Assembly: GCF_024611995.1 (NCBI RefSeq)
Contig: NZ_CP102509.1
Location: 8,556,001-8,620,000, forward strand
Reading direction: 5' to 3'
Origin: Streptomyces sp. NBC_00162
GTDB lineage: Bacteria; Actinomycetota; Actinomycetes; Streptomycetales; Streptomycetaceae
Length of the DNA stretch: 64,000 nt
The notes below the pieces were generated by a model that did no database searches, was not told the DNA's origin, and saw only the letters and a list, made by a program, of their open reading frames with translations. Shown piece by piece: positions 1-64,000 of the stretch (position 1 is the stretch's first letter; each line of letters opens with the position of its first letter). A program made the position numbers and the translations under genes.

Positions 1-274
1 GGTGATCAGTAGCGGGGCGTTTGCTCGGCATGGCGGATCCCTTCGAGCAGAAAGCATCCGTGGCGGTTGCGTACGAGGTCGGCGGAAGGCTCGGGCGAGT
101 TCGCCCAGGCCCCGGTGATGCCCCTGATCTGGCAGACGTCCAGTGAGGCTTCCCAGCGGCGTCCCGTCTGTCCGAGAAGACGCCCTGGCATCGGAATCTG
201 GTCCAACTGCCCGTCACACGTGAGACGGTGATCGTGATCAGGAGCTAGACCTGACTAGGAGGTGCCGCCGCCCG

Positions 275-1927
275 ATGCAGCTGACTCGTACGCACCGGAT
301 ACTCATCGGCGTCGTGGTCGCCGGAGCCGTCGTCATCGCGGGCATCGGCTTCGCGGGCTCGTACTCCGCGGTGCGGGCACTCGCCCTGCAGAAAGGCTTC
401 GGCAGCTTCTCGCTGGTGTTCCCGATCGGCATCGACGCGGGCATCTGCGTCCTGCTCGCGCTGGACCTGCTGCTGACCTGGATCCGGATCCCCTTCCCGC
501 TGCTGCGCCAGACGGCGTGGCTGCTGACGATCGCGACGATCGCGTTCAACGGCGCCGCGGCCTGGCCGGACCCGCTGGGTGTCGGCATGCACGCCGTGAT
601 CCCGATCCTGTTCGTGGTGACGGTCGAGGCCGCCCGGCACGCGGTGGGCCGGATCGCGGACATCACCGCGGACCGGCACATGGAGGGCGTGCGCCTCACC
701 CGGTGGCTGCTGTCCCCGGTGCCGACCTTCAAGCTGTGGCGCCGGATGAAGCTGTGGGAGCTGCGCTCCTACGAGCAGGCGGTCGGCATGGAGCAGGACC
801 GGCTGATCTACCAGGCGCGGCTGCAGGCGCGGTACGGGCGTTCCTGGCGGCGCAAGGCTCCGGTGGAGGCCCTGATGCCGCTGAAGCTGGCCCGGATCGG
901 CGTGCCCCTGTCCCAGACGGCCCCGGAGGGGCTGGCGGCGGCGGGCATCGACCCGGCGCTGCTGCCCCCGACGCCGGACACTGCCGATCGCCTGACGGTG
1001 GAGCGGGCCGATACACCGCAGGTCGTTTCGGTCGCCGCCTACAGCCTGGTGGGGGAGCCGGCTGTAGCGGACTCCGCGGGTACGGATGGGGGCCTCACTC
1101 ACGCGTTGGAACCGGCTTCCGATCGTGTCGGGTTCGCTCGCGCCCACCCTTACGGCCCTGGATCTGATCCGGCGGCGAGCGGGCCACAGCCAATCGCTCC
1201 CTGGACCGCCGGGCCGGCTCAGATGACGGAGATGGAGCTCTGGGAGGCGTACCGCTCCTACGCGGCGCGCACCGGCGAGTTCCCTGACGCCGCAGCATTC
1301 GTCTCGCACCTGGCTGAGGTCTACGGAGTGGTGGACCCGATGTCGGGCGGGCCTCTGCCCGCGACAGAGGTGGAGGAACTGCTGGCCGGGTTCCCCGGCA
1401 GCCGGACGGTCCAGACCGATGAGGATTTGGTGACCGGTCACGGTGGGGGCAGCGGTCCGCACCCCTTCTTTGAGCCCGCGGCGGCCCGAAGTGACGTCCG
1501 AGCACCCGCCGCAAAGGGCCCTGCGTCCGCTCACGTGCCAGCCCCCTCGGCGGCGCCAGATGAACGACTTTCGCCCGCAGGAAGTCACCAGCAGACGCCC
1601 CTCGTCGCGCTGACCGATCCGGCCTCAGCACCAGCAGCGGAGACCGGGCATCGGGAGGCCACTGCCACCGAGATTGGCGCGGCAGCTGCTCGGCTACCCC
1701 AGCAGCAGACCGCGGAGCCCGACCTGGACCCCGTCCAGCAGCAGATCCTCACCGTCGCTGGGTGGCTGGTCGAGGCAGAGGAAACCGGTGTGAAGCTGTC
1801 CGGGGCAGAGGTTGCCCGCCGCTTGGGGGTGTCGCCGAAGACCGGGCAGCGCCGCGTGATCGACGCAGGCAAGCACCTTGCCGGGCAACGTCGGCAGCAG
1901 GGGCGCGCGCACCTCCGCTCGGTCTGA
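275..1927 (+). CDS. DUF2637-domain membrane protein with C-terminal HTH
   Basis: A 550-residue protein. The first ~120 residues hold about four hydrophobic segments, including one from residue 10 and one at FPIGIDAGICVLLALDLLL, typical of DUF2637 proteins carried by Streptomyces plasmids and integrative conjugative elements beside transfer/spread and replication genes. A low-complexity Pro/Ala-rich middle (about 220-470) links to a C-terminal helix-turn-helix with SGAEVARRLGVSPKTGQRRV (about 508-530). The family is known only by context, and a role in plasmid spread or copy control is inference. An AGGAGG-like site precedes ATG 275 by about 13 bases. No replication initiator or integrase follows, only a repeat block, so the element looks incomplete. 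Confidence 0.8.
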   Translation: MQLTRTHRILIGVVVAGAVVIAGIGFAGSYSAVRALALQKGFGSFSLVFPIGIDAGICVLLALDLLLTWIRIPFPLLRQTAWLLTIATIAFNGAAAWPDPLGVGMHAVIPILFVVTVEAARHAVGRIADITADRHMEGVRLTRWLLSPVPTFKLWRRMKLWELRSYEQAVGMEQDRLIYQARLQARYGRSWRRKAPVEALMPLKLARIGVPLSQTAPEGLAAAGIDPALLPPTPDTADRLTVERADTPQVVSVAAYSLVGEPAVADSAGTDGGLTHALEPASDRVGFARAHPYGPGSDPAASGPQPIAPWTAGPAQMTEMELWEAYRSYAARTGEFPDAAAFVSHLAEVYGVVDPMSGGPLPATEVEELLAGFPGSRTVQTDEDLVTGHGGGSGPHPFFEPAAARSDVRAPAAKGPASAHVPAPSAAPDERLSPAGSHQQTPLVALTDPASAPAAETGHREATATEIGAAAARLPQQQTAEPDLDPVQQQILTVAGWLVEAEETGVKLSGAEVARRLGVSPKTGQRRVIDAGKHLAGQRRQQGRAHLRSV

Positions 1928-1944
1928 AGCTGACCACATCATCG

Positions 1945-2420
1945 TGGCCGGTCACTGATGACCGCTGATCCTGACTGCCGGCCTCTGGTCACTGGTGACC
2001 GCCACTGGTGAGTGGTGAGTGGTGACCGACACCGGTGACCGGTGATTGGTGACTGGTGAGCCATGCCCGGTGACCCCAGGTCGATGGGCGGCCGACTCGC
2101 TCTCCACCAGCAATGCCTGGTCAGAAGCCTTACCGACATGCGTTCCTGAGCGACGGGTGACAGGACGAGGGCGACGGTCCGCCGTCATGTTCCCCTGGTC
2201 GACCGTGACCGGTCGCGGCTGCCAAATGCCTTTTGACCTGTGTTTTGACCGATGGCCGATTGCCAAGTTGACCCTTTGGCCCCGGTGACCGATGACCGGC
2301 CCGGCCTCTATCGGTCATCGGTCATGACCGATTCCCTGGAACCAACCAACCAACCAACCAGCCAGCCAGCGAGACAGCTGCGCGACCCGCTTGGTCTGCT
2401 GACCGGTGAAGGGCGGAGAG
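1945..2420. repeat. Cluster of GGTGACC/GGTCACC-like short repeats
   Basis: Between about 1945 and 2080 the heptamer GGTGACC and near variants (GGTGAGT, GGTCACT, GGTGATT) recur almost every 8-14 bases in both orientations, and further copies lie near 2155, 2205, 2285-2330 and 2400. A CCAA tetranucleotide tract sits at about 2341-2360. The density resembles an iteron or transfer-locus repeat array beside the DUF2637 gene. That function is inference. No convincing gene is visible from 1928 to 2908; ORFs there are short and lack ribosome sites. Confidence 0.55.
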
Positions 2421-2908
2421 TTCAGTCAGGCCCGACTGGAAGGCCCTGCCCGGATCCAAGAAGTGCATCCGGGCTGTCATGCACGAGTCGGAGGAGCTGC
2501 GGTCACCCAGCAGTTCGCTGCACGGCGGAACGATTCGATCGAGGTGTGTCGGGGCGATCGCCCGCGTGCCGAGTGCGGTTTGAGGGACAGGCGGTGACTT
2601 GTTCGGCAGTACGGCGATACCAGCGGCTCTCGCGTCTCACCGGACGTTCGCACCATCGGCACTGGCCGGCCGTGTCGCCCTCGAACTCGATCTCTACCCA
2701 CCCCATGCCGCCGACATTACGGTCCCCGGCCAACTTGGCCGTCGGGGCGCCAGCGTTCACGCCAACCTCAGGCCGCCGACGTCAGTCGGACGCCTCCGTT
2801 CAGGGGCGGTGGTAGCCCATCACGCACCCGGGCCGCCGTCTCGCTCGTACCGGGTGGTCGCCACCTCCCGCATCGGCACCCACGGGGCGTCCGGGGCCGT
2901 GGTGGGGG

Positions 2909-4831
2909 TCAGTGCTGTGTGAGTTGGGTGAGGTGGTTTTGGGTTTCGGGGTGGGTGCTGTGGATGCGGGTGGCGTGGGTGCCGCGGGTGAGGAGGACGC
3001 GGTAGATGTTGAGGGCGTAGGGGAGGTATTGGGCGGGGGTGAGGCTGCGGAGTCTGGGGTCGTGGCTCTGGCCGGGGTGGGCGGTCCAGCGGCCGTTGTC
3101 CCATTGGAGGTCGGGGCCGATGATGACGCCGGCGTGCTGGTATTCGATGCCTTGGGCGGTGTAGACGCAGCCGATCTGCTGGTGTCCGCCGGTGTGTGTG
3201 GCCCAGAGCTGGCTGCGGGGGGCGATGACGTCGCCGCCGGCGGTGAGGGTTTCGCTGGCGTTCCAGGCCGCGGTCCAGGTCCGGGTCAGGCCGGTGGCGG
3301 GATGGGTGTGGCTGATCCGGATGTCGGGGTGGAGAGCGCCGCGCCGTGCGGTGCGGGTCCAGGGCCAGCAGAACCCGGCGCTCGTGCGGGCGAGGATCCC
3401 GTCGGTGTTCGACTGCTCGATCCAGTCCTGCAGGGTGAAGGGGTCGGGGCTGACGGCCAGGTCGTAGGCGTCGTGGCCGGCCCATCTGGCGGGGGTGCTG
3501 TAAAGGAGGTCTTCGACCCAGTCGGTGAACGCCTTCGAGCCGCGGCAGCGGAAAGAGCCCTCGAGCTCGAGCGGGTGATGCGGGCGGCCCAGCCGGTGGG
3601 CGAGCCGGCCGATCTCCCCGACGGTGATCCCCTCGCCGGGGCGGATGACTTGCTTCTCGTCGAGGAACACCACCACGAGCGGCACCTGCCGCACGAGGGA
3701 GGCCAGGTCCGACTCCGTTGACGCGGCGCCGTGGGGAAGGCGCTGCGCCTCGTCGAGGATGACGATGCCGGCTCCGCGGGAGGCCCCGTTCATCGAGGAC
3801 GCGGCCAGGAACAGTTCTCGGGCCGCCTGGTCGCCGGCGGCTTCGATGAGGTGGGCGCGCAGGGTGCCGGAGGGGGTGATGAAGCGTGGTCGCGCGTCCG
3901 GGTGGCGGCGCATCAGATGACCGAGGAGCCGCACGCCCAGGGCCGTCTTCCCGCTGCCCGGCCCTCCCCGCACGGTGATCACCGCTCCCTTGCCGCCTTC
4001 TTCGGCGTGCCGGGTGACGGCGGCCAGGATCCGCAGGTAGGCGTCCTGCTGGTCCCCGACGAGCGCGAAGGTGCGCTGCCCCCGCAGTGCCTGGCCGACT
4101 TGGCTGAGCAGGCGGGTGGAAGGCGTCCACACGATCGCCTCGAACGCCGCGGTGTCCCCGGGCGCGGGCGTCGTGAGGTCCTCACAGCGCAGGAGGCCGG
4201 CCAGGGCGGCCGGTTCAGCCTCCAGGTCCGCGCCGGTGAGCACGGGAATGTCCCTCATGGACGGGTCCTTCACTTGCAGGGCCGCCCCCTCCTCGGCGGT
4301 GGCGTTGTGCAGCACCACGCAGGCCCGCACGTCCAGACGTGGTGTGTCCTCAGGCCTCCAGTGGGTGAAGAAGTCCCGGTAGGCGGCCACCTGGTAGACC
4401 GGATGAGCGGTGACCACCCCGTCGGAACGCAGCACCCGCCCCCCGTCCAGGAGCTCGGCCCGCTGCCACTGCTTCAGTTCGACCACCACCAGCCCGAGCC
4501 CGCCCCGGGTCGCCGTACCCACGAGAAGCGCGTCCAGGCGCCTGCCCCCGCCCGGCGTCCCGAACTCCAGATACAGCCGCAGGCCGCCCAACCCGGCGCG
4601 CTCCAGTGCCGCCAGCAGCGCCGGCCACGAGCGCCGCCAGCTGCGCATCTCGCCCTCGCCGGGCACGCCGAACCCGGCATCCGTGTACCGGGCCGCGCAC
4701 GCGTCCAGGAACGCGGGGTCCCGCACCGCGGCCGCGAGTTCGGCCACCGTTCCCGCCGCCGCGCACGCCACCCTGCCCGGACCACCGGGTTCCGCCGCCC
4801 GGCCCGCCGCTGCCGTCACGAACTCTGACAT
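2909..4831 (-). CDS. PD-(D/E)xK nuclease / DUF2075-type P-loop helicase-like protein
   Basis: About 640 residues from ATG 4831, which has GGGGGCAG as its ribosome site; an in-frame start at 4903 is less likely. Residues 85-122 carry a PD-(D/E)xK nuclease core: LYLEFGTP gives E89, RRLDALLVG gives D100, and VVVELKQW gives E118-x-K120. A P-loop ATPase follows, with Walker A GGPGSGKT at 289-296 and Walker B VILDEAQ at about 357-363, then a long C-terminal helicase-like part of the DUF2075 type. Such nuclease-ATPase fusions occur in phage defence islands. It is divergent from an EVE-like/DUF3883 gene 121 bases away, so the two probably work on nucleic acid together (inference). Confidence 0.7.
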   Translation of the reverse strand: MSEFVTAAAGRAAEPGGPGRVACAAAGTVAELAAAVRDPAFLDACAARYTDAGFGVPGEGEMRSWRRSWPALLAALERAGLGGLRLYLEFGTPGGGRRLDALLVGTATRGGLGLVVVELKQWQRAELLDGGRVLRSDGVVTAHPVYQVAAYRDFFTHWRPEDTPRLDVRACVVLHNATAEEGAALQVKDPSMRDIPVLTGADLEAEPAALAGLLRCEDLTTPAPGDTAAFEAIVWTPSTRLLSQVGQALRGQRTFALVGDQQDAYLRILAAVTRHAEEGGKGAVITVRGGPGSGKTALGVRLLGHLMRRHPDARPRFITPSGTLRAHLIEAAGDQAARELFLAASSMNGASRGAGIVILDEAQRLPHGAASTESDLASLVRQVPLVVVFLDEKQVIRPGEGITVGEIGRLAHRLGRPHHPLELEGSFRCRGSKAFTDWVEDLLYSTPARWAGHDAYDLAVSPDPFTLQDWIEQSNTDGILARTSAGFCWPWTRTARRGALHPDIRISHTHPATGLTRTWTAAWNASETLTAGGDVIAPRSQLWATHTGGHQQIGCVYTAQGIEYQHAGVIIGPDLQWDNGRWTAHPGQSHDPRLRSLTPAQYLPYALNIYRVLLTRGTHATRIHSTHPETQNHLTQLTQH

Positions 4832-4952
4832 CACTGCCCCCGTTTCCCAACCACCCCCGCACCAGGCCCTCGTGGTTTCTGGCATCCGCCAACCTAACCA
4901 CAAGTCAGAGAATTATCGACCCCTGCGTAGGGGCATGCTTATAGTGGCCTGC
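4832..4952. promoter_or_regulatory. Divergent promoter region with small palindrome
   Basis: The 121-base gap between the nuclease-helicase and the EVE-like gene must hold both promoters. It contains the inverted repeat CCCCT-GCGT-AGGGG (4920-4933), followed by a TTATAGT -10-like hexamer (about 4939-4945) ending only 7-8 bases before ATG 4953. No Shine-Dalgarno sequence precedes that ATG, so the rightward gene may be leaderless, with the palindrome as an operator. Both points are inference. Confidence 0.4.
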
Positions 4953-5923
4953 ATGACGCTCGTGAACTCCTCCTTCCTGATGGTCCACGTCGGCCAGAGC
5001 ACCGAAGCCCAGCGCAACCTCGAACACGGAATCGAGACTCAGACCTGGGGATTCCCCGACACCAAGCCCGAATACAAGGACGCCGCACCCCGGTTCGCGG
5101 TCCTGGCCACCGGAGCCTCCCCCGCGTCCAGCTCGACGCCTGGCTGGCCGACACCGCCACCCTCTACCTCTTCGAAGTCCGCAGCAGCTTCTACGAAGGC
5201 CTCGCCCCTCACTGGCCCGACGAGGAAGCCGAGAACCGGGTCAAGTACCCATGGCGGATCGGCATCGAGCCCCTGGCCATACTCCGCGACGTCCCCCTCG
5301 GCCCCAACGGACCGCTCACCGAAGCCGGCAGCGACGCGATCCGCCGCTCCGGCACCGACCGCGGCATGGGCAAGCTCATCCAGATGCCCGCCCTACCCCT
5401 CCTCGACCTCGCAGGCATCCCCGTTCACGCCGACAACCCCGAGCGCATCCCCCTCGACAAGTCACCCGGCTTCACCGCCGACCAGATCGAGGCCCCCAAG
5501 AGACCTGTACGCCGCCGCCGAGGCGCCGGCTACATTTCCGACCCCAAGAAGCGCAAGGCCATCGAGACCCATGCTGAAGACAGGGCCATCGCGCACTACG
5601 AGAGCGAGGGCTGGACGGTGACGCGCCTGGGCAAGCCCTACGACCTGCACTGCACCCGCGGCGCAAAAGTGCGCCACGTCGAAGTCAAGGGCACCACCGG
5701 CGCACCCACCAGCGTCGAACTCACCATCAACGAGGTCCTCCACGCCCGGGACGACGCCAACACCGTCGACCTCTACGTCGTCAGCGACATCCGCGTCGAC
5801 ACCCGCACCGACCCCTACACAGCCAGCGAAGGCGAGGTATCGCACTACCCCGACTGGGTCCCCCTCGAAGAAGACCTCCGACCCCGCAAGTACGAGTACC
5901 GCCTGCCCAGCAAAGGCAATTGA
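4953..5923 (+). pseudogene. EVE/PUA-like plus DUF3883 protein, frameshifted
   Basis: ATG 4953 starts a good reading frame that breaks at the C5 run 5119-5123. Restoring one C joins it to the downstream frame and gives a continuous protein of about 323 residues. The N-terminal half has the look of an EVE (PUA-superfamily) domain, with HWPDEE...VKYPWRI (codons near 5215-5260); this family reads modified bases. The C-terminal half is DUF3883, a PD-(D/E)xK-related fold, with VRHVEVKGTTGAP near 5670. An EVE-like reader fused to a nuclease-like domain suggests modification-dependent restriction. The frameshift may be a sequencing error. Divergent to the nuclease-helicase. Confidence 0.6.
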
Positions 5924-6288
5924 ACCCTGCTCTCACCCCCATGACGCAAGGGCCAGAAGGCCGAGCGCGCCCACGGGCACCAGGCTGCCCGGCTGAGGCA
6001 GCGGCCGTGTAAATGGATCGCCGCCCGGCACCGCCCCGGTGCGCAATCCCCTATCGGGGGCGTCGTTGCCAAGGACGGTCCGACCGCTACCGGTTTGGGC
6101 GGCGCGGGTAGGTCAAGGTCCGCCGCCGCGATACGAGCGAGGCCGTCATCGGCGTACTCACCGGCACCCTAGCCTGCCCACAACTCCTGGGCCGCTACGA
6201 CGACCGCAGCCGCCTCCGCTATACCGGCCGCACCACACCCCTGAACACCGACGCCGCCCGCATCCTCGCCCCACACCTACTGAGGTTT

Positions 6289-6912
6289 TCAGGGTGGGGT
6301 CGGTGGGTCGATGGCCAGATGTGTGGCCGTGAGGCAGCCGTCGACCAAGTGGGGTCGGAGTTGGATTCTGTGTAACTCGCGGCGGAGTGTGCGGTCGAGG
6401 TCGTCGGGTGTGGCGAAGGCGGTGTTGGCCATCGCTCTGCGCACGAGTGACCAGACGGCCTCGACGGGGTTCAGGTCGGGTGCATAGGGCGGGAGCCGGA
6501 CGGTGGTGAGCCAGTCGTGCTCGGCCTCGTAATGTTTCAGCCCCGCGGCCAGGTGGGTGTTGAGATTGTCCCAGACCACCACGATCGGGCCGCCGAGCTG
6601 GATGTGAGCCCGCACCAGCAGGTCGCGGTAGTCCTTCCAGGAGAAGCTCTTGCGTGCACCCTTGAGCAGGAGATGAGTGCGGGGCCGGTGGATGAGACGG
6701 CTGTGTTCACCGGGTTTGTAGCAGCACAGCGCGGCGACCGAGGTCCGGCGGCGGGACCTGCCGCGCACACGGATGACAGGGGTCTGTCCGCGCCGGCCCC
6801 AGGTGCGGGCACGGGGCGGAGTCATCGAGAAGCCGGCTTCGTCCTCGAAGACGATCCAGGCACCGGACGCCGCCGCGAGGCTTTTACCCCCGGCCACACC
6901 TCCTTCTTCCAC
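6289..6912 (-). CDS. IS630 transposase, catalytic half (frame B)
   Basis: The 207-residue downstream frame carries the DDE domain of IS630-type transposases: WIVFEDEAGFSMTPP with the first Asp/Glu cluster, VVWDNLNTHLAAG with the second Asp, and LPPYAPDLNPVEAVWS with the last acidic residue. It overlaps the upstream frame by about 90 bases and lies in the -1 frame relative to it. The junction contains GTAAAAG (around 6889), where slipping back on the A run would fuse both halves, the usual expression mode for split IS630 transposases. Confidence 0.8.
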   Translation of the reverse strand: MEEGGVAGGKSLAAASGAWIVFEDEAGFSMTPPRARTWGRRGQTPVIRVRGRSRRRTSVAALCCYKPGEHSRLIHRPRTHLLLKGARKSFSWKDYRDLLVRAHIQLGGPIVVVWDNLNTHLAAGLKHYEAEHDWLTTVRLPPYAPDLNPVEAVWSLVRRAMANTAFATPDDLDRTLRRELHRIQLRPHLVDGCLTATHLAIDPPTPP

Positions 6913-7361
6913 AGCTCCACCGCGTGCTCGTCACGCTCGAGGGCTCTGCGGGCGGGCGCCTGCCAGGACCAGCCGTGCCGTCTCAGCAGCCGCCACACCG
7001 TCGCCACCGACAGGCTCACCCGAAGATGCCGACGGATCAGGGTCTGGACCCGGGCCAGGGTCCAGCGTTCGTCTTCGAAGCCGTGTGCCGACGGCCCCTT
7101 GCCGAGTTCCTCCTCGAGCACAGCGAACTGTTCATCGGTGACGGTCGGGGCGTTCGCCGGACCCGTCGAGCGCAAGGCATCCATGCCGCGCTCGCGCCAG
7201 GCACGGCGCCAGCGTTCCACGGACCGCACACTCACCCGCAGGTCCTTCGCGATGACCGCGGTCTTCTCACCCGCCGCGAACCGCACGCCGGCCTGAAGCC
7301 GGATCCCCTCACGAAACGCCCGACGCTCAGCGGTCAGGCCCCCGCCCTCTGGATACCTCAC
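6822..7361 (-). CDS. IS630 transposase, DNA-binding half (frame A)
   Basis: The 179-residue upstream frame holds the helix-turn-helix domains: residues 1-60 read AEKTAVIAKDLRVSVRSVERW-like homeodomain helices, and about 90-140 are a winged helix (GFEDERWTLARVQTLI, VSLSVATVWRLLRRHGW). The last ~30 residues, after the overlap with the catalytic frame, look out of frame, consistent with frameshifting into frame B. The halves together are about 350 residues, the normal family size. Confidence 0.78.
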   Translation of the reverse strand: MRYPEGGGLTAERRAFREGIRLQAGVRFAAGEKTAVIAKDLRVSVRSVERWRRAWRERGMDALRSTGPANAPTVTDEQFAVLEEELGKGPSAHGFEDERWTLARVQTLIRRHLRVSLSVATVWRLLRRHGWSWQAPARRALERDEHAVELWKKEVWPGVKASRRRPVPGSSSRTKPASR

Positions 7362-7622
7362 CTCACCGGCATACCGCAGGGATCATCAACCGTCACTACC
7401 CGACGACAACCCGAAAACCTCAGTAACCCCCGCCGAACCCGGACACCCTGCCAGGGACGCCGCTTCACCTCGACCTGGCAGGGCTGCGACGTCATGGACG
7501 TCACCCTGCTGCGCCCTGACCTGGTTGCCGAGGTGAGCGGCGACACGGCCGTGGACCGCGGCAGCATCTGGCGCCACCCCGTCCGCTATGCATGCCTGCG
7601 CGCCGACGTCACGGCCGAGGAC

Positions 7623-9021
7623 GGGCGTGTCAGCGATTTTGTGTAAGTCGGTTGGTGTCATTGGATGCTGAGCCGGTCCTCGAAGAAGAGTGAGAACTGG
7701 TTCAGTGCCTCTTTCCAGTGTGCGGCGACGTGGTTCGCGTCGCGCGCTTTGGGGTTGATCTGTTCGCGGACCGCGAGGTAGAGGACCTTCAACGCGGCTT
7801 GTTCCGAGGGGAAGTGGCCGCGGTTGCGGGTGGCTTTGCGGAGGCGGGCGTTCATGGATTCGACCATGTTCGTGGAGTAGACCACCGTCCTTATGGCCGG
7901 CGGGAACGCCAGGTAGGGCGTGAACTCCGGCCAGGCAGATCGCCACGTCCGCACGATGGCCGGGTAGCGCTCGCCCAGGTCAGAGGCTGCGAACAGATCG
8001 AGGGCCTGCTCGGCGGCCTGCTCGGTCGGTGCCGTGTAGATCGCCTTCAGGGCCGGCACCAGCTTCGGGTGGTCCCGCGACGACGACAGCCTGAGCGAGG
8101 CTCTCGTCAGGTGGATCACGCACGTCTGGACGGTGGCCTTGGGCCAGGTCGCGGTGACCGCGTCAGGCAGGCCCTTCAACCCGTCACAGACCACGATGCA
8201 GACATCCTCGATGCCCCGGTTCCGCAGCTCCGACAGGACTGCCATCCAGGTGGTGGCGCCTTCGCCCTCGGCTCCGACCCACAGACCGAGGACGTCCTTG
8301 CGGCCGTCCATGTCCACGCCGACGGCCAGATAGACGGGCTTCGAGGTCACTGAACCGGACCGGATCTTCACCCACAAAGCGTCGATGTAGACGATCGGCC
8401 AGACCGCATCCAGGGGCCGGTTCTGCCAGGTCACGAGCTCGTCGATCACGGCATCGGTGACCTTGCTGATCAGATCGGGACTGACCTCGACCCCGTAGAT
8501 CTGCGCTAGGTGGGAGCGGATGTCCCGCACGCTCATCCCGCGGGCGTAGAGCGAGAGGATCCGGTCGTTGAACCCCGCCAGCCGGCGGGCGTTCTTCGGG
8601 ACCAGCCGCGGTTCGAACTCGCCATTGCGGTCCCTGGGCACCGCCAAAGTGACCGCGCCGGCATCGGTCAGGACCGTCTTGGATGACGTCCCGTTGCGCG
8701 AGTTCCCCGACCCGTGACCTGCGGAATCTCCACGCTCGTAGCCGAGATGTTCACTCATCTCGGCTTCCAGAGCACGCTCCAGAACAGCCTTGGTGACCTC
8801 CGTCAGCAGCCCGCCCTCACCCAGCAGGGCCGCCCCGGAGGCATCAGCCTTGTCCAGCAACCGCTGGACGACCTCATCGACCGTCTTGTCGCCGGCCACG
8901 GACGCGGCCGCTTCGTCTTTGTCCGCCATGACTCGTCCGATCCGCCCGGCCCAAGGGCCCGAGGCCGAGCCGCGGGCCAGGCTGTCACATCACGGACTTA
9001 CACGATCTTTCAGACACGCTC
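7623..9021 (-). mobile_element. IS256-family insertion sequence with 8-bp duplication
   Basis: A 1,399-bp element flanked by the direct repeat CCGAGGAC (7615-7622 and 9022-9029), the 8-bp duplication expected of IS256. Its ends are imperfect inverted repeats sharing GCGTGTC and GTGTAAGTC in the first ~28 bases. Removing the element and one repeat restores the ligase reading frame through to its stop. Confidence 0.88.
7658..8929 (-). CDS. IS256-family (Mutator-type) transposase
   Basis: A full-length 423-residue transposase. The N-terminal third is a DNA-binding region (LLTEVTKAVLERALEAEM, GNSRNGTSSKTV). The RNase-H-like core begins at IVYIDALWVKIRSG (first Asp), followed by the CDGLKGLPDAV segment (second Asp) and the HLTRASLR motif. 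The C-terminal YSTNMVESMNARLRKATRNRG carries the catalytic Glu. Length and motif order match intact IS256 enzymes, so the element may be active. It is the only gene of its element. Confidence 0.9.
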   Translation of the reverse strand: MADKDEAAASVAGDKTVDEVVQRLLDKADASGAALLGEGGLLTEVTKAVLERALEAEMSEHLGYERGDSAGHGSGNSRNGTSSKTVLTDAGAVTLAVPRDRNGEFEPRLVPKNARRLAGFNDRILSLYARGMSVRDIRSHLAQIYGVEVSPDLISKVTDAVIDELVTWQNRPLDAVWPIVYIDALWVKIRSGSVTSKPVYLAVGVDMDGRKDVLGLWVGAEGEGATTWMAVLSELRNRGIEDVCIVVCDGLKGLPDAVTATWPKATVQTCVIHLTRASLRLSSSRDHPKLVPALKAIYTAPTEQAAEQALDLFAASDLGERYPAIVRTWRSAWPEFTPYLAFPPAIRTVVYSTNMVESMNARLRKATRNRGHFPSEQAALKVLYLAVREQINPKARDANHVAAHWKEALNQFSLFFEDRLSIQ

Positions 9022-9197
9022 CCGAGGACATCCCACGCTTTGGCCCCGGACATGGTTCAGCTGGTTGAGCGCGCTGTGACCTATGGTGCGGCGGGCCGCA
9101 GCCGGTCTGTGCGGCGGGCAACGGTGTGGCGCCGGTCGTAGACAGGGGATCCGGCGGGCCACGCCGGGAGTGCCTCCGGGGGCTCGGGCAGGCGTGC

Positions 9198-9275
9198 ACC
9201 ACGGGGGTACACAACGGGGTAATCAAGGGGGCAGGCGTGGGGTGAAACATGGGGGTAGGCAAAGGGGTAGGCGGT
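9198..9275. repeat. Degenerate 12-bp G-rich tandem repeat
   Basis: Six imperfect units of about 12 bases, each with a GGGG(G)TA-like core, run through 9198-9275 (for example ACGGGGGTAC, AACGGGGTAA, ATGGGGGTAG, AAAGGGGTAG). The spacing of the G-runs could support G-quadruplexes. No coding explanation is convincing in either strand. Confidence 0.5.
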
Positions 9276-9337
9276 TTCCGCGGGCTCGCTGCATTTCACC
9301 TGGTCAGACCCCAAAATGCAGCTGGTGACTAGCCGGA

Positions 9338-9545
9338 CTTATAGGTAGGAGGGGGTAGGGGAGAGGAGAACAGGTGTGGGAGGGAGCGGGTTGCAGGAGG
9401 TGTGGGGGCTGAAGGGAAGGGACGGGGTGAGAGTCGGAGGAGAGACGGGGGAGGGAACGGAACCGGGGAGAGGGGGAAGGGGAGAGGGCCGGGTGGAGGT
9501 AAGGGATCAGAGGGAAACGAAGGGGGAAGGTTTTAGGGGAGGGCT
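9338..9545 (+). repeat. Polypurine (G/A) tract of about 200 bases
   Basis: From about 9338 to 9545 the plus strand is almost entirely purine, dominated by GGGA, GGAG and GGGGA blocks with only scattered pyrimidines. This is far from local composition. It carries many runs of four or more G and could form triplex or quadruplex structures. The stretch 9069-9642 has no supported gene. Confidence 0.6.
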
Positions 9546-9642
9546 GCGTGGTGAGGTGCTGGTGAGATCGATGTGGCAGGCCCTCTCGCTACAGTCGGCC
9601 GCAGCCGCGGGAGCACCTCGAACCACCTCTGTACGGCGGTCC

Positions 9643-9861
9643 CTACGTCCTTGCTGCGACGTCGCGGTCGACGGCCTCGGCTTCGTTCAGACGCCGTTTC
9701 GCTCGGGCGAGGTCGAAGTCCCGGTTCGCTTGAGCAGTCCGTGACCGGGCGAAGCCCAGGAGCTGGTTGACGATAGCGCGCCGTGGGAACTTCTGCTCCT
9801 TGTCGGCGAAGCTCGTCCAGGTGGCTGCGCCAGTGACCACTTGTCGTCTATAAAGCCACAC
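9643..9861 (-). CDS. Hypothetical 72-residue charged protein, possibly partial
   Basis: A short frame from GTG 9861 with plausible codon use: WTSFADKEQKFPRRAIVNQL and a basic helix DFDLARAKRRLNEAEAVDRD. I do not recognise it. No strong ribosome site is visible. The first 20 bases of the gene match a site near 51118 (see findings), so the 5' end may be shared regulatory or mobile DNA and the true start may be GTG further in. Confidence 0.35.
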   Translation of the reverse strand: MWLYRRQVVTGAATWTSFADKEQKFPRRAIVNQLLGFARSRTAQANRDFDLARAKRRLNEAEAVDRDVAART

Positions 9862-9998
9862 CGCCCGCTCCGGCCTGCTGCGGCCTGTTGGCCGGTGCCC
9901 TATCCCTTACGGTGCCACCCTCGGCCGGTCCCCGGGCGGCTGATGTTCAGTAAATCACCGGCGGTATGAGGCAGCGTGATGGTCTTCACCACGGATCA

Positions 9999-10289
9999 TC
10001 ACGTGGCCGGGCCCTTGTCGATCTGGAGTTCGTTCACCCACTCCCGGGCCGCCGCGAGGCTGGGGGCGGTGCCGGACACTTGGTACGCGAAGCCGTCCCA
10101 CTCTTCCAGGACGCGAGGCTCGTCGGGGCGGAGGTGGCCGGCGCCGCCGTGCACGGGCCGGTGACGCCGGTAGATGTCCATCGGCGGGCGGCGCCGCTTG
10201 TTGTACGCGGCGAGTGGGTTGTCGGCATCGACGCGGGGGACGGCGCGGGAGGGCTGGTTGGGTGGTCCCGGTCGGCGGTGCTTGGCCAT
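9999..10289 (-). CDS. DUF6087 family protein
   Basis: A 96-residue protein from ATG 10289. The sequence from AKHRRPGPPNQPSR to RRPPMDIYRRHRPVHGGAGH and DEPRVLEEWDGF matches the DUF6087 family of small Streptomyces proteins of unknown function. It starts 13 bases after the regulator upstream on the same strand, so the two are probably co-transcribed. DUF6087 genes are often seen next to such XRE/TPR-type regulators; a link to the graspetide cluster is by position only. It is basic and Pro-rich at the start, with no membrane segment. Confidence 0.75.
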   Translation of the reverse strand: MAKHRRPGPPNQPSRAVPRVDADNPLAAYNKRRRPPMDIYRRHRPVHGGAGHLRPDEPRVLEEWDGFAYQVSGTAPSLAAAREWVNELQIDKGPAT

Positions 10290-10302
10290 GTGCTCGATGT
10301 TC

Positions 10303-11673
10303 TCAGGCCGCGACAGCGGTCGGACGCGCGGCGGCGAGATCCCTGGCACGGTTCCGTACGTCGTCCACGGCGCTGGTCTCGTACGGGCGGGCCGCGTGCA
10401 ACAGCGTGTTGAGCCGGGAGGTCACGAGGGCGGAGTCGACGCGGGCCGCGTCATCGAGCGCCTGCTGGGCGGCCTCGGCCCCGGCTTCGGCCTCGCCCTC
10501 GTCGAAGAGGGCGGCGGCAAGCCCGATGCGGTCCATGACGCGTACCCGGTCGAAGCCGGGCTTGCGCAGTGCGAGGGCGTCCTTGAAGTGGATGCTCGCG
10601 TACCGGCGGCCACGGCCGAGTCCGGCGAGGTCACGGGCGGAGACCGCGCGAGCGCCGGCGTGCTCAGCGGCGTCGAAGTAGCCCACCCACGCGGGGACGT
10701 CGTCGCCGAGGCCGGCCCCCAGGAACCCGTCAGCGTCACCAAGGTGCCTGTCCGCCTGGCGCGCGTCGCCGAGGGCCGCGTGCACTCGCCCGGTCTGGGA
10801 GGCGACGAGCGCCCGGGTCACGGGCAACTTCGCCTTCGTCGCGGCAACGCCGAGAAGACCGAGGGCGTCGTCCGGACGCCCGAGGTAGATCATCTGGTGC
10901 GACATGCGGGTGACGATTTCCACCCCGCGATCCGGCTGTCCCGCCTCCCCGGCCGCGTAGATCCCGTAGCTCCAGTACCGCTGCGCGGTCGGGTACCGGC
11001 CGCTGTCGTGGCTCACCCACCCGGCGAGCGCCGCCAGGTCGGCGGTTGCGGCGAACACCCGGGTCCGCAGACTCCGGGGCACCCCGTCCTGAACGCGGCG
11101 TGCGACTTCGGCGAGCTGGGCGACGATCGCCGAGCGGTACAGGCCGCCGCCCTTGGACGCGTCAGCTTTGGCGAAGAAGGCGGTGACCTCTTCGAGGGCG
11201 GTGACGGTGTCGGTGTCGAAGCCCTTGCGGTCGTTGTTCAGGGCGTGGGCGGTGCCGCCGAGCATCCGTTCGGCGGCGAGGATCAGCGGCGCGCCGATGG
11301 CGAGTCTGAGGGTGTCGCGGCGGTTCATGAACAGGTCCATCTGCGTCCATCCGGCCAGGGTCTGGGCGGCTGCCTCGGTCAGCAGCGGGAGCTGGATGCT
11401 ATCCAGCACGGGTCCGGCGGCGGTCAGGCCGAGATCACCGGGAGTGAGGTGCTGGCTTACCGCCTCGGAGAGGACTTCCGCGAGCAGGGCGGGCACCGGT
11501 GGGCGGGGCCGTTCGCCGTCGATCCAGCGCCGGATTCGGGTCGTGTCCGGGGCGATCTGGCGGTGACCTCTGACTTTGGCCGCTGCGGCGATCCGCCGGG
11601 CGATCTCCCCATGGGACAGGCCCGTCGCCGCGATCCACAGCGTCAGGTGCGGGTTGCCGGATCTGCTGGACAT
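10303..11673 (-). CDS. XRE-like transcriptional regulator with TPR-type sensor region
   Basis: About 456 residues from ATG 11673; the in-frame start at 11724 is less likely. The N-terminus has a helix-turn-helix (LSHGEIARRIAAAAKVRGH, then TTRIRRWIDGERPRPPVP). From about residue 130 it is an all-helical repeat region like the sensor domains of Streptomyces regulators that sit beside RiPP and other peptide clusters. It is divergent from the graspetide precursor, the common arrangement for ATP-grasp RiPP loci, so it probably controls that cluster. The 157-base gap between them should hold its operator. Confidence 0.75.
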   Translation of the reverse strand: MSSRSGNPHLTLWIAATGLSHGEIARRIAAAAKVRGHRQIAPDTTRIRRWIDGERPRPPVPALLAEVLSEAVSQHLTPGDLGLTAAGPVLDSIQLPLLTEAAAQTLAGWTQMDLFMNRRDTLRLAIGAPLILAAERMLGGTAHALNNDRKGFDTDTVTALEEVTAFFAKADASKGGGLYRSAIVAQLAEVARRVQDGVPRSLRTRVFAATADLAALAGWVSHDSGRYPTAQRYWSYGIYAAGEAGQPDRGVEIVTRMSHQMIYLGRPDDALGLLGVAATKAKLPVTRALVASQTGRVHAALGDARQADRHLGDADGFLGAGLGDDVPAWVGYFDAAEHAGARAVSARDLAGLGRGRRYASIHFKDALALRKPGFDRVRVMDRIGLAAALFDEGEAEAGAEAAQQALDDAARVDSALVTSRLNTLLHAARPYETSAVDDVRNRARDLAAARPTAVAA

Positions 11674-11830
11674 CGCTGCCTCACCCTCCCCGCCTGCATG
11701 TACGGAGCGTGGCATTTCCGCCACGGTTCGCGACCCCTACGTTACTGGTGCGGGCCTGCGTGGTGGGCCGATTCTTCTCAATGCGGCAGCCGACCGGCTA
11801 CCGCTCGAAGTACAGGGGAAGGGAATGCGC

Positions 11831-12097
11831 ATGGCAACGCTTGCACCCCAGGCTCCATGGGCGATGCGGCTGGTCTCTGACCGGCTGCCCATCAGCCCGC
11901 CGTCCTACGCGGCGGTGACCCTGGACGCGTCCACGCAGAAGGCCCGCTACACCGACACCGCTGGCCAGGTGGTGGATATGGGCCAGCACGGCACCAACCA
12001 GACCAATCCGACGTCGTCGATGTCCGGCGGCGGTGACGGAGCCAGCCCGCAGCCGCAGACCGCAGACGACTCCACCCCCGACTACAGCTCGGACTGA
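11831..12097 (+). CDS. tgmA: Graspetide (ATP-grasp-modified RiPP) precursor
   Basis: A precursor of about 88 residues. The strong purine site AGGGGAAGGGA (11814-11824) fits ATG 11831 better than ATG 11825. The leader contains APWAMRLVSDRLP, the aromatic/Arg leader motif by which ATP-grasp ligases recognise substrates. The core has VDMGQHGTNQTNPTSSM followed by a Gly/Ser linker and an acidic tail TADDSTPDYSSD, giving Thr/Ser donors and Asp acceptors for side-chain ester rings. The order precursor, ATP-grasp, methyltransferase matches the fuscimiditide/SAV_5884-type class, in which an Asp is finally turned into an aspartimide. Ring topology cannot be read from sequence. Confidence 0.85.
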   Translation: MATLAPQAPWAMRLVSDRLPISPPSYAAVTLDASTQKARYTDTAGQVVDMGQHGTNQTNPTSSMSGGGDGASPQPQTADDSTPDYSSD

Positions 12098-12100
12098 GCG

Positions 12101-13081
12101 ATGACCTCCACCATCCTGGTCGTCACCGCGCTGGAGGACGTCACCGCGGACCTGGTGATCTCCGTACTCAACGAGCGTGAGGTGCCCGTCGTACGCGTCG
12201 ACCCCGCCGACATCGGGACCGCCCTGACCTTCGCGGCCCGCATCGAGACAGGGACGCCCGCGTGGGGCGGACGGCTGGTCACCGGCAGCCGGGAGGTGGA
12301 GTTAGGGGAGGTGGCGGCGGTGTACTACCGCCGCCCCACCCCGTACGCCGCCCGGTACGGGCAGCTACCCGCCCAACAGCGGGACTTCTGCGTCGCCGAG
12401 GCCCGCCACGGGCTCGGCGGCATCCTGCACAGCCTGAACGGCGCCTTGTACGTCAACCATCCCCTCGCCGTCGCCCGGGCCGAATTCAAGCCCGCCCAGC
12501 TGAAGCAGTTCACGGAGCTCGGTCTGACGATCCCTGCGACGCTCGTCACCAACGACCGCGAGCAGGCCGCCAAGTTCGCCGCCGAGCACGGACCGATCAT
12601 CTACAAGCCGTTCCGCGGCCTGCCCCAGGGCGAGGACGGGCACACCGGAGCGATCTGGGCCCAGCGCGTCGACGCGGGCACCTTCGACGACTCCCTGACG
12701 GTGATGACCCATCTGTTCCAGGCCGAGGTGCCCAAGACCGGCGACGTACGGATGACCGTGGTCGGGACGCGCGTCTTCGCCAGCCGTATCGAGGCGCCAG
12801 ACCGTGCGCTGGACTGGCGCCGCGGCGACTGGAACGAACTGGTACACACCCCCATTGACGTGCCGGAGGCCATCACCGCCGCGGCACACAACTACCTGGC
12901 ATCGTTCGGGCTGGTCTTCGGCTGCTTCGACTTCGCCCTCACCGGCGACGGGAGCGCCGCCGAGCACTGGACAGCCATCGAGTGCAATCCGAACGGACAG
13001 TGGGGCTGGCTCCCGGACGCGCCGGCCATCACCGAGGCGTTCGCCGACATCCTCACCCAGGAAGGACGCGGCACCAAATGA
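12101..13081 (+). CDS. tgmB: ATP-grasp ribosomal peptide maturase
   Basis: A 326-residue ATP-grasp ligase of the TgmB/SAV_5884 type, which joins Thr/Ser hydroxyls to Asp/Glu carboxylates in the precursor using ATP. Visible landmarks are the N-terminal Rossmann-like strand (ILVVTALEDVTADLVI), the YYRRPTPYAARYG segment, the ATP-binding IIYKPFRGLPQ lysine strand, and the metal-binding C-terminal AIECNPNGQWGWLPDAP. It begins 3 bases after the precursor stop and overlaps the methyltransferase start by 4 bases, so the three genes form one translationally coupled operon. Confidence 0.9.
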   Translation: MTSTILVVTALEDVTADLVISVLNEREVPVVRVDPADIGTALTFAARIETGTPAWGGRLVTGSREVELGEVAAVYYRRPTPYAARYGQLPAQQRDFCVAEARHGLGGILHSLNGALYVNHPLAVARAEFKPAQLKQFTELGLTIPATLVTNDREQAAKFAAEHGPIIYKPFRGLPQGEDGHTGAIWAQRVDAGTFDDSLTVMTHLFQAEVPKTGDVRMTVVGTRVFASRIEAPDRALDWRRGDWNELVHTPIDVPEAITAAAHNYLASFGLVFGCFDFALTGDGSAAEHWTAIECNPNGQWGWLPDAPAITEAFADILTQEGRGTK

Positions 13082-14127
13082 CGATGCCCGCCGACCTTGA
13101 GACCGATGCCACGCAACTGCGGAAGACGATGGCGAAGGCCCTCGCCGAGGACGGAGCCCTCGCTGACCCGGCCTGGCGCCAGGCGGTGGAGCAGGTGCCG
13201 CGGCACCGGTTCGTGCCCGGCTTCTACCTGCCCGCCGACGAACGCGACGGCCAGGGCCTGACCGTCTGGGAGCCAGTCACCGCCGAACTCGACAACGGCC
13301 GGTGGCTGGCCGCCGCGTACTCCGACACGACTCTGATCACGCAGTTCGACAGCGACGAACCCGACTGGAAGCGCCCCGCCGTACGTCACGGCGGAGCCCC
13401 GACTTCGTCCTCCACACTCCCGTCGCTCGTCTTACAGATGTGGGCGGACGCCGACGTGCAGGACGGCCACACGCTCCTGGAGATCGGCACCGGGACCGGC
13501 TACTCCACCGCGCTCGCCTGCGAACGCCTCGGATCCGCCGGCGTCACCAGCATCGAGGTCGACCCGCACCGGCTCAGCCAGGCAGCAGACGCGCTGTACG
13601 GCCTGGGCTACAGCCCCACCCTCGCTGTGGCGGACGGCCTGTACGGGTACTGGCCCGAAGCCCGCTTCGACCGGATCGTGGCCGCCTGCTCGTTCCGCGC
13701 GGTGCCCCCTGCCCTGCTCGCGCAGACCCGGCCTGGCGGGAAGATCCTTCTGACCCTCTCGGGCTGGCTCTACGGATACGCCCGCGTCCTCCTGACCGTC
13801 GGCGCCGACGGCACCGCCGAGGGCCAGCTGCTTCCCGGAACGGTGTCGTTCATGTCGGCGCGCACCCACGCGGCGCCGACGTTCGGCAACCCCGCCCACT
13901 GGGCCGCGGGCCTTTCTGAGCCCCGGACTACCCCGCACAGCCCGGAGCGGATCAGCGACGCCACCGAGGAGGCGTTCCACCTGCGATTCCTCGCCCAAAG
14001 CGCGGCCCCGGACGCACAGATGACGACCGTGGGCGATGCGGTGCGCCTTGTCGACGTTGTCACCGGCTCCGCTGCCACCCTCACCCCTCGCGAGGGGGTT
14101 GGCAGGTGTGCGAGGGCGGACCGGTGA
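13078..14127 (+). CDS. tgmC: PIMT-like O-methyltransferase of graspetide pathway (C-terminus frameshifted)
   Basis: A SAM-dependent methyltransferase related to protein-L-isoaspartate methyltransferase. HTLLEIGTGTGYSTAL (about 130-146) is the SAM loop, and RAVPPALLAQTRPGGKIL is the post-I region. In fuscimiditide-type clusters this enzyme methylates an Asp of the ester-ringed peptide, which then collapses to an aspartimide. It starts at ATG 13078, overlapping tgmB by ATGA. The annotated frame stops at 14127, but restoring one G in the G5 run 14094-14098 extends it through VKLWERIERVLDAYD to a stop at 14271-14273. The last ~50 residues are therefore lost, or the run is mis-sequenced. Confidence 0.82.
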   Translation: MTMPADLETDATQLRKTMAKALAEDGALADPAWRQAVEQVPRHRFVPGFYLPADERDGQGLTVWEPVTAELDNGRWLAAAYSDTTLITQFDSDEPDWKRPAVRHGGAPTSSSTLPSLVLQMWADADVQDGHTLLEIGTGTGYSTALACERLGSAGVTSIEVDPHRLSQAADALYGLGYSPTLAVADGLYGYWPEARFDRIVAACSFRAVPPALLAQTRPGGKILLTLSGWLYGYARVLLTVGADGTAEGQLLPGTVSFMSARTHAAPTFGNPAHWAAGLSEPRTTPHSPERISDATEEAFHLRFLAQSAAPDAQMTTVGDAVRLVDVVTGSAATLTPREGVGRCARADR

Positions 14128-14304
14128 AGCTGTGGGAGCGCATCGAGCGTGTCCTGGATGCCTACGACGCGGCCGACCAGCCCGGCCCGGAGACCTTCAC
14201 CCTGCACGTCGACGACGGCGGGCAGCATCTGCGGCACCCGCAGATGCCCGGCCTGCCACTGCCCCGGTCCTGACAGGGCCGGGAGTGACCTCCATCCCCG
14301 TGTG

Positions 14305-14328
14305 CGGCCGACGGGCTTCCGTCGGCCG
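14305..14328 (+). terminator. Terminator hairpin of the graspetide operon
   Basis: A perfect 10-bp stem CGGCCGACGG / CCGTCGGCCG around a GCTT loop lies 32 bases after the restored methyltransferase stop. It is followed by TCATCGTT, not a long T-run, as is usual in Streptomyces. It probably ends the tgmABC transcript. Confidence 0.7.
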
Positions 14329-14460
14329 TCATCGTTGGAATCCGCCGACCATCACGCCCCCACTGACAACGCCGCACCCGACCAACGCGGGCACCCCGAA
14401 CCACGTCGGCCGGAACCCTTCCCATCAGGGCTATCGGGAGACGGTCACCCGCTTCTGGCG

Positions 14461-14483
14461 CATGACGCTGACGAACTGAAACC
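14461..14483. repeat. Direct repeat, left copy (CATGACGCTGACGAACTG...)
   Basis: A 23-base sequence repeated exactly at 15194-15216 in the same orientation, flanking the DUF4760 gene at 14597-15112. It may mark a small insertion, duplication or recombination site. The flanks beyond the repeat also keep some similarity. Confidence 0.6.
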
Positions 14484-14596
14484 CAAGACACTGGGGCAGC
14501 AGACTGGTTGCCAGACTGCTGCTGGGTCAGTCACGCTCGGGAAGTAGCGGCTGAGCTTTGCCGAGCCGTTGAGCGCTCGGAGGGAGTGGGGGCGGG

Positions 14597-15112
14597 ATGG
14601 GCGTCATTGCTCTGGTGTTATCTGGTCTGGCCTTGCTGGTCTCGGGGGCCGCATCCGTACGACAGTTGCGACTGGCCCGCCACGCAAACACCCTTCCGGT
14701 GCTGGTTGATCTCTTTCGCGAACATCGCAGTGACCATCTGGCCACAGCACGGCTGTTCGTGTTCAGGGACCTACCCCACTGCGATCCTTCAGACGGCCTG
14801 GCTGGCCTACCCGAGGACAAGCAAGAGCTGGTGCGAGATTTGGCCTGGTACTACGACAACCTGGGCGCCTTGGTCGCACACGGAGTGGTGGACTTGGGTC
14901 CCGTCTCTGGGTACCTGGGCGGGTCGGTGATCAACATGTGGGAGTCCATTGCACCGTTCATCGAGGCGGAGCGAACTCAAAGGGAAACTGCGCACATGGC
15001 CGACATCACGCGGCCACAGGTGTACTTCGAGAACCTGTATCACCTGATCCGCAACAACTTGCCAGCCACTGCCCGCGCAGCTGAACCGTTGTGGCGGCTG
15101 CCAAGCTCCTGA
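14597..15112 (+). CDS. DUF4760 domain-containing protein
   Basis: A 171-residue protein. A single N-terminal membrane segment (VIALVLSGLALLVSGAASV) is followed by the DUF4760 body: RQLRLARHANTLPVLVDLF, ATARLFVFRDL and YYDNLGALVAHG. The family is widespread in bacteria with unknown function, usually membrane-anchored with a helical cytoplasmic domain. GGAGGGAGTGGGGG precedes ATG 14597. It lies alone, bracketed by 23-bp direct repeats, so it may be a small mobile cassette (inference). Confidence 0.75.
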   Translation: MGVIALVLSGLALLVSGAASVRQLRLARHANTLPVLVDLFREHRSDHLATARLFVFRDLPHCDPSDGLAGLPEDKQELVRDLAWYYDNLGALVAHGVVDLGPVSGYLGGSVINMWESIAPFIEAERTQRETAHMADITRPQVYFENLYHLIRNNLPATARAAEPLWRLPSS

Positions 15113-15193
15113 ACCAAGTAGCCATTGCCATGGGAACCAAGAGGTCCTTGCGCCCTCGTGTGACGTGGGAGGCACCGCCACACGACCTGCGAC

Positions 15194-15216
15194 CATGACG
15201 CTGACGAACTGAAACC
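15194..15216. repeat. Direct repeat, right copy
   Basis: The second exact copy of the 23-base repeat found at 14461-14483. Between 15217 and 15377 there is no gene. Confidence 0.6.
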
Positions 15217-15377
15217 GAAGCTCCAGGGGTTGCGGGCCCTCGTGCAACGCCGCTGTCTGCCCTGAGGGTTTGGCCGGTGGCCTGCATCGTGTTGGGAGCG
15301 GGGAGACCTTACGCTCGCCAGCGGATCGGGCAGCATTACAGCTGCCCTTTAGTGTCCGATGAGGTCTTCCCGCTTAG

Positions 15378-16778
15378 TACTGCAACGGCGTTTGGTGTGA
15401 CTGGTGGCCAGGTTGGTCGTTGGTCTGGATATGGGTGGGGTACTTGGTGATGTGAGGGCGTGGGCGGCGGGTCTGGGTGAGGTGCATGAGCGGTTCGTGC
15501 ACCGGTTTGCCCGGTCGGAGCCGCGTGAGTCGGCACTGGCGTATATGCGGGGTCTGGTATCTCCGCTGGAGCGGAAGAACGGCTGGACACTCGCGGAAGA
15601 GGCTGGGCATGGGGGCCCGGACCGCATGCACCGGCTGCTGAACCGGTGCGACTGGGACGCTGATGAAGTCCTCGACGACGTCCGCGACTACGTCTTCGAG
15701 CATCTCGGTGACCCCGAAGCGGTCCTGATCGTGGACGACACCGGCTTCCTGAAGAAGGGCATCCGCTCGGCCGGCGTCCAGCGCCAATACTCGGGAACGG
15801 CGGGCCGCACGGAGAACTGCCAGGTCGGTGTCTTCCTCGCCTATGCCGGCGAACGCGGTCGCACGCTGATCGACCGCCGCTTGTATCTGCCCACGTCGTG
15901 GACCGATGACCGGGAACGGTGCCGGGCCGCGGGCATCGAGGACACGGTCGCCTTCGAGACGAAAGTGGTCATCGCCAAGGCGATGGTCCGCCGGGCGATC
16001 GCGGAGAAGATCCCGTTCCGCTGGGTGACCGCGGACGCTGCCTACGGCTTCTCCAAGGGCTGGCGGACCGAGTTGGAGCGGGCTGATGTCTTCCACGTCA
16101 TGGCCACCACCCGGCACGACACTGTCGTCTCCCGCTGGGCCATGGACCACCCGGTCCACGACCTGTTCAACGGCCTTGCGAGGCAGAAGTGGAAGCGTCG
16201 TTCCTGCGGGATGGGCGCCCACGGCCCGCGGGTCTACGACTGGGCACGCGTGGAGGTCCGGCCCTGGCACCGCGAGGACCGCCGGCACTGGGTCATCGCC
16301 CGCCGAAGCGTGAGCCGGCCCGACCAGATCTCCTTCTACATCGCCTACTGCCCCGCCGAGACCACCCTCGACGAACTCATTCACGTTGCGGGCAGCCGGT
16401 GGGCGGTCGAGGAATGCTTCCAGACCGCGAAACAGGAATGCGGCCTGGACGACTACCAGGTCCGCCGATATCCCGGCTGGCACCGCCACATCACCCTCGC
16501 CATGGCCGCCCACGTCTGCCTCACCGTCCTGAAGGCCCGCGAGGCCAACACAGGGAAAGCAGAAACGGATCCTCCCAGCTCATACCCCTCACCCTCCCCG
16601 AAATCCGACGCCTGATCACCCGCCTCACCCACCGCCGACCAGCACCCGTCGAACACGTCCTGCACTGGTCACACTGGCGCCGCAGACGACAGTTCCAGGC
16701 CCGCACCAGCCACTACAAACAACGCGGCCACACACCACCAGAGACTGCCAACCTGTCAGAGCAAAGACCGTTGCAGTA
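15378..16778 (+). mobile_element. IS701-family element, copy 1
   Basis: 1,401 bp with inverted ends TACTGCAACGG... and flanking TTAG duplications (15374-15377, 16779-16782), the YTAR-type target of IS701. It is apparently identical to the inverted copy at 22885-24285. It inserted exactly at the left edge of the IS5 element that follows. Confidence 0.9.
15404..16615 (+). CDS. IS701-family transposase (C-terminal frameshift)
   Basis: The main frame of 403 residues. The catalytic core shows AVLIVDDTGFLKKG (first Asp), FRWVTADAAYGFSKGW (second Asp) and GSRWAVEECFQTAKQE (Glu), typical of IS701/IS4-group DDE enzymes. The frame ends early: after a CCC at 16574-16576 the normal C-terminus (LIPLTLPEIRRLITRLTHRRP) continues in another frame to about 16782. 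Adding one C restores it. Both copies share the defect, so it either predates duplication or is systematic. Confidence 0.85.
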   Translation: MARLVVGLDMGGVLGDVRAWAAGLGEVHERFVHRFARSEPRESALAYMRGLVSPLERKNGWTLAEEAGHGGPDRMHRLLNRCDWDADEVLDDVRDYVFEHLGDPEAVLIVDDTGFLKKGIRSAGVQRQYSGTAGRTENCQVGVFLAYAGERGRTLIDRRLYLPTSWTDDRERCRAAGIEDTVAFETKVVIAKAMVRRAIAEKIPFRWVTADAAYGFSKGWRTELERADVFHVMATTRHDTVVSRWAMDHPVHDLFNGLARQKWKRRSCGMGAHGPRVYDWARVEVRPWHREDRRHWVIARRSVSRPDQISFYIAYCPAETTLDELIHVAGSRWAVEECFQTAKQECGLDDYQVRRYPGWHRHITLAMAAHVCLTVLKAREANTGKAETDPPSSYPSPSPKSDA

Positions 16779-16790
16779 TTAGACCGTGTC

Positions 16791-17259
16791 CTACATGGTG
16801 AGGTTGAGGAAGCGTTTGTAGCAGCAGATGGCTGCGGCCAGGCCGAGAAAGGCCAGGTAGTTGCCGGGGTTCCGCTCATAGCGGTGGTTGAGCCGGCGGT
16901 AGCCGGTAAGCCAGGACATCGTCCGCTCGATCACCCACCGGCGGCGACCCAATCGTTCGCTGGACTCGATGCCCTTGCGGGCGATGCGGACCCCGATCCG
17001 CTTGCCCCAGAGCCATCGCCGCAGGTGGGGGATGTCGTAGGCCTTGTCCGCGTGGAGTCGTGTCGGCTTGGAATCGGCTGCGTGGGATTCGTGTCCCATG
17101 TGGAAATGAGACAGCATCGGCTTCAGCCCGAGGCTGTCGTGGGTGTTCGCCGCGGAGAGTCCGACGCGTAGGGGCAGTCCATCCGCGTCCGACAGGACGT
17201 GCATCTTGGAACCTGACTTGCCCCGGTCCACGGGACTCGGACCTGTGAGTTCGCCCCCG
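16791..17259 (-). pseudogene. IS5 transposase, C-terminal part
   Basis: The frame reads RGGELTGPSPVDRGKSGSKM, LPLRVGLSAANTHDS, LHADKAYDIPHLRRWL, RRRWVIERTMSWLTGYRRL and ends LGLAAAICCYKRFLNLTM, the catalytic domain with the last Asp and Glu. It is separated from its own N-terminus (20088-20452) by the IS110 pair. Residues at the junction fit directly onto that N-terminal piece (SAHVRAK + RGGELTG). Confidence 0.82.
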
Positions 17260-17275
17260 AGGCTGCTATATCAAG

Positions 17276-18355
17276 TCAAGCTGCTTGAGGGAGATCATCA
17301 GCGGTGATTCGCCGTGTGCGCTGGTCTCCGCGTTCGAGGAGCTTGAAGAGCTGTCGGCAGATGGCGCGCTTGAGGCAGCGTTGGGCGTCCCTCGCGGTCT
17401 TCCCCTCGCTGATTCGGCGGGCAACGTAGGCACGGGTGATCGGATCGAGACGGATGCGGATCAAGGTGATCGTATGGAGGGCCCGGTTGAGCTGTCGGTC
17501 TCCGCTGCGGTTGATCCTGTGCCGGTTGGTCAGGCCTGACGAAGCGGGGATTGGAGCGACGCCTGCGAAGGCCGCGAACGCTGCCTCTGACCGGAAGCGC
17601 CCGGCGTGCGACCAGCTGATCAAGATCTGAGCGGCACTGATGGGCCCGATGCCCTGCAGCGCGAGCAGTTCGGGAGCGACGGTGCGAACGAGCGCGAGGA
17701 GTTCCAGCTCGAGTTCCTTCGCTTCAGAACGCAGGGCTTCGATCCGCTGACCGGCACTTCGCAGTGCACGAACGGTCATACGGTGTTCGATGCTCTGGGT
17801 CGGCCGGTCCCGGAGCTTCGCGCAGTGAGCTACCTGGTCCTTGCTTTTCAAGCCTCGGAGTTCGACGCGGAGCTCGTCGGGCGCCGAGATGATCAGAGCC
17901 TTGAGCAGGTTGATCGCAGCCGTGCTGGCGAGGACGGCGCTCTGGCGGGTGGTGAGAAGGACGCGAAGCGCCTCGCGTTCACCGCGGCGTCGTGGGTGGA
18001 TGAGGTGTTCGGTGGCCAGAGCCTCCCTGGCTGCGCGGACGGCGTCAAGCATGTCGGTCTTGCGTCCGCCCCGGATGACTGGACGCTTGGGCCGGCACAC
18101 CTCGACGACGCTTTCGCCAGCCGCGTCCAGGAAGGCGGCAAGTCCGGCGCCGTATGAGCCTGTCCCTTCCAGAGCCCAGCAGCGGCGGCCGGGAACGTGC
18201 TGGTGGGCGAAGTCCAGCAGCAGCTGGTAACCCCGGGCGTTGGCCGGCGAATCGGTGCTGGCCAGGACGGCGCCGATGGGGCTGACGGCCGCGGCGGCAA
18301 GAGTGTCTCGGTGAGTATCGACGCCGATGACGCCGTCGACGTGTTCTGCGAGCAT
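17276..18355 (-). CDS. IS110-family transposase A
   Basis: About 359 residues from ATG 18355; an upstream in-frame start exists at 18421. The N-terminal DEDD/RuvC-like domain shows GVIGVDTHRDTL, CWALEGTGSYG and RKTDMLDAVRAAREAL. The C-terminal transposase_20 domain shows LLALQGIGPISAAQIL and the conserved serine region VAPIPASSGLTNRHR, NRSGDRQLNRALHTI. IS110 enzymes are guided by a structured RNA transcribed from the element's non-coding end, here expected upstream at 18356-18700. It appears intact. Confidence 0.88.
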   Translation of the reverse strand: MLAEHVDGVIGVDTHRDTLAAAAVSPIGAVLASTDSPANARGYQLLLDFAHQHVPGRRCWALEGTGSYGAGLAAFLDAAGESVVEVCRPKRPVIRGGRKTDMLDAVRAAREALATEHLIHPRRRGEREALRVLLTTRQSAVLASTAAINLLKALIISAPDELRVELRGLKSKDQVAHCAKLRDRPTQSIEHRMTVRALRSAGQRIEALRSEAKELELELLALVRTVAPELLALQGIGPISAAQILISWSHAGRFRSEAAFAAFAGVAPIPASSGLTNRHRINRSGDRQLNRALHTITLIRIRLDPITRAYVARRISEGKTARDAQRCLKRAICRQLFKLLERGDQRTRRITADDLPQAA

Positions 18356-18867
18356 GGTCACGCGGTTGTTCTCCTTCGAGGGCTGGACGACCGTGGTCGA
18401 CGCCGGCCTGGGTGGAGTCACCGCGTGGCAGAACTGTGATGAGTCACGTCGAGATGGCGGACAAGCTGCTGATCAGGCCAACGGGGTGGGCCAGGCCGAC
18501 GTCGACGTCCGGCAGACATCTCGGGGGCACGGCAAGCTCTGACGAGCCGCCAGTTACCGTTCTGGGTCATGCCGGAACGCCAACGCCAGCCTGGCAGCAA
18601 CCCAACCCGGGCCGCAGGTCGACTATCACAGTTACCTTCTTCGTGGCCCCGCAATGGGGTTCCCGGTCTCCGGGTCCGGTATGACTTGAGCCCCTTGTCG
18701 ATCATGGTCGAAAAAGTGGTGTCACCGGGCCGGGAGGCATTGGCAGACCGCTGATCAGGGGCATGACCGCTCACCTTGCTCGTCGAGGTGAAGCAGGCCT
18801 TCGTAACGTGGATGCCGGCACGCTGATGCCGCAGCGGAGGCTGGGAAGGGTCTGCTGGGGAGGGGTT
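18356..18867. ncRNA. Candidate bridge-RNA leader region(s) of the IS110 pair
   Basis: About 510 bases without a supported gene separate the two divergent IS110 transposase starts. In the IS110 subgroup the guide (bridge) RNA is made from the non-coding left end upstream of the transposase, so this stretch should hold one RNA for each element, on opposite strands. Hairpin-capable segments are visible (for example around 18655-18690 and 18720-18760). Loop sequences and ends cannot be assigned by eye. Confidence 0.35.
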
Positions 18868-20070
18868 ATGCACCACGAGGGCGAGATCGATGTCTACCTC
18901 GGCCTGGACGTCGGCAAGGGTGAGCATCACGGCACGGCCATCACCCCGGCGGGCAAGAGAGTGTTCGACAAACCGCTGCCGAACAGTGAACCGCGGTTGC
19001 GGGAGCTGTTTACGAAACTGCAGGCCAGGCACGGAACCGTGCTGGTCGTAGTGGACCAGCCGGCCTCGATCGGGGCTCTGCCGCTGGCCGTTGCCCGCGA
19101 CGCGGGCTGCCGCGTGGCCTACCTTCCAGGGCTGACGATGCGGCGGATCGCCGATCTGTATCCAGGTGAGTCGAAGACCGACGCTCGTGACGCGGCGATC
19201 ATCGCGGATGCCGCCCGGACGATGCCGCACACCCTGCGCGACCTGGCTCCGGATGACGAAACGGTCGCCGAGCTGAACATGATCATTGGTTTCGACGACG
19301 ACCTCGCCGGCGAGGTGACCCGGGTCAAGAACCGCATGCGCGGCCTCCTCACCCAGATCCATCCCTCGCTCGAGCGGGTCCTGGGCCCTCGTCTGGATCA
19401 TCCGGCGGTCCTGATCCTGCTGGAACGTTACGGATCGCCCTCTCAGTTGAGGAAGGCCGGCAGGCGGCGCCTGACAACGATGCTGCGGCCCAAAGCACCG
19501 CGCATGGCCGAACGTCTCGTTGAGGACATCTTCACCGCACTGGACGAGCAGACCGTCATCGTTCCCGGCACCGAGGCCGCATCCTTGATCATTCCCAGCC
19601 TCGCCGGCTCGCTGGCCGCAGTACTCGACCAGCGCAAGCTCCTGGCCAGCAGGATCGAGGAACTGCTGGAGGCCCACCCTCTTTCCCAGGTCCTGATCTC
19701 GATGCCCGGCATCGGGGTCAGGACCGCGGCCCGCATCCTCGTCGACGTCGGTGACGGCAGCGGCTTCTCCACCGCCGGGCACCTGGCCGCCTACGCAGGC
19801 CTCGCGCCCGCCACCCGCAGATCCGGCTCGTCCATCCGCAGTGAACACCCGTCCAGGCGAGGCAACCGGCAGCTCAAGCGCGCCTTCTACCTCGCCGCAT
19901 TCGCCTCCCTCTCACAGCCGGACTCACGCGCCTACTACGACAGGAAACGACGAGAGGGAAAACACCACGTCGCAGCCCTCGTCTGCCTCGCCCGCCGCCG
20001 CATCGACGTCCTCTTCGCCATGCTCCGTGACGGCACCTTCTACCAGCCACCCACCACAGTCACGGCTTGA
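18868..20070 (+). CDS. IS110-family transposase B
   Basis: About 400 residues from ATG 18868, preceded by GGGGAGGGG; the longer in-frame start at 18763 lacks such a site. The N-terminal DEDD domain has YLGLDVGKGEHHG, VLVVVDQPASIG and ESKTDARDAAIIADAAR. The C-terminal domain has LISMPGIGVRTAARIL and AYAGLAPATRRSGSSI with the catalytic serine, then RRGNRQLKRAFYLAAF. It is clearly different from transposase A. Its 3' end abuts the IS5 gene within 20 bases of the stop. Confidence 0.88.
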   Translation: MHHEGEIDVYLGLDVGKGEHHGTAITPAGKRVFDKPLPNSEPRLRELFTKLQARHGTVLVVVDQPASIGALPLAVARDAGCRVAYLPGLTMRRIADLYPGESKTDARDAAIIADAARTMPHTLRDLAPDDETVAELNMIIGFDDDLAGEVTRVKNRMRGLLTQIHPSLERVLGPRLDHPAVLILLERYGSPSQLRKAGRRRLTTMLRPKAPRMAERLVEDIFTALDEQTVIVPGTEAASLIIPSLAGSLAAVLDQRKLLASRIEELLEAHPLSQVLISMPGIGVRTAARILVDVGDGSGFSTAGHLAAYAGLAPATRRSGSSIRSEHPSRRGNRQLKRAFYLAAFASLSQPDSRAYYDRKRREGKHHVAALVCLARRRIDVLFAMLRDGTFYQPPTTVTA

Positions 20071-20087
20071 CGAAAACCATAGGGGCA

Positions 20088-20452
20088 CTTTTAGCGCGGA
20101 CGTGTGCGGAGTCGAGTACCGAACGGGAGAGGTCGACCAGGCCCTGTTCGTCCAGGAGCTGGAGGACCTTCTGGTGAAGCCGGCCCCAGACCCCGGCCCG
20201 CGACCAGATGACAAACCGGCGGTGCACAGTCGACTTCGACGCCCCGAAGCACGGAGGCAGGGCCCGCCAGGCGCACCCGCTGACCAGCACGTAGATGATG
20301 GCGGCGAAGACCGCCTCATCATCGATGTTCGCGATCCCGCCACCTTGCGGCCGGACCCGTGCCGGCGGCAACAACGGCCGCACTATCTCCCACAGTCCAT
20401 CCGGAACGATCCATCCCCACCGTCCACTCCCCATGCCCACCACAACGGTCAA
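20088..20452 (-). pseudogene. IS5 transposase, N-terminal part
   Basis: The N-terminal HTH/DUF4096-type domain of the IS5 transposase: WIVPDGLWEIVRPLLPP, DDEAVFAAIIYVLVSG, WRALPPCFGASKSTVHRRF and LDEQGLVDLSRSVLDSAH. The frame then runs into IS110 DNA after VRAK. The rest of the enzyme is at 16791-17259. Confidence 0.82.
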
Positions 20453-20604
20453 CGAGCCATGTAGGACACGGTCTTAGTGGTCGGCTCTGGAAGTACTTCG
20501 GGGGTTGACGTGGTGGTGCGGCTGGGCCGTTTCGTTCGGATTAATTTTGGCAGCGGATCTATACTCCCTCTGCTCAGTCCGCAGGGGGAGGCACAGGGGG
20601 ACGC

Positions 20605-22218
20605 ATGGCGGAATCTGTGGGGAATTTGCTGGAGCCGAGCGTCCTAGCCGTGGCTGGGCCGGTGCTGGGGGCGCGGTTGGCGTCACTGCCACTGCTGTTG
20701 CGCGTTCAGGAACGCGTGCGTCAGCGGGGGTCAGCTGCCCGGGACGGGACCGCGCCGCCGCAGGGGATGCCCGCGGCGCTCATCGGGGAGCTGGCGGTAG
20801 GACTCGTGGGCGCTGCCGCCCTGGTGTGGTTACTGATGGCTTCCCGTCTCATCCCCGGCTTCGGCCTCAGAGTGGCGCCGATTGGGTCCTTGATCATCGT
20901 GCTGGACGGCCCGGACGGCCCGGACGGGCGCGCCCAGGCCGACGGGATCTTGTTCCTCGCCGAGGTGTTCGCGACGCTGGTGGCCTGGCTGCTGCTGTGG
21001 CTCCGCACGCAGCGCAACCTAATGGCCTCCGGAGGGCCTGCGGGGGCTTGGACCACCCTGTCGGACCGCCGTCGGCTGGCCGCCCTGTTCGCCCTCCGTG
21101 CCGTGCTCGGCCTGTTTGCACCTGCCGGTCTGCTCCTGGCGGCCCTACTGTTCCAGGCCGTCGCCTTCGTGACGAGCCGCAGGGTCCGGTCCGGCGCCAG
21201 TTCCGCTGCACGACCACTGCCGCCCGCGACCCAGCCCGCGCAGCTGGCCCCGTATGTGCCGACGCAGGCAGATCGGGGGGCCAGTGCCGGTGCAGCGCCG
21301 CAGGTCGCGTACCAGGAGCTTCGGCCGCACGAGCCGCGGACGATCGGCGGGTACCACCTGCTCGGGCGCATAGGAGCCGGCGGGATGGGGACGGTGTACC
21401 TCGCCCGGAGGGAGGGGGCAGCAACGCAGGTGGCGCTGAAGACCATAAATCCCGAACTGCTGGACCATAACGAGCTGTTGCGCCGTTTCGAGCGCGAGGC
21501 GGAGGTGCTGGCCATGGTGTCCGGTGCCTACACCGCCCGGGTGCTCGACTCCGGAGTGGACGCCGGACGCCCCTACCTGGTCATGGAGTTGCTGGACGGG
21601 CGGCCCCTCGACGTCCATCTGCGGGAGCAGGGGCCGATCCGTTCCCCCGAGGCGCTGCGGGCCCTGGCGCTGGCACTGGCCGTGGCCCTCTCCGGGGTGC
21701 ATCGGCTCGGCCTGGTCCACAGGGACCTCAAGCCGGCCAACATCATGCTGACCACCGCCGGGCCGCGTCTGCTCGATTTCGGCATCGCGTCGATCGTGGA
21801 CGGCACCAGGCTCACCCGCACCGGCGGTGGACCGGGGACCCTGACGTACATGGCGCCGGAGCAGTTCGGCGACGAGCGCGTCAGCACGGCCGCCGACATC
21901 TGGGCGTGGGCGTGCTGTGTGGTGTGCGCGGCGCACGGCACCAGCCCGTTCACGGCGACCAGTGCGGGAGCTGTGATCCGTCGGATCGTCGACACCGGAC
22001 CCGAACCGGCCGCGCTGGCGGCGGTACAGGCACTCGACCCAGCTCTCGCGGCCGCCGTCGCCCGCGCGCTGACCGTCGACCCAACGGGCCGCCCGACGGA
22101 CGGTACGGCGTTGATAGAGCTACTGACGGCCCACCAGGGCCCGAACCACACCCCGACGGAGACGGCGGCAGCTCTCCGCGACCAGATCACCCAGGGCTGG
22201 CGCACGCTGGCGCTCTGA
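20605..22218 (+). CDS. Membrane Ser/Thr protein kinase with N-terminal transmembrane segments
   Basis: A 537-residue eukaryotic-type (Hanks) kinase. The N-terminal ~190 residues contain about three hydrophobic segments, followed by a Pro/Ala-rich linker. The kinase domain starts near residue 247 with GRIGAGGMGTVYLARR (P-loop), VALKTINPE (catalytic Lys), HRDLKPANIML (about 371), LLDFGIASI (about 389), GTLTYMAPEQF and DIWAWACCVV. All catalytic residues are present. There is no extracellular PASTA sensor; the usual order (kinase first, membrane second) is reversed. It lies between the IS5 element and a small membrane gene, with no clear operon partner. Substrates are unknown. Confidence 0.88.
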   Translation: MAESVGNLLEPSVLAVAGPVLGARLASLPLLLRVQERVRQRGSAARDGTAPPQGMPAALIGELAVGLVGAAALVWLLMASRLIPGFGLRVAPIGSLIIVLDGPDGPDGRAQADGILFLAEVFATLVAWLLLWLRTQRNLMASGGPAGAWTTLSDRRRLAALFALRAVLGLFAPAGLLLAALLFQAVAFVTSRRVRSGASSAARPLPPATQPAQLAPYVPTQADRGASAGAAPQVAYQELRPHEPRTIGGYHLLGRIGAGGMGTVYLARREGAATQVALKTINPELLDHNELLRRFEREAEVLAMVSGAYTARVLDSGVDAGRPYLVMELLDGRPLDVHLREQGPIRSPEALRALALALAVALSGVHRLGLVHRDLKPANIMLTTAGPRLLDFGIASIVDGTRLTRTGGGPGTLTYMAPEQFGDERVSTAADIWAWACCVVCAAHGTSPFTATSAGAVIRRIVDTGPEPAALAAVQALDPALAAAVARALTVDPTGRPTDGTALIELLTAHQGPNHTPTETAAALRDQITQGWRTLAL

Positions 22219-22530
22219 ACGAGGAGGTAGCGTGCGCTCAGGCCGCCCGAGTGCGGAACACCTACGTCGGATGGTGTGGGTGTTCGTGGCAATGGTTCCC
22301 ACTGTATGTAGGTGCTGACCAGCCGTCTCGCAAAGTGAAGTGCCGCTCCCGGCAAGCTCTGGTCTGGAAGCTCCGCCACCGGTCCGTGCCGCCCACGCTG
22401 ATCGTCGGCGCCTCGGTGAGGCACGGGCTCCCGGCAAAGTAGCTGGTCAAGCAGCACCTGGTGGACGCCAGGGTGAAGGCCATCGCGTCCGGAAGACTAG
22501 GCTGCGGCCTGCCGTGATCCTTCTCTCCCG
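22219..22530. other. No recognised gene
   Basis: The 312 bases between the kinase and the next small gene contain short broken frames only. I see no transposon end or hairpin that explains it. Confidence 0.4.
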
Positions 22531-22884
22531 ATGGAAAACCAGACTCAGATCCAGTCCGTCCGAGCCCTGGTGTTGATCGCTCTCAACAAGCCGGCCCACC
22601 GTCAGCAGGCGCTCACAGCTCTCGAAGACTTCACCTCGAGCAACCCCGGTGCCCGCTCGGACGCGGTGGTGTCGGCGCGCACCGCGCTCTGCGGCTTCGA
22701 CCCGAAGCGTGCCGCCCGCGCCCTCAGGGCTCTCGAAGGCTCGGCAGTCGCATTCCTGACCACCTCGGTTGTGGTCGGCTCCTTCTTCGGCGGCAGCGGC
22801 GTGACACGGATCCTGATCACCGTGGCCGTCTGGGTCGTACTGCTGACCGCGGCGGCGGCCTTCCGTCACCTGTGGCAGCCCTAG
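22531..22884 (+). CDS. Hypothetical 117-residue membrane protein
   Basis: Residues 1-70 are a soluble helical part (ALVLIALNKPAHRQQALTAL, ARTALCGFDPKRAARALRAL). Residues 72-110 form two closely spaced membrane segments (VAFLTTSVVVGSFFGG, ILITVAVWVVLLTAAAAF). I do not recognise the family. The stop codon TAG (22882-22884) lies inside the CTAG target duplication of IS701 copy 2, so the insertion left the coding sequence intact but replaced everything downstream. Confidence 0.6.
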   Translation: MENQTQIQSVRALVLIALNKPAHRQQALTALEDFTSSNPGARSDAVVSARTALCGFDPKRAARALRALEGSAVAFLTTSVVVGSFFGGSGVTRILITVAVWVVLLTAAAAFRHLWQP

Positions 22885-24285
22885 TACTGCAACGGTCTTT
22901 GCTCTGACAGGTTGGCAGTCTCTGGTGGTGTGTGGCCGCGTTGTTTGTAGTGGCTGGTGCGGGCCTGGAACTGTCGTCTGCGGCGCCAGTGTGACCAGTG
23001 CAGGACGTGTTCGACGGGTGCTGGTCGGCGGTGGGTGAGGCGGGTGATCAGGCGTCGGATTTCGGGGAGGGTGAGGGGTATGAGCTGGGAGGATCCGTTT
23101 CTGCTTTCCCTGTGTTGGCCTCGCGGGCCTTCAGGACGGTGAGGCAGACGTGGGCGGCCATGGCGAGGGTGATGTGGCGGTGCCAGCCGGGATATCGGCG
23201 GACCTGGTAGTCGTCCAGGCCGCATTCCTGTTTCGCGGTCTGGAAGCATTCCTCGACCGCCCACCGGCTGCCCGCAACGTGAATGAGTTCGTCGAGGGTG
23301 GTCTCGGCGGGGCAGTAGGCGATGTAGAAGGAGATCTGGTCGGGCCGGCTCACGCTTCGGCGGGCGATGACCCAGTGCCGGCGGTCCTCGCGGTGCCAGG
23401 GCCGGACCTCCACGCGTGCCCAGTCGTAGACCCGCGGGCCGTGGGCGCCCATCCCGCAGGAACGACGCTTCCACTTCTGCCTCGCAAGGCCGTTGAACAG
23501 GTCGTGGACCGGGTGGTCCATGGCCCAGCGGGAGACGACAGTGTCGTGCCGGGTGGTGGCCATGACGTGGAAGACATCAGCCCGCTCCAACTCGGTCCGC
23601 CAGCCCTTGGAGAAGCCGTAGGCAGCGTCCGCGGTCACCCAGCGGAACGGGATCTTCTCCGCGATCGCCCGGCGGACCATCGCCTTGGCGATGACCACTT
23701 TCGTCTCGAAGGCGACCGTGTCCTCGATGCCCGCGGCCCGGCACCGTTCCCGGTCATCGGTCCACGACGTGGGCAGATACAAGCGGCGGTCGATCAGCGT
23801 GCGACCGCGTTCGCCGGCATAGGCGAGGAAGACACCGACCTGGCAGTTCTCCGTGCGGCCCGCCGTTCCCGAGTATTGGCGCTGGACGCCGGCCGAGCGG
23901 ATGCCCTTCTTCAGGAAGCCGGTGTCGTCCACGATCAGGACCGCTTCGGGGTCACCGAGATGCTCGAAGACGTAGTCGCGGACGTCGTCGAGGACTTCAT
24001 CAGCGTCCCAGTCGCACCGGTTCAGCAGCCGGTGCATGCGGTCCGGGCCCCCATGCCCAGCCTCTTCCGCGAGTGTCCAGCCGTTCTTCCGCTCCAGCGG
24101 AGATACCAGACCCCGCATATACGCCAGTGCCGACTCACGCGGCTCCGACCGGGCAAACCGGTGCACGAACCGCTCATGCACCTCACCCAGACCCGCCGCC
24201 CACGCCCTCACATCACCAAGTACCCCACCCATATCCAGACCAACGACCAACCTGGCCACCAGTCACACCAAACGCCGTTGCAGTA
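22885..24285 (-). mobile_element. IS701-family element, copy 2 (inverted)
   Basis: 1,401 bp, reverse-complement of copy 1 as far as can be read, flanked by CTAG duplications (22881-22884, 24286-24289). Each copy has its own 4-bp duplication, so they arrived independently rather than as one composite unit. Confidence 0.9.
23048..24259 (-). CDS. IS701-family transposase (same frameshift as copy 1)
   Basis: The same 403-residue main frame as the enzyme at 15404-16615, with the same DDE motifs (IVDDTGFLKKG, WVTADAAYGF, SRWAVEECFQTAKQE). The final ~80 residues are again displaced by one base, with the normal C-terminus in the adjacent frame down to about 22885. If the enzyme needs that tail, both copies are inactive. 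Confidence 0.85.
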   Translation of the reverse strand: MARLVVGLDMGGVLGDVRAWAAGLGEVHERFVHRFARSEPRESALAYMRGLVSPLERKNGWTLAEEAGHGGPDRMHRLLNRCDWDADEVLDDVRDYVFEHLGDPEAVLIVDDTGFLKKGIRSAGVQRQYSGTAGRTENCQVGVFLAYAGERGRTLIDRRLYLPTSWTDDRERCRAAGIEDTVAFETKVVIAKAMVRRAIAEKIPFRWVTADAAYGFSKGWRTELERADVFHVMATTRHDTVVSRWAMDHPVHDLFNGLARQKWKRRSCGMGAHGPRVYDWARVEVRPWHREDRRHWVIARRSVSRPDQISFYIAYCPAETTLDELIHVAGSRWAVEECFQTAKQECGLDDYQVRRYPGWHRHITLAMAAHVCLTVLKAREANTGKAETDPPSSYPSPSPKSDA

Positions 24286-24389
24286 CTAGGAAGCCTCCCG
24301 GGTTTTTTATCAACGCTATGTGTGGTGTCTGAGGGCGTTGTTACGAAGAACTGCATCCCATCCACCTGATTGGCCTCTAGCCTCGGATC

Positions 24390-25100
24390 ATGGATTGGTT
24401 CATGGCTGCGGTGGTGGGAGCGGCGGGCGGCGCCTCCATGGAGGCCGTCGACGTCGTCAAGTCCATTAAGTGGCACCGTCAGATGCCGTGGAACGTCCAG
24501 TCGGACACTGTTGATCCGCCCCAGCGCCGAGCTGACGTGCGGCCCGGTGAGGAGCACCTGCCCGCCCCCGGCTGGAAGGCGTATTGCGTCGCCGGGGTGC
24601 TGCGGCTGCTCGTCAGCGGATCCCTGACCGGTGTGGTGGCAGCCAGCTATCCGCTGAGCACGAATCCCCTGGCGGCGTTTCTTATTGGGCTGGGTGCGCT
24701 GTCCGCTGTCCAGCAGGTCAGCACGCTGGTGCCGTTGATGGTTAGGAGTGCGGGGCGGGCTGCTCTGGGCGACATAAACGGGCAGCAGCCTGGCCCTGGG
24801 CAGCCGAGTGGTGCTCTACCGGGACCTCCGACGGGTAGTCCCTCAGCAGGGAATCCACAGCTGGACACGGGCGTTGCCGCGGAGCAGGATCCGACGGCCG
24901 GAGGGGTGCGGCGTGACCATTGCTGCGGAGTCCTTCTTGGGCCGCGTCCTGGCTGTGTTCTCACGTCGCTCTCCTGGCTTCCGGCCGCCCCTGCAGGCTT
25001 CCGGCCTGCTGCATGCCTCACACACTCCCGCAGTACCTCGTCCGTATCGGCCGGGCAGACGCGCTACGTCCTCCCACCCACCAGGGCAGAGGCTTGTTGA
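24390..25100 (+). CDS. Hypothetical membrane protein
   Basis: The first ~130 residues look genuine: an N-terminal helix (WFMAAVVGAAGGASMEAVDV), a charged linker (PWNVQSDTVDPPQRRADVRP) and two membrane segments (YCVAGVLRLLVSGSLTGVV, LAAFLIGLGALSAVQQV). The later part (after about residue 165) overlaps the next gene in another frame and reads like non-coding sequence, so the true C-terminus may be shorter. The family is not recognised. Possibly one operon with the next two genes. Confidence 0.5.
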   Translation: MDWFMAAVVGAAGGASMEAVDVVKSIKWHRQMPWNVQSDTVDPPQRRADVRPGEEHLPAPGWKAYCVAGVLRLLVSGSLTGVVAASYPLSTNPLAAFLIGLGALSAVQQVSTLVPLMVRSAGRAALGDINGQQPGPGQPSGALPGPPTGSPSAGNPQLDTGVAAEQDPTAGGVRRDHCCGVLLGPRPGCVLTSLSWLPAAPAGFRPAACLTHSRSTSSVSAGQTRYVLPPTRAEAC

Positions 25101-25659
25101 CGTAACGGATCACTGGAAGTCCAGGCCTGCACTGGTGCGTTTGCAACGTCGCGGCGACCTTCAGAGGATCTCAGAATCACTGGCGACTGCTGCTACAGCC
25201 ATCGGTCGTGACCGCACCCCCGCCCGCGAGGGTGCCCGGAACCTTGCACTCGAACAGAGCATGTATGCCATCCGTGACCTTGCCGCCGAACTCGAGCGCG
25301 CCGGCGACCTCGGCGGTGCCATCATCCTCGCTCGGACCTTCGCACGTGCCGTCGACCTTGACCGCATCCTCGCCCACTCCCTCGCGCCCACGCTCGGCCT
25401 CGCCCTCATCGATGCCCGTGACAACCTGACTGCCGCGGCCAATGACTTCGTTGGCGCCGACCTCACTACCGTGGATCCTGGTGGGTTCGGCCTTGGAGGG
25501 GTCCGTTGGGACAGCAGCACGCGGTGGCCCACTCCTGAGTGGGCGGATCGCATCCGCAGAACATCAGTGGAGGACCCTCCTGGATCCGGGGTCTACATCG
25601 TCCGGTCTGAAGGTGGTCACCACTTCGCCGGTCGCGGTTCCCTGGCACCCATGTCATGA
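24913..25659 (+). CDS. Hypothetical protein, helical
   Basis: About 248 residues from GTG 24913, which has GGAGGGG seven bases upstream. Residues 75-180 are rich in amphipathic helix: LVRLQRRGDLQRISESLATA, ALEQSMYAIRDLAAELERAG, AIILARTFARAVDLDRILAH. The C-terminal part (TPEWADRIRRTSVEDPPGSG) is less regular. No known family. It overlaps the preceding gene by about 190 bases in a different frame, so one of the two ends is probably misassigned or frameshifted. Confidence 0.5.
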   Translation: MTIAAESFLGRVLAVFSRRSPGFRPPLQASGLLHASHTPAVPRPYRPGRRATSSHPPGQRLVDVTDHWKSRPALVRLQRRGDLQRISESLATAATAIGRDRTPAREGARNLALEQSMYAIRDLAAELERAGDLGGAIILARTFARAVDLDRILAHSLAPTLGLALIDARDNLTAAANDFVGADLTTVDPGGFGLGGVRWDSSTRWPTPEWADRIRRTSVEDPPGSGVYIVRSEGGHHFAGRGSLAPMS

Positions 25660-25850
25660 GACGGCGCTGGTCTGGGTGCCCTTGGGAGCCTTTGCTGACC
25701 TGGGGCATCCGGGCAGACTCGCGACTGGTCCAACGCATTGGCGCGGAACGAAGCGTAAGCGAAAGAACGGCACGTCGACCGCACGAGCCGCCCCGACGCC
25801 GCACACACCAAAGCCCGCCTCCACGGGCCCAGTAGGAGAAGAGGCGCCCC

Positions 25851-26576
25851 TTGTACGGATACGGCAGCGCTCCGCGGCACCTGCTGAGCGAGGACCGCCA
25901 GGAGTACGAGCGGATCCTCGATGATGTGCTGCGCTCCGCACCAGAACGCCCGGAACTGGCGGGTGTCGGACAGTGGCTCTACCCCGAACTGCTTCGCCCC
26001 ATGGTGCTCAACGCCACCGCACTCATCACGGTGGCCGCCGCCAGCGAATACCAGCACTACGTGAAGATCCGCAACGAACTACGCCACCCGGCGCCGTCCA
26101 CCCCGTCGTCCTTCCACGAACCCGGCTCCACCGAGCCGGGCACGGGCACGATGGGGCTCGTCGCCAGCATGGGAGAAGCCTCCGAGACCACCGGCGCGGG
26201 CGTCGGCGCCGTTGCCGCGGTCCTGACACCTGTACTCACCGGCATGGCATCGGCAATCTTCCTGCTCGTCGGCTACCTGCTCAAGATGGTCGACCCCGAT
26301 CCGGGCATCGCCAAAACCATCGTCACCACCGGCTGGGTGTTCGGCGCCGTGACGGCGGCCGCGATCCTTGCCGCCGTCGTAGGCCTGCTGCTCACGGCTC
26401 TGCGTAACCCTCCCGCGCTGGACGCTGGCCCCTACGACGATCTCGATCTGACCAAGGAGGTCGCCCGGGCCAAAGACGCCTGGCACGACGCCCTGGTGGA
26501 GCGCGGCATCATGCCGTTCCTCCGGGACGCTCTTGCTCCGGACTCCACCAGCCCGGACTTTGGGGGACCGGAATGA
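25851..26576 (+). CDS. Hypothetical membrane protein
   Basis: 241 residues, best start TTG 25851 after AGGAGAAGAGG. The N-terminal ~80 residues are soluble and acidic (LLSEDRQEYERILDDVL). Two strong membrane segments follow at about 128-150 (VLTPVLTGMASAIFLLVGYL) and 163-190 (VFGAVTAAAILAAVVGLLL), then a charged tail (DLTKEVARAKDAWHDALVER). No family recognised. It may belong with the two membrane/helical genes upstream. A 27-bp Gly/Thr-rich linker precedes the membrane part. Confidence 0.6.
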   Translation: MYGYGSAPRHLLSEDRQEYERILDDVLRSAPERPELAGVGQWLYPELLRPMVLNATALITVAAASEYQHYVKIRNELRHPAPSTPSSFHEPGSTEPGTGTMGLVASMGEASETTGAGVGAVAAVLTPVLTGMASAIFLLVGYLLKMVDPDPGIAKTIVTTGWVFGAVTAAAILAAVVGLLLTALRNPPALDAGPYDDLDLTKEVARAKDAWHDALVERGIMPFLRDALAPDSTSPDFGGPE

Positions 26577-26731
26577 TGATCTTTGAGAGCGGCGATGCGT
26601 CGTACGGCGACAGCCGCCCGGTTACCTGTTTGTCCTGACTCTGTCCATCGCGTTCCGGGTGAATCGTCGAGCGTGTCCGTGCACCACACATGTTGCTCCC
26701 GCTATGATCGTCCCGATAGCTTCTGAGCTGC

Positions 26732-27142
26732 GTGAATTCGAACCGCACGCTCGTGGCGCCCCGGAGAATCGTCGGCGATTTCGACTGCTCCGGCGAGGAC
26801 ATCGAGCGGGATTGGGTGGAGCGCACGGGCTGCTGGAGCTCGGTGACCCGGGTGCTGCTCACCTACGAGCAGGTACGCGCGTACGGGCTCCCGGCGACCG
26901 AGGGCAAGAGCGGCGACCCGAGGTGGCCGGCCTTCGCCCGCCGCTACGGCTTCGACATCGAGCGCCCGGTCCAGTGGGAGGTGGAGGCATTGGAGCCGGC
27001 CGAACTCCAGCGCCTGGTCCTCGCCGCCGTCGACCCCTACATCGACCGCACCGTGCTCGCGCAGCAGATCGCCCGCGAGGAAGAGCAGCGCCGTGCCCTG
27101 GCCGACTTCCTCGGCGGCTGGGGCGCGGACGGCAGGAGGTAG
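26732..27142 (+). pseudogene. Toprim-type protein, C-terminal fragment
   Basis: 136 residues reading RRIVGDFDCSGEDIERDWV, VTRVLLTYEQVRAYGLPATE, GDPRWPAFARRYGF, QWEVEALEPAELQRLVLAAV. This is the C-terminal half of a Toprim (topoisomerase-VI/Spo11-like) protein family common in Streptomyces mobile elements: the DFDxSGEDI metal site is the Toprim DxD region. A stop lies just upstream in frame (26717), so the N-terminal half is missing. A matching N-terminal fragment lies at 31421-31507, in the wrong order, showing rearrangement. Confidence 0.55.
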
Positions 27143-27168
27143 TCCCGCCGTCTGCACGCGGGTGCCCT

Positions 27169-27276
27169 GCAACACAGGCGGTGCAACGCGGTCGAACGCA
27201 ACCGTGTGTTGCGGTCTTGACCTGGCGCAACGCGTGCAACGCGCTGTTGCGCGAGCGCGTTGCACCACCGTGTTGC
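27169..27276. repeat. Cluster of nine GCAAC/GTTGC pentamers
   Basis: GCAAC occurs at 27169, 27183, 27198, 27227 and 27236, and the complement GTTGC at 27208, 27246, 27259 and 27272, within 108 bases. Several sit in longer words (GTGCAACGCG, GCGTTGCACC, GTGTTGCACC) that pair as inverted repeats. It looks like a multi-copy protein-binding array (operator, partition or replication site). No gene is supported in 27143-27729. Confidence 0.5.
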
Positions 27277-27729
27277 ACCCCTTCCAGGACCCCTGCTACC
27301 CAGATACTGGAGCGCGGTCTGGTGACTGCTTGTGGCGTCCGTGTGCTGCTGTGTGTCGGCGGGAATGCCGGGTCGGCGAAACGGTTCACTACAGTGCCGC
27401 CCGCCGAGACGAACCCGCTCATGAGCACCCCCACTCCACGCACCGCAGTCGCGACCTGGGCCCCATCCCAGTCCGGACCGTGCGTGCGCTGGCTTGTTGA
27501 CTGCACTGACGGTGCTCACGCCCCGGCGCCGTGATTCGGGGTAGGGCGGCGGTCGGACCCTGACCGCCCGTTCTCGATGACGAGCGCCAACCTGCTCGCG
27601 CCAGGCGTTCGGGGCCCGGGAAGCGGATCGCCGCGTCGGAACGCCGAGGATCGATAGGGGGACGAACTGCGCCTGACTATGGGACAGTTCATGATGTCAT
27701 GCCACCGGCTGCCGGGGGAAGGGCGGAAT

Positions 27730-28044
27730 ATGGCGCACGAAGAGAAGGTCATGCTGACGGCTCGCGAGGTGAGCTACTTGTGGCCGGGCGTCCGTACTCA
27801 CTCGGTGCATGTGAATGCGCTGGCCCATGGGGTGCGGATGGGAACGGAGAGCTGGCTGACCACTACGGGGTACGCCCACAAGGAGTGGTATAACGCCGAC
27901 GACGTGCGCCGAGTGGCCCCGCAGGTAGCAGCCGAGCCACTCAAGGGGCCGTCCCAGGTTCCGTGCTGTCTGGTGCTGATCGTTCTGGCAGCGGCACCGC
28001 TCGTGTGGCTGGCGATACAGATAGAAAGCGCAGGCGGGTGGTGA
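27730..28044 (+). CDS. Hypothetical protein with HTH-like N-terminus and C-terminal membrane anchor
   Basis: 104 residues from ATG 27730, with GGGGGAAGGG 10 bases upstream. The N-terminal part resembles an excisionase/MerR-type helix-turn-helix (MLTAREVSYLWPGV, VHVNALAHGVRMGT, EWYNADDVRRVAPQ). A single C-terminal hydrophobic segment (CCLVLIVLAAAPLVWLAIQI) would tether it to the membrane. Family not recognised. Confidence 0.5.
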   Translation: MAHEEKVMLTAREVSYLWPGVRTHSVHVNALAHGVRMGTESWLTTTGYAHKEWYNADDVRRVAPQVAAEPLKGPSQVPCCLVLIVLAAAPLVWLAIQIESAGGW

Positions 28045-28153
28045 AGGTCAAGTGTGTGGCTGCGCGGCCGGCCAGCCGCGAGATGCTGGGGTGTCAATTG
28101 CATCATCTCTGGCTCGTTGGGCAGGGCGCTTCCGAGTCTCAAGGAGAGGCCGA

Positions 28154-28324
28154 TCAGATGCCTACACGCGTGGGTACGGCGTCCGCACGTCCGTAGCCGA
28201 GCACCTGGGTGAGGACTTGTCGGAACGTGATGAGGTCTTCGGCCGGCGCTTCGATGACGGCCTCGATCTCGCTGTCGGTGCAGAGAAGCCACCAGCCGTG
28301 TTGCAGGTACGGCCACGGGGCCAG
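28154..28324 (-). CDS. Possible small protein or fragment
   Basis: A minus-strand frame of about 56 residues with protein-like composition: PWPYLQHGWWLLCTDSEIEA, then VIEAPAEDLITFRQVLTQVL and GYGRADAVPTRVGI. No ATG or GTG is available and a stop precedes it closely, so it may be a fragment or have lost a base near its start. No family recognised. Confidence 0.3.
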   Translation of the reverse strand: MAPWPYLQHGWWLLCTDSEIEAVIEAPAEDLITFRQVLTQVLGYGRADAVPTRVGI

Positions 28325-28804
28325 CCCCTTGTGTCAGAGCTGTAAGGCCCTGAAGGCCGCTGTCTGAGTGCCTGCTTCTGATCCCCGGGCAGAGGCGTCT
28401 GGCTACCCTGAGAGCAGGGGCTCCCTGAGCCGTATTCGCGGCCGTCAACGGCGTCAACGCCGTGCTCGGTCAGGTTCACCGAGATCAACCTGACCTCTGG
28501 CCGCTCCATCAGCAGGCACCTCAAGAGATCCGTTCCCGGAACCGCCACACCCACCTCTTCCTCGACGCCCCCACAGACATCCAGAGCACGCGGGCGGCAG
28601 CCCGCAGTGAGCGCCGGATCGAGGCCGTCCCGGCCCCGCTGCGCCCCGCCGTGGACCAGCTCACCACCCTGGCCCCACCGCCCGGTGTGCCGGCGCCTCC
28701 ACCTGGACAGTGGTCGTAGCCGGCCCGGCTCCCGCCTCGGATACCGTGTTCCTCTACGGGGTGCCATAACGGATGTGACGCCCCCCACCGGAGGTAGTCA
28801 GCGT

Positions 28805-29194
28805 ATGAGTTCAAAGCGCAGCAAGAATCCAGCCCTGCCCGTACTTGACGACGCATTCCGACTCGCGTCGGTCAAGGACGCCGAAGAGTCCACCCGTGAC
28901 TTGGCCGCGCGGCTGGCCACCACCGAGCTGCGCCGCGTTTCCCACCCGGGCCGGGTCACCTGGGAGCCCACCGATCAGGCCGAGCCCGTACCGGTCCCGC
29001 CGACTGTGGTCGACGGTGACGGGGACCTGTGGCTGCGGGACCGGGGCACTGGCACCTGGACCATGCCCGAGTTCAACCCGAAGGAGTTCCCGGCCCGCTG
29101 TGGCGAGGTTCTGACGTGGAACCAGCTTGCCCGCGAGTTCGGCCCGCTGACCGCACTGGCCGACGACCGCCGCATCGGCGGCGGCCGGCGCTGA
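28805..29194 (+). CDS. Hypothetical 129-residue protein
   Basis: It starts at ATG 28805 with GGAGG about 11 bases upstream. Highly charged: VLDDAFRLASVKDAEESTRD, LAARLATTELRRVSHPGRV, then a Pro/Val linker and DGDGDLWLRDRGTGTWTMPE, which looks like a beta-hairpin substrate or ligand module. No recognised family, no signal peptide or membrane segment. It stands alone between gaps of about 480 and 130 bases. Confidence 0.55.
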   Translation: MSSKRSKNPALPVLDDAFRLASVKDAEESTRDLAARLATTELRRVSHPGRVTWEPTDQAEPVPVPPTVVDGDGDLWLRDRGTGTWTMPEFNPKEFPARCGEVLTWNQLAREFGPLTALADDRRIGGGRR

Positions 29195-29328
29195 CCGCGC
29201 AGCCTTCTGGGATGACCGCGCCCCTGAAGCGCCCGTTACGGGTAGCTGGGAGCTCCAGCTCACCGCCGAGCTCGACGATGGCGGCGAGCAGGTGAGCGTG
29301 GTGGTGGCGTGCGACGACCTCGAGCAGC

Positions 29329-30138
29329 GTGGAGCGGGCCTGGCGCCACCCGATGTCCTCGGTGCGGCCGGCGTCGGTGGACCAGCCGGGTAGCGGTCGC
29401 CCTTTCGAGTGCGTCGTCGACCTGAAGGCTCCCGAACTGGAGCCGGGCAGCCTAGTGGACCGCGCCGGGCTGGCGAAGATCGCGAACATCCCCGAGGACG
29501 ACCTCCCGGACCCGAAATTCGAAGACCACAAGATGCCCGAACCGCAGGCCCACGGCGCAGGCGGACCGCTGTGGTCGCGGCCCGTGGCCGGGGACTGGGC
29601 TGAACAACATCACCGCGCCCAGGGCCCCGGCGCACTCCTCTCCGCCACCACCTCTTTCGGCACCCCGCAGCCCCAGGGGCTCGTCGCCGACCACAACCGC
29701 CTCACCAAGGTCATCCAGGGGGACGGGAAGCAGACCGAGGAGGCGGCCAAGACCCTTGCCTGGTGGCCCGCGGTCTCCCTCACGGTGGGAACCGAAAGCC
29801 TTGTCCCCATGTCGGCGCTGCGCACGACGCTCATCGAGGCAGTGCTCTCCCATCTGGCCACAGGCGTCCAGAAGAGGAGGAGCGGAATGTGGCTCGGCAC
29901 CCTCCGCCGCGACGTGGTCCAGATCTTCGACTGGTACGTCCAGCGAAAGCCGGACCACACCGCGAACCTCCTGAGCGAGATCTGCCTGGACGCTCACACA
30001 CGGCTGAACGTGGACCCGGAGACGGTCGGGAAAATCATCCGCCGATCCCTCCACCTCGACAGCAAGCTGGGCGAGAAGACCATCGACGCGCTCCTCGACA
30101 TGGCCCTGCCGCCGTCTGCGAAACCCTCCGAGAGCTAG
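29329..30138 (+). CDS. Hypothetical protein with possible DNA-binding segment
   Basis: 269 residues in a good Streptomyces frame. Residues 40-95 (VDRAGLAKIANIPEDDLPDP ... GGPLWSRPVAGDWAEQHH) recall the helix-turn-helix/wing seen in DNA-binding adaptor proteins that read AxIAxxxxxxxxxLPxP...GxPxWxxxxVxxW. The C-terminal ~120 residues are helical (LIEAVLSHLATGVQKRRSG, DVVQIFDWYVQRKPDHTANL). I cannot assign a family; regulator is an inference. The start is uncertain (MERAW or the next MSS). Confidence 0.5.
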   Translation: MERAWRHPMSSVRPASVDQPGSGRPFECVVDLKAPELEPGSLVDRAGLAKIANIPEDDLPDPKFEDHKMPEPQAHGAGGPLWSRPVAGDWAEQHHRAQGPGALLSATTSFGTPQPQGLVADHNRLTKVIQGDGKQTEEAAKTLAWWPAVSLTVGTESLVPMSALRTTLIEAVLSHLATGVQKRRSGMWLGTLRRDVVQIFDWYVQRKPDHTANLLSEICLDAHTRLNVDPETVGKIIRRSLHLDSKLGEKTIDALLDMALPPSAKPSES

Positions 30139-30223
30139 CCAGGAGAGACACCCGCCAGCTGCGCCGACCCTGGTGCAGCGGATGACCCTGATGCTGAAGC
30201 TGGCGTCCGGGCAAGCCTGGGTG

Positions 30224-30259
30224 CCTGGGCAAGCCACCTGTGCGGGCGGCTTGCCCAGG
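30224..30259. terminator. Bidirectional terminator hairpin
   Basis: A perfect 12-bp stem CCTGGGCAAGCC / GGCTTGCCCAGG with a 12-base loop sits between convergent genes (plus-strand gene ending 30138, minus-strand gene ending 30273). Confidence 0.65.
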
Positions 30260-30272
30260 GCCGGCGGCCCGG

Positions 30273-30481
30273 CTACGCCATCGCGGCGGCTACGGTCTCC
30301 AGGACGGCGCGCTGCTGCGGGTCGACGGGGACTTCGGCCTGGCGCAGCGCGCGGAGGGTGCTGCCGTCGGCGCACAGCCTGCACAGCCCGACGACGGGGA
30401 ACGGGGTGGCGCCGATGAGGGTGTGCGAGGAAGAGCTGCTGTAGACGGGCCGGTAGCAGCCGGGACACGGCAGGCAGTCAT
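30273..30481 (-). CDS. Small zinc-ribbon-like protein (frameshift after start)
   Basis: From ATG 30481 the sequence MTAC continues, once one G is restored at the GG 30469-30470 on the plus strand (a C on the coding strand), as PCPGCYRPVYSSSSSHTLIG, PVVGLCRLCADGSTLRALRQ and ends VLETVAAAMA, about 69 residues. The two CxxC pairs form a likely zinc-binding ribbon. Without the extra base the ATG frame is meaningless, so this is another probable single-base loss. Function unknown. Confidence 0.45.
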
Positions 30482-30513
30482 CGACTCCGCGAGGTCGTGC
30501 TGCGCGGGGGGCT

Positions 30514-30741
30514 TTACTGGAAGGTGCTGTTGTTCTTGTGTCCGTCGGCGCGGGTGTTGGCGTTCCTGACTTCGCTGGTGGTCGGGTCGCTGTTGATGTT
30601 CGTGGTCAGCGCCGAGATGTGGTCGATGATGTCGAGGTTGTTGGCGCTGCCATCAGTGATGTCCGCGTGTGCGGGTACGGCGGCGAGAATGGCCGCGCCG
30701 AGGGTGAGAACGGCGGTGGTGAGGGTGTGTCGCTTCGTCAT
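30514..30741 (-). CDS. Small secreted protein
   Basis: 75 residues with a clean Sec signal peptide: basic start MTKRH, hydrophobic core TLTTAVLTLGAAILAAV and cleavage after PAHA. The mature ~49 residues are polar and Asn/Thr/Asp-rich (DITDGSANNLDIIDHISALT). No cysteine, so not a lantibiotic-like disulfide peptide; family not recognised. It is 32 bases upstream of the zinc-ribbon gene and may share its transcript. Confidence 0.6.
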   Translation of the reverse strand: MTKRHTLTTAVLTLGAAILAAVPAHADITDGSANNLDIIDHISALTTNINSDPTTSEVRNANTRADGHKNNSTFQ

Positions 30742-30774
30742 GGGCTGATCAACGGGTGCCGTGGCCGAAGGTCA

Positions 30775-31020
30775 CTAAAGAGCTGAGCCCGTCTCGTTCA
30801 GGCCCTGGCCGTCGTCGTCGTTGCGCAGGCGCAGCTGCCACGAAGCCGGGGCCCCGTCGATCTCGGCAGGGGAGGAGGTGATCAGGATGCCGTTGCCGGA
30901 CCGGCGGACGTCCAGGTGCAGCATCCCCAGGACGGAGTGGAACGCGGTGCCGAACCACTCCGTCGGCTGCCCGCCCTCACCGCGCGGCGCGCGCGGCTTG
31001 TGCAGCTTGTGTCGTCCCAT
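30775..31020 (-). CDS. Hypothetical 81-residue protein
   Basis: From ATG 31020: GRHKLHKPRAPRGEGG basic start, then WFGTAFHSVLGMLHLDVRR and DGAPASWQLRLRNDDDGQGL. No membrane segment or known motif. It lies just upstream of the small secreted protein gene on the same strand. The more distal start at 31140 is less likely. Confidence 0.5.
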   Translation of the reverse strand: MGRHKLHKPRAPRGEGGQPTEWFGTAFHSVLGMLHLDVRRSGNGILITSSPAEIDGAPASWQLRLRNDDDGQGLNETGSAL

Positions 31021-31420
31021 GCTCTGCCTCGCAGACGTGATCCGTGCACGGGCCGATCGGTCCGCTGAACCCACAACCGCTCCCCGGCGGCGCAGGCACG
31101 CCACAGGCCCGGCCTCCACCCGTTCAGCGCACCTGGGCAAGCCTCCCCGGAACGGGTGGCCGGCGGCCGCACCCCGGCCCGCAGGAAGGTTGCACCGGAA
31201 GGGGGCTGGACAGTTGCCTGCAGGGGTGCACTAGGCGGGGGACCGCAGGTGTGACCGGAGGTGGGACCCCCCGAAGCTGGTGATCTTCCATTCGTGCAGG
31301 TCAGAGGCCATGGGCAAGCCCCCTTCGGAAAACGACACCTCTTACCTCGCGATAGCCGAGGGGAGAGGTCTATCTGTATCCCGGGGGCCGGCGGTCGCGC
31401 GGAGGGGTACATGTACCGGT

Positions 31421-31507
31421 ATGGCTCGTGAACGGATCCGGTGGCCCCTCGTCGTGGAACGGGCCCGGCAGATCGTGGACGGGTACGCGCCACTCAAGGT
31501 GACCTTG
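31421..31507 (+). pseudogene. Toprim-family protein, N-terminal fragment
   Basis: ATG 31421 begins MARERIRWPLVVERARQIVD and continues to VTLRQ before the similarity ends. This is the conserved opening of the same Toprim-containing protein family whose C-terminal half is at 26732-27142. It runs straight into the 3' side of the ECF41 sigma gene. Only ~29 codons survive. The assignment rests on recalled family similarity. Confidence 0.4.
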
Positions 31508-31539
31508 AGGCAGGCCGGAGACCTGGTCGGCCGATCCGG

Positions 31540-32502
31540 TCACCATGCGGCAATGACCGGAGCGTCGGGTTCGTGCTGCCGCCAAGCCTCGTTGAGGCGC
31601 GCGAGCCTGCCCGCTGCGGCGATGCCGCGCAGGGACGCGACCTTCCCGTCATGGACTTCGAACGCCACGGCGCCCACGACCCGGTGGTCGATCACGGCGA
31701 GGACGGCCGGGGAGCCGTTGACCAGCGCGAAATGGAACGTGGGGGAGCCGCCTGCCAGCCGCCGCTTCGCAGGCGTCGGCTTGAAGCCGGCCCGCACGTG
31801 GGAGGCAACCTGTTCGGGCGTCGTGTACCGCAACAGCCGTTTGGCCAGCCCGTTGCCGTCCGAGAGTGCCATCACATCGTCGGTGAGCAGCGCCACCAGC
31901 CGTTCGGTGCGCCCCGACGCGGCCGCGACAAGGAACTCCTCGACGACCCGGCGCGCGGACGCAGGGTCGACCTCGCCGCCTCGGCGGCGCTCGGCGGCAA
32001 TCCGGGTCCGGGCTCGGTGGACATGCTGTTGGCTCGCGGACTCGGTGATGTCGAGGATCTGGGCCATCTCGGCGTGGCTGTACGAGAATGCCTCGCGCAG
32101 GACGTAGACGGCTCGCTCGACCGGCGAGAGGCGTTCCATCAGGGTCAGTACGGCCAGGGAAACCGATTCCCGCTGCTCAATGGTGTCGGCCGGGCCGAGC
32201 ATCGGGTCGCCCTCCAGGAGCGGTTCGGGCAGCCAAGCGCCGACCGCTCGCTCGTGGCGCACCTGTGCCGAGCGGAGCCGGTCGAGGCACAGGTTGGTGA
32301 CGACCTTGGTCAGCCACGCTTCCGGGACCTCGATCTGCTGCCGATCGGCGGCTTGCCAGCGCAGGAACGCGTCCTGAACGGCGTCCTCGGCGTCGGAGGC
32401 AGAGCCGAGCAGACGGTACGCGAGCGAGGCCAGCCTGTTTCGGCTGGCCTCGAACCGACTGGTGTCGAAGCGATCACTGACGGTGCTGCCCATGTGGATC
32501 AC
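31540..32502 (-). CDS. ECF41-type RNA polymerase sigma factor
   Basis: 320 residues (the first Met codons at 32502 or 32493 are both usable). Region 2 reads ASLAYRLLGSASDAEDAVQD and AFLRWQAADRQQIEVPEAWL. Region 4 reads MERLSPVERAVYVLREAFSY SHAEMAQILD. The C-terminal ~110 residues are the SnoaL-like extension (VEEFLVAAASGRTERLVAL, DHRVVGAVAFEVHDGKV) that regulates ECF41 sigma factors instead of an anti-sigma factor. ECF41 genes sit next to an oxidoreductase or decarboxylase partner, as here: an FAD oxidoreductase ends 9 bases upstream on the same strand. Confidence 0.88.
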   Translation of the reverse strand: MIHMGSTVSDRFDTSRFEASRNRLASLAYRLLGSASDAEDAVQDAFLRWQAADRQQIEVPEAWLTKVVTNLCLDRLRSAQVRHERAVGAWLPEPLLEGDPMLGPADTIEQRESVSLAVLTLMERLSPVERAVYVLREAFSYSHAEMAQILDITESASQQHVHRARTRIAAERRRGGEVDPASARRVVEEFLVAAASGRTERLVALLTDDVMALSDGNGLAKRLLRYTTPEQVASHVRAGFKPTPAKRRLAGGSPTFHFALVNGSPAVLAVIDHRVVGAVAFEVHDGKVASLRGIAAAGRLARLNEAWRQHEPDAPVIAAW

Positions 32503-32511
32503 CCTAGGCGG

Positions 32512-33738
32512 CTACGCGACCGCCTTGTCGGCGGGGGCGTCCTGCGCGTACGGGAGCGCCTTCGCGGCGGACGCGTCCGGCGCGGCGGCCAGGTGGCGCT
32601 TGCGCTTGGGCACGCAGAAGGTCGGGTGCGAGTTGGTCCACATCGACATCTTGAGGATGCCCGCCTTGATCCGTGCGGCCTTCCGGCCGCCCATGTACTT
32701 CGGCCTTGCGTGCGCTTCGTGGTCGACCATCTGCAGGATCCCGTCCTGCCGCCCGAGGCTGATGTGGTTGCCCAGGTAGTCCAGCTTGACGTGTCCGATC
32801 TTGCTGCCGGTCAGGCGCCCCACGATGGCCTTCATGGCCTGCCTGCCGGTGTAGCCGGCCGTGGCGCAGGACATCGGCAGCGGTCGGCCGTTGTCGCCGA
32901 TGGCGTAGACGCTGTCGCCAGCGGCGTAGACGTTCGGGTGCGAGAGCGAGCGCATGGTGCGGTCGACGACGATCCGGCCGTTCTCGGTGACCTCCAAGCC
33001 GGCAGCGGCGGCAATCGGGCTGACCGCGAACCCGGCGGTCCACACGGTTGCGTCGGACGCTACGGCGGTGCCGTCGGCGCACAGGACTCGTGTCGCTTCG
33101 ACGGCTTCGACGCTGGTGTGTTCCATGACGGTGATGCCCAGCCGGTCGCAGGCCCGGCGCAGGTGGCCGCGGGCTGCGGCGGAGAGCTGGGCGCCGAGCT
33201 CGCCGCGGGCGACCAGCGTCACCGACAGGCCGGGCCGGGATTCGGCGATCTCGGTGGCGGTCTCGATACCGGTCAGCCCGTCGCCGACGACCAGCACGTT
33301 CCCGCCTTCCCGCAGGCTGTCCAGGCGCTCGCGCAGGCGCAGCGCCGAGGGCCGGGCGGCGACGTCGAAGGCGTGCTCAGCCACACCTGGGACGCTCCGG
33401 TCGTCGCCGTGGCTGCCGAGCGCGTAGAGAAGCGTGTCGTAGCCGAGTTCGTCACCGCCGTTGGCGCCAGCCACAATGACGACCTGGCGCTCGGGGTCGA
33501 CGGCGGTGACGCGGGCCAGGTGCAGCCGTATCCCCGTGTCCGCGAAAATGTCGGCGAGCTTCTGGGTTTCGATCTCCTGGCCGGCGGCGACCTGGTGGAG
33601 CCGCAGCCGCTCGAGAAAGTCCGGCACGGCGTTGACCACGGTGATCTCGGTGTCCGCCGGGGACAGCCGACGGGCTAGGTTCCCGGCCACGTAGGTCCCG
33701 GCATAGCCGGCGCCGAGGACGACGATGCGGTGCTTCAT
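32512..33738 (-). CDS. FAD/NAD(P)-dependent oxidoreductase (NDH-2-like)
   Basis: 408 residues from ATG 33738. It has the two dinucleotide-binding folds of the pyridine nucleotide-disulfide oxidoreductase family: FAD loop VVLGAGYAGTYVAGNL at the N-terminus, NAD(P) loop NVLVVGDGLTGIETATE near 150, and the second FAD motif HPNVYAAGDSVYAIGD near 270. It lacks a CxxC redox pair, consistent with type-II NADH dehydrogenase-like enzymes. It precedes the ECF41 sigma gene in one operon and is the expected COE-class partner. The 5' region holds a candidate promoter and operator. Confidence 0.85.
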   Translation of the reverse strand: MKHRIVVLGAGYAGTYVAGNLARRLSPADTEITVVNAVPDFLERLRLHQVAAGQEIETQKLADIFADTGIRLHLARVTAVDPERQVVIVAGANGGDELGYDTLLYALGSHGDDRSVPGVAEHAFDVAARPSALRLRERLDSLREGGNVLVVGDGLTGIETATEIAESRPGLSVTLVARGELGAQLSAAARGHLRRACDRLGITVMEHTSVEAVEATRVLCADGTAVASDATVWTAGFAVSPIAAAAGLEVTENGRIVVDRTMRSLSHPNVYAAGDSVYAIGDNGRPLPMSCATAGYTGRQAMKAIVGRLTGSKIGHVKLDYLGNHISLGRQDGILQMVDHEAHARPKYMGGRKAARIKAGILKMSMWTNSHPTFCVPKRKRHLAAAPDASAAKALPYAQDAPADKAVA

Positions 33739-33834
33739 GTGATGCTCCTGTCGGTTCGCTCCGCTGGGCTCTCGGTGACTTGAGCGGGACAGCGCCCCGA
33801 TTCCTGACAGGAAGCACATGTGACGTGGGTCACA
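33739..33834 (-). promoter_or_regulatory. ECF41-like promoter and TGTGA-N6-TCACA operator
   Basis: Upstream of the oxidoreductase the minus strand reads TGTCAGGAATCGGGGCGC then TGTCCCGCTC, resembling ECF41 promoters (a -35 TGTCA box and a downstream C/G-rich -10), so the operon may be autoregulated. About 25 bases further upstream is the palindrome TGTGACGTGGGTCACA (33819-33834), a CRP/FNR- or Rex-type operator. A Rex site would fit an NADH-linked enzyme. Confidence 0.45.
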
Positions 33835-33883
33835 GGTCGGTAAAGGTGTCGGTGTCGCCCTGTGATGGCGGCCGGTGTGCTGG

Positions 33884-34249
33884 TCAGGCCCTACGTGCGG
33901 TCACCGCGCGACGCACCGCGTAGGCAGCGGCGCCGGCGGCCAGCACCACGGCGCCGGAAAGCACCGACGAGGCCGGCAGGGCGAACGCGAGGACGAGGCA
34001 GCCGGCAAGCCCGACGACGGGGATGATCCGCGCCGGTCGGCCCTCGTCCGGGGCGAGCGTCCAGGCGGAGGCGTTGGCGATGGCGTAGTAGGCGAGCACC
34101 CCGAAGCCGCGCCGCAGCAACGGTGCGTGACCCGAACGGACCGCGTCCGGTGCATGCCGCCGCCGCAGACCATCGTGAACTGCGAAACCCCAGCTCAGCG
34201 TGTTCGCCCCCGCCCCGTAGGCAGGACCGGCCGGGCCGAGGGCCGCCAC
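33884..34249 (-). pseudogene. APC-family permease, C-terminal remnant
   Basis: The last ~75 residues match the end of amino-acid/polyamine (APC) permeases: FGVLAYYAIANASAWTLAPD, RIIPVVGLAGCLVLAFALP, VLSGAVVLAAGAAAYAVRR, with two membrane segments. The first ~40 residues of the frame are unrelated, so the 10 or so upstream membrane helices are missing. The gene is a truncated relic. Confidence 0.55.
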
Positions 34250-34272
34250 CCCTTGAGGGGTGGCGGCCCTTT
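34240..34272. terminator. Terminator hairpin
   Basis: A perfect 13-bp stem GGGCCGCCACCCC / GGGGTGGCGGCCC with loop TTGA, followed by TTT. It lies about 95 bases downstream of the IclR-type regulator stop (minus strand) and probably ends that operon. Confidence 0.75.
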
Positions 34273-34366
34273 GGTCTGTCTTGGGTGAGGTGGCGGCGGC
34301 AGGCCGCCCGGTCCCTGCTGCCCAGGCGGCATACGGGTGTCTTTTGACCTGCCTCTGGCTTGTCGG

Positions 34367-36106
34367 TCAGGGGAGGGCGATGGCGCGGGGTGGTCGGGCG
34401 GTCTCTGCGGGCCATGAGTCGGGAGTGGTCGGGGTGTCTGTGGTGGGGGTGGCTGTGGTGGTGAGGAGGCGGGCGAGGAGGAGGCCGGCGGAGGCTTCAC
34501 TGAGGGCCTTCGCGGTGCGGCGCAGGCGCCGGTGCTGGCCGGTGGGCAGGGCCAGGGCGACGCAGGTGGCGTCGCTGCCGGGCAGGGTGAGGGAGAACGC
34601 GGCGCACACGTTGCGGTCGGAGTACTCGAGGAGGTCGAACTGGGCTGCGTTCGGGCCGTGGCTGTCGAGGTTGTCGAAGAGGGTCCGGGGGTCGGTGATC
34701 GTGCGCCCCGTGAGGGGGATGGGCTCGTAGCGGGTCAGGTGTTCCATGCGGGCTTCGAAGTCGAGGTCGGCGAGGAGTGCTTTGCCCACGGCGCTGGCGT
34801 GGGCGGTGTCGGTGAACGCGGCCCCGACACGGACCGGTGGTGCGCTCTCGCTGTGGGACGACTGGAGAATGTTGATCTCTCCGCTGGTGTAGGTGCTGAG
34901 GTAGACGGCAGCGCCGAGGTGGTCGCGCAGCCCGTCGAGGGTCTGCTGCATCAGCAGTTCGTGCTGCTCGGGGCGGCCGGCCATTTCCATGACGGGTCCG
35001 GGCAGATGCGCGCCGGCGATGGTTTCGACGAGGTACTGCGCGCGCAGCCAGTGCAGCAGCCACGCTGTCGAGGTCACGGACATGCCGGTGCGCCGGGCGA
35101 GGTCGCGGGTGGTGATCCCCCCGGAGCTTTGGATGTGGTGGAGCAGGTCACGGGCCCGGACCGCGGCTGCCTGCTGCTGGGGTGGCTGTGCGGGCAGGAT
35201 GCGGGAGCGGGCCATGTCGGTCAGGACTGCCGGTCGCAGGGAGTTAGCCGACCACCACGGCTCCTTGCCCAGGTTCCAGCCCTGCACAACATCGGGGCGG
35301 GCGGCGGCCGCTGCCTGGGCCGCCGCGGCCGCCAGGTGGGCTGAAGGGTCGGGCAGGGGCAGGATCAGCGCGCCGCTCTGCTTCCCGTCCACCGCTGTCA
35401 GGTGCGGCCGTCCGTCACCAAGTTCGGGTTCGGGCCGGGTGTCGCCAGCCGGATGGTCGGGGGTGGGGAAGGCAGGTGGGGGCACGAGCACGAGATGCGG
35501 CCCGCCCCGCCGGTCCGCCGGTCCGGTCTGCGAGTCCGGTGCCGCGGTTGTCGTCCCGGCCGGGTGGGAGGGGTCGGGGGTGAGCATCTCCTCGCTGACG
35601 CCGAGCCGGTTGCGGATCTCGTCGAAGAACTGCGGGTCCTCGACCGGCGCGATGGGGGCGGTGGGGGAGGGGCGGCGGTGAGCGGTCGCGGCGAGCAGCC
35701 GGCGGGCGTCGCTGTGTCCGTGCCGGGCCGCTTCCGCGACCAGGAACTTCACGTCTTCCCGCCGGTCGCCGCCAGCCCGCCCGACCCGTCCGGCGAGGGC
35801 GGCCAGCCTAAACAGGGCGCCGGGATGCCCGGCCTCGCTCGCCTTGCCCAGCCACTGCTCCGCCCGCAGCAGCTCACCGCGCGTCAGGGCCTTCGTACCG
35901 AGCCGGTACAGGGAGTTGGCGTGAGACCGTTCCTCGGCGGACAGGCCGTAGGTGTCGGTCAGGGGCCCGAAGTAGCCGCCGGGCCGGTCCCAGAAATCAT
36001 GCGGCCCGGCGAGCTGGGCCAGCAGTTGCGCGAGCCCGGCCGGGACCTGCGGATCTGGGCGGCCCGCCCCGCCGCGGTGGTCGTCGTACCTGCTCACATC
36101 CGTCAC
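34367..36106 (-). CDS. IclR-type regulator with N-terminal TPR/Sel1-like domain
   Basis: 579 residues. The N-terminal ~140 are Sel1/TPR-like (HANSLYRLGTKALTRGELLR, AEQWLGKASEAGHPGALFRL). A Pro-rich linker follows to ~310. Then a winged HTH (LLHHIQSSGGITTRDLARRT GMSVTSTAWLL) and the IclR effector-binding domain (AAVYLSTYTSGEINILQSSH, AHASAVGKALLADLDFEARM, NVCAAFSLTLPG). Ordinary IclR regulators are ~260 residues, so the fusion is unusual. Its GTG overlaps the preceding stop by 4 bases (GTGA), coupling it to the split sigma genes; it probably acts in the same circuit. Confidence 0.8.
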   Translation of the reverse strand: MTDVSRYDDHRGGAGRPDPQVPAGLAQLLAQLAGPHDFWDRPGGYFGPLTDTYGLSAEERSHANSLYRLGTKALTRGELLRAEQWLGKASEAGHPGALFRLAALAGRVGRAGGDRREDVKFLVAEAARHGHSDARRLLAATAHRRPSPTAPIAPVEDPQFFDEIRNRLGVSEEMLTPDPSHPAGTTTAAPDSQTGPADRRGGPHLVLVPPPAFPTPDHPAGDTRPEPELGDGRPHLTAVDGKQSGALILPLPDPSAHLAAAAAQAAAAARPDVVQGWNLGKEPWWSANSLRPAVLTDMARSRILPAQPPQQQAAAVRARDLLHHIQSSGGITTRDLARRTGMSVTSTAWLLHWLRAQYLVETIAGAHLPGPVMEMAGRPEQHELLMQQTLDGLRDHLGAAVYLSTYTSGEINILQSSHSESAPPVRVGAAFTDTAHASAVGKALLADLDFEARMEHLTRYEPIPLTGRTITDPRTLFDNLDSHGPNAAQFDLLEYSDRNVCAAFSLTLPGSDATCVALALPTGQHRRLRRTAKALSEASAGLLLARLLTTTATPTTDTPTTPDSWPAETARPPRAIALP

Positions 36107-36327
36107 CTGTCCTTCCTTCCGTTGCTCTTCTTCTTCCTATGCCCATCCCGAATATGCCCAGTGAGCTTGCGCCTTAGGTACTCGACCGCTTTATTCCGCA
36201 GATTGTGCAGACGTCGCGCAGGTATGCCGAGCGCGGCCGCGATCTCCACATCTGTGAGCCCCCGGCTCTGCAGGGCCACCACCTGCTGGCGCTGGCCCTC
36301 CGGCATCCGCTCGATCTCCCGCCTCAT
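36103..36327 (-). CDS. Sigma-70 region 4 polypeptide
   Basis: 74 residues carrying only a sigma region 4 helix-turn-helix: RREIERMPEGQRQQVVALQS then RGLTDVEIAAALGIPARRLH NLRNKAVEYLRRKL. Its ATG is shared with the stop of the region 2 gene (TGATG). Either the sigma factor is truly made as two subunits, or one G is missing in the GGG run just before the overlap (36333-36335), which would join them into a 200-residue ECF factor (GSGELMRREIER). Confidence 0.7.
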   Translation of the reverse strand: MRREIERMPEGQRQQVVALQSRGLTDVEIAAALGIPARRLHNLRNKAVEYLRRKLTGHIRDGHRKKKSNGRKDR

Positions 36328-36707
36328 CAGCTCCCGCTGCCGGCGCCGCCCTCATCGACGGGCTCCTGCTCCTGGGGGAAGGCCTCGAGGCCGTCTCCGC
36401 CCATCCGCGTCAGCCGCTCGCCCGAACGCTGCTGCCTGCGGTACTCGTCGACGGCGAGGTTGTGCACGGCTCGCCGCAGGTACGCCATCACATCCGTATC
36501 CGGATCGAGCTCACCGCAAGCGGCCTTCAACCCCACCTTCAGGTACGCCTCCTGCACCACGTCCTGACACGCCGCCAGCGACCACGACCGGTAAGAACGC
36601 CGCAGCGCTGACGGCTCCGTCCTCACAAACAGCGGATACGCCTTCAACAACCGCTGCGCCACATCCGCATCCGGCGCGAACTCCTCTTCCGCTCCCTCGC
36701 CTACCAC
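36327..36707 (-). CDS. Sigma-70 region 2 polypeptide
   Basis: 126 residues starting GTG 36707. It contains sigma region 2: CQDVVQEAYLKVGLKAACGE and DVMAYLRRAVHNLAVDEYRR, which bind the core polymerase and -10 element. It ends at VDEGGAGSGS with the stop overlapping the region 4 start. Region 2 alone cannot recognise a -35 element, so it must work with the next product or be fused to it by frameshift. Confidence 0.7.
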   Translation of the reverse strand: MVGEGAEEEFAPDADVAQRLLKAYPLFVRTEPSALRRSYRSWSLAACQDVVQEAYLKVGLKAACGELDPDTDVMAYLRRAVHNLAVDEYRRQQRSGERLTRMGGDGLEAFPQEQEPVDEGGAGSGS

Positions 36708-36988
36708 GGGCCCCGCTCCCCGCCGGCCGCCGGGCGGGCGCCAGCCGCGGCACCCACCGCGACCCGCACCCCCACAACGCCCTGCGCGGTGACGTCCACC
36801 CGCACGAGGACGACGTCAGTGGTGCACACGCACCCGCCTTCCTCGTTCCGCGGACTCCTCGGTGCGCGGGGCCGTGCGGTCTTGCGGCTGATGAAGCGTT
36901 GCTGGCACAGCTGCACCAGGACGACCAGCGCGTGTGCCGCGCTTACGGCGGCCGGGACATGCCCGATCCAATCCAAGGACGCCGTCAT
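36701..36988 (-). CDS. Small protein leading the sigma/IclR operon
   Basis: 95 residues from ATG 36988 with GGAG upstream: TASLDWIGHVPAAVSAAHAL VVLVQLCQQRFISRKTARP then CVCTTDVVLVRVDVTAQGVV GVRVAVGAAAGARP. The stop overlaps the region 2 start, making it the first gene of a coupled four-gene unit. No known family; the two alternating hydrophobic/beta stretches suggest a small compact domain. Confidence 0.5.
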   Translation of the reverse strand: MTASLDWIGHVPAAVSAAHALVVLVQLCQQRFISRKTARPRAPRSPRNEEGGCVCTTDVVLVRVDVTAQGVVGVRVAVGAAAGARPAAGGERGPW

Positions 36989-37415
36989 GTTCAGTGGTTC
37001 TCCATCTATCCGGGTGGGACACGGTCGGCGTGAACGCGTCCTCGCCCCCCAGACGAACCCCAAGGCACACTTCTCCCTCCACAGCCCCCCGATTCACCCA
37101 TGCGAGTGAATGTCATGCCCGTCCCGCCTGGTGCGTCGGGATCTGCTCGCATGCTCCGCTGCGTGCTGCGGGGTCGTGCCTGACTGCCGTCGGGCAGTGC
37201 AGAACCGGCCAGAGTGTTGAGAGCGAACCGCCGCTGCACGCCCGCGCTGTGCGGCAGCTGCGCCAGCACCACCACCCTGCGGTCAATGCCGCGAGCGCGC
37301 TCGCGCAACTGCCGACCCGCCTTCCCGCCCAGGCGATGGTGCAACGGCGCGCTGATTCGTCAGGGCCCATCGGGGGGTGGCCGCCAGGACGGGTACGGAA
37401 CAAGTGGTGCCACGG

Positions 37416-37580
37416 TCAACTGGCCATGGCGAAGATGCCAATGAAGAAGGCCATGTAGAGCAGCAGGAGCGCACCGGCTACGGCCGCCACGATGAGGACC
37501 GCCTTCATCACTTTTTCTAGGGCCCGATGGTCGCGGGCGGGTCGCACAGGAACCTCGGGACAACCCTCGTTATCAGTCAC
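37416..37580 (-). CDS. Small membrane protein (54 residues)
   Basis: GTG 37580 after AGGATGG encodes MTDNEGCPEVPVRPARDHRA, a charged start, then MKAVLIVAAVAGALLLLYMA and FFIGIFAMAS, a single transmembrane helix, and stops at 37416. Composition and ribosome site are good. The gene is too short for most ORF callers. Function unknown. The rest of 36989-38238 shows no other convincing gene; a possible C-terminal scrap MTELCRAAHGVTSPAVAALC lies near 37770. Confidence 0.55.
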   Translation of the reverse strand: MTDNEGCPEVPVRPARDHRALEKVMKAVLIVAAVAGALLLLYMAFFIGIFAMAS

Positions 37581-38097
37581 GGAACCATCCTGCTGATCGC
37601 GGTGGCGGCAGGCTATCCGTAGAAGTACTCACGTGCGACGGTCGTCTCCGACGCTCCGCCTGGCCAGGTAGGAATCGACATGGCCATAACGGCCGATGTG
37701 ACTCAGTAGGTCTGGTGGCAGAGCGCGGCCACGGCAGGGCTGGTGACGCCGTGCGCGGCGCGGCACAGCTCCGTCATGTCCGCGGCCCCTGCCCCGGGAG
37801 CGCGTACCGGACGGGGCGGTGCGGGCGTACGGCATGACGCGGACGCCTTGGTCGGCGACAGACGCTGACCGCTCTCCCTGGTTGGCGCGGGCGGCGAATA
37901 GCGCCGCCCGCGCCGCGCTGCCTGTTCGGGGAGCCGGCCACTGCCGATGGACTTTGGACCTGGTTGCGGTGACGTCAGGGGGTGGCGGAGCCCTCGGAGA
38001 GCGGCCCGTCCTTGAGGCGCGGGTGCCAAAGAAGGCTCAGCACCCGGTGGGGGACCCGGTCGTCAGACAGCCGTCTGGCCGCCCGTCATGCTTCCGC

Positions 38098-38142
38098 GGG
38101 GAGCTGGGCCAACATCACACACCCGGCAGATCCCAGCTCCCC
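38098..38142. repeat. 11-bp inverted repeat with 23-base spacer
   Basis: GGGGAGCTGGG (38098-38108) and CCCAGCTCCCC (38132-38142) are perfect complements about 100 bases left of the IS21 element. It could be a terminator or a recombination end. Confidence 0.45.
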
Positions 38143-38307
38143 GAAGAACGCTGCTGGGCCGGAGGGCTGACACATGCCCCGCCTCACACATGACACGCAT
38201 CGGCGTCTCGCTGCAAACCCACTCGGAGTCCAGCACTGTGTCGCTGCTTCGTGAAAACTGACCCCCTGGCAGTCTCCGAATCTTGACCCCTTCCGGACTC
38301 TTGGAGG

Positions 38308-39561
38308 GTGCTGAACGTGGAGGACTGGGCAGAGATACGCCGGCTGCATCGAGCGGAAGGTGTGCCCATCAAGGAGATCTCGCGGCGACTGGGGGTGGCC
38401 CGCAACACGGTGCGGGCCGCGTTGTCCTCGGAGCGACCGCCTAAGTACCAGCGGACACCTCGGGGATCGGTCGTCGACCCGTTCGAACCGCAGATCCGCG
38501 TCCTGCTGAACGAGTGGCCCCGGATGCCGGCACCGGTCATCGCCGAGCGGATCGGCTGGCCGTACTCGTTGCCGCCGCTGCGGAAGCGGCTGGCGGTGAT
38601 CCGGCCGGAGTACGTCGGCATCGACCCGGTCGACCGCGTGACCTACGAGCCCGGCGAGATCGCCCAGTGCGATCTGTGGTTCCCCGAGACGAAGGTGCGA
38701 GTCGCTGCCGGACAGGAACGGGTCCTACCCGTGCTGGTGATGTCGCTCGGGTTCTCCCGCTTCATGACCGCGACGATGATTCCGACCCGCCAGGCCGGCG
38801 ACATCCTCTCGGGCATGTGGTCCCTGATCAGCGGCATCGGCAGGGTCACGAAGACACTCGTCTGGGACCGCGAGTCCGCGATCGGCGGGACCGGGCGGGT
38901 GACCGCTCCCGCGGCGGCATTCGCCGGAACGCTTGCCACCAAGATCAAGCTGGCGCCGCCCCGCGACCCGGAATACAAGGGAATCGTTGAACGCAACAAC
39001 CAGTACCTGGAGACCTCGTTCCTCCCCGGCCGGCAGTTCGCCTCCCAGGCCGACTTCAATCACCAGCTGGGCGACTGGCTGATCAGGGCCAACGCGCGGA
39101 CGGTCCGCTCGATCCAGGGCCGCCCGGTCGACCGGCTGGAGACCGACTACCTGTCGATGCTCCCGCTACCACCGATCACCCCGCCCATAGGGCTGAACCA
39201 CCGCATCCGGCTGAGCCGGGACTACTACGTCCGCGTCGACACCGTCGACTACTCGGTCGACCCGCAGGTCATCGGCCGCTTCGTCGACATCACCGCCTCC
39301 CCACAGGAGGTCAGGGTCCTCTGCGAGGGCCAGCTCGTCGCCCGGCACACCAGGTCCTGGGCCAAGCAGGCCGTGGTCACCGACCCAGTCCACGTTGCAA
39401 CCGCCGCCCGACTACGTCAGGCCCTGGCGTTCGACCGCGAAAGACGCGAGGCAGCCACCCGCCAACACGCCGACGGCCACACCGTCGCGCTGCGGGCCCT
39501 GCCGGACTACGACGCCCTGTTCGGCGTCGACTTCAACCCGCCGTCCACGAAAGCGAAGTGA
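38308..39561 (+). CDS. istA: IS21 transposase IstA
   Basis: 417 residues from GTG 38308 with TTGGAGG upstream. The N-terminal HTH is EIRRLHRAEGVPIKEISRRL GVARNTVRAAL. The DDE core has EIAQCDLWFPETKV (first Asp), TLVWDRESAIGG (second Asp) and DPEYKGIVERNNQYLETSFL (Glu). The C-terminal beta-barrel and basic tail complete the enzyme. Three bases separate it from istB. Full length, so the element may be active. Confidence 0.92.
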   Translation: MLNVEDWAEIRRLHRAEGVPIKEISRRLGVARNTVRAALSSERPPKYQRTPRGSVVDPFEPQIRVLLNEWPRMPAPVIAERIGWPYSLPPLRKRLAVIRPEYVGIDPVDRVTYEPGEIAQCDLWFPETKVRVAAGQERVLPVLVMSLGFSRFMTATMIPTRQAGDILSGMWSLISGIGRVTKTLVWDRESAIGGTGRVTAPAAAFAGTLATKIKLAPPRDPEYKGIVERNNQYLETSFLPGRQFASQADFNHQLGDWLIRANARTVRSIQGRPVDRLETDYLSMLPLPPITPPIGLNHRIRLSRDYYVRVDTVDYSVDPQVIGRFVDITASPQEVRVLCEGQLVARHTRSWAKQAVVTDPVHVATAARLRQALAFDRERREAATRQHADGHTVALRALPDYDALFGVDFNPPSTKAK

Positions 39562-39564
39562 CCC

Positions 39565-40386
39565 ATGACCACGGCTATCAAGCCCGATCAGCCCACCGCG
39601 GTGACCGGGCCGAAGGACGGCATGCCGTCCATGCTCGCTTACCTGACCCGGGTGCTGAAGATGCCCACGATCGGCGCGGCCTGGGAAGAGCTCGCTGACC
39701 AGGCCCGCGACCAGAACTGGTCCCACGAGGAGTATCTGGCCGCCCTGCTGCAGCGGCAGGTCGCCGACCGCGAGTCCAAGGGCACCATGATGCGGATCCG
39801 CACCGCCCACTTCCCGCAGGTCAAAACACTGGAGGACTTCAACCTCGACCACCTGCCCTCGCTGCGGCGCGACGTCCTTGCCCACCTTGCGACCGGCACG
39901 TTCGTCGCGAAGGCCGAGAACGTGATCCTGCTGGGCCCTCCTGGGATCGGGAAGACGCACCTGGCCATCGGCCTGGGGGTCAAGGCCACCCAGGCCGGCT
40001 ACTCGGTCCTGTTCGACACCGCCAGCAATTGGATCGCCCGCCTCGCGACAGCCCACCAGGCCGGCCGCCTGGAGGCCGAGCTGAAGAAGATCCGCCGCTA
40101 CAAGTTGATCATTGTCGACGAGGTGGGCTACATCCCGTTCGACCAAGACGCGGCGAACCTGTTCTTCCAGCTCATCGCATCTCGCTACGAGCAGGGCTCT
40201 GTGATGGTCACCTCGAATCTCCCCTTCGGGCGGTGGGGAGAGACCTTCTCGGATGACGTTGTGGCCGCCGCGATGATCGACCGCTTGGCCCATCATGCCG
40301 AGGTCCTCACGCTGACCGGCGACTCCTACCGAACCCGCCAACGACGCGAACTGCTGAACAAGGAAAACGGCGCCGGACGCCGGTAA
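39565..40386 (+). CDS. istB: IS21 helper ATPase IstB
   Basis: 273 residues of AAA+ ATPase: Walker A LLGPPGIGKTHLAIGL, Walker B LIIVDEVGYIPFDQDAANLF, sensor region SVMVTSNLPFGRWGETF, and an N-terminal helical domain that docks IstA. IstB remodels target DNA for IS21 transposition. Immediately downstream of istA. Confidence 0.92.
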   Translation: MTTAIKPDQPTAVTGPKDGMPSMLAYLTRVLKMPTIGAAWEELADQARDQNWSHEEYLAALLQRQVADRESKGTMMRIRTAHFPQVKTLEDFNLDHLPSLRRDVLAHLATGTFVAKAENVILLGPPGIGKTHLAIGLGVKATQAGYSVLFDTASNWIARLATAHQAGRLEAELKKIRRYKLIIVDEVGYIPFDQDAANLFFQLIASRYEQGSVMVTSNLPFGRWGETFSDDVVAAAMIDRLAHHAEVLTLTGDSYRTRQRRELLNKENGAGRR

Positions 40387-40387
40387 T

Positions 40388-40834
40388 TCACAGCGCCCAC
40401 CAGCAATACAACCGCTGACCGGAGGCCTGAGCGCGCTGAGCCAGTCCAACCAGGCCGTTCAGAACATCCGTCGCGACCTCAACGCTGATCCGAATCTGGC
40501 GGAGTTCGTCGGTCTTCGACCATGGCTCAGCAAATCGAACGAGGTCGTCCTCCGCAGCCGTGACGAGGGCATCGAACAGGGTGTCCGACAAGCTGACCAC
40601 AAAGGGCGGGCCGTCCTCCGGCGATGACAGCAGCTGCCCGGACCGTGGGCGTTCGCTGGCCTCCTCATAGCTACAGCCCGTCATGATGGCTTCGAGCTGG
40701 GCAATCGCGACGACCGGGTCGATGTTCTTGAGGAGGAACACGTCGAGCTCCGCTCGACTCGGTCCTCCCGGAGATTTCAGGACCGCGATGGCAGCCTCGT
40801 CGTCAGCAGCGGAGAAGTAGTCGCACAGAGTCAT
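40388..40834 (-). CDS. Passenger gene in IS21, hypothetical
   Basis: 148 residues from ATG 40834 (40891 also in frame). TLCDYFSAADDEAAIAVLKS, PVVAIAQLEAIMTGCSYEEA, PPFVVSLSDTLFDALVTAAE and the Trp-rich end ASGQRLYCWWAL. This resembles a family of acidic Streptomyces proteins of unknown function. It is antisense to istAB and inside the terminal repeats of the element, so it travels with it. An accessory role (target site or immunity) is speculative. Confidence 0.65.
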   Translation of the reverse strand: MTLCDYFSAADDEAAIAVLKSPGGPSRAELDVFLLKNIDPVVAIAQLEAIMTGCSYEEASERPRSGQLLSSPEDGPPFVVSLSDTLFDALVTAAEDDLVRFAEPWSKTDELRQIRISVEVATDVLNGLVGLAQRAQASGQRLYCWWAL

Positions 40835-40946
40835 GTCGCTGATTCTGGCATCCACGGCTGACAGCCTGCCGGGGCACTGGGCGAGCAACAACAGGGGGTC
40901 AGTTTTCAGAGACTCGCCGGGGGTCAGCTTTCAGAGAGCGTTGACA

Positions 40947-41393
40947 GCGTCTGATAGTGCTCAGCGGCAGCGCATGGGGGTTGCCGCTGGCGTCCTGGAT
41001 CTCGCGCGGCGTGGGCGCGCCGGCCGCCTCGTAGACCTGGACCAGCGCCACGCCCAGGTCCGCCCGGTCGGCGATCATCTCGACCTTCGGCGCGCGGAGC
41101 TTGGCCAGGACGCCCCGCTCCTCGATCCGGGCCTGCGTCCGGAGCTTGAGAAGGTGGTCGGTCATCAGCAGGTCGGCCCCACAGGCCGCGGCGAAATCCT
41201 TGACGGTCTTGGCCTTGGGGACCTTCTCGCCCGAGGCCGCGCGCTTGAGCGCGGCCGAGGAGACGCTCACCGAGGGCCCGGTAGCCATCGAATCGAAGGT
41301 GAGGCCCGCCTCGGCCTGGAGCGTGCGCAGCGCCGCGGCCAGCAGACCGCGGCGGAGGTGAGGAGTGCTGATCGGCTTGGGATGACGTCCCAT
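40947..41393 (-). pseudogene. XRE-like regulator, C-terminus cut by IS21
   Basis: The first ~149 residues come from host DNA: RGLLAAALRTLQAEAGLTFD, then SVSSAALKRAASGEKVPKAK TVKDFAAACGADLLMT, a lambda-repressor-type HTH, and ADLGVALVQVYEAAGAPTPR. The frame enters the IS21 end at 40946 after LPLSTIRR, where a second helix-turn-helix would start, and stops inside the element. The missing end is not obvious on the other side of IS21. Confidence 0.65.
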
Positions 41394-41404
41394 CTCCCGC
41401 CCCC

Positions 41405-41689
41405 TCAGCTCTGCTTGACCAGGCGCAGCAGGCCTGTAGCAAGGGCCACGCTAGCGGACTCTGCAATACGGCGGCCACCGGTGACCACCACGATGACACC
41501 GGCGCTGATCAGGCCGCAGCCGCCGAGGAGTTGCAGGATCTCGAGGACCGGGACGTGCCCGACGAGGTAGAGAACGCTTCCCAGGGCAGGGAAGAGGCCC
41601 AGGAGGAAGGCGTGCGCCAGGGTGAGCCGGCCCGGAACGGAGCCAGCGGGGTGCACGCCGGCGGTGCCGACGTGCTCGGTCTGCGGCAT
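41405..41689 (-). CDS. Small membrane protein
   Basis: 94 residues from ATG 41689: PQTEHVGTAGVHPAGSVPGR, then two membrane helices (LTLAHAFLLGLFPALGSVLY and ILQLLGGCGLISAGVIVVVT) and a short tail. It ends 11 bases before the truncated XRE gene on the same strand, so the two may be an operon. Family unknown. Confidence 0.5.
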   Translation of the reverse strand: MPQTEHVGTAGVHPAGSVPGRLTLAHAFLLGLFPALGSVLYLVGHVPVLEILQLLGGCGLISAGVIVVVTGGRRIAESASVALATGLLRLVKQS

Positions 41690-42793
41690 GAGAGCCCCTA
41701 CGTGACTTACGCGAAGGGCGCCGACACCGAGGCCTCGGCGCCCCCCGCTTGCTGGGTGCAACCCCGCGGGATCACGGCAGTTGGAGCTGCACATGCACGG
41801 GTAAGAAGAAGTGTTCAGCACCGCCGGTAATCGCGGTAACACAGAGAGTCGAATAAACTACCCGTTTGCCCGATTGGTCGGAACATTGGCTCAGCGGCGC
41901 CCAAATAGATGGGGCTTCGTGACGTAACCCCGTCCTGCGCGCCAACCGGCCTCCAGGCCACCTCCGCCAGGCCCAACCAAGCCACAATTCACCCGAATGG
42001 ACGCCGTTTGGCTCACGCAGGTACACAGCTCGATTGCACGCGCATAAGTCCTCCGGCATCGTGGCACTGCTGGGGTTACCAAGTGCATTTCAAAGTGCAC
42101 CAGAACCCCCGCAACGAAGCCCCTACCAGCTGGGTGCAACCAAGGTGATCAGGGCCTTCACGGCAACCCCGCGTTGGAGCGCGGCAAGCCACCCCAAGGG
42201 GCCGGCGTCCACCACGCCGGCCCCTTGCTCATGAACTTGTGTTCCGGTCCCCGGCCCTAACGAGGGCCCGCCAAGGCACCGAAGCTGGTGCAGGCACCGG
42301 CGGCGGTTGCTACACCGCACCTTGCTGTCCAGGGCAGCTCAGCCCGATGACACCAACTTCACCACGCCAGCCTGTCCTCACAGACCCCCCGCACCAACCG
42401 TGACCAGCACAGATCAAGCAACCGAGTCACGAAACAGCCCATGCAGCCTGATGGACAACCACACGCGGCGTCGCAAGGTGGGCCCCTGACTGCCCCTCAT
42501 ACCCCTTGTGAGCTGCAGTTTTACCGAGCCGTTTCAGTGACACCGAGGTAACGCCGATCACTGAAGGCAGGTGACCGATTCGCCGTGGCACTGTCGTGTT
42601 CCTTTGACACCCCCGCAGCCCGGCCGCGCCCGATTGCCCACGCCGAGGCGAAGTGGAAGCCTGGAGACGACATCGCACCGGGTCAGGCCCACCGCCCGCT
42701 AGTGCTGTGTCTGGACCAACTCCGTGCAACGGAATCCGCCTCCGGGGTGCCACTCCGTCATGGAGGGGCGTGCCTGAACCGTCACATATCAGG
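41690..42793. other. 1.1 kb without a supported gene
   Basis: This holds short broken frames, two copies of GCTGGGTGCAACC (about 41752 and 42129), and one strong hairpin (42195-42227). Some stretches (42430-42620) have protein-like antisense composition but no start or family. No tRNA-like fold was seen. Confidence 0.4.
42195..42227. terminator. Strong hairpin, probable terminator
   Basis: A perfect 14-bp stem CAAGGGGCCGGCGT / ACGCCGGCCCCTTG around CCACC. No gene on either side clearly uses it; it may be a relic of a lost gene. Confidence 0.6.
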
Positions 42794-44020
42794 CTACGGA
42801 CGGCAGGTGATGTTCGAGGCATAGCGCTTCTCGTGGCAGGGCAGAAGGATCGAAGTGGGAGACTCCAGGCTGTAGACGAACCGCTGGCGGGGCGCGACCG
42901 GCCCGGACTCGGCCCGGAATTGCTTCGTCCCATCACGGAGCACCACACCTGTGTGTCTGCCGTCGGCATCTGTGTACGTTGCTTCGATGTCCCAGCCGCA
43001 GGCCCCGCTCGCGACAGCGGCGGCCACGCGCAGTCCGCCGGGTTCCAGGCCGCCGCCCAAGTCGATCTTCCGGTGTTCGAAGTACGGGCGTCCCTGGTCA
43101 GGGCCTCCGTCGGTGATGACGGGCACGACGGGCGCGGAGTCCCTCCCATCAAGATCGAACAGAATTCCGGAGTACCCGGTCTCACCGGCAGTTGGCTTCT
43201 CCACCACTGTCTGCGCGGTCGAAGGCGCACAGTGCACGTCGACAGCCTGCATCCCGGTGACGGAAACGGGCGACTTGCGCTGGCTGAAGAGGTTGAGAGT
43301 GAAGGAAGTGGCTTGTCCGTGGGGAAAGCCCTCCGCCATCGTCAAACCCGGGTAGCCACCGAGGATCCGGCCGCCGAGCGGGCCCAGCAGAGCCCACACC
43401 CGACGGCCGAGGTGGTCTGTTTCCGTATCCAACGCCAGCAGAGCCTGCGCCTCAGCGGGGTTCAGCGTGCGGTCGAGCACCATCGTCCACGCGTCCTCGT
43501 CGAGTGCCGATAGGTCGGGGCTCACGACGGCTGTGAAGGGAGGCTCCTCCTGATCGAGCTGGTCCTCTACGTCCTGCTGGTTCTTCAAAAGAGACTCGGC
43601 GGTGGCCAGCTCGTACACGTACTCCCCGAACATCCCGAGGAGCACCCCGCAGACTGCCGTGACACAAGCGACAGTGAGGATGGCGGCGCGTGTCCTCCGC
43701 CGCTTGGCCGCGGGCAGTGCCGCCGTGCCGGGCGCGAACTGCTCACCCAGCGCATCGCGGAAGCGTTCCTCGTCCCGCCCCGGCGCCGACACCCCGGCGG
43801 GTGGCTGAGCAGCCGCCGGACCGTGCTCGGCTGTGCCCGTGGCCGCCGCAGTTGGCCCTCCTGGCGTGAAGCCGGCCGCGGTGGACTCGACAGCTGGTGC
43901 CGGCCCGCCGGCCGGTGGGGTGGCCGGGACTGCCTGCGGCGACTGCGACCGTGGCGTGGCACGGGCTCTCCCCGCCCCGGGGTTTCCCGCTGAATGTCCG
44001 GCCGGCGGCGGTGAGGACAT
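42794..44020 (-). CDS. Hypothetical membrane-anchored extracytoplasmic protein
   Basis: 408 residues from ATG 44020. The N-terminal ~110 are a Pro/Ala-rich cytoplasmic region, then a basic stretch (PAAKRRRTRA) and one membrane helix (ILTVACVTAVCGVLLGMFGE). The remaining ~250 residues are predicted outside: DAWTMVLDRTLNPAEAQALL, PVVPVITDGGPDQGRPYFEH, ACGWDIEATYTDADGRHTGV, ending with a Cys-containing SILLPCHEKRYASNITCRP. Type II topology. No known family; a sensor or envelope role is inference. Confidence 0.6.
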   Translation of the reverse strand: MSSPPPAGHSAGNPGAGRARATPRSQSPQAVPATPPAGGPAPAVESTAAGFTPGGPTAAATGTAEHGPAAAQPPAGVSAPGRDEERFRDALGEQFAPGTAALPAAKRRRTRAAILTVACVTAVCGVLLGMFGEYVYELATAESLLKNQQDVEDQLDQEEPPFTAVVSPDLSALDEDAWTMVLDRTLNPAEAQALLALDTETDHLGRRVWALLGPLGGRILGGYPGLTMAEGFPHGQATSFTLNLFSQRKSPVSVTGMQAVDVHCAPSTAQTVVEKPTAGETGYSGILFDLDGRDSAPVVPVITDGGPDQGRPYFEHRKIDLGGGLEPGGLRVAAAVASGACGWDIEATYTDADGRHTGVVLRDGTKQFRAESGPVAPRQRFVYSLESPTSILLPCHEKRYASNITCRP

Positions 44021-44164
44021 GCGCGCGCTACCCCCTTGGCTCGGCTGCCCATACGCGGAAGAGAAAGGTATACGCCTACCCAAGGCGCACGGGAGGGCGC
44101 ATCCGACCACGCCCGAAGGCACCTAGCGCCCCCTCAGTCGGGACACCGCCAACGCCAGCTTCCA

Positions 44165-44290
44165 GACCAACTCGCGGCCGCGCGAGCCTACTACGAACTA
44201 CACGGCACCCTCGCCGCCCCGCGAGGCGCAGCGATCCTCGACATCCCGGCCGGGCACTGGCTCACGAACATCCGCAGGCCCGGCGGACGG
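44165..44290 (+). pseudogene. Helicase-associated-domain fragment
   Basis: About 40 codons read DQLAAARAYYELHGTLAAPR then GAAILDIPAGHWLTNIRRPG, the signature of the helicase-associated (HA) repeats at the C-terminus of large Streptomyces telomere- and plasmid-borne helicases. No helicase core is near. It is a relic of a larger gene. Confidence 0.55.
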
Positions 44291-44418
44291 AGTCGGCAGG
44301 GTGCACAGTGACACTCAGGCCGGACCCTGCCGAAGGACCGGCTGCGCGCACCGCGGGGGCCACCCCACTACAGGCCACGCCCCCGCCCGAGATGTCTCTC
44401 CGTCTCGATGCGAGCGTG

Positions 44419-45484
44419 CTACCGGTCGCGAGCCGGCGGGGCGCAGGGGTCGGGTTTGTTTGGGGTGGGTGTCGGGGTCGGCGTCGGTGAGGTGCTGGGC
44501 GTGGGGGTAGGGCTCGGTGTCGGTGCGGTACTCGGTGTCGGTGTTGGAGGGGTGTCCGCCGAAGCGCTGGAGGAGGGCGCGGTCGGGAAACTGAAGGCGG
44601 GGAGCTTGCTGTAGATGATGTCCCCTGGCTTGAGGGCGAATGCCGCCTGCTGCACGGTTTTGCGGCCCTGGAAGTCGGCTCGGGGGATTAGCTGGTCGGC
44701 GGTCTGGGTCTGACCAGCCTGGCAGGTGCCGGGGGTCCCGGTGAGGGAGTCTCCCGCCAGCATCGCGGCCAGCGCCAGCCCGGCGACCGCGGTCGCCGTG
44801 GCCAGCGGACGTAACGCCGGCCGCAGCACAAGGTCCCTCCCTGCCGCCGCAACCGGCCGCCGACGCCGGCGGCGGACGCCCGGGTGTGCAGACTTTCCCC
44901 TTCTCGTGGTTGCGGCCCGTGGGCTTGGGCGGCCGTCTGGCCGGCGCGGTGCAGGAGTTCGTCCGCGTCCTGCCGGGCCCGGGCGCACAGCTGTGCGGCT
45001 TCGGCTTCCGCGCTCGCGCGGATACGGACGGCCTCGGCGCGGGCATCCCCGCGGACGGCTTCGGCTTCCTGCGCGGCGTCGTCCAGGGTCTGCCGCACGG
45101 AGGCACGCAAGCGCTTGCTCGCGGGCTGGGCCCGGCGCTGGAGCAGCTTCACGTCCTGCCAGCGGCCACGCCAGTCGTCCACGAGTGCGGGGTCGGCCCG
45201 GAACCCGGCAGCGGCGGGCGGATCCAGATGACGGGGGTGGTAGCGACCCGGACGAATTCGAGCAGGGCCTCCAGGGAGGTGAACCGCTTGCCGGCCAGCA
45301 ACTCGTTGAGGCCGGCCTTGGTCAGCCGCGGCCTCACCGAGGCACTGGCCAGGGTCGAGTAGCTTGGCGCGCCGTTGGCGATGTGAAGCCGGTTCAGCTC
45401 CTCGGTGAACTCGTGCAGCGCGTCCTCGAACGCAGCGATCGCGGCGGCATCGTGCGGCTCGATCCCGGGATCTTCATGAGTCAC
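44419..45484 (-). pseudogene. XRE/coiled-coil/membrane protein with Pro-Thr tail, two frameshifts
   Basis: Three overlapping minus-strand frames join into one protein of about 355 residues if one G is restored in G5 (45233-45237, plus strand) and one C in C4 (44897-44900). From GTG 45484: an N-terminal HTH-like domain (DAAAIAAFEDALHEFTEELN, LTKAGLNELLAGKRFTSLEA), PALVDDWRGRWQDVKLLQRR, a long Ala/Glu/Arg coiled coil (DDAAQEAEAVRGDARAEAV), one membrane helix (LATATAVAGLALAAMLAGDS) and an extracellular Pro/Thr-rich tail. Similar layouts occur in Streptomyces accessory clusters. Expression depends on whether the frameshifts are real. Confidence 0.55.
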
Positions 45485-45683
45485 CGGATCACCCCCTTGT
45501 CCGGAAAGCAACGCTAGAGAGTCTTGGCGCCGTACGTACACGGAATCTGTCGAACGATGCTGAACGCCCGACGGCGTTCGAGGTCAGGCCGGATTCACCT
45601 GCGCAATGCAGGGCGTTGTCCGGGTCCATGCGGGCCCGTGCGGATCACTAGGAACCCGCGCTCGCGGCCGCTCTCCTGGAGAC

Positions 45684-45912
45684 ATGACCGACACCGACGC
45701 GACACCACAGACACCCGACCCGACACGGCCCCCACCCACCCGGAGCCGCCCGCACCCCCGAAACGAACCGGCACGGAACCCACGACAGCTTCGTGCTGAT
45801 CGCCCTCCTCGCCACCTGCGCTGGCATCTACCTCGCCGTCGGGGACACCGGGTTCGCCGGCGTCATCAGCGCCGTCGCCGGCCTCTACGGCACCTGGCGC
45901 ACCCGCCGCTGA
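45684..45912 (+). pseudogene. Small membrane protein with two frameshifts
   Basis: From ATG 45684 the frames join, by restoring one C at 45729-45733 and one at 45779-45781, into about 76 residues: a Pro/Thr-rich start, PAPPKRTGTEPHDSFVLIAL and LATCAGIYLAVGDTGFAGVI SAVAGLYGTWRTRR, one or two membrane segments. Two restorations in one small gene strengthen the case for homopolymer errors. Confidence 0.4.
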
Positions 45913-46005
45913 CCCACCCCGAGGAAGCGGGGCCCATCCAACGGGGCGGCATGCTCCGGCACTGCGGCAACCACCGATGCCCGCCTCATCGGGATCCCAG
46001 TGCGG

Positions 46006-46200
46006 TCATGCGCCCTCTGGCCGGTGGCGCACCGTGGTGTCCGGGCCGGGGCTCATGACGGTCTCATGTCCGTCGTCGAAGCGGACCCGGTAAGGCGGGG
46101 TGCCGTCATCTCCCAGTACCTCGATGACCTCCGCTGTCCGATCGTGCTGTCCCACGATCCGCCCGTGCACCACAATCTGGTCGCCCACGCTTGCCTGCAT
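46006..46200 (-). CDS. DUF1918 domain protein
   Basis: 64 residues from ATG 46200: QASVGDQIVVHGRIVGQHDR TAEVIEVLGDDGTPPYRVRF DDGHETVMSPGPDT. This is a complete DUF1918 protein, a small SH3-like beta-barrel common in actinobacteria. Function unknown; often found with stress and redox genes. Matches the family end to end. 46201-46565 holds no other supported gene. Confidence 0.88.
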   Translation of the reverse strand: MQASVGDQIVVHGRIVGQHDRTAEVIEVLGDDGTPPYRVRFDDGHETVMSPGPDTTVRHRPEGA

Positions 46201-46565
46201 CCCGCGTCTCCGTTCAATTCGCTGTGATGGCCTCCGCCGAGGTACCCGGGCTAGCGCTCCTCCATGCCCGGCGTCACCCGAACGCGGCCCGTACACCGCC
46301 GCTTGACCGCGTACTTCCCCCGGAGGAGCGCCGCGTAGTTGGCGACGAGGACGACGAGCGCGCTGGGGGTGGGACTGGTCGTCCCCGACCAACCCGAGGA
46401 AGGGGTCGGCCCGTCCAGCCAACGGTTCAGCCGCACTTCGGTGCACCCCCGATCCGGCCAGCAGTCCGCGGCCGGGGTTCAGCGCGCCTCGCACTGGCGC
46501 CGGTGAGCGCCGGGTCAGGATGGGGGCCTCGCGGGCCTCGTGTGCCTCCGGGGGAAGGAGAGCGG

Positions 46566-46988
46566 ATGAACACCACTCAGGTTCAGCACTGCGGCAGCTC
46601 CGTCCTGGTCAGTGTCGGCGGTGAACTCGATGAGGAAGCGGGAACGGTGCTCCAGCAGGCGCTGGACGGCGTCGCCATCGACGCGCGGGATCTCATGGTC
46701 GATCTACACGGCGTGGTGTCCATGGACTCCGGCGGTCTGCTCCACGTCCTGGAGCTGCACCGGCGCGCGGAGTGCCTTGGCCTGCGGGTCCTGGTCATCG
46801 GCTGGCAGCCTCAGCCCCAGCAGCTCATGGCCCAGATCGCCGGGATCCGCGGGCCGGGTTCGGCTACCGGGGAGCGGTACGCGCTGGCGGGCTTCCGCCG
46901 ACTGCTAGAGCAACGCGCCCAGCATGATCGGCACTTCGCGGACTTCGGTGTCGGAACGCCGATCCTCTCGACTGCGCCGGGTGAGTGA
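46566..46988 (+). CDS. STAS-domain protein (anti-sigma factor antagonist-like)
   Basis: 140 residues from ATG 46566 with GGAAGGAG upstream. VLVSVGGELDEEAGTVLQQA, DARDLMVDLHGVVSMDSGGL LHVLELHRRAECLGLRVLV match the STAS fold, with the phosphorylatable Ser in the MDSGG loop of anti-sigma antagonists such as SpoIIAA/RsbV. It would bind an anti-sigma kinase. No cognate kinase or sigma factor is adjacent, as is common for Streptomyces orphan STAS proteins. Confidence 0.82.
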   Translation: MNTTQVQHCGSSVLVSVGGELDEEAGTVLQQALDGVAIDARDLMVDLHGVVSMDSGGLLHVLELHRRAECLGLRVLVIGWQPQPQQLMAQIAGIRGPGSATGERYALAGFRRLLEQRAQHDRHFADFGVGTPILSTAPGE

Positions 46989-47157
46989 GGGCCCACAATC
47001 CGGTATGCGAGGGCTGCCCCCTCTGGCGTGTGATGCAGTACCGCGCCCGGCCCCAGGGTCGATATCGCTGCCGGCCGCGGGTTCTGCACCGCTGCGAGCA
47101 CATGACGGAACGGTCACGCGCCGCTACATCCGCCGAGCAGCCTCGTTGGACGCCAAC

Positions 47158-47360
47158 ATGGAGCAGCAAACCGTTTCACCCCCAGACTGGACCGGTTTCC
47201 CCCGCTGGAGTGGGCGCCCAGGAAGGTATCCGATACGCCGATATACGACGCACTCGAGGAGCAGTGGCTCGGCGAAGGCCGTGAAGTACCCCGCTGTCCG
47301 GGCCTGTCGTCCGGTGGCCTGCACCGGATGAACACCGGCGACCTGTTCCACCGCGCCTGA
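47158..47360 (+). pseudogene. Hypothetical small protein with frameshift
   Basis: ATG 47158 reads MEQQTVSPPDWTGFP; restoring one C in the C5 run 47199-47203 continues as PLEWAPRKVSDTPIYDALEE QWLGEGREVPRCPGL and ends at 47360 (about 67 residues). The second frame is strongly protein-like. Family unknown. Regions 46989-47157 and 47361-47568 show no gene. Confidence 0.4.
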
Positions 47361-47568
47361 CACGCAACCCCGGCACGGAAGATCAGGACGGTCACGAGAA
47401 GCAGCAGCGCTCCACCGGATTGTGCGGGCAACCGGTTCGGTTCCCCACTGTGAGTCGGTCCGATCCGGAGCTCCGACGGCAGCGGCCGTGCAAGACTCCC
47501 GGCCGAAGCCAGCGCGGCCGCCTTGAGGGGCGACTCACGGCGCGGCGGTTCGAACGGAGACAGTGCCG

Positions 47569-47766
47569 TCAGTTGTCCTCGGCAAGGATGAGATCGGCTG
47601 CGTGGTGCGGGCAGGCGGGGGTGTGCCAGGTCACCGACAGGAACTCCCCGTCGGCGCTGAGAGTCCGCGCTCCACCAGTGGCCGCAGTGGCCCGGCAAAG
47701 GCCGCAGAAGACGACCTTCAACGGGAGCAGGTCCGCCGAAGGGCGGCATCGTGTCGTCGGTTCCAT
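47569..47766 (-). CDS. Small Cys/His-rich protein
   Basis: 65 residues from ATG 47766, with AGGAGC upstream. VVFCGLCRATAATGGARTLS and VTWHTPACPHHAADLILAED suggest a small metal-binding fold using C, C, H, C, H, H. It resembles the short zinc-finger-like proteins frequent in Streptomyces arms. Function unknown. Confidence 0.5.
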   Translation of the reverse strand: MEPTTRCRPSADLLPLKVVFCGLCRATAATGGARTLSADGEFLSVTWHTPACPHHAADLILAEDN

Positions 47767-48065
47767 CGTCTGCTCCTGCGGTGCCGGCACGGGCGAGACC
47801 TCTCACCACGGTTCAAGGCGCACACTTACCCACCGGATGGTCCCAGCAGCCGCGGGCGCGCACGGCGAAACCATGGAGAACCCCGGCAACAGCGAGCGCC
47901 AGCGCTCCAACCACGCGATCATCTTCTTCGCGGCGCCAGGACCGTCTGCCGGGCGCCGATGCACTTGACGTGCTGTGGCCATCAGAGGATGTTCTTCTGC
48001 CCTGGCCGGTGAGGTGTGGGAGGGGTCGGACCGCTCGGGGTGGATCCGCCCCCGGGAATGTGGGA

Positions 48066-48341
48066 TCAGGTGTGCAGGAGGCTGTTGGTGCCGTCGTGTC
48101 CGTCGGCGTGATCCTCGTCGAACCAGTAGTCACCCGCCGCCAGGTAGCGGAAGGAGTGCACGCTCTTGCCCGGCAGGCCGACGGTGACGGCTCGGGTGCC
48201 GTCATTGCGGGGCTCCAGGGTATGGGCGCCGGGCTTCCACTCGTTGAAGTCACCGACCACGCTCACCTGGCCGGGCGGGATGTCGGCGGGCAGGACGAAG
48301 GTGACCTGAGCACGGTCCTTGAGCAGCTTGCGTTCGAGCAT
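48066..48341 (-). CDS. Isoamylase early-set / AMPK-type carbohydrate-binding (CBM48) protein
   Basis: 91 residues: KDRAQVTFVLPADIPPGQVS VVGDFNEWKPGAHTLEPRND, KSVHSFRYLAAGDYWFDEDH. The VGDFNxW motif is characteristic of the CBM48/isoamylase N-terminal domain that binds glycogen-like glucans. As a stand-alone domain it may be a glycan-binding adaptor. It has no signal peptide. The stretch 47790-48065 holds no supported gene. Confidence 0.82.
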   Translation of the reverse strand: MLERKLLKDRAQVTFVLPADIPPGQVSVVGDFNEWKPGAHTLEPRNDGTRAVTVGLPGKSVHSFRYLAAGDYWFDEDHADGHDGTNSLLHT

Positions 48342-48538
48342 GGCAGAGAGCTCCTGCAGACAGGGTGGCTGTTTCGGCTCATCCTGCGGCCCCGATCGCA
48401 GGCAGGCACCCGCACGCGGCCGCCCGGGGCAGCGGCTTCACCCGCCCGGCACTCCAACTATGTGGCGATGCCCTGCCTTCCGGCTCCGAGCGTCGGCAGG
48501 TGGGAGCCACCCGGCCGTCCCACCCGGTCCCAGAGCAA

Positions 48539-48567
48539 GGCCCCGGGACAGGGGGTGTCCCGGGGCC
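48539..48567. terminator. Terminator hairpin
   Basis: A perfect 12-bp stem GGCCCCGGGACA / TGTCCCGGGGCC with a GGGGG loop. It lies in a gene-free stretch (48342-48723), about 200 bases upstream of the CBM48 gene. Confidence 0.65.
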
Positions 48568-48723
48568 GCCAGCCGCGGCACCGCAAGGGGGAGCGGTAGT
48601 GCATCTGACGCGACGATGTGGATAAACGATTCAGCAGCTGCCCGGTTACGGCCGCATCCCACCCGCCCGCGCCATCGCGGTGCGGGAGGCCATGGCCGAC
48701 AGCGGGGCTTGCCCAGGGTCGCC

Positions 48724-48804
48724 TTACTGGGTGTCGCGCAGTCCCACGATTTCGACCTCTTCCTGAATCCTCACGATGCCCCTCTCCACCCGGCCGACGA
48801 CACT
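48724..48804 (-). pseudogene. EF-Tu domain 2 fragment
   Basis: The minus strand reads SVVGRVERGIVRIQEEVEIV GLRDTQ and stops, a near-perfect match to the start of EF-Tu domain 2 (VVTGRxERGxVxxxxEVEIVG). It begins inside the domain and ends early, so it is only ~27 residues of a tuf-like gene. Streptomyces genomes often carry extra divergent tuf copies. Confidence 0.55.
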
Positions 48805-48931
48805 CCTGGGGGCAAAGGGAGTAATTGTCAAATCCTGTGGATGCGGTCGTGGCCGCTGGATGAGCGGGTCGAGGGTTCTTGCCCCGTCCTGGGGTGGCGG
48901 TGGGGGCGGTCGGGCATGCGAGGGTGTGGTC

Positions 48932-49444
48932 ATGTTGATCGTGATGGCGGGGCTGCCTGGTGCGGGGAAGAGCTCGGTCGCCGAGGCGTTGGGGCGGGAG
49001 TTGGCCGCTCCGGTCGTGTCGGTGGATCCGATCGAGGCGGCGATGTGGCGTGCGGGGGTGGCTCGCGGGCAGCCCACGGGCCTTGCGGCGTATGTCGTGG
49101 CCGAGGCCGTGGCCGACGGTGTGCTGGCCCTGGGCCAGACGGTGATCATCGATGCGGTCAACGCGGTGGAGGAGGCGCGGGAGCAGTGGCGGTTGCTGGC
49201 GGCTCGTCATGACGTGCCGGTGGTGTTCATCGAGGTGGTGTGTTCGGATGCGGCGGTGCATCGCGGGCGGCTTGAGGGCCGGTCCCGGGGTATCGAGGGC
49301 TTCCATGAGCCGGCGTGGGAGGCGGTGGAGCGGCGACGGGAGGAGTTCGTACCGTGGTCGGATGACCGGTTGGTGCTGGACAGTGTGATCGACCTGCCGT
49401 CGAACGTCGCGGCGGCCCTGGGGTTCCTGGCCGCGGCGTCCTGA
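48932..49444 (+). CDS. AAA-type small kinase (zeta-toxin/AAA_33-like)
   Basis: 170 residues from ATG 48932. P-loop IVMAGLPGAGKSSVAEALGR at the start, PVVSVDPIEAAMWRAGV, QTVIIDAVNAVEEAREQWRL and PVVFIEVVCSDAAVHRGRLE with a lid-Arg region, then WEAVERRREEFVPW. This matches small nucleotide or antibiotic kinases of the AAA_33 family. Substrate unknown. Its TGA stop (49442-49444) directly abuts the end of an IS256 element; whether the natural C-terminus is complete is unclear. Confidence 0.8.
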   Translation: MLIVMAGLPGAGKSSVAEALGRELAAPVVSVDPIEAAMWRAGVARGQPTGLAAYVVAEAVADGVLALGQTVIIDAVNAVEEAREQWRLLAARHDVPVVFIEVVCSDAAVHRGRLEGRSRGIEGFHEPAWEAVERRREEFVPWSDDRLVLDSVIDLPSNVAAALGFLAAAS

Positions 49445-50799
49445 TTCCTGAGTGACCGCCGGTCGTGGGGTTCCTCAGGCGGCGGCGGACTGTTTTCGCG
49501 TTCAACCAGGACGCCGTTCTCAAACCGGGCGCCAGCGCGGACCAGCGCGACCAGATGAGCGCCGGTGACCGCGCGCCAGCGGGTCTGGGCGGACTCGACG
49601 AGTTTGAACACCATCGCGAGGGCAGCGGCAGAGCTGCCGGCGCCGCGGGTGACCTTGGTCCGGAGTTTCACCGTGGAGAAGGTCGACTCGATCGGGTTCG
49701 TGGTGCGCAGGTGGATCCAGTGTTCGGCGGGGAAGTCGTAGAACGCCAGCAGCTCGTCGACCTCGCCGGTGATCTTCTTCGCCGCCTTGGGCCACTTCGC
49801 GCCGTATGTCTTCTCGAACGCGGTGACTGCCTTCTCGGCGTGCGCACGGTCCTCGGCGTAGTAGATCTCCTGCAGGGCCTTCTTCGCGCCGGGCTGCGCG
49901 GACTTCGGCAGCGCGTTCATCACGTTCCGGGTCTTGTGAACCCAGCACCTCTGGTGCCGGGTGGCGGGGAACACCTCCGCTAGGGCCCTCCACAATCCCA
50001 TCGCTCCGTCGCCGACAACGAGCATCGGGTTGCGCATCCCGCGCCGGCGGCAGTCCCGCAGCAGATCCGCCCACGACTCGGTGGACTCGCGCAGGCCCTC
50101 TGCGATCGCGATCAGTTCCTTGGTCCCGTCGACACGGACACCCATCAGGACCAGGAGGCATGAGTGTGTCTGAGAGAGACGGATCTTGGGGTGGACTCCG
50201 TCGGCCCAGACGTAGACGTAGTCGGATTCGGCCAGGTCACGGGCGTGGAACGCGGCATGCTCAACGGTCCACTGCTTCGTCAGCCGGGTCACCGTGGCCG
50301 GTGACAGCCCGGCCGGGGAGCCCAGGAACTGCTCCATCGCGGGCACGAAGTCGCCCGAGGACAGGCCGTGGAGATAGAGCAATGGCAGCACCTCGCTGAT
50401 CTTCGGGGATTTGCGGCACCTCGGCGCCAGGATCTTCGAAGAGAACCGCATCCGTTCGCCGGATGCCTCGTCGACGCGCTTGTCGTTGACCCGCGGGGCC
50501 GCGACCTCGACGGGCCCGGCGGCCGTGGTCACCGTTCTGGGACGGTGCCGCCCGTTGCGGACCACCAGCCGGCGGCCGGCCTCGTCGCGCTGACCGGCGA
50601 GCTCGGCTATGTACTGGTCCACCTCCGCCTCCAGGGCCGCGGCCAGCATCCGCCGGGCGCCCTCCCGGACGATCTCGTCGATCAGGGAACCGGTCTCGGT
50701 GGTGCCGTCTTCGTTGACTACGCTGAGCACGGGCGTGCCTTCCCGACCCGCGTTCGCAGCGCGGGCCTACTCGATGACCATCAATCGATCACTCGGGAA
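49445..50799 (-). mobile_element. IS256-family element, second type
   Basis: About 1.36 kb with imperfect ends TTCCTGAGTGACCG (49445) and TTCCCGAGTGATCG (minus strand, 50799). Unlike the IS256 at 7623 the 8-bp flanks do not match (CGTCCTGA versus GGTACGCC), suggesting recombination after insertion. It lies between an AAA kinase and a truncated IS21 gene. Confidence 0.78.
49475..50730 (-). CDS. IS256-family transposase (C-terminal frameshift)
   Basis: About 417 residues from GTG 50730 with GGGAAGG. Core motifs: YVYVWADGVHPKIRLSQ, MLVVGDGAMGLWRALAEVFP, TRHQRCWVHKTRNVMNALP, IESTFSTVKLRTKVTRG (Glu). Without correction the frame runs out of the element into the neighbouring kinase, to 49207. Restoring one T at TTTT 49493-49496 (an A on the coding strand) gives the natural ending VEREKQSAAA and stop at 49475. 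Confidence 0.8.
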
Positions 50800-50819
50800 G
50801 GTACGCCCGCCGCGTTCCA

Positions 50820-50995
50820 CGAGGCACCCCGCCCGAAGCCGATCCACAGGTCTTGAGCATTGCTCCCGACTCCAGCGCGAGAGCCACTGTGCGCCGGCCC
50901 ACCGAGTACTTCAACGCCAGCGCACGACTGGACAGACCCGCCTCCCGCGCATCACGACGGATGGCGGCATACAACTCGACCTTGGAGCCGGGCAC
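50820..50995 (-). pseudogene. IS21 IstA N-terminal fragment
   Basis: GTG 50995 starts PGSKVELYAAIRRDAREAGL SSRALALKYSVGRRTVALAL, the opening helix-turn-helix of IS21 transposases, then the match ends near the IS256 border. Upstream (51000-51115, minus strand) repeats TGACTCCAGT, TGACTCCACC and TGGCTCCAGT look like the multiple terminal repeats of that element's end. Confidence 0.65.
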
Positions 50996-51295
50996 TGAAG
51001 TCCCCTCACGCTCGCTAGCACCCCGATGCTCCCACGACCAGCCCTCCACTGGAGCCAAATCCCATCAACACGAACTCCACCGCGCGGTGGAGTCAGAACT
51101 CACCTTCCGACTGGAGTCACTTGTCGTCTATAGAGCCAGGTGGGGCACCACGGGTGTTCGGCCTGTTGGACGACTCTCAGCATGAGCAGCAGCGGCTTGG
51201 CGACACTCACGATGGCGATGTACCGGGGAGGTCGTTGGTGCTTGAGAAGTGCTTGGTGCGCGACGACAGAGTGCACACGAAGAACGACGCGCGAT

Positions 51296-51793
51296 CTATG
51301 CTTCGGGCGGGGTCCATCGCTTGATGATGTGGGGCTGAGAGTGCGGTGCCGGCCATGCCTGGATCCGGATCTCCTCCATGTCTTCCGGCTCGTCCTCGCA
51401 GTCGAGGTCGGGGAAGGCCGCGGCTTCGAGATTCCGCCGAGACGTCCGGATGCGGGTCCATCCGGCGGGCATGTCGAAGCGTGCTGCATCGGGGACGTAT
51501 TCGGTGCAGCCCAGCACGACCAGTCGTCCCGAGGCCAGGTTGAGACTTGCCTCGACGACGTGGTCGAAGTCGCAGCTGTCATCGTCCGGCTGGCCCGGGA
51601 GGAGGCCGACGGTGACGTCGACGGTGACGTTGACAGCCGTGCCGATGGCCAGGGCGTGTTCGGCGACGCCGAGCCCGTCCAGGACGGCCTGTTCGGTCCA
51701 CACGTCACCGATGCCGGTCTCGGTTGCCTCGGAGTCGTCGTCCAGGACGTGGATCTGGAAGTAGTCCGCGAAGAGCTCAAGGTTTGTCGCCAC
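51296..51793 (-). CDS. Hypothetical beta-rich acidic protein, possible immunity protein
   Basis: About 165 residues from GTG 51793; the longer frame to 52123 is Ser/Pro-rich and likely not coding. ATNLELFADYFQIHVLDDDS, WTEQAVLDGLGVAEHALAIG, NVTVDVTVGLLPGQPDDDSC, DHVVEASLNLASGRLVVLGC. This alternating pattern suggests a single beta-sandwich domain. It resembles small immunity or antitoxin-like proteins that sit near polymorphic toxins, and an RHS toxin locus lies 0.9 kb away. That link is inference. Confidence 0.55.
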   Translation of the reverse strand: MATNLELFADYFQIHVLDDDSEATETGIGDVWTEQAVLDGLGVAEHALAIGTAVNVTVDVTVGLLPGQPDDDSCDFDHVVEASLNLASGRLVVLGCTEYVPDAARFDMPAGWTRIRTSRRNLEAAAFPDLDCEDEPEDMEEIRIQAWPAPHSQPHIIKRWTPPEA

Positions 51794-51950
51794 GGAGGCA
51801 TCATCCCTGCTGCCCGGGAACGGCAGCACGGCGGGGTGAGGCTGTCTTCGACGAGGCCGCTGACCGGGTGATCTGAACATGAATGCTGGCCCGTCTGGAG
51901 AGGTTCCGGCTGATTGCTGCAGGTCAGGCGGAGGTTCTGTTGCTGATCGT

Positions 51951-51976
51951 GGACTCGGACTCGGACTCGGACTCGG
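51951..51976. repeat. GGACTC tandem hexamer, four units
   Basis: Four copies of GGACTC plus GG. It corresponds to the Ser-Pro repeats of the spurious longer minus-strand frame. Confidence 0.6.
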
Positions 51977-52141
51977 CGCCGGGCCACTAGTTGATGCTAC
52001 GAGGACGGTCACAACCAGATGCAGGCCCATGCCTGGCCGGCAGTGTGTGGGCCCGCCTATTGACGCCAGGTCACAGGGGCGGCCTGATACGCACGTGACC
52101 CCCGAATGGTTATCGGGGGCCACGATTTGCTGTGGTTTGTG

Positions 52142-55100
52142 CTAGAAGATTCCGGTGCTCGTGGTGCTCCAGTTGGTGTCGCCGACCTTGAGGGGTGTCC
52201 TGTAGCCGGTCAGGGTGCCGGGGTAGAAGAGGAGGCAGCCGGTTGGGCAGGTGGTGGTTTTGGTCGTGCCGGTGCCGTCGTCGTAGGTGACGGTGTGGTT
52301 GGGGTCGGCTGGGGTGGTGGCCCACAGGTCAGCGAGGTCGTCACCGGTCTTGGGCTGGAACTCGCGGTAGGAGATGGTGGTGCCTTCGTCGTTGACGCTC
52401 TTGTTGACGACGGTGCCTTGGGCGTTGCCGTTTGAGGTGATCAGGGGGCGGGTGGTGGTCTGCCAGCCGCCGTTGCCGAAGGCGGTGCGTGCGCCGAGGC
52501 TGAATTTGCCGTCTGTGATTTTGCCGGGGTAGAGGTAGGCGATTCCGTCGGCTTTGTTGCGGGCGAGGATGTCCTGGATCCCGTCGCGGTTCTGGTCGCT
52601 GGCGGCGAGGATGGTGTAGTCCTTCCACAGCGTGCCGGTGCTGACGTAGTTGGCCTGCTGCACGTCGAAGGGCTCGTTCTGGTCGGCGCCTCCACCGGCT
52701 ATGGTGCGGCCGGAGTAGATGCGCAGGCGCGAGTCGGTGCAGGCGTCGTCGACGCATACGCGGACGACGAGGTCGTTGCCGTTGGCGAAGCCGGTGTCGG
52801 CGCGTTGGTCTATGTCTCCGGGCATGACGATCTGCAGTATGCGGTTCCAGCCTTGGGTGCCGAGGTCGGAGGGCGGTGCGATTGTCTGGCGGGTCCAGTA
52901 CATGGGGCCGCCTCTGCCGGTGCCGGGGTAGAGGTAGAGCTTGCCGTCGGGGAGGCGCACGAGGGAGTCTTCGTAGCCGTCGGGTGCCGCGGTGGGGCTG
53001 GTGAGGTTGGTGAAGTCTCCGCCGTGGGCGATGAGCGCCCCCGCCCAGCCCTTGAAGCCGACGGTGTAGGGGGTGAGCTTGCCGGTGCCGTCGCCGGCGT
53101 GGAATCGGAGTTCGGCGTTGGTGTCGGTGCTGGTGGCGTACATGTCGGTGTAGCCATCGCCGTTGAGGTCGCCGAGGAGGTCATGGGTGGCGGGTTTGGT
53201 CAGTGGGCTTTGGCCTGGGGCGTAGACGAAGGCAGCGGGGGAGGTTTTGATCACGGTGCTGTCGGCGTCGCCGTCGACTGGTGAGTGGTTGCCCGCTGTG
53301 TCGTAGGCGAGGACGTGGAGCTTGCTCTGGGGGCGGCCGGTGGGGACGATTTCGACGATCGTCTCGGTGGCTCCTGCGGCGAGGGGGACCCAGGCGTCTG
53401 TGCAACCGCTGCTCGAGACCGACACCGGGCGGTCGAGGGCCCAGCAGAAGCCGGCCAGATCGGTGGCCGCGTTCTTGAGTTTCAGGCGGAGCTTGGTACG
53501 GGCCTGATGGACGGTCAGCGCGCTGCCGTCTTCTTTGGTGACGGTGACGGGACTGGTGGGCCCGGTCTTGTCGACGGTGAAGGCGCAGTCGGCTGTGTAG
53601 GGGCTGTCGGGCCCTTCGCCGTCCTTTGCGCGGACCTTCCATTTGTAGGCGCCGGTGGGGAGATTGCCGGCGAGGACTGTGGCGGTGGCGGTGCCGCCGC
53701 TGGCCACGTTGGTGACGTAGGAGACGGGTACGGAGGCGCCTGCGGCGGTGGTGACGACGAATTCGGGATTGACGGTGCCGCCGTCCTTGTCGAGGAGAGT
53801 GGCTGTCAGGGCCAGGCCGCTGTTGCCGATAGTGGCCCCGCAGGGCACCGGCTTGTTGCCCTCGCCTGAGGGGGACCAGCTGCCTTCGTAGGCTCCGCTG
53901 GCGGTGACCTCGGGCGGGAAGTTGTAGGTGACCTCCAGGACGGGGTTGTTCCGCAGACGCTTGAAGCTGTTGACGTTGCCGAGGTATGAGTTGGGGACGC
54001 GCAGGCCGAAGACGAGCGGGTCCCAGCCCTCCTGGACGTAGGAGGTCAGGGCTGCGGACTTGAAGTCGTAACCCTCCACGCCCGGGCAGTAGGTCGGGTG
54101 GCCGTGAGCGAAATTGCCCTGGGCGAGTTTGTAGCCCCAGTAGTTGTTGCGGGTGTTCCAGGTCGGGGTGGTGGTGATGTCCTGGGAGGTCCACAGCTCG
54201 GTGGGGCCGGCCGCAGAGGCGTCGCAGCCCCAGGAGTGGGTCTGCTCGACGGCGAAAGTGGCGTCGAGGATGGTGGCGCCTTTGAGGCCGTTGGTGTTCA
54301 TGGCGAAGAACGACTGGGTGTCGCCGGTGCCGTTGAACCCCACGCGTGGCTCGTCCCAGGGGTTTCCGGACTGCCAGCCGGAGCCCCAGGGGTAGTCCGC
54401 GCTCGGGGTGTCTGAGTACACCACGGCCCACTTCTCGGTGTAGCCGCCGGTGAAGATGGGGTCGATGACCAGCGGGAACTGTGTCGCCGAGGACAGCAGA
54501 GCGGGGTCGGGGGTCAGCGTGAGGGTATTGCCTGTGACGTCCGCGCCTACGGGGGCCTGCTGCGGGTCCGGCGCCGTCTCCTCGGCGACGGCGGCGCTGG
54601 AGAACATCGCCGAGGAGAGGGCGGTTTTTGCCGCCGGGCCGGCCGGGTCGCTGGTGGCTGGCTGCTCCCACATCTTGGGGGTGGGTGCGCTGAAGACGAT
54701 GTTGCCGGCGGCGTCCTTGGCGAGGAGCCGGTCGCTGTGGTCTTCGTCGAGTGTCACGCCTTCGGAGGTGACGGCGAGTTTGATCGTCTTCAGGGCCGGG
54801 TTGGCGGCGGCCTCGGGGGTGGTGACGAGGAGGTGCTGGGCGAAGCCGTTGACCTCGGCGATCAGCTTGAGGTCGACGCCGGGCAGCACTGACTTGTAGA
54901 GCGCGGTGTTCCCTCCCAACACCGGCTCCGGGAGCGTGCCCGGCCATGACAGGGCCAGCTTCTTGCCGCCGCGGTCCATCGAGACCAGCGGGCCGTCTCC
55001 ACCCTGGGAGAAGGCGATGCCGAAGGACGCGGTCGGGCCGAGTGTTCCGTCCTCCTGCTGGGTGAGCGTGGGGTCGGTCTTGCGCCACACGGATTTGTGG

Positions 55101-55402
55101 CGTGTCCAGATGGGCAGCGTGGACTGCCGCAAAGTCAGGTTTCCGTCGGGGTTCGCGTAGGTCTCGGAGTACTCGGTGCGGCGGTCGATGATCTCGACGC
55201 GCTGGCCCGAGGTCTTGGCGAGGCCGTAGGCCCTCACCTCCGATGCGGCTTGTGGCGTGCTGTCCGCCTCGGCGGCTGCCTGTTCGGTGGCTTTGGCGGT
55301 CTCGGGGGTGGTGATCACGCTCAGCGCGGTGAGCGGGAAGGCAAGGGCCAGAAGGGCGGCCAGCGGGCGGGTCAGGCCTGTGCCGGCTCTTCGGTGATTC
55401 AT
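52142..55402 (-). CDS. Large secreted DNRLRE / FG-GAP (VCBS) repeat protein
   Basis: About 1,086 residues from ATG 55402 (a TTG at 55432 is also in frame). Sec signal: RAGTGLTRPLAALLALAFPL then TALS. A DNRLRE-type beta-domain lies near 360-470 (AMNTNGLKGATILDATFAVE, TPTWNTRNNYWGYKLAQG). Then Ig-like/Big modules, and C-terminal FG-GAP repeats with Ca-binding loops (LLGDLNGDGYTDMYATS, AASDQNRDGIQDILARN). Such proteins in Streptomyces are divergently paired with RHS-family exoproteins, as here. A surface-associated scaffold or carrier is a reasonable inference; no enzyme motif is visible. Confidence 0.8.
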   Translation of the reverse strand: MNHRRAGTGLTRPLAALLALAFPLTALSVITTPETAKATEQAAAEADSTPQAASEVRAYGLAKTSGQRVEIIDRRTEYSETYANPDGNLTLRQSTLPIWTRHKSVWRKTDPTLTQQEDGTLGPTASFGIAFSQGGDGPLVSMDRGGKKLALSWPGTLPEPVLGGNTALYKSVLPGVDLKLIAEVNGFAQHLLVTTPEAAANPALKTIKLAVTSEGVTLDEDHSDRLLAKDAAGNIVFSAPTPKMWEQPATSDPAGPAAKTALSSAMFSSAAVAEETAPDPQQAPVGADVTGNTLTLTPDPALLSSATQFPLVIDPIFTGGYTEKWAVVYSDTPSADYPWGSGWQSGNPWDEPRVGFNGTGDTQSFFAMNTNGLKGATILDATFAVEQTHSWGCDASAAGPTELWTSQDITTTPTWNTRNNYWGYKLAQGNFAHGHPTYCPGVEGYDFKSAALTSYVQEGWDPLVFGLRVPNSYLGNVNSFKRLRNNPVLEVTYNFPPEVTASGAYEGSWSPSGEGNKPVPCGATIGNSGLALTATLLDKDGGTVNPEFVVTTAAGASVPVSYVTNVASGGTATATVLAGNLPTGAYKWKVRAKDGEGPDSPYTADCAFTVDKTGPTSPVTVTKEDGSALTVHQARTKLRLKLKNAATDLAGFCWALDRPVSVSSSGCTDAWVPLAAGATETIVEIVPTGRPQSKLHVLAYDTAGNHSPVDGDADSTVIKTSPAAFVYAPGQSPLTKPATHDLLGDLNGDGYTDMYATSTDTNAELRFHAGDGTGKLTPYTVGFKGWAGALIAHGGDFTNLTSPTAAPDGYEDSLVRLPDGKLYLYPGTGRGGPMYWTRQTIAPPSDLGTQGWNRILQIVMPGDIDQRADTGFANGNDLVVRVCVDDACTDSRLRIYSGRTIAGGGADQNEPFDVQQANYVSTGTLWKDYTILAASDQNRDGIQDILARNKADGIAYLYPGKITDGKFSLGARTAFGNGGWQTTTRPLITSNGNAQGTVVNKSVNDEGTTISYREFQPKTGDDLADLWATTPADPNHTVTYDDGTGTTKTTTCPTGCLLFYPGTLTGYRTPLKVGDTNWSTTSTGIF

Positions 55403-55655
55403 GAGTTTTTGGTCTTTCTGAAAAAACGTCAAGGCTGTGAGTCAGCGCAGCGTAAGCGAAGGAATTCACATCCGCATAGACGGACTTGTCGGCACGCCAT
55501 TTCCTGTCGGGGGCATGACATCCGGAATGATCGGTTTCAGGACGCTCGATGACGTTTTTGCAGGTCAGATGTGTCGAAGTAGGGTCTTGCGCGAAGTGCC
55601 TGAGGGAGTGTTGGCTGCGATTTTATCTGTCTTTTATTCCCTTGGGGGGTTTGCT
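55403..55655. promoter_or_regulatory. Divergent intergenic region of the RHS locus
   Basis: 253 bases between the VCBS protein (minus) and the RHS protein (plus). It is more AT-rich than its surroundings (for example TTTTATCTGTCTTTTATTCC near 55621), typical of a promoter zone. It probably drives both secreted proteins. An N-terminal extension of the RHS frame into this region (from 55437) is unlikely because GGGGGG lies correctly placed before GTG 55656. Confidence 0.5.
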
Positions 55656-58600
55656 GTGTCCATCCGTTCGGGCATGATGCCCGAATTGTTCGGAGGTGGT
55701 CGCTTTCGCAGAAAGCGTCGGCTCCGTGCCGGAATTGTCGGTGCGACAGCCGTCGCCCTGTCCGTCTCCCTGCTCACCGGCCCCGCCTGGGCGGGACCCG
55801 CGGAGTACAAGCCCCGCGGCACCCAGAAGACGCCCTCTGTCACGGGCAAGAACCTCAAGCCGCAGGGCAAGAAGGCTCCGGCCGCGGCTCCCTCGTGGAA
55901 GCCCTCGAAGGTGACGTGGCCCTCCGCCAGCTCGGCGGAGGTGACCCTGTCGGCCGCCGCGCCCCTGGCCGACGCCGCCCCATACAGAGGGGCGCAGGCG
56001 AAACTGCCGGTACGCGTCACCAAGTCCGCGAAGGCCTCGCTCTTCCTGCGGTCCGACGCAGCGAATGACTCATCAAGTCCGGAACGGGTCAAAATAACCG
56101 TCGCGGACCGCAAAACGGCCCAGAAGGCCGGCATCGACGGCCTCCTGCTGTCCGTGCAGCGCAAGGACAGCCGCATCTCCGGCGGCCGGGTGCAGGTCGA
56201 GGTCGACTACTCCAAGATCAAGGACGCCTACGGCGCGAACTGGGCCTCCTCGCTGCACCTCGTCCGGCTGCCGGCCTGTGCGCTTACGACGCCCTCGAAG
56301 CCCGAGTGCCTCAAGACCTCTTCCGTCCCGACGCACAACCACCAGAATGCCGCGACGCTCACGGCCGACGTGGACCTGGCGGAGACTGCGCCAACGCAGG
56401 ACGCCAAGCCGGCCGCCGTCGCCTCTGCGGCGGGCGGCATGACCGTCCTGGCTGCTGTGGCCAGCGCCGACGGGTCCGAGGGCTCCTTCAAGGCGACCTC
56501 CCTCGCCGCATCGGGTTCGTGGTCGGCGGGCGGGAACTCCGGCGGCTTCGGCTGGAACGTTCCGATCACGGTCCCGCCGGTGCCCGGTGGCTTCGCGCCC
56601 AAGGTGGGGTTCTCCTACAGCTCCTCCTCGGTCGATGGCCGTACCGGTTCCACCAACAACCAGTCGTCCTGGGTCGGTGAGGGCTGGGAGTACAGCCCCG
56701 GCTTCATTGAACGCAAGTACGCCCCTTGTGAGAACGACAAGCAGGGCGGCAGCAACACCGAGGACGTCGGCGACCTCTGCTGGAAGTCCGAGAACGCGAC
56801 TATGTCCCTGAACGGCTCAAGCACCGAGCTGCTGTGGGACGCGGGCAAGGGCCTGTGGAAGTTGGCGAACGACGACGGCTCCCGTGTCGAGCGGATCTAC
56901 GATTCCCCCGGCAACAACTCCGGGGATGAGGACTCCGAGTACTGGCGGATCACCACCACCGACGGCACTCAATACTGGTTCGGCAAGAACCGTCTCCCGG
57001 GCTGGAGCGCAGGCAAGGAGGAGACGTCCTCGGTCAATGCCGTCCCGGTCTTCGGCAACCACGCCGGCGAGCCCGGCCGCGGAGCCGACTTCGCCTCCTC
57101 CAGCCGGATGCAGGGCTGGAGATGGAACCTCGACTACGTCGTCGACCCCCACGGCAACGCCATGGCCATGTACTACACCAAGTACACCGGCTACTACGCC
57201 AAGAACATGAAGATGGACACGCCTGTCGCCTACACCCGCGACAGCACCCTGCGCAGGATCTCCTACGGTCTGCGCGACGGACAGGTCTACGCGACCCCGA
57301 AGCCTGCCGGCCAGGTCAACTTCTGGGTCTCCGACCGCTGCATGGCCACCACCTGCATCCTTGACGAGGCTCACGCCAACGACTGGACCGACGTCCCAGT
57401 CCACCTGGACTGCAAGGCCGCCCAGCAGTGCCTGCAAGGCTCGCCCACCTTCTGGTCCAGCAAGCGCCTGACCTCCATCGACGCCTACGCCCTGGTGGGC
57501 ACCGCGCACGTCGGCGTGGACAACTGGACACTGACGCAGTCCTACCCGCCCAGCGGTGACACCACCAAGCCCGCCCTGTGGCTCGACTCCGTCCAGCGCA
57601 CCGCCAAGGCCGGCACGCTCACAGACATCCCCGGCGTGGACAAGACCGTCTTCGCCGGCCAGCCGATGGCCAACCGCGTGGACAAGGCCGACGGCCGGCC
57701 GCCGATCAACAAGCGCCGCATCACACAGATCACCAACGCGACCGGCGGCACCACCCTCGTCACCTACACCGACCAGGAGTGCAGCCCCAGCAACCTGCCT
57801 GCGGCGGACGACACCAACACCAAGCGTTGCTATCCCTCCTGGTGGACCCGCGACGGAGGCGCCGAAGAGGTCAAGGACTACTTCCACAAGTACCTGGTTG
57901 CCAGCATCGAGGAGAGCGATACCACCGCCGGGACCGGCTCACCCTCCAAGACCACCACCTACGTCTACCCCGGCTCCCCGAACTGGCGGCGCGACCAGTC
58001 CGAGTTCACGCTGGACAAGCACCGCACCTGGAGCGACTTCCGCGGCTACCGCACCGTCCGCACGCTGACGGGCACCACCAACCGGACCAAAGCCGAGACC
58101 GACTACTACACCGGCATGGCCGGCGACACACTGGCCAACGACACGCCTCGTACAGTGGCGACGATCAACGGTGTCGCCGACCGGCGCGATTTCACCGGCA
58201 CGGTTTCCGAGAGCCGCACCTACAGCTCCGAAACCGGTGCGGCGGTCGAGAAGATCACCCAGACCCCCTGGGTGTCCAAGGACAACGCCACGCAGTCGGT
58301 CGTCGGCATCACCGACCCGGACGAGCCCGGCACCGAGGCAGCCACCCTCGAGCCAAAGACAGCCCGCTTCTCCGGAACCTCCACCACTGTCGGCAGCAAG
58401 CTCCTTGCGGACGGTACCTGGCAGAAGACGACCGCCAACCGGATCTATGACGAGGTCTACGGTCTGATCCTGACGGAAGGAGACGACGGGGCGAACGTCA
58501 CCGAGGCAAAGTGCAAGGTCACCCAGTACGTGACACCTGACACGGCGAACTGGCTTATCGCCTACCCGCGTCAGGTCACCACTACGACCGCCAAGCCGTG

Positions 58601-61600
58601 CACGGAAACCGTATCGGCCTCGTCCGTGACCAGCGCGGGCCGCATCTCCTATGACGGCCAGGCTGTCGGCACGGCACCCAAGGCCAGTCAGGCCAACATC
58701 ACCAAGGCAGAGCAGGCGTCGAAGCTCGATGCGAGCAGCCAGCTCGTCTGGGAGACCGCCGAACAGGCCACGCACGACCAGTACGGCCGCGTCCTGACCG
58801 CCAGGGGCCAGGACCTCCAGACCACCACCACGGTCTACACCCCGGCCGCCGACGCCCAGCCGACCAGCGTCGCGATCACCAACGCCAAGGGCCACACCAC
58901 CACCAGCGCCTACGACGGCCTGCGCGGGCTGGCTCTGAAGCTCACCGACCCCAACAACCGCACCGTCACCTCCGAGTACGACGCGCTCGGCCGGCTGATC
59001 AAGGGCTGGGCCGTGGGCCGCTCTACCTCTGATCAGCCCAACGTCACCTTCACGTACAACCTCTCAGCAACCGCCCCGTCGACCGTCACCACGAAGAAGC
59101 TGTACGAGAACGGCACCTGGGGCACCTCGGTGACGCTCTACGACTCCCAGTTGCGCGAGCGCCAGACCCAGACCGACGCCACAGGTATCGCAGGCCGGCT
59201 CATCAGCGACGCCTTCTACGACGACCACGGCCGCGTCCGGTGGACCAACGCTCCGTACTACAACAATCAGCCCACCAGTACGACGATGCTCGTCGTCCCC
59301 GACAACCAGATCCCCAGCGCCACCGAGAATCGCTACGACGGCCGTGGCCGCGTAACCGACTCCATCCTGCTCTCCCTGAACTCGGAGAAATGGCGAACCA
59401 CCACCACCTACGGCCCTGACTGGCAGGCCGTCATTCCGCCGCAAGGCGCGCCAGCCACACTCACTGTTGCCGATGCACGCGGCCGCGCAGTCGAACGGCG
59501 CGAGTACAAGGACCGCAACCCGGTCATCGGCGCTGCGGCAAGCCAGTACCAGAAGCACACCTACGAGTACGACCGCGTCGGCAAGCTCGGCAAACTCACC
59601 GACACCTCCGGGCGCAACAGCTGGACCTACACCTACGATCTACGCGGCCGCCAGACCGAAGTCACCGACCCGGACAAGGGCAAGAGCACCACCGTCTACG
59701 GAACCGATGGCCGCGTCCAGACCATCAGTGACGCCCGATCCGTCACCCTAGCCACCACCTATGACGAGCTTGGCCGCAAAACCAGCCTGCGCAAGAGCTC
59801 GGTAACCGGTACCAAACTCGCCGAGTGGACCTACGACACCGCCCCCGGTGGCAAGGCACTGCCCGCATCGTCCACCCGGTACGACGGCTCAGCCGCCTAC
59901 AAGTCAGAGGTATCTGGGTACGACACCTTGGGCCAGTCCACTGGTATCAAGCTCACCGTCCCGTCGGTCACCGGCGAGGAACAGCTTGCCGGCACCTACA
60001 CAGTGGCGGGCACCGTCACCGCGACGAACAGACTTTCGGCAACCATTGCGTACAGCACCACCAACACCAATGCCACCACCGCCCTGCCGGCCGAGACGGT
60101 CACCCACCACTACGGCGCGCAGGACCAGCTCGGCATCGTCGACAGCAGCCTTACCCAGGCGTACCTGCGCGGCGCCTCCTACACCCCGTTCGGTGAACTG
60201 GCCCAGGCCCAGTTCGGCAACCTGGGGACGATGGTCACCCAGACCCTCACCTACGACAGCGCCACTCGGCGCGCCCTCTCGTCAGTCACCGATCGAGAGG
60301 CGTCCGGACCGAGCGAACTCTCCAACATCAAGTACACCTACAACCCTGCGGGCAACGTCACCCGGATCCTGGACGATCAGAGCGACAGAACCGTCAAGGA
60401 CGACCAGTGCTTCGCCTATGACTGGGCGAGCCGGCTGACCGAGGCATGGACCTCCGGGGACAACTGCGTCACCCAGCCCGTGAACGGCTCCGGCGCGCCG
60501 GTCCTGGGTAGCGTCGACCCCTACTGGACCAGCTGGACCTTCACCGACACCGGCCAGCGCGCCACCGAGAAGCAGCACAAAGCTGGCCCGATCGCCGCAG
60601 ACACCACCCGTACCTACACCTACCCCAGCACGACCGGCGCGGCACAAGCACACGCAGTCCGCAGCGTCAGCGCCTCAGGCGGCGCAACAGGCACAGACAC
60701 CTACGGGTACGACGCCACCGGCAACATGACGGCCAAGACCGCGGCCACGGGCACCGCCCAGACCATGGCCTGGAACGACGAGGGCAAAATCGCCTCGTCG
60801 ACCACTGCTGGTGCCACCACCTCGTTCCTCTATGACGCCCAGGGCACCCGCATCCTCAAGCGCGAGCCCGCCGCCACAACCCTGTACCTGCCCGGCGGCC
60901 AGGAACTCGTCCTGGACAAGGCCACCAAGGCAGTGTCCGGAACCCGCTACTACAGCGTGCCTGGCGGCACCGCGATGCGCACCAGCACCGACGGACGCGT
61001 CCGCTTCCTCATCGCCGACCACCACGGCACCAACACACTCTCGATCGCCGCATCCACTCTCACCTACAACCGCCGCAAGCAACTGCCGTACGGAGCCGAA
61101 CGCGGCACACCCCCAGCCGCATGGCCCAGCCAGAAGGGATTCGTCGGCGGCGACATCGACAAAACCACCAACCTCACCCACATAGGGGCACGCGACTACG
61201 ACACCAAACTCGGCCAGTTCATCAGCGTCGACCCACTTCTGGACCCCGGAAACCTGCAGTCTCTCAACGGCTACGCCTACTCCAGTAACAATCCTGTCAC
61301 CCTCAGCGACCCCGACGGAATGCAGGAAAGGGACTGCTATTACGGGATGTGTGGCGGTCACTACGACCCCCGGGATGACAAGGCCCCCGACGAGGAACGC
61401 CCGCCGTCGATTCACGACGGCCATGACGGCGGAACCGGAAGCTCGCCAACCTGGCTTCCCCCGCCGAGCATCACGACTCCCCAAGGCGAGACAATCGTCC
61501 TCCCTTCGGTGAACACTGAAGAATTCATCGATATCTACCGAACCTCTTACCTGCATCAAGTCGAGAATTGGGGGGCGGACCTTAACCCGGAAAAGGACTG

Positions 61601-62561
61601 GTCAATAAGAATCGCGGCCCTCCTGGAGGCGTGCCAAAAGCTCAGCGACCGAGGATGCGACCCTACCTCCTTCCTCGGGCCGTACCTCGCTGTGGCCGCC
61701 GAGGAAGCTGGCATGTACGAAGGGGGTGGCATACAGCCGCCGCCCGCCTACGGCCCTGGCGCATTCAAGGGAGGAAAACCAGGCGACTGCAACAAGTGCT
61801 TCCTCGCTGGCACCGACGTACTTATGGCCGATGGCACGACCAAGAACATAGAGGACATCGAACTCGGCGACGAAGTCTGGGCCACCAACCCTGAAACCGG
61901 TGAATCCGGAAAGCGAGAAGTAACCCGCCTGATCGTCACCGAGGACGACAAGCACTTCAACACACTCTCCATAGCAACCGACGACGGAATCGAAGAACTC
62001 ACCGCCACCCACGAACACCCATTCTGGTCACCCTCGGCCAGTGCATGGGTCGAGGCGCGAGAACTCACCCCCGGCTCGACGCTCCTGACCAACCAGGGCA
62101 AGACCGTCATCGTCACAGCCAACAGGCCGTACACCCAGCACGCACGTACGTACAACCTCACCATCGACGACCTCCACACGTACTATGTGCTGGCGGGGGC
62201 TACGCCGGTCCTGGTTCACAATTCGAATGGCCTGTGCGGAACCGCAGCGCTGGAAAATGGAGACTGGCAGCACATCGCGGATCGGCACCGGCCTGGCGGT
62301 GCGAAGGTCGACAATACGTCTGGAATCCTCACGGGCAAGGCCAAGCATGTTCGTGGGCGAATAGCGGAGACCATCAATCGAGGGAAACCAAGGCCGAACA
62401 CCCCGGACCCTGAGACCGGTCGGCCCCGCCCCGGGCAGATATATGAATGGGACTTCGGCGTTCCTGTCGGCAGGGCTGGTCCGGCGAATGGCGGTGGAGA
62501 GCTGAAAAGCATCCGCGTCGTCGTTAACGACGGCAAAGTCGTGACGGCGTTCCCGTTCTAG
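55656..62561 (+). CDS. RHS-repeat exoprotein with HINT domain and C-terminal toxin
   Basis: 2,301 residues from GTG 55656. A Sec signal at about residues 20-45 (GIVGATAVALSVSLLTGPAW). Then SpvB/TcdB-like beta-rich region (SAGGNSGGFGWNVPITVPPV), many YD/RHS repeats (YDALGRLIKG, YDDHGRVRW, YDLRGRQTEV), and the RHS core motif GARDYDTKLGQFISVDPLLD with LSDPDG near 1,885. An intein-like HINT domain spans 2045 (CFLAGTDVLMADGTTKNIED) to the HN at 2188-2189 (TPVLVHN), expected to release the last ~112 residues. That tip (WQHIADRHRPGG, RVVVNDGKVVTAFPF) looks like a BECR-fold RNase. Uninterrupted over 6.9 kb. Confidence 0.88.
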   Translation: MSIRSGMMPELFGGGRFRRKRRLRAGIVGATAVALSVSLLTGPAWAGPAEYKPRGTQKTPSVTGKNLKPQGKKAPAAAPSWKPSKVTWPSASSAEVTLSAAAPLADAAPYRGAQAKLPVRVTKSAKASLFLRSDAANDSSSPERVKITVADRKTAQKAGIDGLLLSVQRKDSRISGGRVQVEVDYSKIKDAYGANWASSLHLVRLPACALTTPSKPECLKTSSVPTHNHQNAATLTADVDLAETAPTQDAKPAAVASAAGGMTVLAAVASADGSEGSFKATSLAASGSWSAGGNSGGFGWNVPITVPPVPGGFAPKVGFSYSSSSVDGRTGSTNNQSSWVGEGWEYSPGFIERKYAPCENDKQGGSNTEDVGDLCWKSENATMSLNGSSTELLWDAGKGLWKLANDDGSRVERIYDSPGNNSGDEDSEYWRITTTDGTQYWFGKNRLPGWSAGKEETSSVNAVPVFGNHAGEPGRGADFASSSRMQGWRWNLDYVVDPHGNAMAMYYTKYTGYYAKNMKMDTPVAYTRDSTLRRISYGLRDGQVYATPKPAGQVNFWVSDRCMATTCILDEAHANDWTDVPVHLDCKAAQQCLQGSPTFWSSKRLTSIDAYALVGTAHVGVDNWTLTQSYPPSGDTTKPALWLDSVQRTAKAGTLTDIPGVDKTVFAGQPMANRVDKADGRPPINKRRITQITNATGGTTLVTYTDQECSPSNLPAADDTNTKRCYPSWWTRDGGAEEVKDYFHKYLVASIEESDTTAGTGSPSKTTTYVYPGSPNWRRDQSEFTLDKHRTWSDFRGYRTVRTLTGTTNRTKAETDYYTGMAGDTLANDTPRTVATINGVADRRDFTGTVSESRTYSSETGAAVEKITQTPWVSKDNATQSVVGITDPDEPGTEAATLEPKTARFSGTSTTVGSKLLADGTWQKTTANRIYDEVYGLILTEGDDGANVTEAKCKVTQYVTPDTANWLIAYPRQVTTTTAKPCTETVSASSVTSAGRISYDGQAVGTAPKASQANITKAEQASKLDASSQLVWETAEQATHDQYGRVLTARGQDLQTTTTVYTPAADAQPTSVAITNAKGHTTTSAYDGLRGLALKLTDPNNRTVTSEYDALGRLIKGWAVGRSTSDQPNVTFTYNLSATAPSTVTTKKLYENGTWGTSVTLYDSQLRERQTQTDATGIAGRLISDAFYDDHGRVRWTNAPYYNNQPTSTTMLVVPDNQIPSATENRYDGRGRVTDSILLSLNSEKWRTTTTYGPDWQAVIPPQGAPATLTVADARGRAVERREYKDRNPVIGAAASQYQKHTYEYDRVGKLGKLTDTSGRNSWTYTYDLRGRQTEVTDPDKGKSTTVYGTDGRVQTISDARSVTLATTYDELGRKTSLRKSSVTGTKLAEWTYDTAPGGKALPASSTRYDGSAAYKSEVSGYDTLGQSTGIKLTVPSVTGEEQLAGTYTVAGTVTATNRLSATIAYSTTNTNATTALPAETVTHHYGAQDQLGIVDSSLTQAYLRGASYTPFGELAQAQFGNLGTMVTQTLTYDSATRRALSSVTDREASGPSELSNIKYTYNPAGNVTRILDDQSDRTVKDDQCFAYDWASRLTEAWTSGDNCVTQPVNGSGAPVLGSVDPYWTSWTFTDTGQRATEKQHKAGPIAADTTRTYTYPSTTGAAQAHAVRSVSASGGATGTDTYGYDATGNMTAKTAATGTAQTMAWNDEGKIASSTTAGATTSFLYDAQGTRILKREPAATTLYLPGGQELVLDKATKAVSGTRYYSVPGGTAMRTSTDGRVRFLIADHHGTNTLSIAASTLTYNRRKQLPYGAERGTPPAAWPSQKGFVGGDIDKTTNLTHIGARDYDTKLGQFISVDPLLDPGNLQSLNGYAYSSNNPVTLSDPDGMQERDCYYGMCGGHYDPRDDKAPDEERPPSIHDGHDGGTGSSPTWLPPPSITTPQGETIVLPSVNTEEFIDIYRTSYLHQVENWGADLNPEKDWSIRIAALLEACQKLSDRGCDPTSFLGPYLAVAAEEAGMYEGGGIQPPPAYGPGAFKGGKPGDCNKCFLAGTDVLMADGTTKNIEDIELGDEVWATNPETGESGKREVTRLIVTEDDKHFNTLSIATDDGIEELTATHEHPFWSPSASAWVEARELTPGSTLLTNQGKTVIVTANRPYTQHARTYNLTIDDLHTYYVLAGATPVLVHNSNGLCGTAALENGDWQHIADRHRPGGAKVDNTSGILTGKAKHVRGRIAETINRGKPRPNTPDPETGRPRPGQIYEWDFGVPVGRAGPANGGGELKSIRVVVNDGKVVTAFPF

Positions 62562-62587
62562 TCGAATAGCGAAAAGCTGAGGAATTC

Positions 62588-63052
62588 GTGATTCAATTCT
62601 CTTTTGAGCCCCCGGGTTCTGGGTCGCCTTGGCGCGACACCTGGGACAAGGCGTGCCAGGTCAGCCCGGCAGCCATCAGTGAGATTGACCTTTGCTACAA
62701 GTACTTCGGGGTGCGTGCAGAGCTCGTGGTCGATGAGGTTGAGGTCATCTCTGGGCAGGGCTACCTGACCCTTGTGGACCTGGCCCTGTCTGTTCGTCAT
62801 GCGTTGAATCGCCTTTCTTCGGGAGGAGATTCGGCGATCGGCTTCACAGAGAGCGATGAAGTAATTCGACTTCGGCGTGAGGGAGATCTCGTCGTGATTA
62901 CGTCATCGAAGCATGAATGGCGAGTCTCTGTCGATCGCGAAGAGCTCGTAGGTGCATTCGTTGAATTCCTACGAGAAGCACATTCTCGTCTGACCGGGTT
63001 CGTTCCTGGACTGGCGGAGAACCAAGTGATTCGGGGATTCTCTCCGGAATAG
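62588..63052 (+). CDS. Probable immunity protein of the RHS toxin
   Basis: 154 residues from GTG 62588 after GAGGAA, 26 bases downstream of the RHS stop. IQFSFEPPGSGSPWRDTWDK, SEIDLCYKYFGVRAELVVDE, YLTLVDLALSVRHALNRLSS, VITSSKHEWRVSVDREELVG. Soluble, acidic, lacks a signal. Position directly behind a polymorphic toxin, lower GC than its neighbours and lack of housekeeping similarity are the usual signs of a cognate immunity gene. The family is not identified. A strong terminator follows. Confidence 0.7.
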   Translation: MIQFSFEPPGSGSPWRDTWDKACQVSPAAISEIDLCYKYFGVRAELVVDEVEVISGQGYLTLVDLALSVRHALNRLSSGGDSAIGFTESDEVIRLRREGDLVVITSSKHEWRVSVDREELVGAFVEFLREAHSRLTGFVPGLAENQVIRGFSPE

Positions 63053-63091
63053 GAGATCTCACCCCTTGGGGAATTGGGGATGAATCGTGAA

Positions 63092-63119
63092 GGCCCCGCC
63101 GGAGTTCTCCGGCGGGGCC
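63092..63119 (+). terminator. Terminator of the RHS/immunity operon
   Basis: A perfect 12-bp stem GGCCCCGCCGGA / TCCGGCGGGGCC around GTTC, 40 bases after the immunity stop. Confidence 0.8.
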
Positions 63120-63134
63120 TCTGCGCTGCTGGTC

Positions 63135-63285
63135 GTGAGGTTCGCGGATGGCGGCGGCTTGACCGCTGCGGGGCGGGCGATGCGCGAGGCCGTGCGCTTT
63201 GAGGCCGAGGGGCAGGGGATGCGGCCGCCTGAGGCGGCCCGCAGGCTACAGATTTCACGGAAGTATGCGTACGCCTCAGCGGCAA
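63135..63285 (+). pseudogene. IS630 transposase N-terminal fragment
   Basis: From GTG 63135: RFADGGGLTAAGRAMREAVR FEAEGQGMRPPEAARRLQIS RKYAYASAA. This is the opening HTH of an IS630-type transposase, different from the one at 6822-7361, and it ends abruptly. It may mark the right border of the RHS locus. Confidence 0.6.
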
Positions 63286-63501
63286 CGCCAGCGGACGGAC
63301 GTGGCCGAGCTGATGCCGTCAGTCTCGAGGTCGCTGGATATCGGGCGCCCATGACAGCCCCTGCCCCCGGTGACGCAGCGCCCTGATGGGCAGGCAGCTT
63401 TCGTCACCTCGCCGTCGGACTTCGTGATGTCCGCAGTGCGTACTGCGGCCCAGCCGTCGAGCTGCTCCGCACTCGCGATCGACCGGCGTGGGGCCGCTCG
63501 C

Positions 63502-63864
63502 CTATCCGCCGAGGGCGAGGTTGTGCATCCGTGCGATGCCCAGCATGGCGTGGTGGACGCCGTTGCCGTTGAGGCGGCAGGCGCGGAGGATTTTCCAGGT
63601 CTTCATACGGGCGAAGACGTGCTCGACGCGGGCGCTGACCTACTTGTGGGACCGGTTGTGTCCTTCTTTCCAGTCCGGGAGGCCGGCCTGGCCGAGCTCG
63701 CGGCGGTGCGGGATCACCAGGCCGGTGCCCTGATAGCCGCCGTCGGCGATCGTGGTGGTGTTTCCGACGGCGGCTTTGGCGCCGGATTCCTCCCAGCCGT
63801 GGGAGTCGTGCCGGTTGCCGGGCAGCGGCCAGCCGGTCACCACGACAAGGCGGGTGGTGACTCA
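63502..63864 (-). pseudogene. IS5-family transposase C-terminal fragment
   Basis: Minus strand: TTRLVVVTGWPLPGNRHDSH, KAAVGNTTTIADGGYQGTGL VIPHRRELGQAG, then a TAG at 63640-63642 within HKQVxARVEH, and on to SARVEHVFARMKTWKILRAC RLNGNGVHHAMLGIARMHNL. It is a DDE_4-type catalytic domain with a nonsense codon. The upstream part (63865-64000) does not read as the normal N-terminus, and the element is incomplete at the window edge. Confidence 0.65.
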
Positions 63865-64000
63865 GTTTCCGGCCGTGATGAGGGGCTGGTAGATGATGAA
63901 GTCCCCCTGAGGGCTGCCCGCCAGAGAGCGGGGTCAGGGGTGGCGAGGTAGCCCGTCACGTATGTCCGGGCCGCTGCCTCGCTGGTGCCGAGCACGGTCG

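What the first reader, a model, noticed from the sequence alone, without database searches (positions are those of the whole stretch)
10303..14273. Fuscimiditide-type graspetide cluster with a new precursor core
Sequence shows a precursor with leader motif APWAMRLVSDRLP and a core VDMGQHGTNQTNPTSSM ending in TADDSTPDYSSD, an ATP-grasp ligase (AIECNPNGQWGW) and a PIMT-like methyltransferase, coupled by 3-base and ATGA junctions, with a divergent XRE/TPR-type regulator and DUF6087. From known chemistry this set makes Thr-Asp ester rings and then an aspartimide. The product is likely a new member.
Basis: partly seen in the sequence, partly recalled or inferred. Interest (0 to 1): 0.75.

Follow-up and report, generated by a model that had tools for sequence, protein, structure and literature searches.

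The report
Known Streptomyces graspetide cluster, methyltransferase split
This is one more copy of a common Streptomyces gene set that makes a small ring-linked peptide, ordinary except that the gene for its last tailoring enzyme is read in two pieces here, so the final chemical step may not happen.

Summary
Window 9999-14273 holds DUF6087 and an NsdA-family regulator (minus strand), then a precursor (TIGR04186, PF14408), an ATP-grasp ligase (TIGR04187, above cut-off) and a PIMT-like methyltransferase (TIGR04188). It belongs to the known tgmABC / group 13 graspetide family: 112 precursor homologues, best 91% identical. The core is a sequence variant, not a new type: T55/T58/T61, D69-G70 and D79/D80/D84/D88 are nearly invariant.

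Its frame ends at 14127 (349 aa; relatives mostly 397-401), and its last profile positions are matched by a separate ORF in another frame, 14106-14273. In 22 of 22 related loci where that stretch was found, one frame runs through. So ester rings are well supported, but the aspartimide step is doubtful as the sequence stands.

New detail: an inverted repeat CGTGGC-N6-GCCACG at 11708-11725, at the same place in 13 of 13 loci with the divergent NsdA-type gene and in 0 of 15 without it: a likely operator.

The parts
9999..10286 (-). DUF6087 protein (95 aa), neighbour conserved with the regulator
   Evidence: PF19565, 37.2 bits, cut-off 27.1; in the same place in related loci
10303..11664 (-). NsdA-family TPR-like regulator, divergent from the precursor (start codon inferred)
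   Evidence: NF053720 284.4 bits, cut-off 75
11708..11725 (.). Inverted repeat CGTGGC-ATTTCC-GCCACG, candidate operator of the divergent regulator
   Evidence: 13 of 13 loci (window included) with the NsdA-type neighbour have it 121-124 bases before the precursor ATG with at most 1 mismatch; 0 of 15 without the neighbour have it there; one perfect match in the 9.02-Mb genome with the spacer letters TTYC included
11831..12097 (+). tgmA-type graspetide precursor, 88 aa
   Evidence: TIGR04186 53.6 bits, cut-off 25; PF14408 58.5 bits, cut-off 25; 112 homologues
11993..12094 (+). Predicted ring region: T55/T58/T61, loop with D69-G70, D79/D80/D84/D88 (precursor residues 55-88)
   Evidence: Conservation in 112 homologues; ring pairing is inference
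12101..13081 (+). tgmB-type ATP-grasp ligase, 326 aa, apparently intact
   Evidence: TIGR04187 383.5 bits, cut-off 350; 107 of 108 columns invariant in 22 relatives are kept, the exception being I for V at residue 5
13078..14127 (+). tgmC-type PIMT-like methyltransferase, first piece, 349 aa; residues up to about 339 match the family
   Evidence: TIGR04188 371.9 bits, cut-off 380, profile 1-317 of 363; 116 of 120 listed homologues are 397-401 aa
14092..14105 (+). Stretch in which the methyltransferase reading frame changes (holds a run of five G)
   Evidence: Sequence; 22 of 22 related loci where a pattern found the stretch read through in one frame
14106..14273 (+). C-terminal piece of the methyltransferase in another frame, 55 aa from a GTG
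   Evidence: TIGR04188 profile 324-363, 33.9 bits; similar pieces listed as separate short ORFs in other genomes

Best explanation
It is a tgmABC-type group 13 graspetide (graspimiditide) cluster of a common Streptomyces subfamily. Most likely, the ligase TgmB binds the leader (PWAMRLVxDRLP), activates C-terminal Asp carboxylates with ATP, and joins them as esters to upstream Thr residues. The nested pairs are probably T61-D80, T58-D84 and T55-D88, with D79 perhaps giving a fourth ring. This makes a stem with a long loop that carries D69-G70. In relatives the PIMT-like enzyme then methylates that loop Asp, which closes to an aspartimide. In this genome the enzyme's gene is split between two frames, so the product probably stays at the ester-ring (pre-aspartimide) stage. 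The divergent NsdA-type protein probably controls the cluster through the inverted repeat at 11708-11725. Shown here: the genes, the conservation, the frame change and the repeat. Inferred: the ring pairing, the chemistry, the regulation and the loss of the methyl step.
For: Family matches of all parts. Conservation of leader and core in 112 homologues. Same gene order in related loci and on a plasmid annotated tgmA-B-C. Ligase keeps 107 of 108 invariant columns. Methyltransferase frame change, with 22 of 22 found relatives in one frame. No frame change in 155 kb of aligned core coding sequence of this genome against a relative (looser limits are told in the full report), so base-call indels are not frequent. 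Breaks or losses in 10 of 35 related loci, in various genes (a sample that included fragments). Chemistry of the class from PMC13001092 section 9 and PMC13003496 section 7 part 1.
Against: No product has been seen. The frame change could still be an assembly error or be bypassed in translation. The C-terminal piece is little changed from relatives, so the break is recent or the piece is still selected. The ring pairing comes from conservation only; the predicted inner loop (residues 62-79, 18 aa) is longer than the 10-12 aa stated for graspimiditides.
Confidence: 0.72

Rival explanations
1. The frame change is a sequencing or assembly error in a G run. The methyltransferase is whole and the cluster makes an ordinary aspartimidylated graspetide.
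For: The change sits at a run of five G; the C-terminal piece keeps family sequence and high third-position GC in its own frame (0.89); all other parts look intact.
Against: 0 frame changes in 155 kb of aligned core coding sequence of the same genome. Looser comparisons gave 1 in 65 kb (the place is the end of one gene and the start of the next, gyrB and gyrA by recalled sequence) and 3 in 211 kb, against 2 in 211 kb for the relative; two of the three are the same gene junction read on both strands, the third lies in a reading at about 60% identity and was not resolved. A protein identical over all 349 aa is listed with 2 members on contigs of at most 5,903 bases, which cannot be this 8.6-Mb contig if the table is literal (P0114); but that row has no source and may stand for the window itself.
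Confidence: 0.25
2. The enzyme works in two pieces, or by frameshifting in translation: the 55-aa C-terminal piece is translated from the GTG at 14106, overlapping the end of the first piece, and completes the substrate-recognition domain.
For: GAGGGGG stands 7 bases before the GTG (sequence); similar C-terminal pieces occur as separate 55-aa ORFs on contigs of 31 kb or more in other genomes (P0237, P0239, P0241, P0243); S. labedae has a 350-aa version whose last residues resemble the out-of-frame tail here (P0134; protein only, its DNA was not seen).
Against: 22 of 22 related loci where the stretch was found, and 22 of 24 other genomes in a family-wide sample (2 partial matches; 6 of the 24 are also in the genus sample), have one frame; breaks elsewhere are scattered over all genes; GAGG also arises there from the coding sequence of intact relatives.
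Confidence: 0.06
3. The cluster is dead: precursor and ligase are not expressed and the set is being lost from a transposase-rich chromosome arm.
For: Transposase genes on both sides (7658-8929 and 15404-16615); breaks seen in several relatives.
Against: Precursor, ligase, regulator and the inverted repeat are all conserved in sequence.
Confidence: 0.15

Closest known systems
tgmA-tgmB-tgmC clusters of Streptomyces, e.g. plasmid NZ_CP107890.1 of Streptomyces sp. NBC_00470
   Same: Gene order DUF6087, regulator (annotated Tat pathway signal protein), precursor, ligase, methyltransferase; 82.6% DNA identity over 95% of window 9900-14400
   Different: tgmC is one gene there; here it is split over two frames
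Fuscimiditide (ThfA/B/M, Thermobifida fusca)
   Same: Precursor, one ATP-grasp ligase and a PIMT-like methyltransferase; Thr-Asp esters with an Asp in the loop
   Different: Two esters with Thr and Asp each four apart; here three conserved Thr three apart and four conserved Asp; ThfM is active
Albusimiditide (S. albidoflavus J1074), amycolimiditide, SsfA (Streptomyces sp. F-3)
   Same: Nested Thr-Asp esters and a methylated Asp followed by Gly; the last 12 residues with four Asp and no Glu is a feature of SsfA also seen here (TADDSTPDYSSD)
   Different: Sequences of these precursors were not available here, so relatedness was not measured; albusimiditide as the likeliest near relative is recalled from its abstract, whose paper is not held

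Membership tests
Group 13 graspetide / graspimiditide | Precursor of the ATP-grasp-modified RiPP family with conserved leader | tested here: met
   TIGR04186 53.6 bits over cut-off 25; PF14408; leader conserved
Group 13 graspetide / graspimiditide | Adjacent ATP-grasp ligase | tested here: met
   TIGR04187 383.5 over cut-off 350; 107 of 108 invariant columns kept
Group 13 graspetide / graspimiditide | PIMT-like methyltransferase gene with the extra C-terminal domain, whole | tested here: not met
   371.9 bits, below the cut-off 380; end of profile in another frame. Homologous gene present, but not one ORF
[quoted passage not shown]
   The piece in the other frame has YDAADQP; of the 120 listed homologues 69 read YxxxGxP and 30 YxxxDxP by a simple pattern, 2 read otherwise and 19 were not matched, so this subfamily mostly uses Y
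Group 13 graspetide / graspimiditide | Thr and Asp sets flanking a loop with Asp-Gly | tested here: met
   T55/T58/T61, D69-G70, D79/D80/D84/D88
Group 13 graspetide / graspimiditide | Ester cross-links and aspartimide in the product | not testable with these tools
   Needs mass spectrometry
Fuscimiditide proper | Two nested Thr-Asp esters, Thr and Asp each four apart, 10-aa loop | tested here: not met
   Conserved residue pattern differs (reference pattern)

The most novel reading that the evidence does not exclude
The methyltransferase works as two separately translated polypeptides, the 55-aa C-terminal piece being a substrate-recognition subunit, as an alternative form of the enzyme that has arisen more than once in Streptomyces.
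Probability: 0.06. Interest if true: 0.5.

Novelty: new member of a known kind. Interest (0 to 1): 0.2.

Why it matters
As a cluster it adds one sequence variant to a family for which surveys report 962, 1326 and 1432 clusters (PMC13001092, section 9). Two points are of some use. A natural cluster with a sound ligase and a split methyltransferase would, if real, give the ester-ringed peptide without the aspartimide, whose biological role is not known (same review, section 12). And the inverted repeat tied to the NsdA-type regulator gives a concrete site to test for control of these clusters.

Tried and rejected
Programmed frameshifting or a split enzyme as the normal state of this subfamily: rejected as the main reading, because 22 of 22 related loci where the stretch was found (35 scanned; the search pattern matched nothing in the other 13) read through, and among the rows listed for the genus sample of 392 and the family sample of 394 no other genome at 55% identity or more has a match that ends near residue 342 (long lists, the first one cut).

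Loss of the WXXXGXP motif as a sign of decay: rejected, because relatives also carry YxxxGxP or YxxxDxP.

Frequent base-call indels in this assembly: three controls. One search overlapped poorly (1 apparent change in 65 kb, a gene junction on inspection). One search, better overlap and ORFs of 250 aa or more, gave 0 in 155 kb., ORFs of 200 aa or more and looser limits, gave 3 in 211 kb here and 2 in 211 kb in the relative; two of the three are one gene junction, one is unresolved. This lowers but does not exclude an error at one site.

Structure of an intact relative (P0115): overall confidence poor (mean pLDDT 53.4), so not used for a fold search. Only the part from about 280 on is fairly confident (block means 66-93); there the missing piece covers one strand, the long helix and the last three strands.

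Solved structures: no sequence match to the precursor at E up to 10. Papers holding all of the terms ATP-grasp, methyltransferase, frameshift, RiPP and pseudogene: 0; NsdA and graspetide: 0. The papers given as PMC10993234, PMC10078976 and PMC10038102 (albusimiditide survey, a graspetide paper in Nat. Chem. and amycolimiditide, as cited) are not held.

A scan of genome contigs with the precursor returned only 2 loci, so named organisms are few here.

Full report
What is there. The window lies at 8,556,001-8,620,000 of an 8.64-Mb contig in a 9.02-Mb genome of 2 contigs; of its precursor homologues, nearly all that carry a source name are Streptomyces. Minus strand: DUF6087 at 9999-10286 and an NsdA-family TPR-like regulator at 10303-11664. 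Plus strand: an 88-aa precursor (11831-12097), an ATP-grasp ligase (12101-13081), and a PIMT-like methyltransferase beginning at 13078. All family matches are far from chance (precursor E = 1.8e-14, ligase 7.1e-115, methyltransferase 3.8e-111). TIGR04187 has one match in the whole genome at E up to 0.001, this one.

Relatives. A search of 5.8 billion proteins found 112 precursor homologues, best 91% identical; named rows are mostly called 'putative ATP-grasp-modified RiPP'. In 392 genomes of the genus (own included), 118 have some match to the precursor; 27 places in 25 other genomes reach 57% identity or more over at least 83 residues. The order DUF6087, regulator, precursor, ligase, methyltransferase occurs in related loci such as L064-L066, L068-L072 and L076, and on plasmid NZ_CP107890.1, where the annotation names tgmA, tgmB and tgmC. 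So the set is known and routinely annotated.

Precursor. Across the aligned homologues the leader residues P9 (109/109), W10 (106/108), R18 (111/111), Q36 (111/111) and Y40 (112/112) are near invariant. In the core T55 (110/112), T58 (109/112), T61 (112/112), D69 and G70 (111/111 each), D79 (109/110), D80 (110/110), D84 (109/110) and D88 (109/110) are held. In characterised members Thr and Asp are joined by esters and a loop Asp, followed by Gly in the four characterised cases, is methylated (PMC13001092 section 9). The natural reading is nested T61-D80, T58-D84, T55-D88 pairs with D79 spare or in a fourth ring, and D69-G70 as the imide site. That pairing is inference. The inner loop would be 18 aa, longer than the 10-12 aa stated for graspimiditides (PMC12291112 section 7), but the residues that bound it are kept in the homologues, so it is not special to this window. 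The core (residues 50-88) differs from P0002 at 3 of 39 residues (by eye): a variant, not a new type.

Ligase. Of 108 columns invariant in 22 relatives, 107 are the same here; the exception is I for V at residue 5. The 22 are those of 35 loci with a near-complete ligase hit; 13 with a broken, partial, gapped or missing ligase were left out.

Methyltransferase. The frame from 13078 ends at 14127, giving 349 aa. Of the 120 best homologues listed (one identical to the query) 116 are 397-401 aa; the others are 349, 350, 382 and 394 aa (one search had 1869 hits in all). TIGR04188 matches the 349-aa product over profile 1-317 of 363 with 371.9 bits, under the cut-off of 380; the profile's end (324-363) is matched by ORF 14106-14273 in another frame. 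The change of frame falls in 14092-14105, which holds a run of five G. A search pattern found this stretch in 22 of 35 related loci; in 22 of 22 one frame runs through. In the genus sample, 33 other places at 61% identity or more are listed (a second row for G226 not counted): 27 near full length without stop, 1 with an in-frame TAG, 5 partial (the list is cut after its best rows). In the family sample 22 of 24 other genomes match from residue 20 or before to 390 or beyond and 2 are partial; 6 of the 24 were also in the genus sample. No close relative in these lists ends where this one does. S. labedae (P0134, 350 aa) ends in a tail like the out-of-frame tail here but with different residues before it; it looks like a separate event, but only the protein was seen. 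In a predicted structure of an intact relative only the part from about residue 280 on is fairly confident; the piece cut off here holds one strand, the long helix and the last three strands. The C-terminal domain is the proposed substrate-recognition domain of RiPP PIMTs (PMC13001092 section 11). So the first piece alone probably does not work.

Is the break real? An indel control in 155 kb of aligned core coding sequence of this genome against one relative found no frame change, and none in reverse over 160 kb (ORFs of 250 aa or more with high third-position GC). Looser limits gave 1 in 65 kb and 3 in 211 kb here against 2 in 211 kb in the relative. The case is a junction of two genes, and two of the three are one such junction seen on both strands; the third was not resolved. 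An error at one G run is still possible (put at 0.25). Breakage of this cluster is seen in several relatives: of 35 distinct loci examined (36 rows; L032 and L065 are the same place), ten show a frame break, an insertion or loss of most of a gene (L067, L075, L086, L087, L088, L091, L092, L093, L094, L098); in addition L078 has a shortened ligase hit and L090 and L095 lack partner genes in the stretch fetched. These loci were chosen from hits that included fragments, so ten of 35 is not a rate. Breaks fall in the precursor, ligase, regulator and methyltransferase, which argues for decay rather than a programmed event. Short separate C-terminal pieces in other genomes (28 proteins) fit the same view; some of them are likely contig-edge fragments.

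Control element. Alignment of 13 regulator-precursor intergenic regions (window included) shows a conserved inverted repeat, CGTGGC-N6-GCCACG, at 11708-11725. It is found with at most 1 mismatch, 121-124 bases before the ATG, in 13 of 13 loci with the NsdA-type neighbour (in L067 that neighbour is itself broken). In 15 loci without that neighbour it is absent from that place; one has a 2-mismatch hit at 147. Shuffled upstream regions give a hit at up to 2 mismatches in 344 of 5400. With the spacer letters TTYC included there is one perfect match in the genome, here, and one with 1 mismatch; the reversed control pattern has 3 with up to 1 mismatch. The loci with the neighbour are also more alike overall, so shared descent weakens the test. 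The genome has 23 places matching the NsdA family, 16 over the cut-off (two of these rows are parts of one gene region). The repeat is a likely site for this cluster's own regulator; that is inference.

Verdict. Observation largely right, interpretation right in class, but the aspartimide step is not safe and the product is a small variant. New member of a known kind, with a split methyltransferase. Papers: of PMC13001092 I read the abstract and sections 8, 9, 11 and 12; of PMC12291112 the abstract, section 7 and passages; of PMC13003496 the abstract and section 7 part 1; of PMC10787088 passages; other papers only as search listings with the start of the abstract. The description of albusimiditide as a Streptomyces cluster with four esters is recalled from an abstract and was not read here. 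That chromosome arms hold many mobile elements is general knowledge.

Noticed in passing
window 11708-11725: Inverted repeat between regulator and precursor, at the same place in 13 of 13 loci with the NsdA-type gene and 0 of 15 without.
   Followed up: partly
window 15375-16778 and 22885-24288: Two identical inverted copies (about 1.4 kb) of a DDE_5-type transposase element.
   Followed up: partly
window 7658-8929, 17276-18421, 18763-20070, 38308-40386, 49207-50730: Many other transposase genes (Mutator, IS110 and IS21 types), so this part of the chromosome is rich in mobile elements.
   Followed up: no
window 52142-62561: A 1096-aa FG-GAP protein next to a divergent 2374-aa RHS-repeat protein with a pretoxin HINT domain near its C-terminus.
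   Followed up: no
window 9300-9560: Purine-rich stretch (77% A+G on the + strand) between a transposase gene and DUF6087.
   Followed up: no
L075 (1852-7190): In a related locus the ligase gene is parted by about 5.3 kb of other DNA.
   Followed up: no
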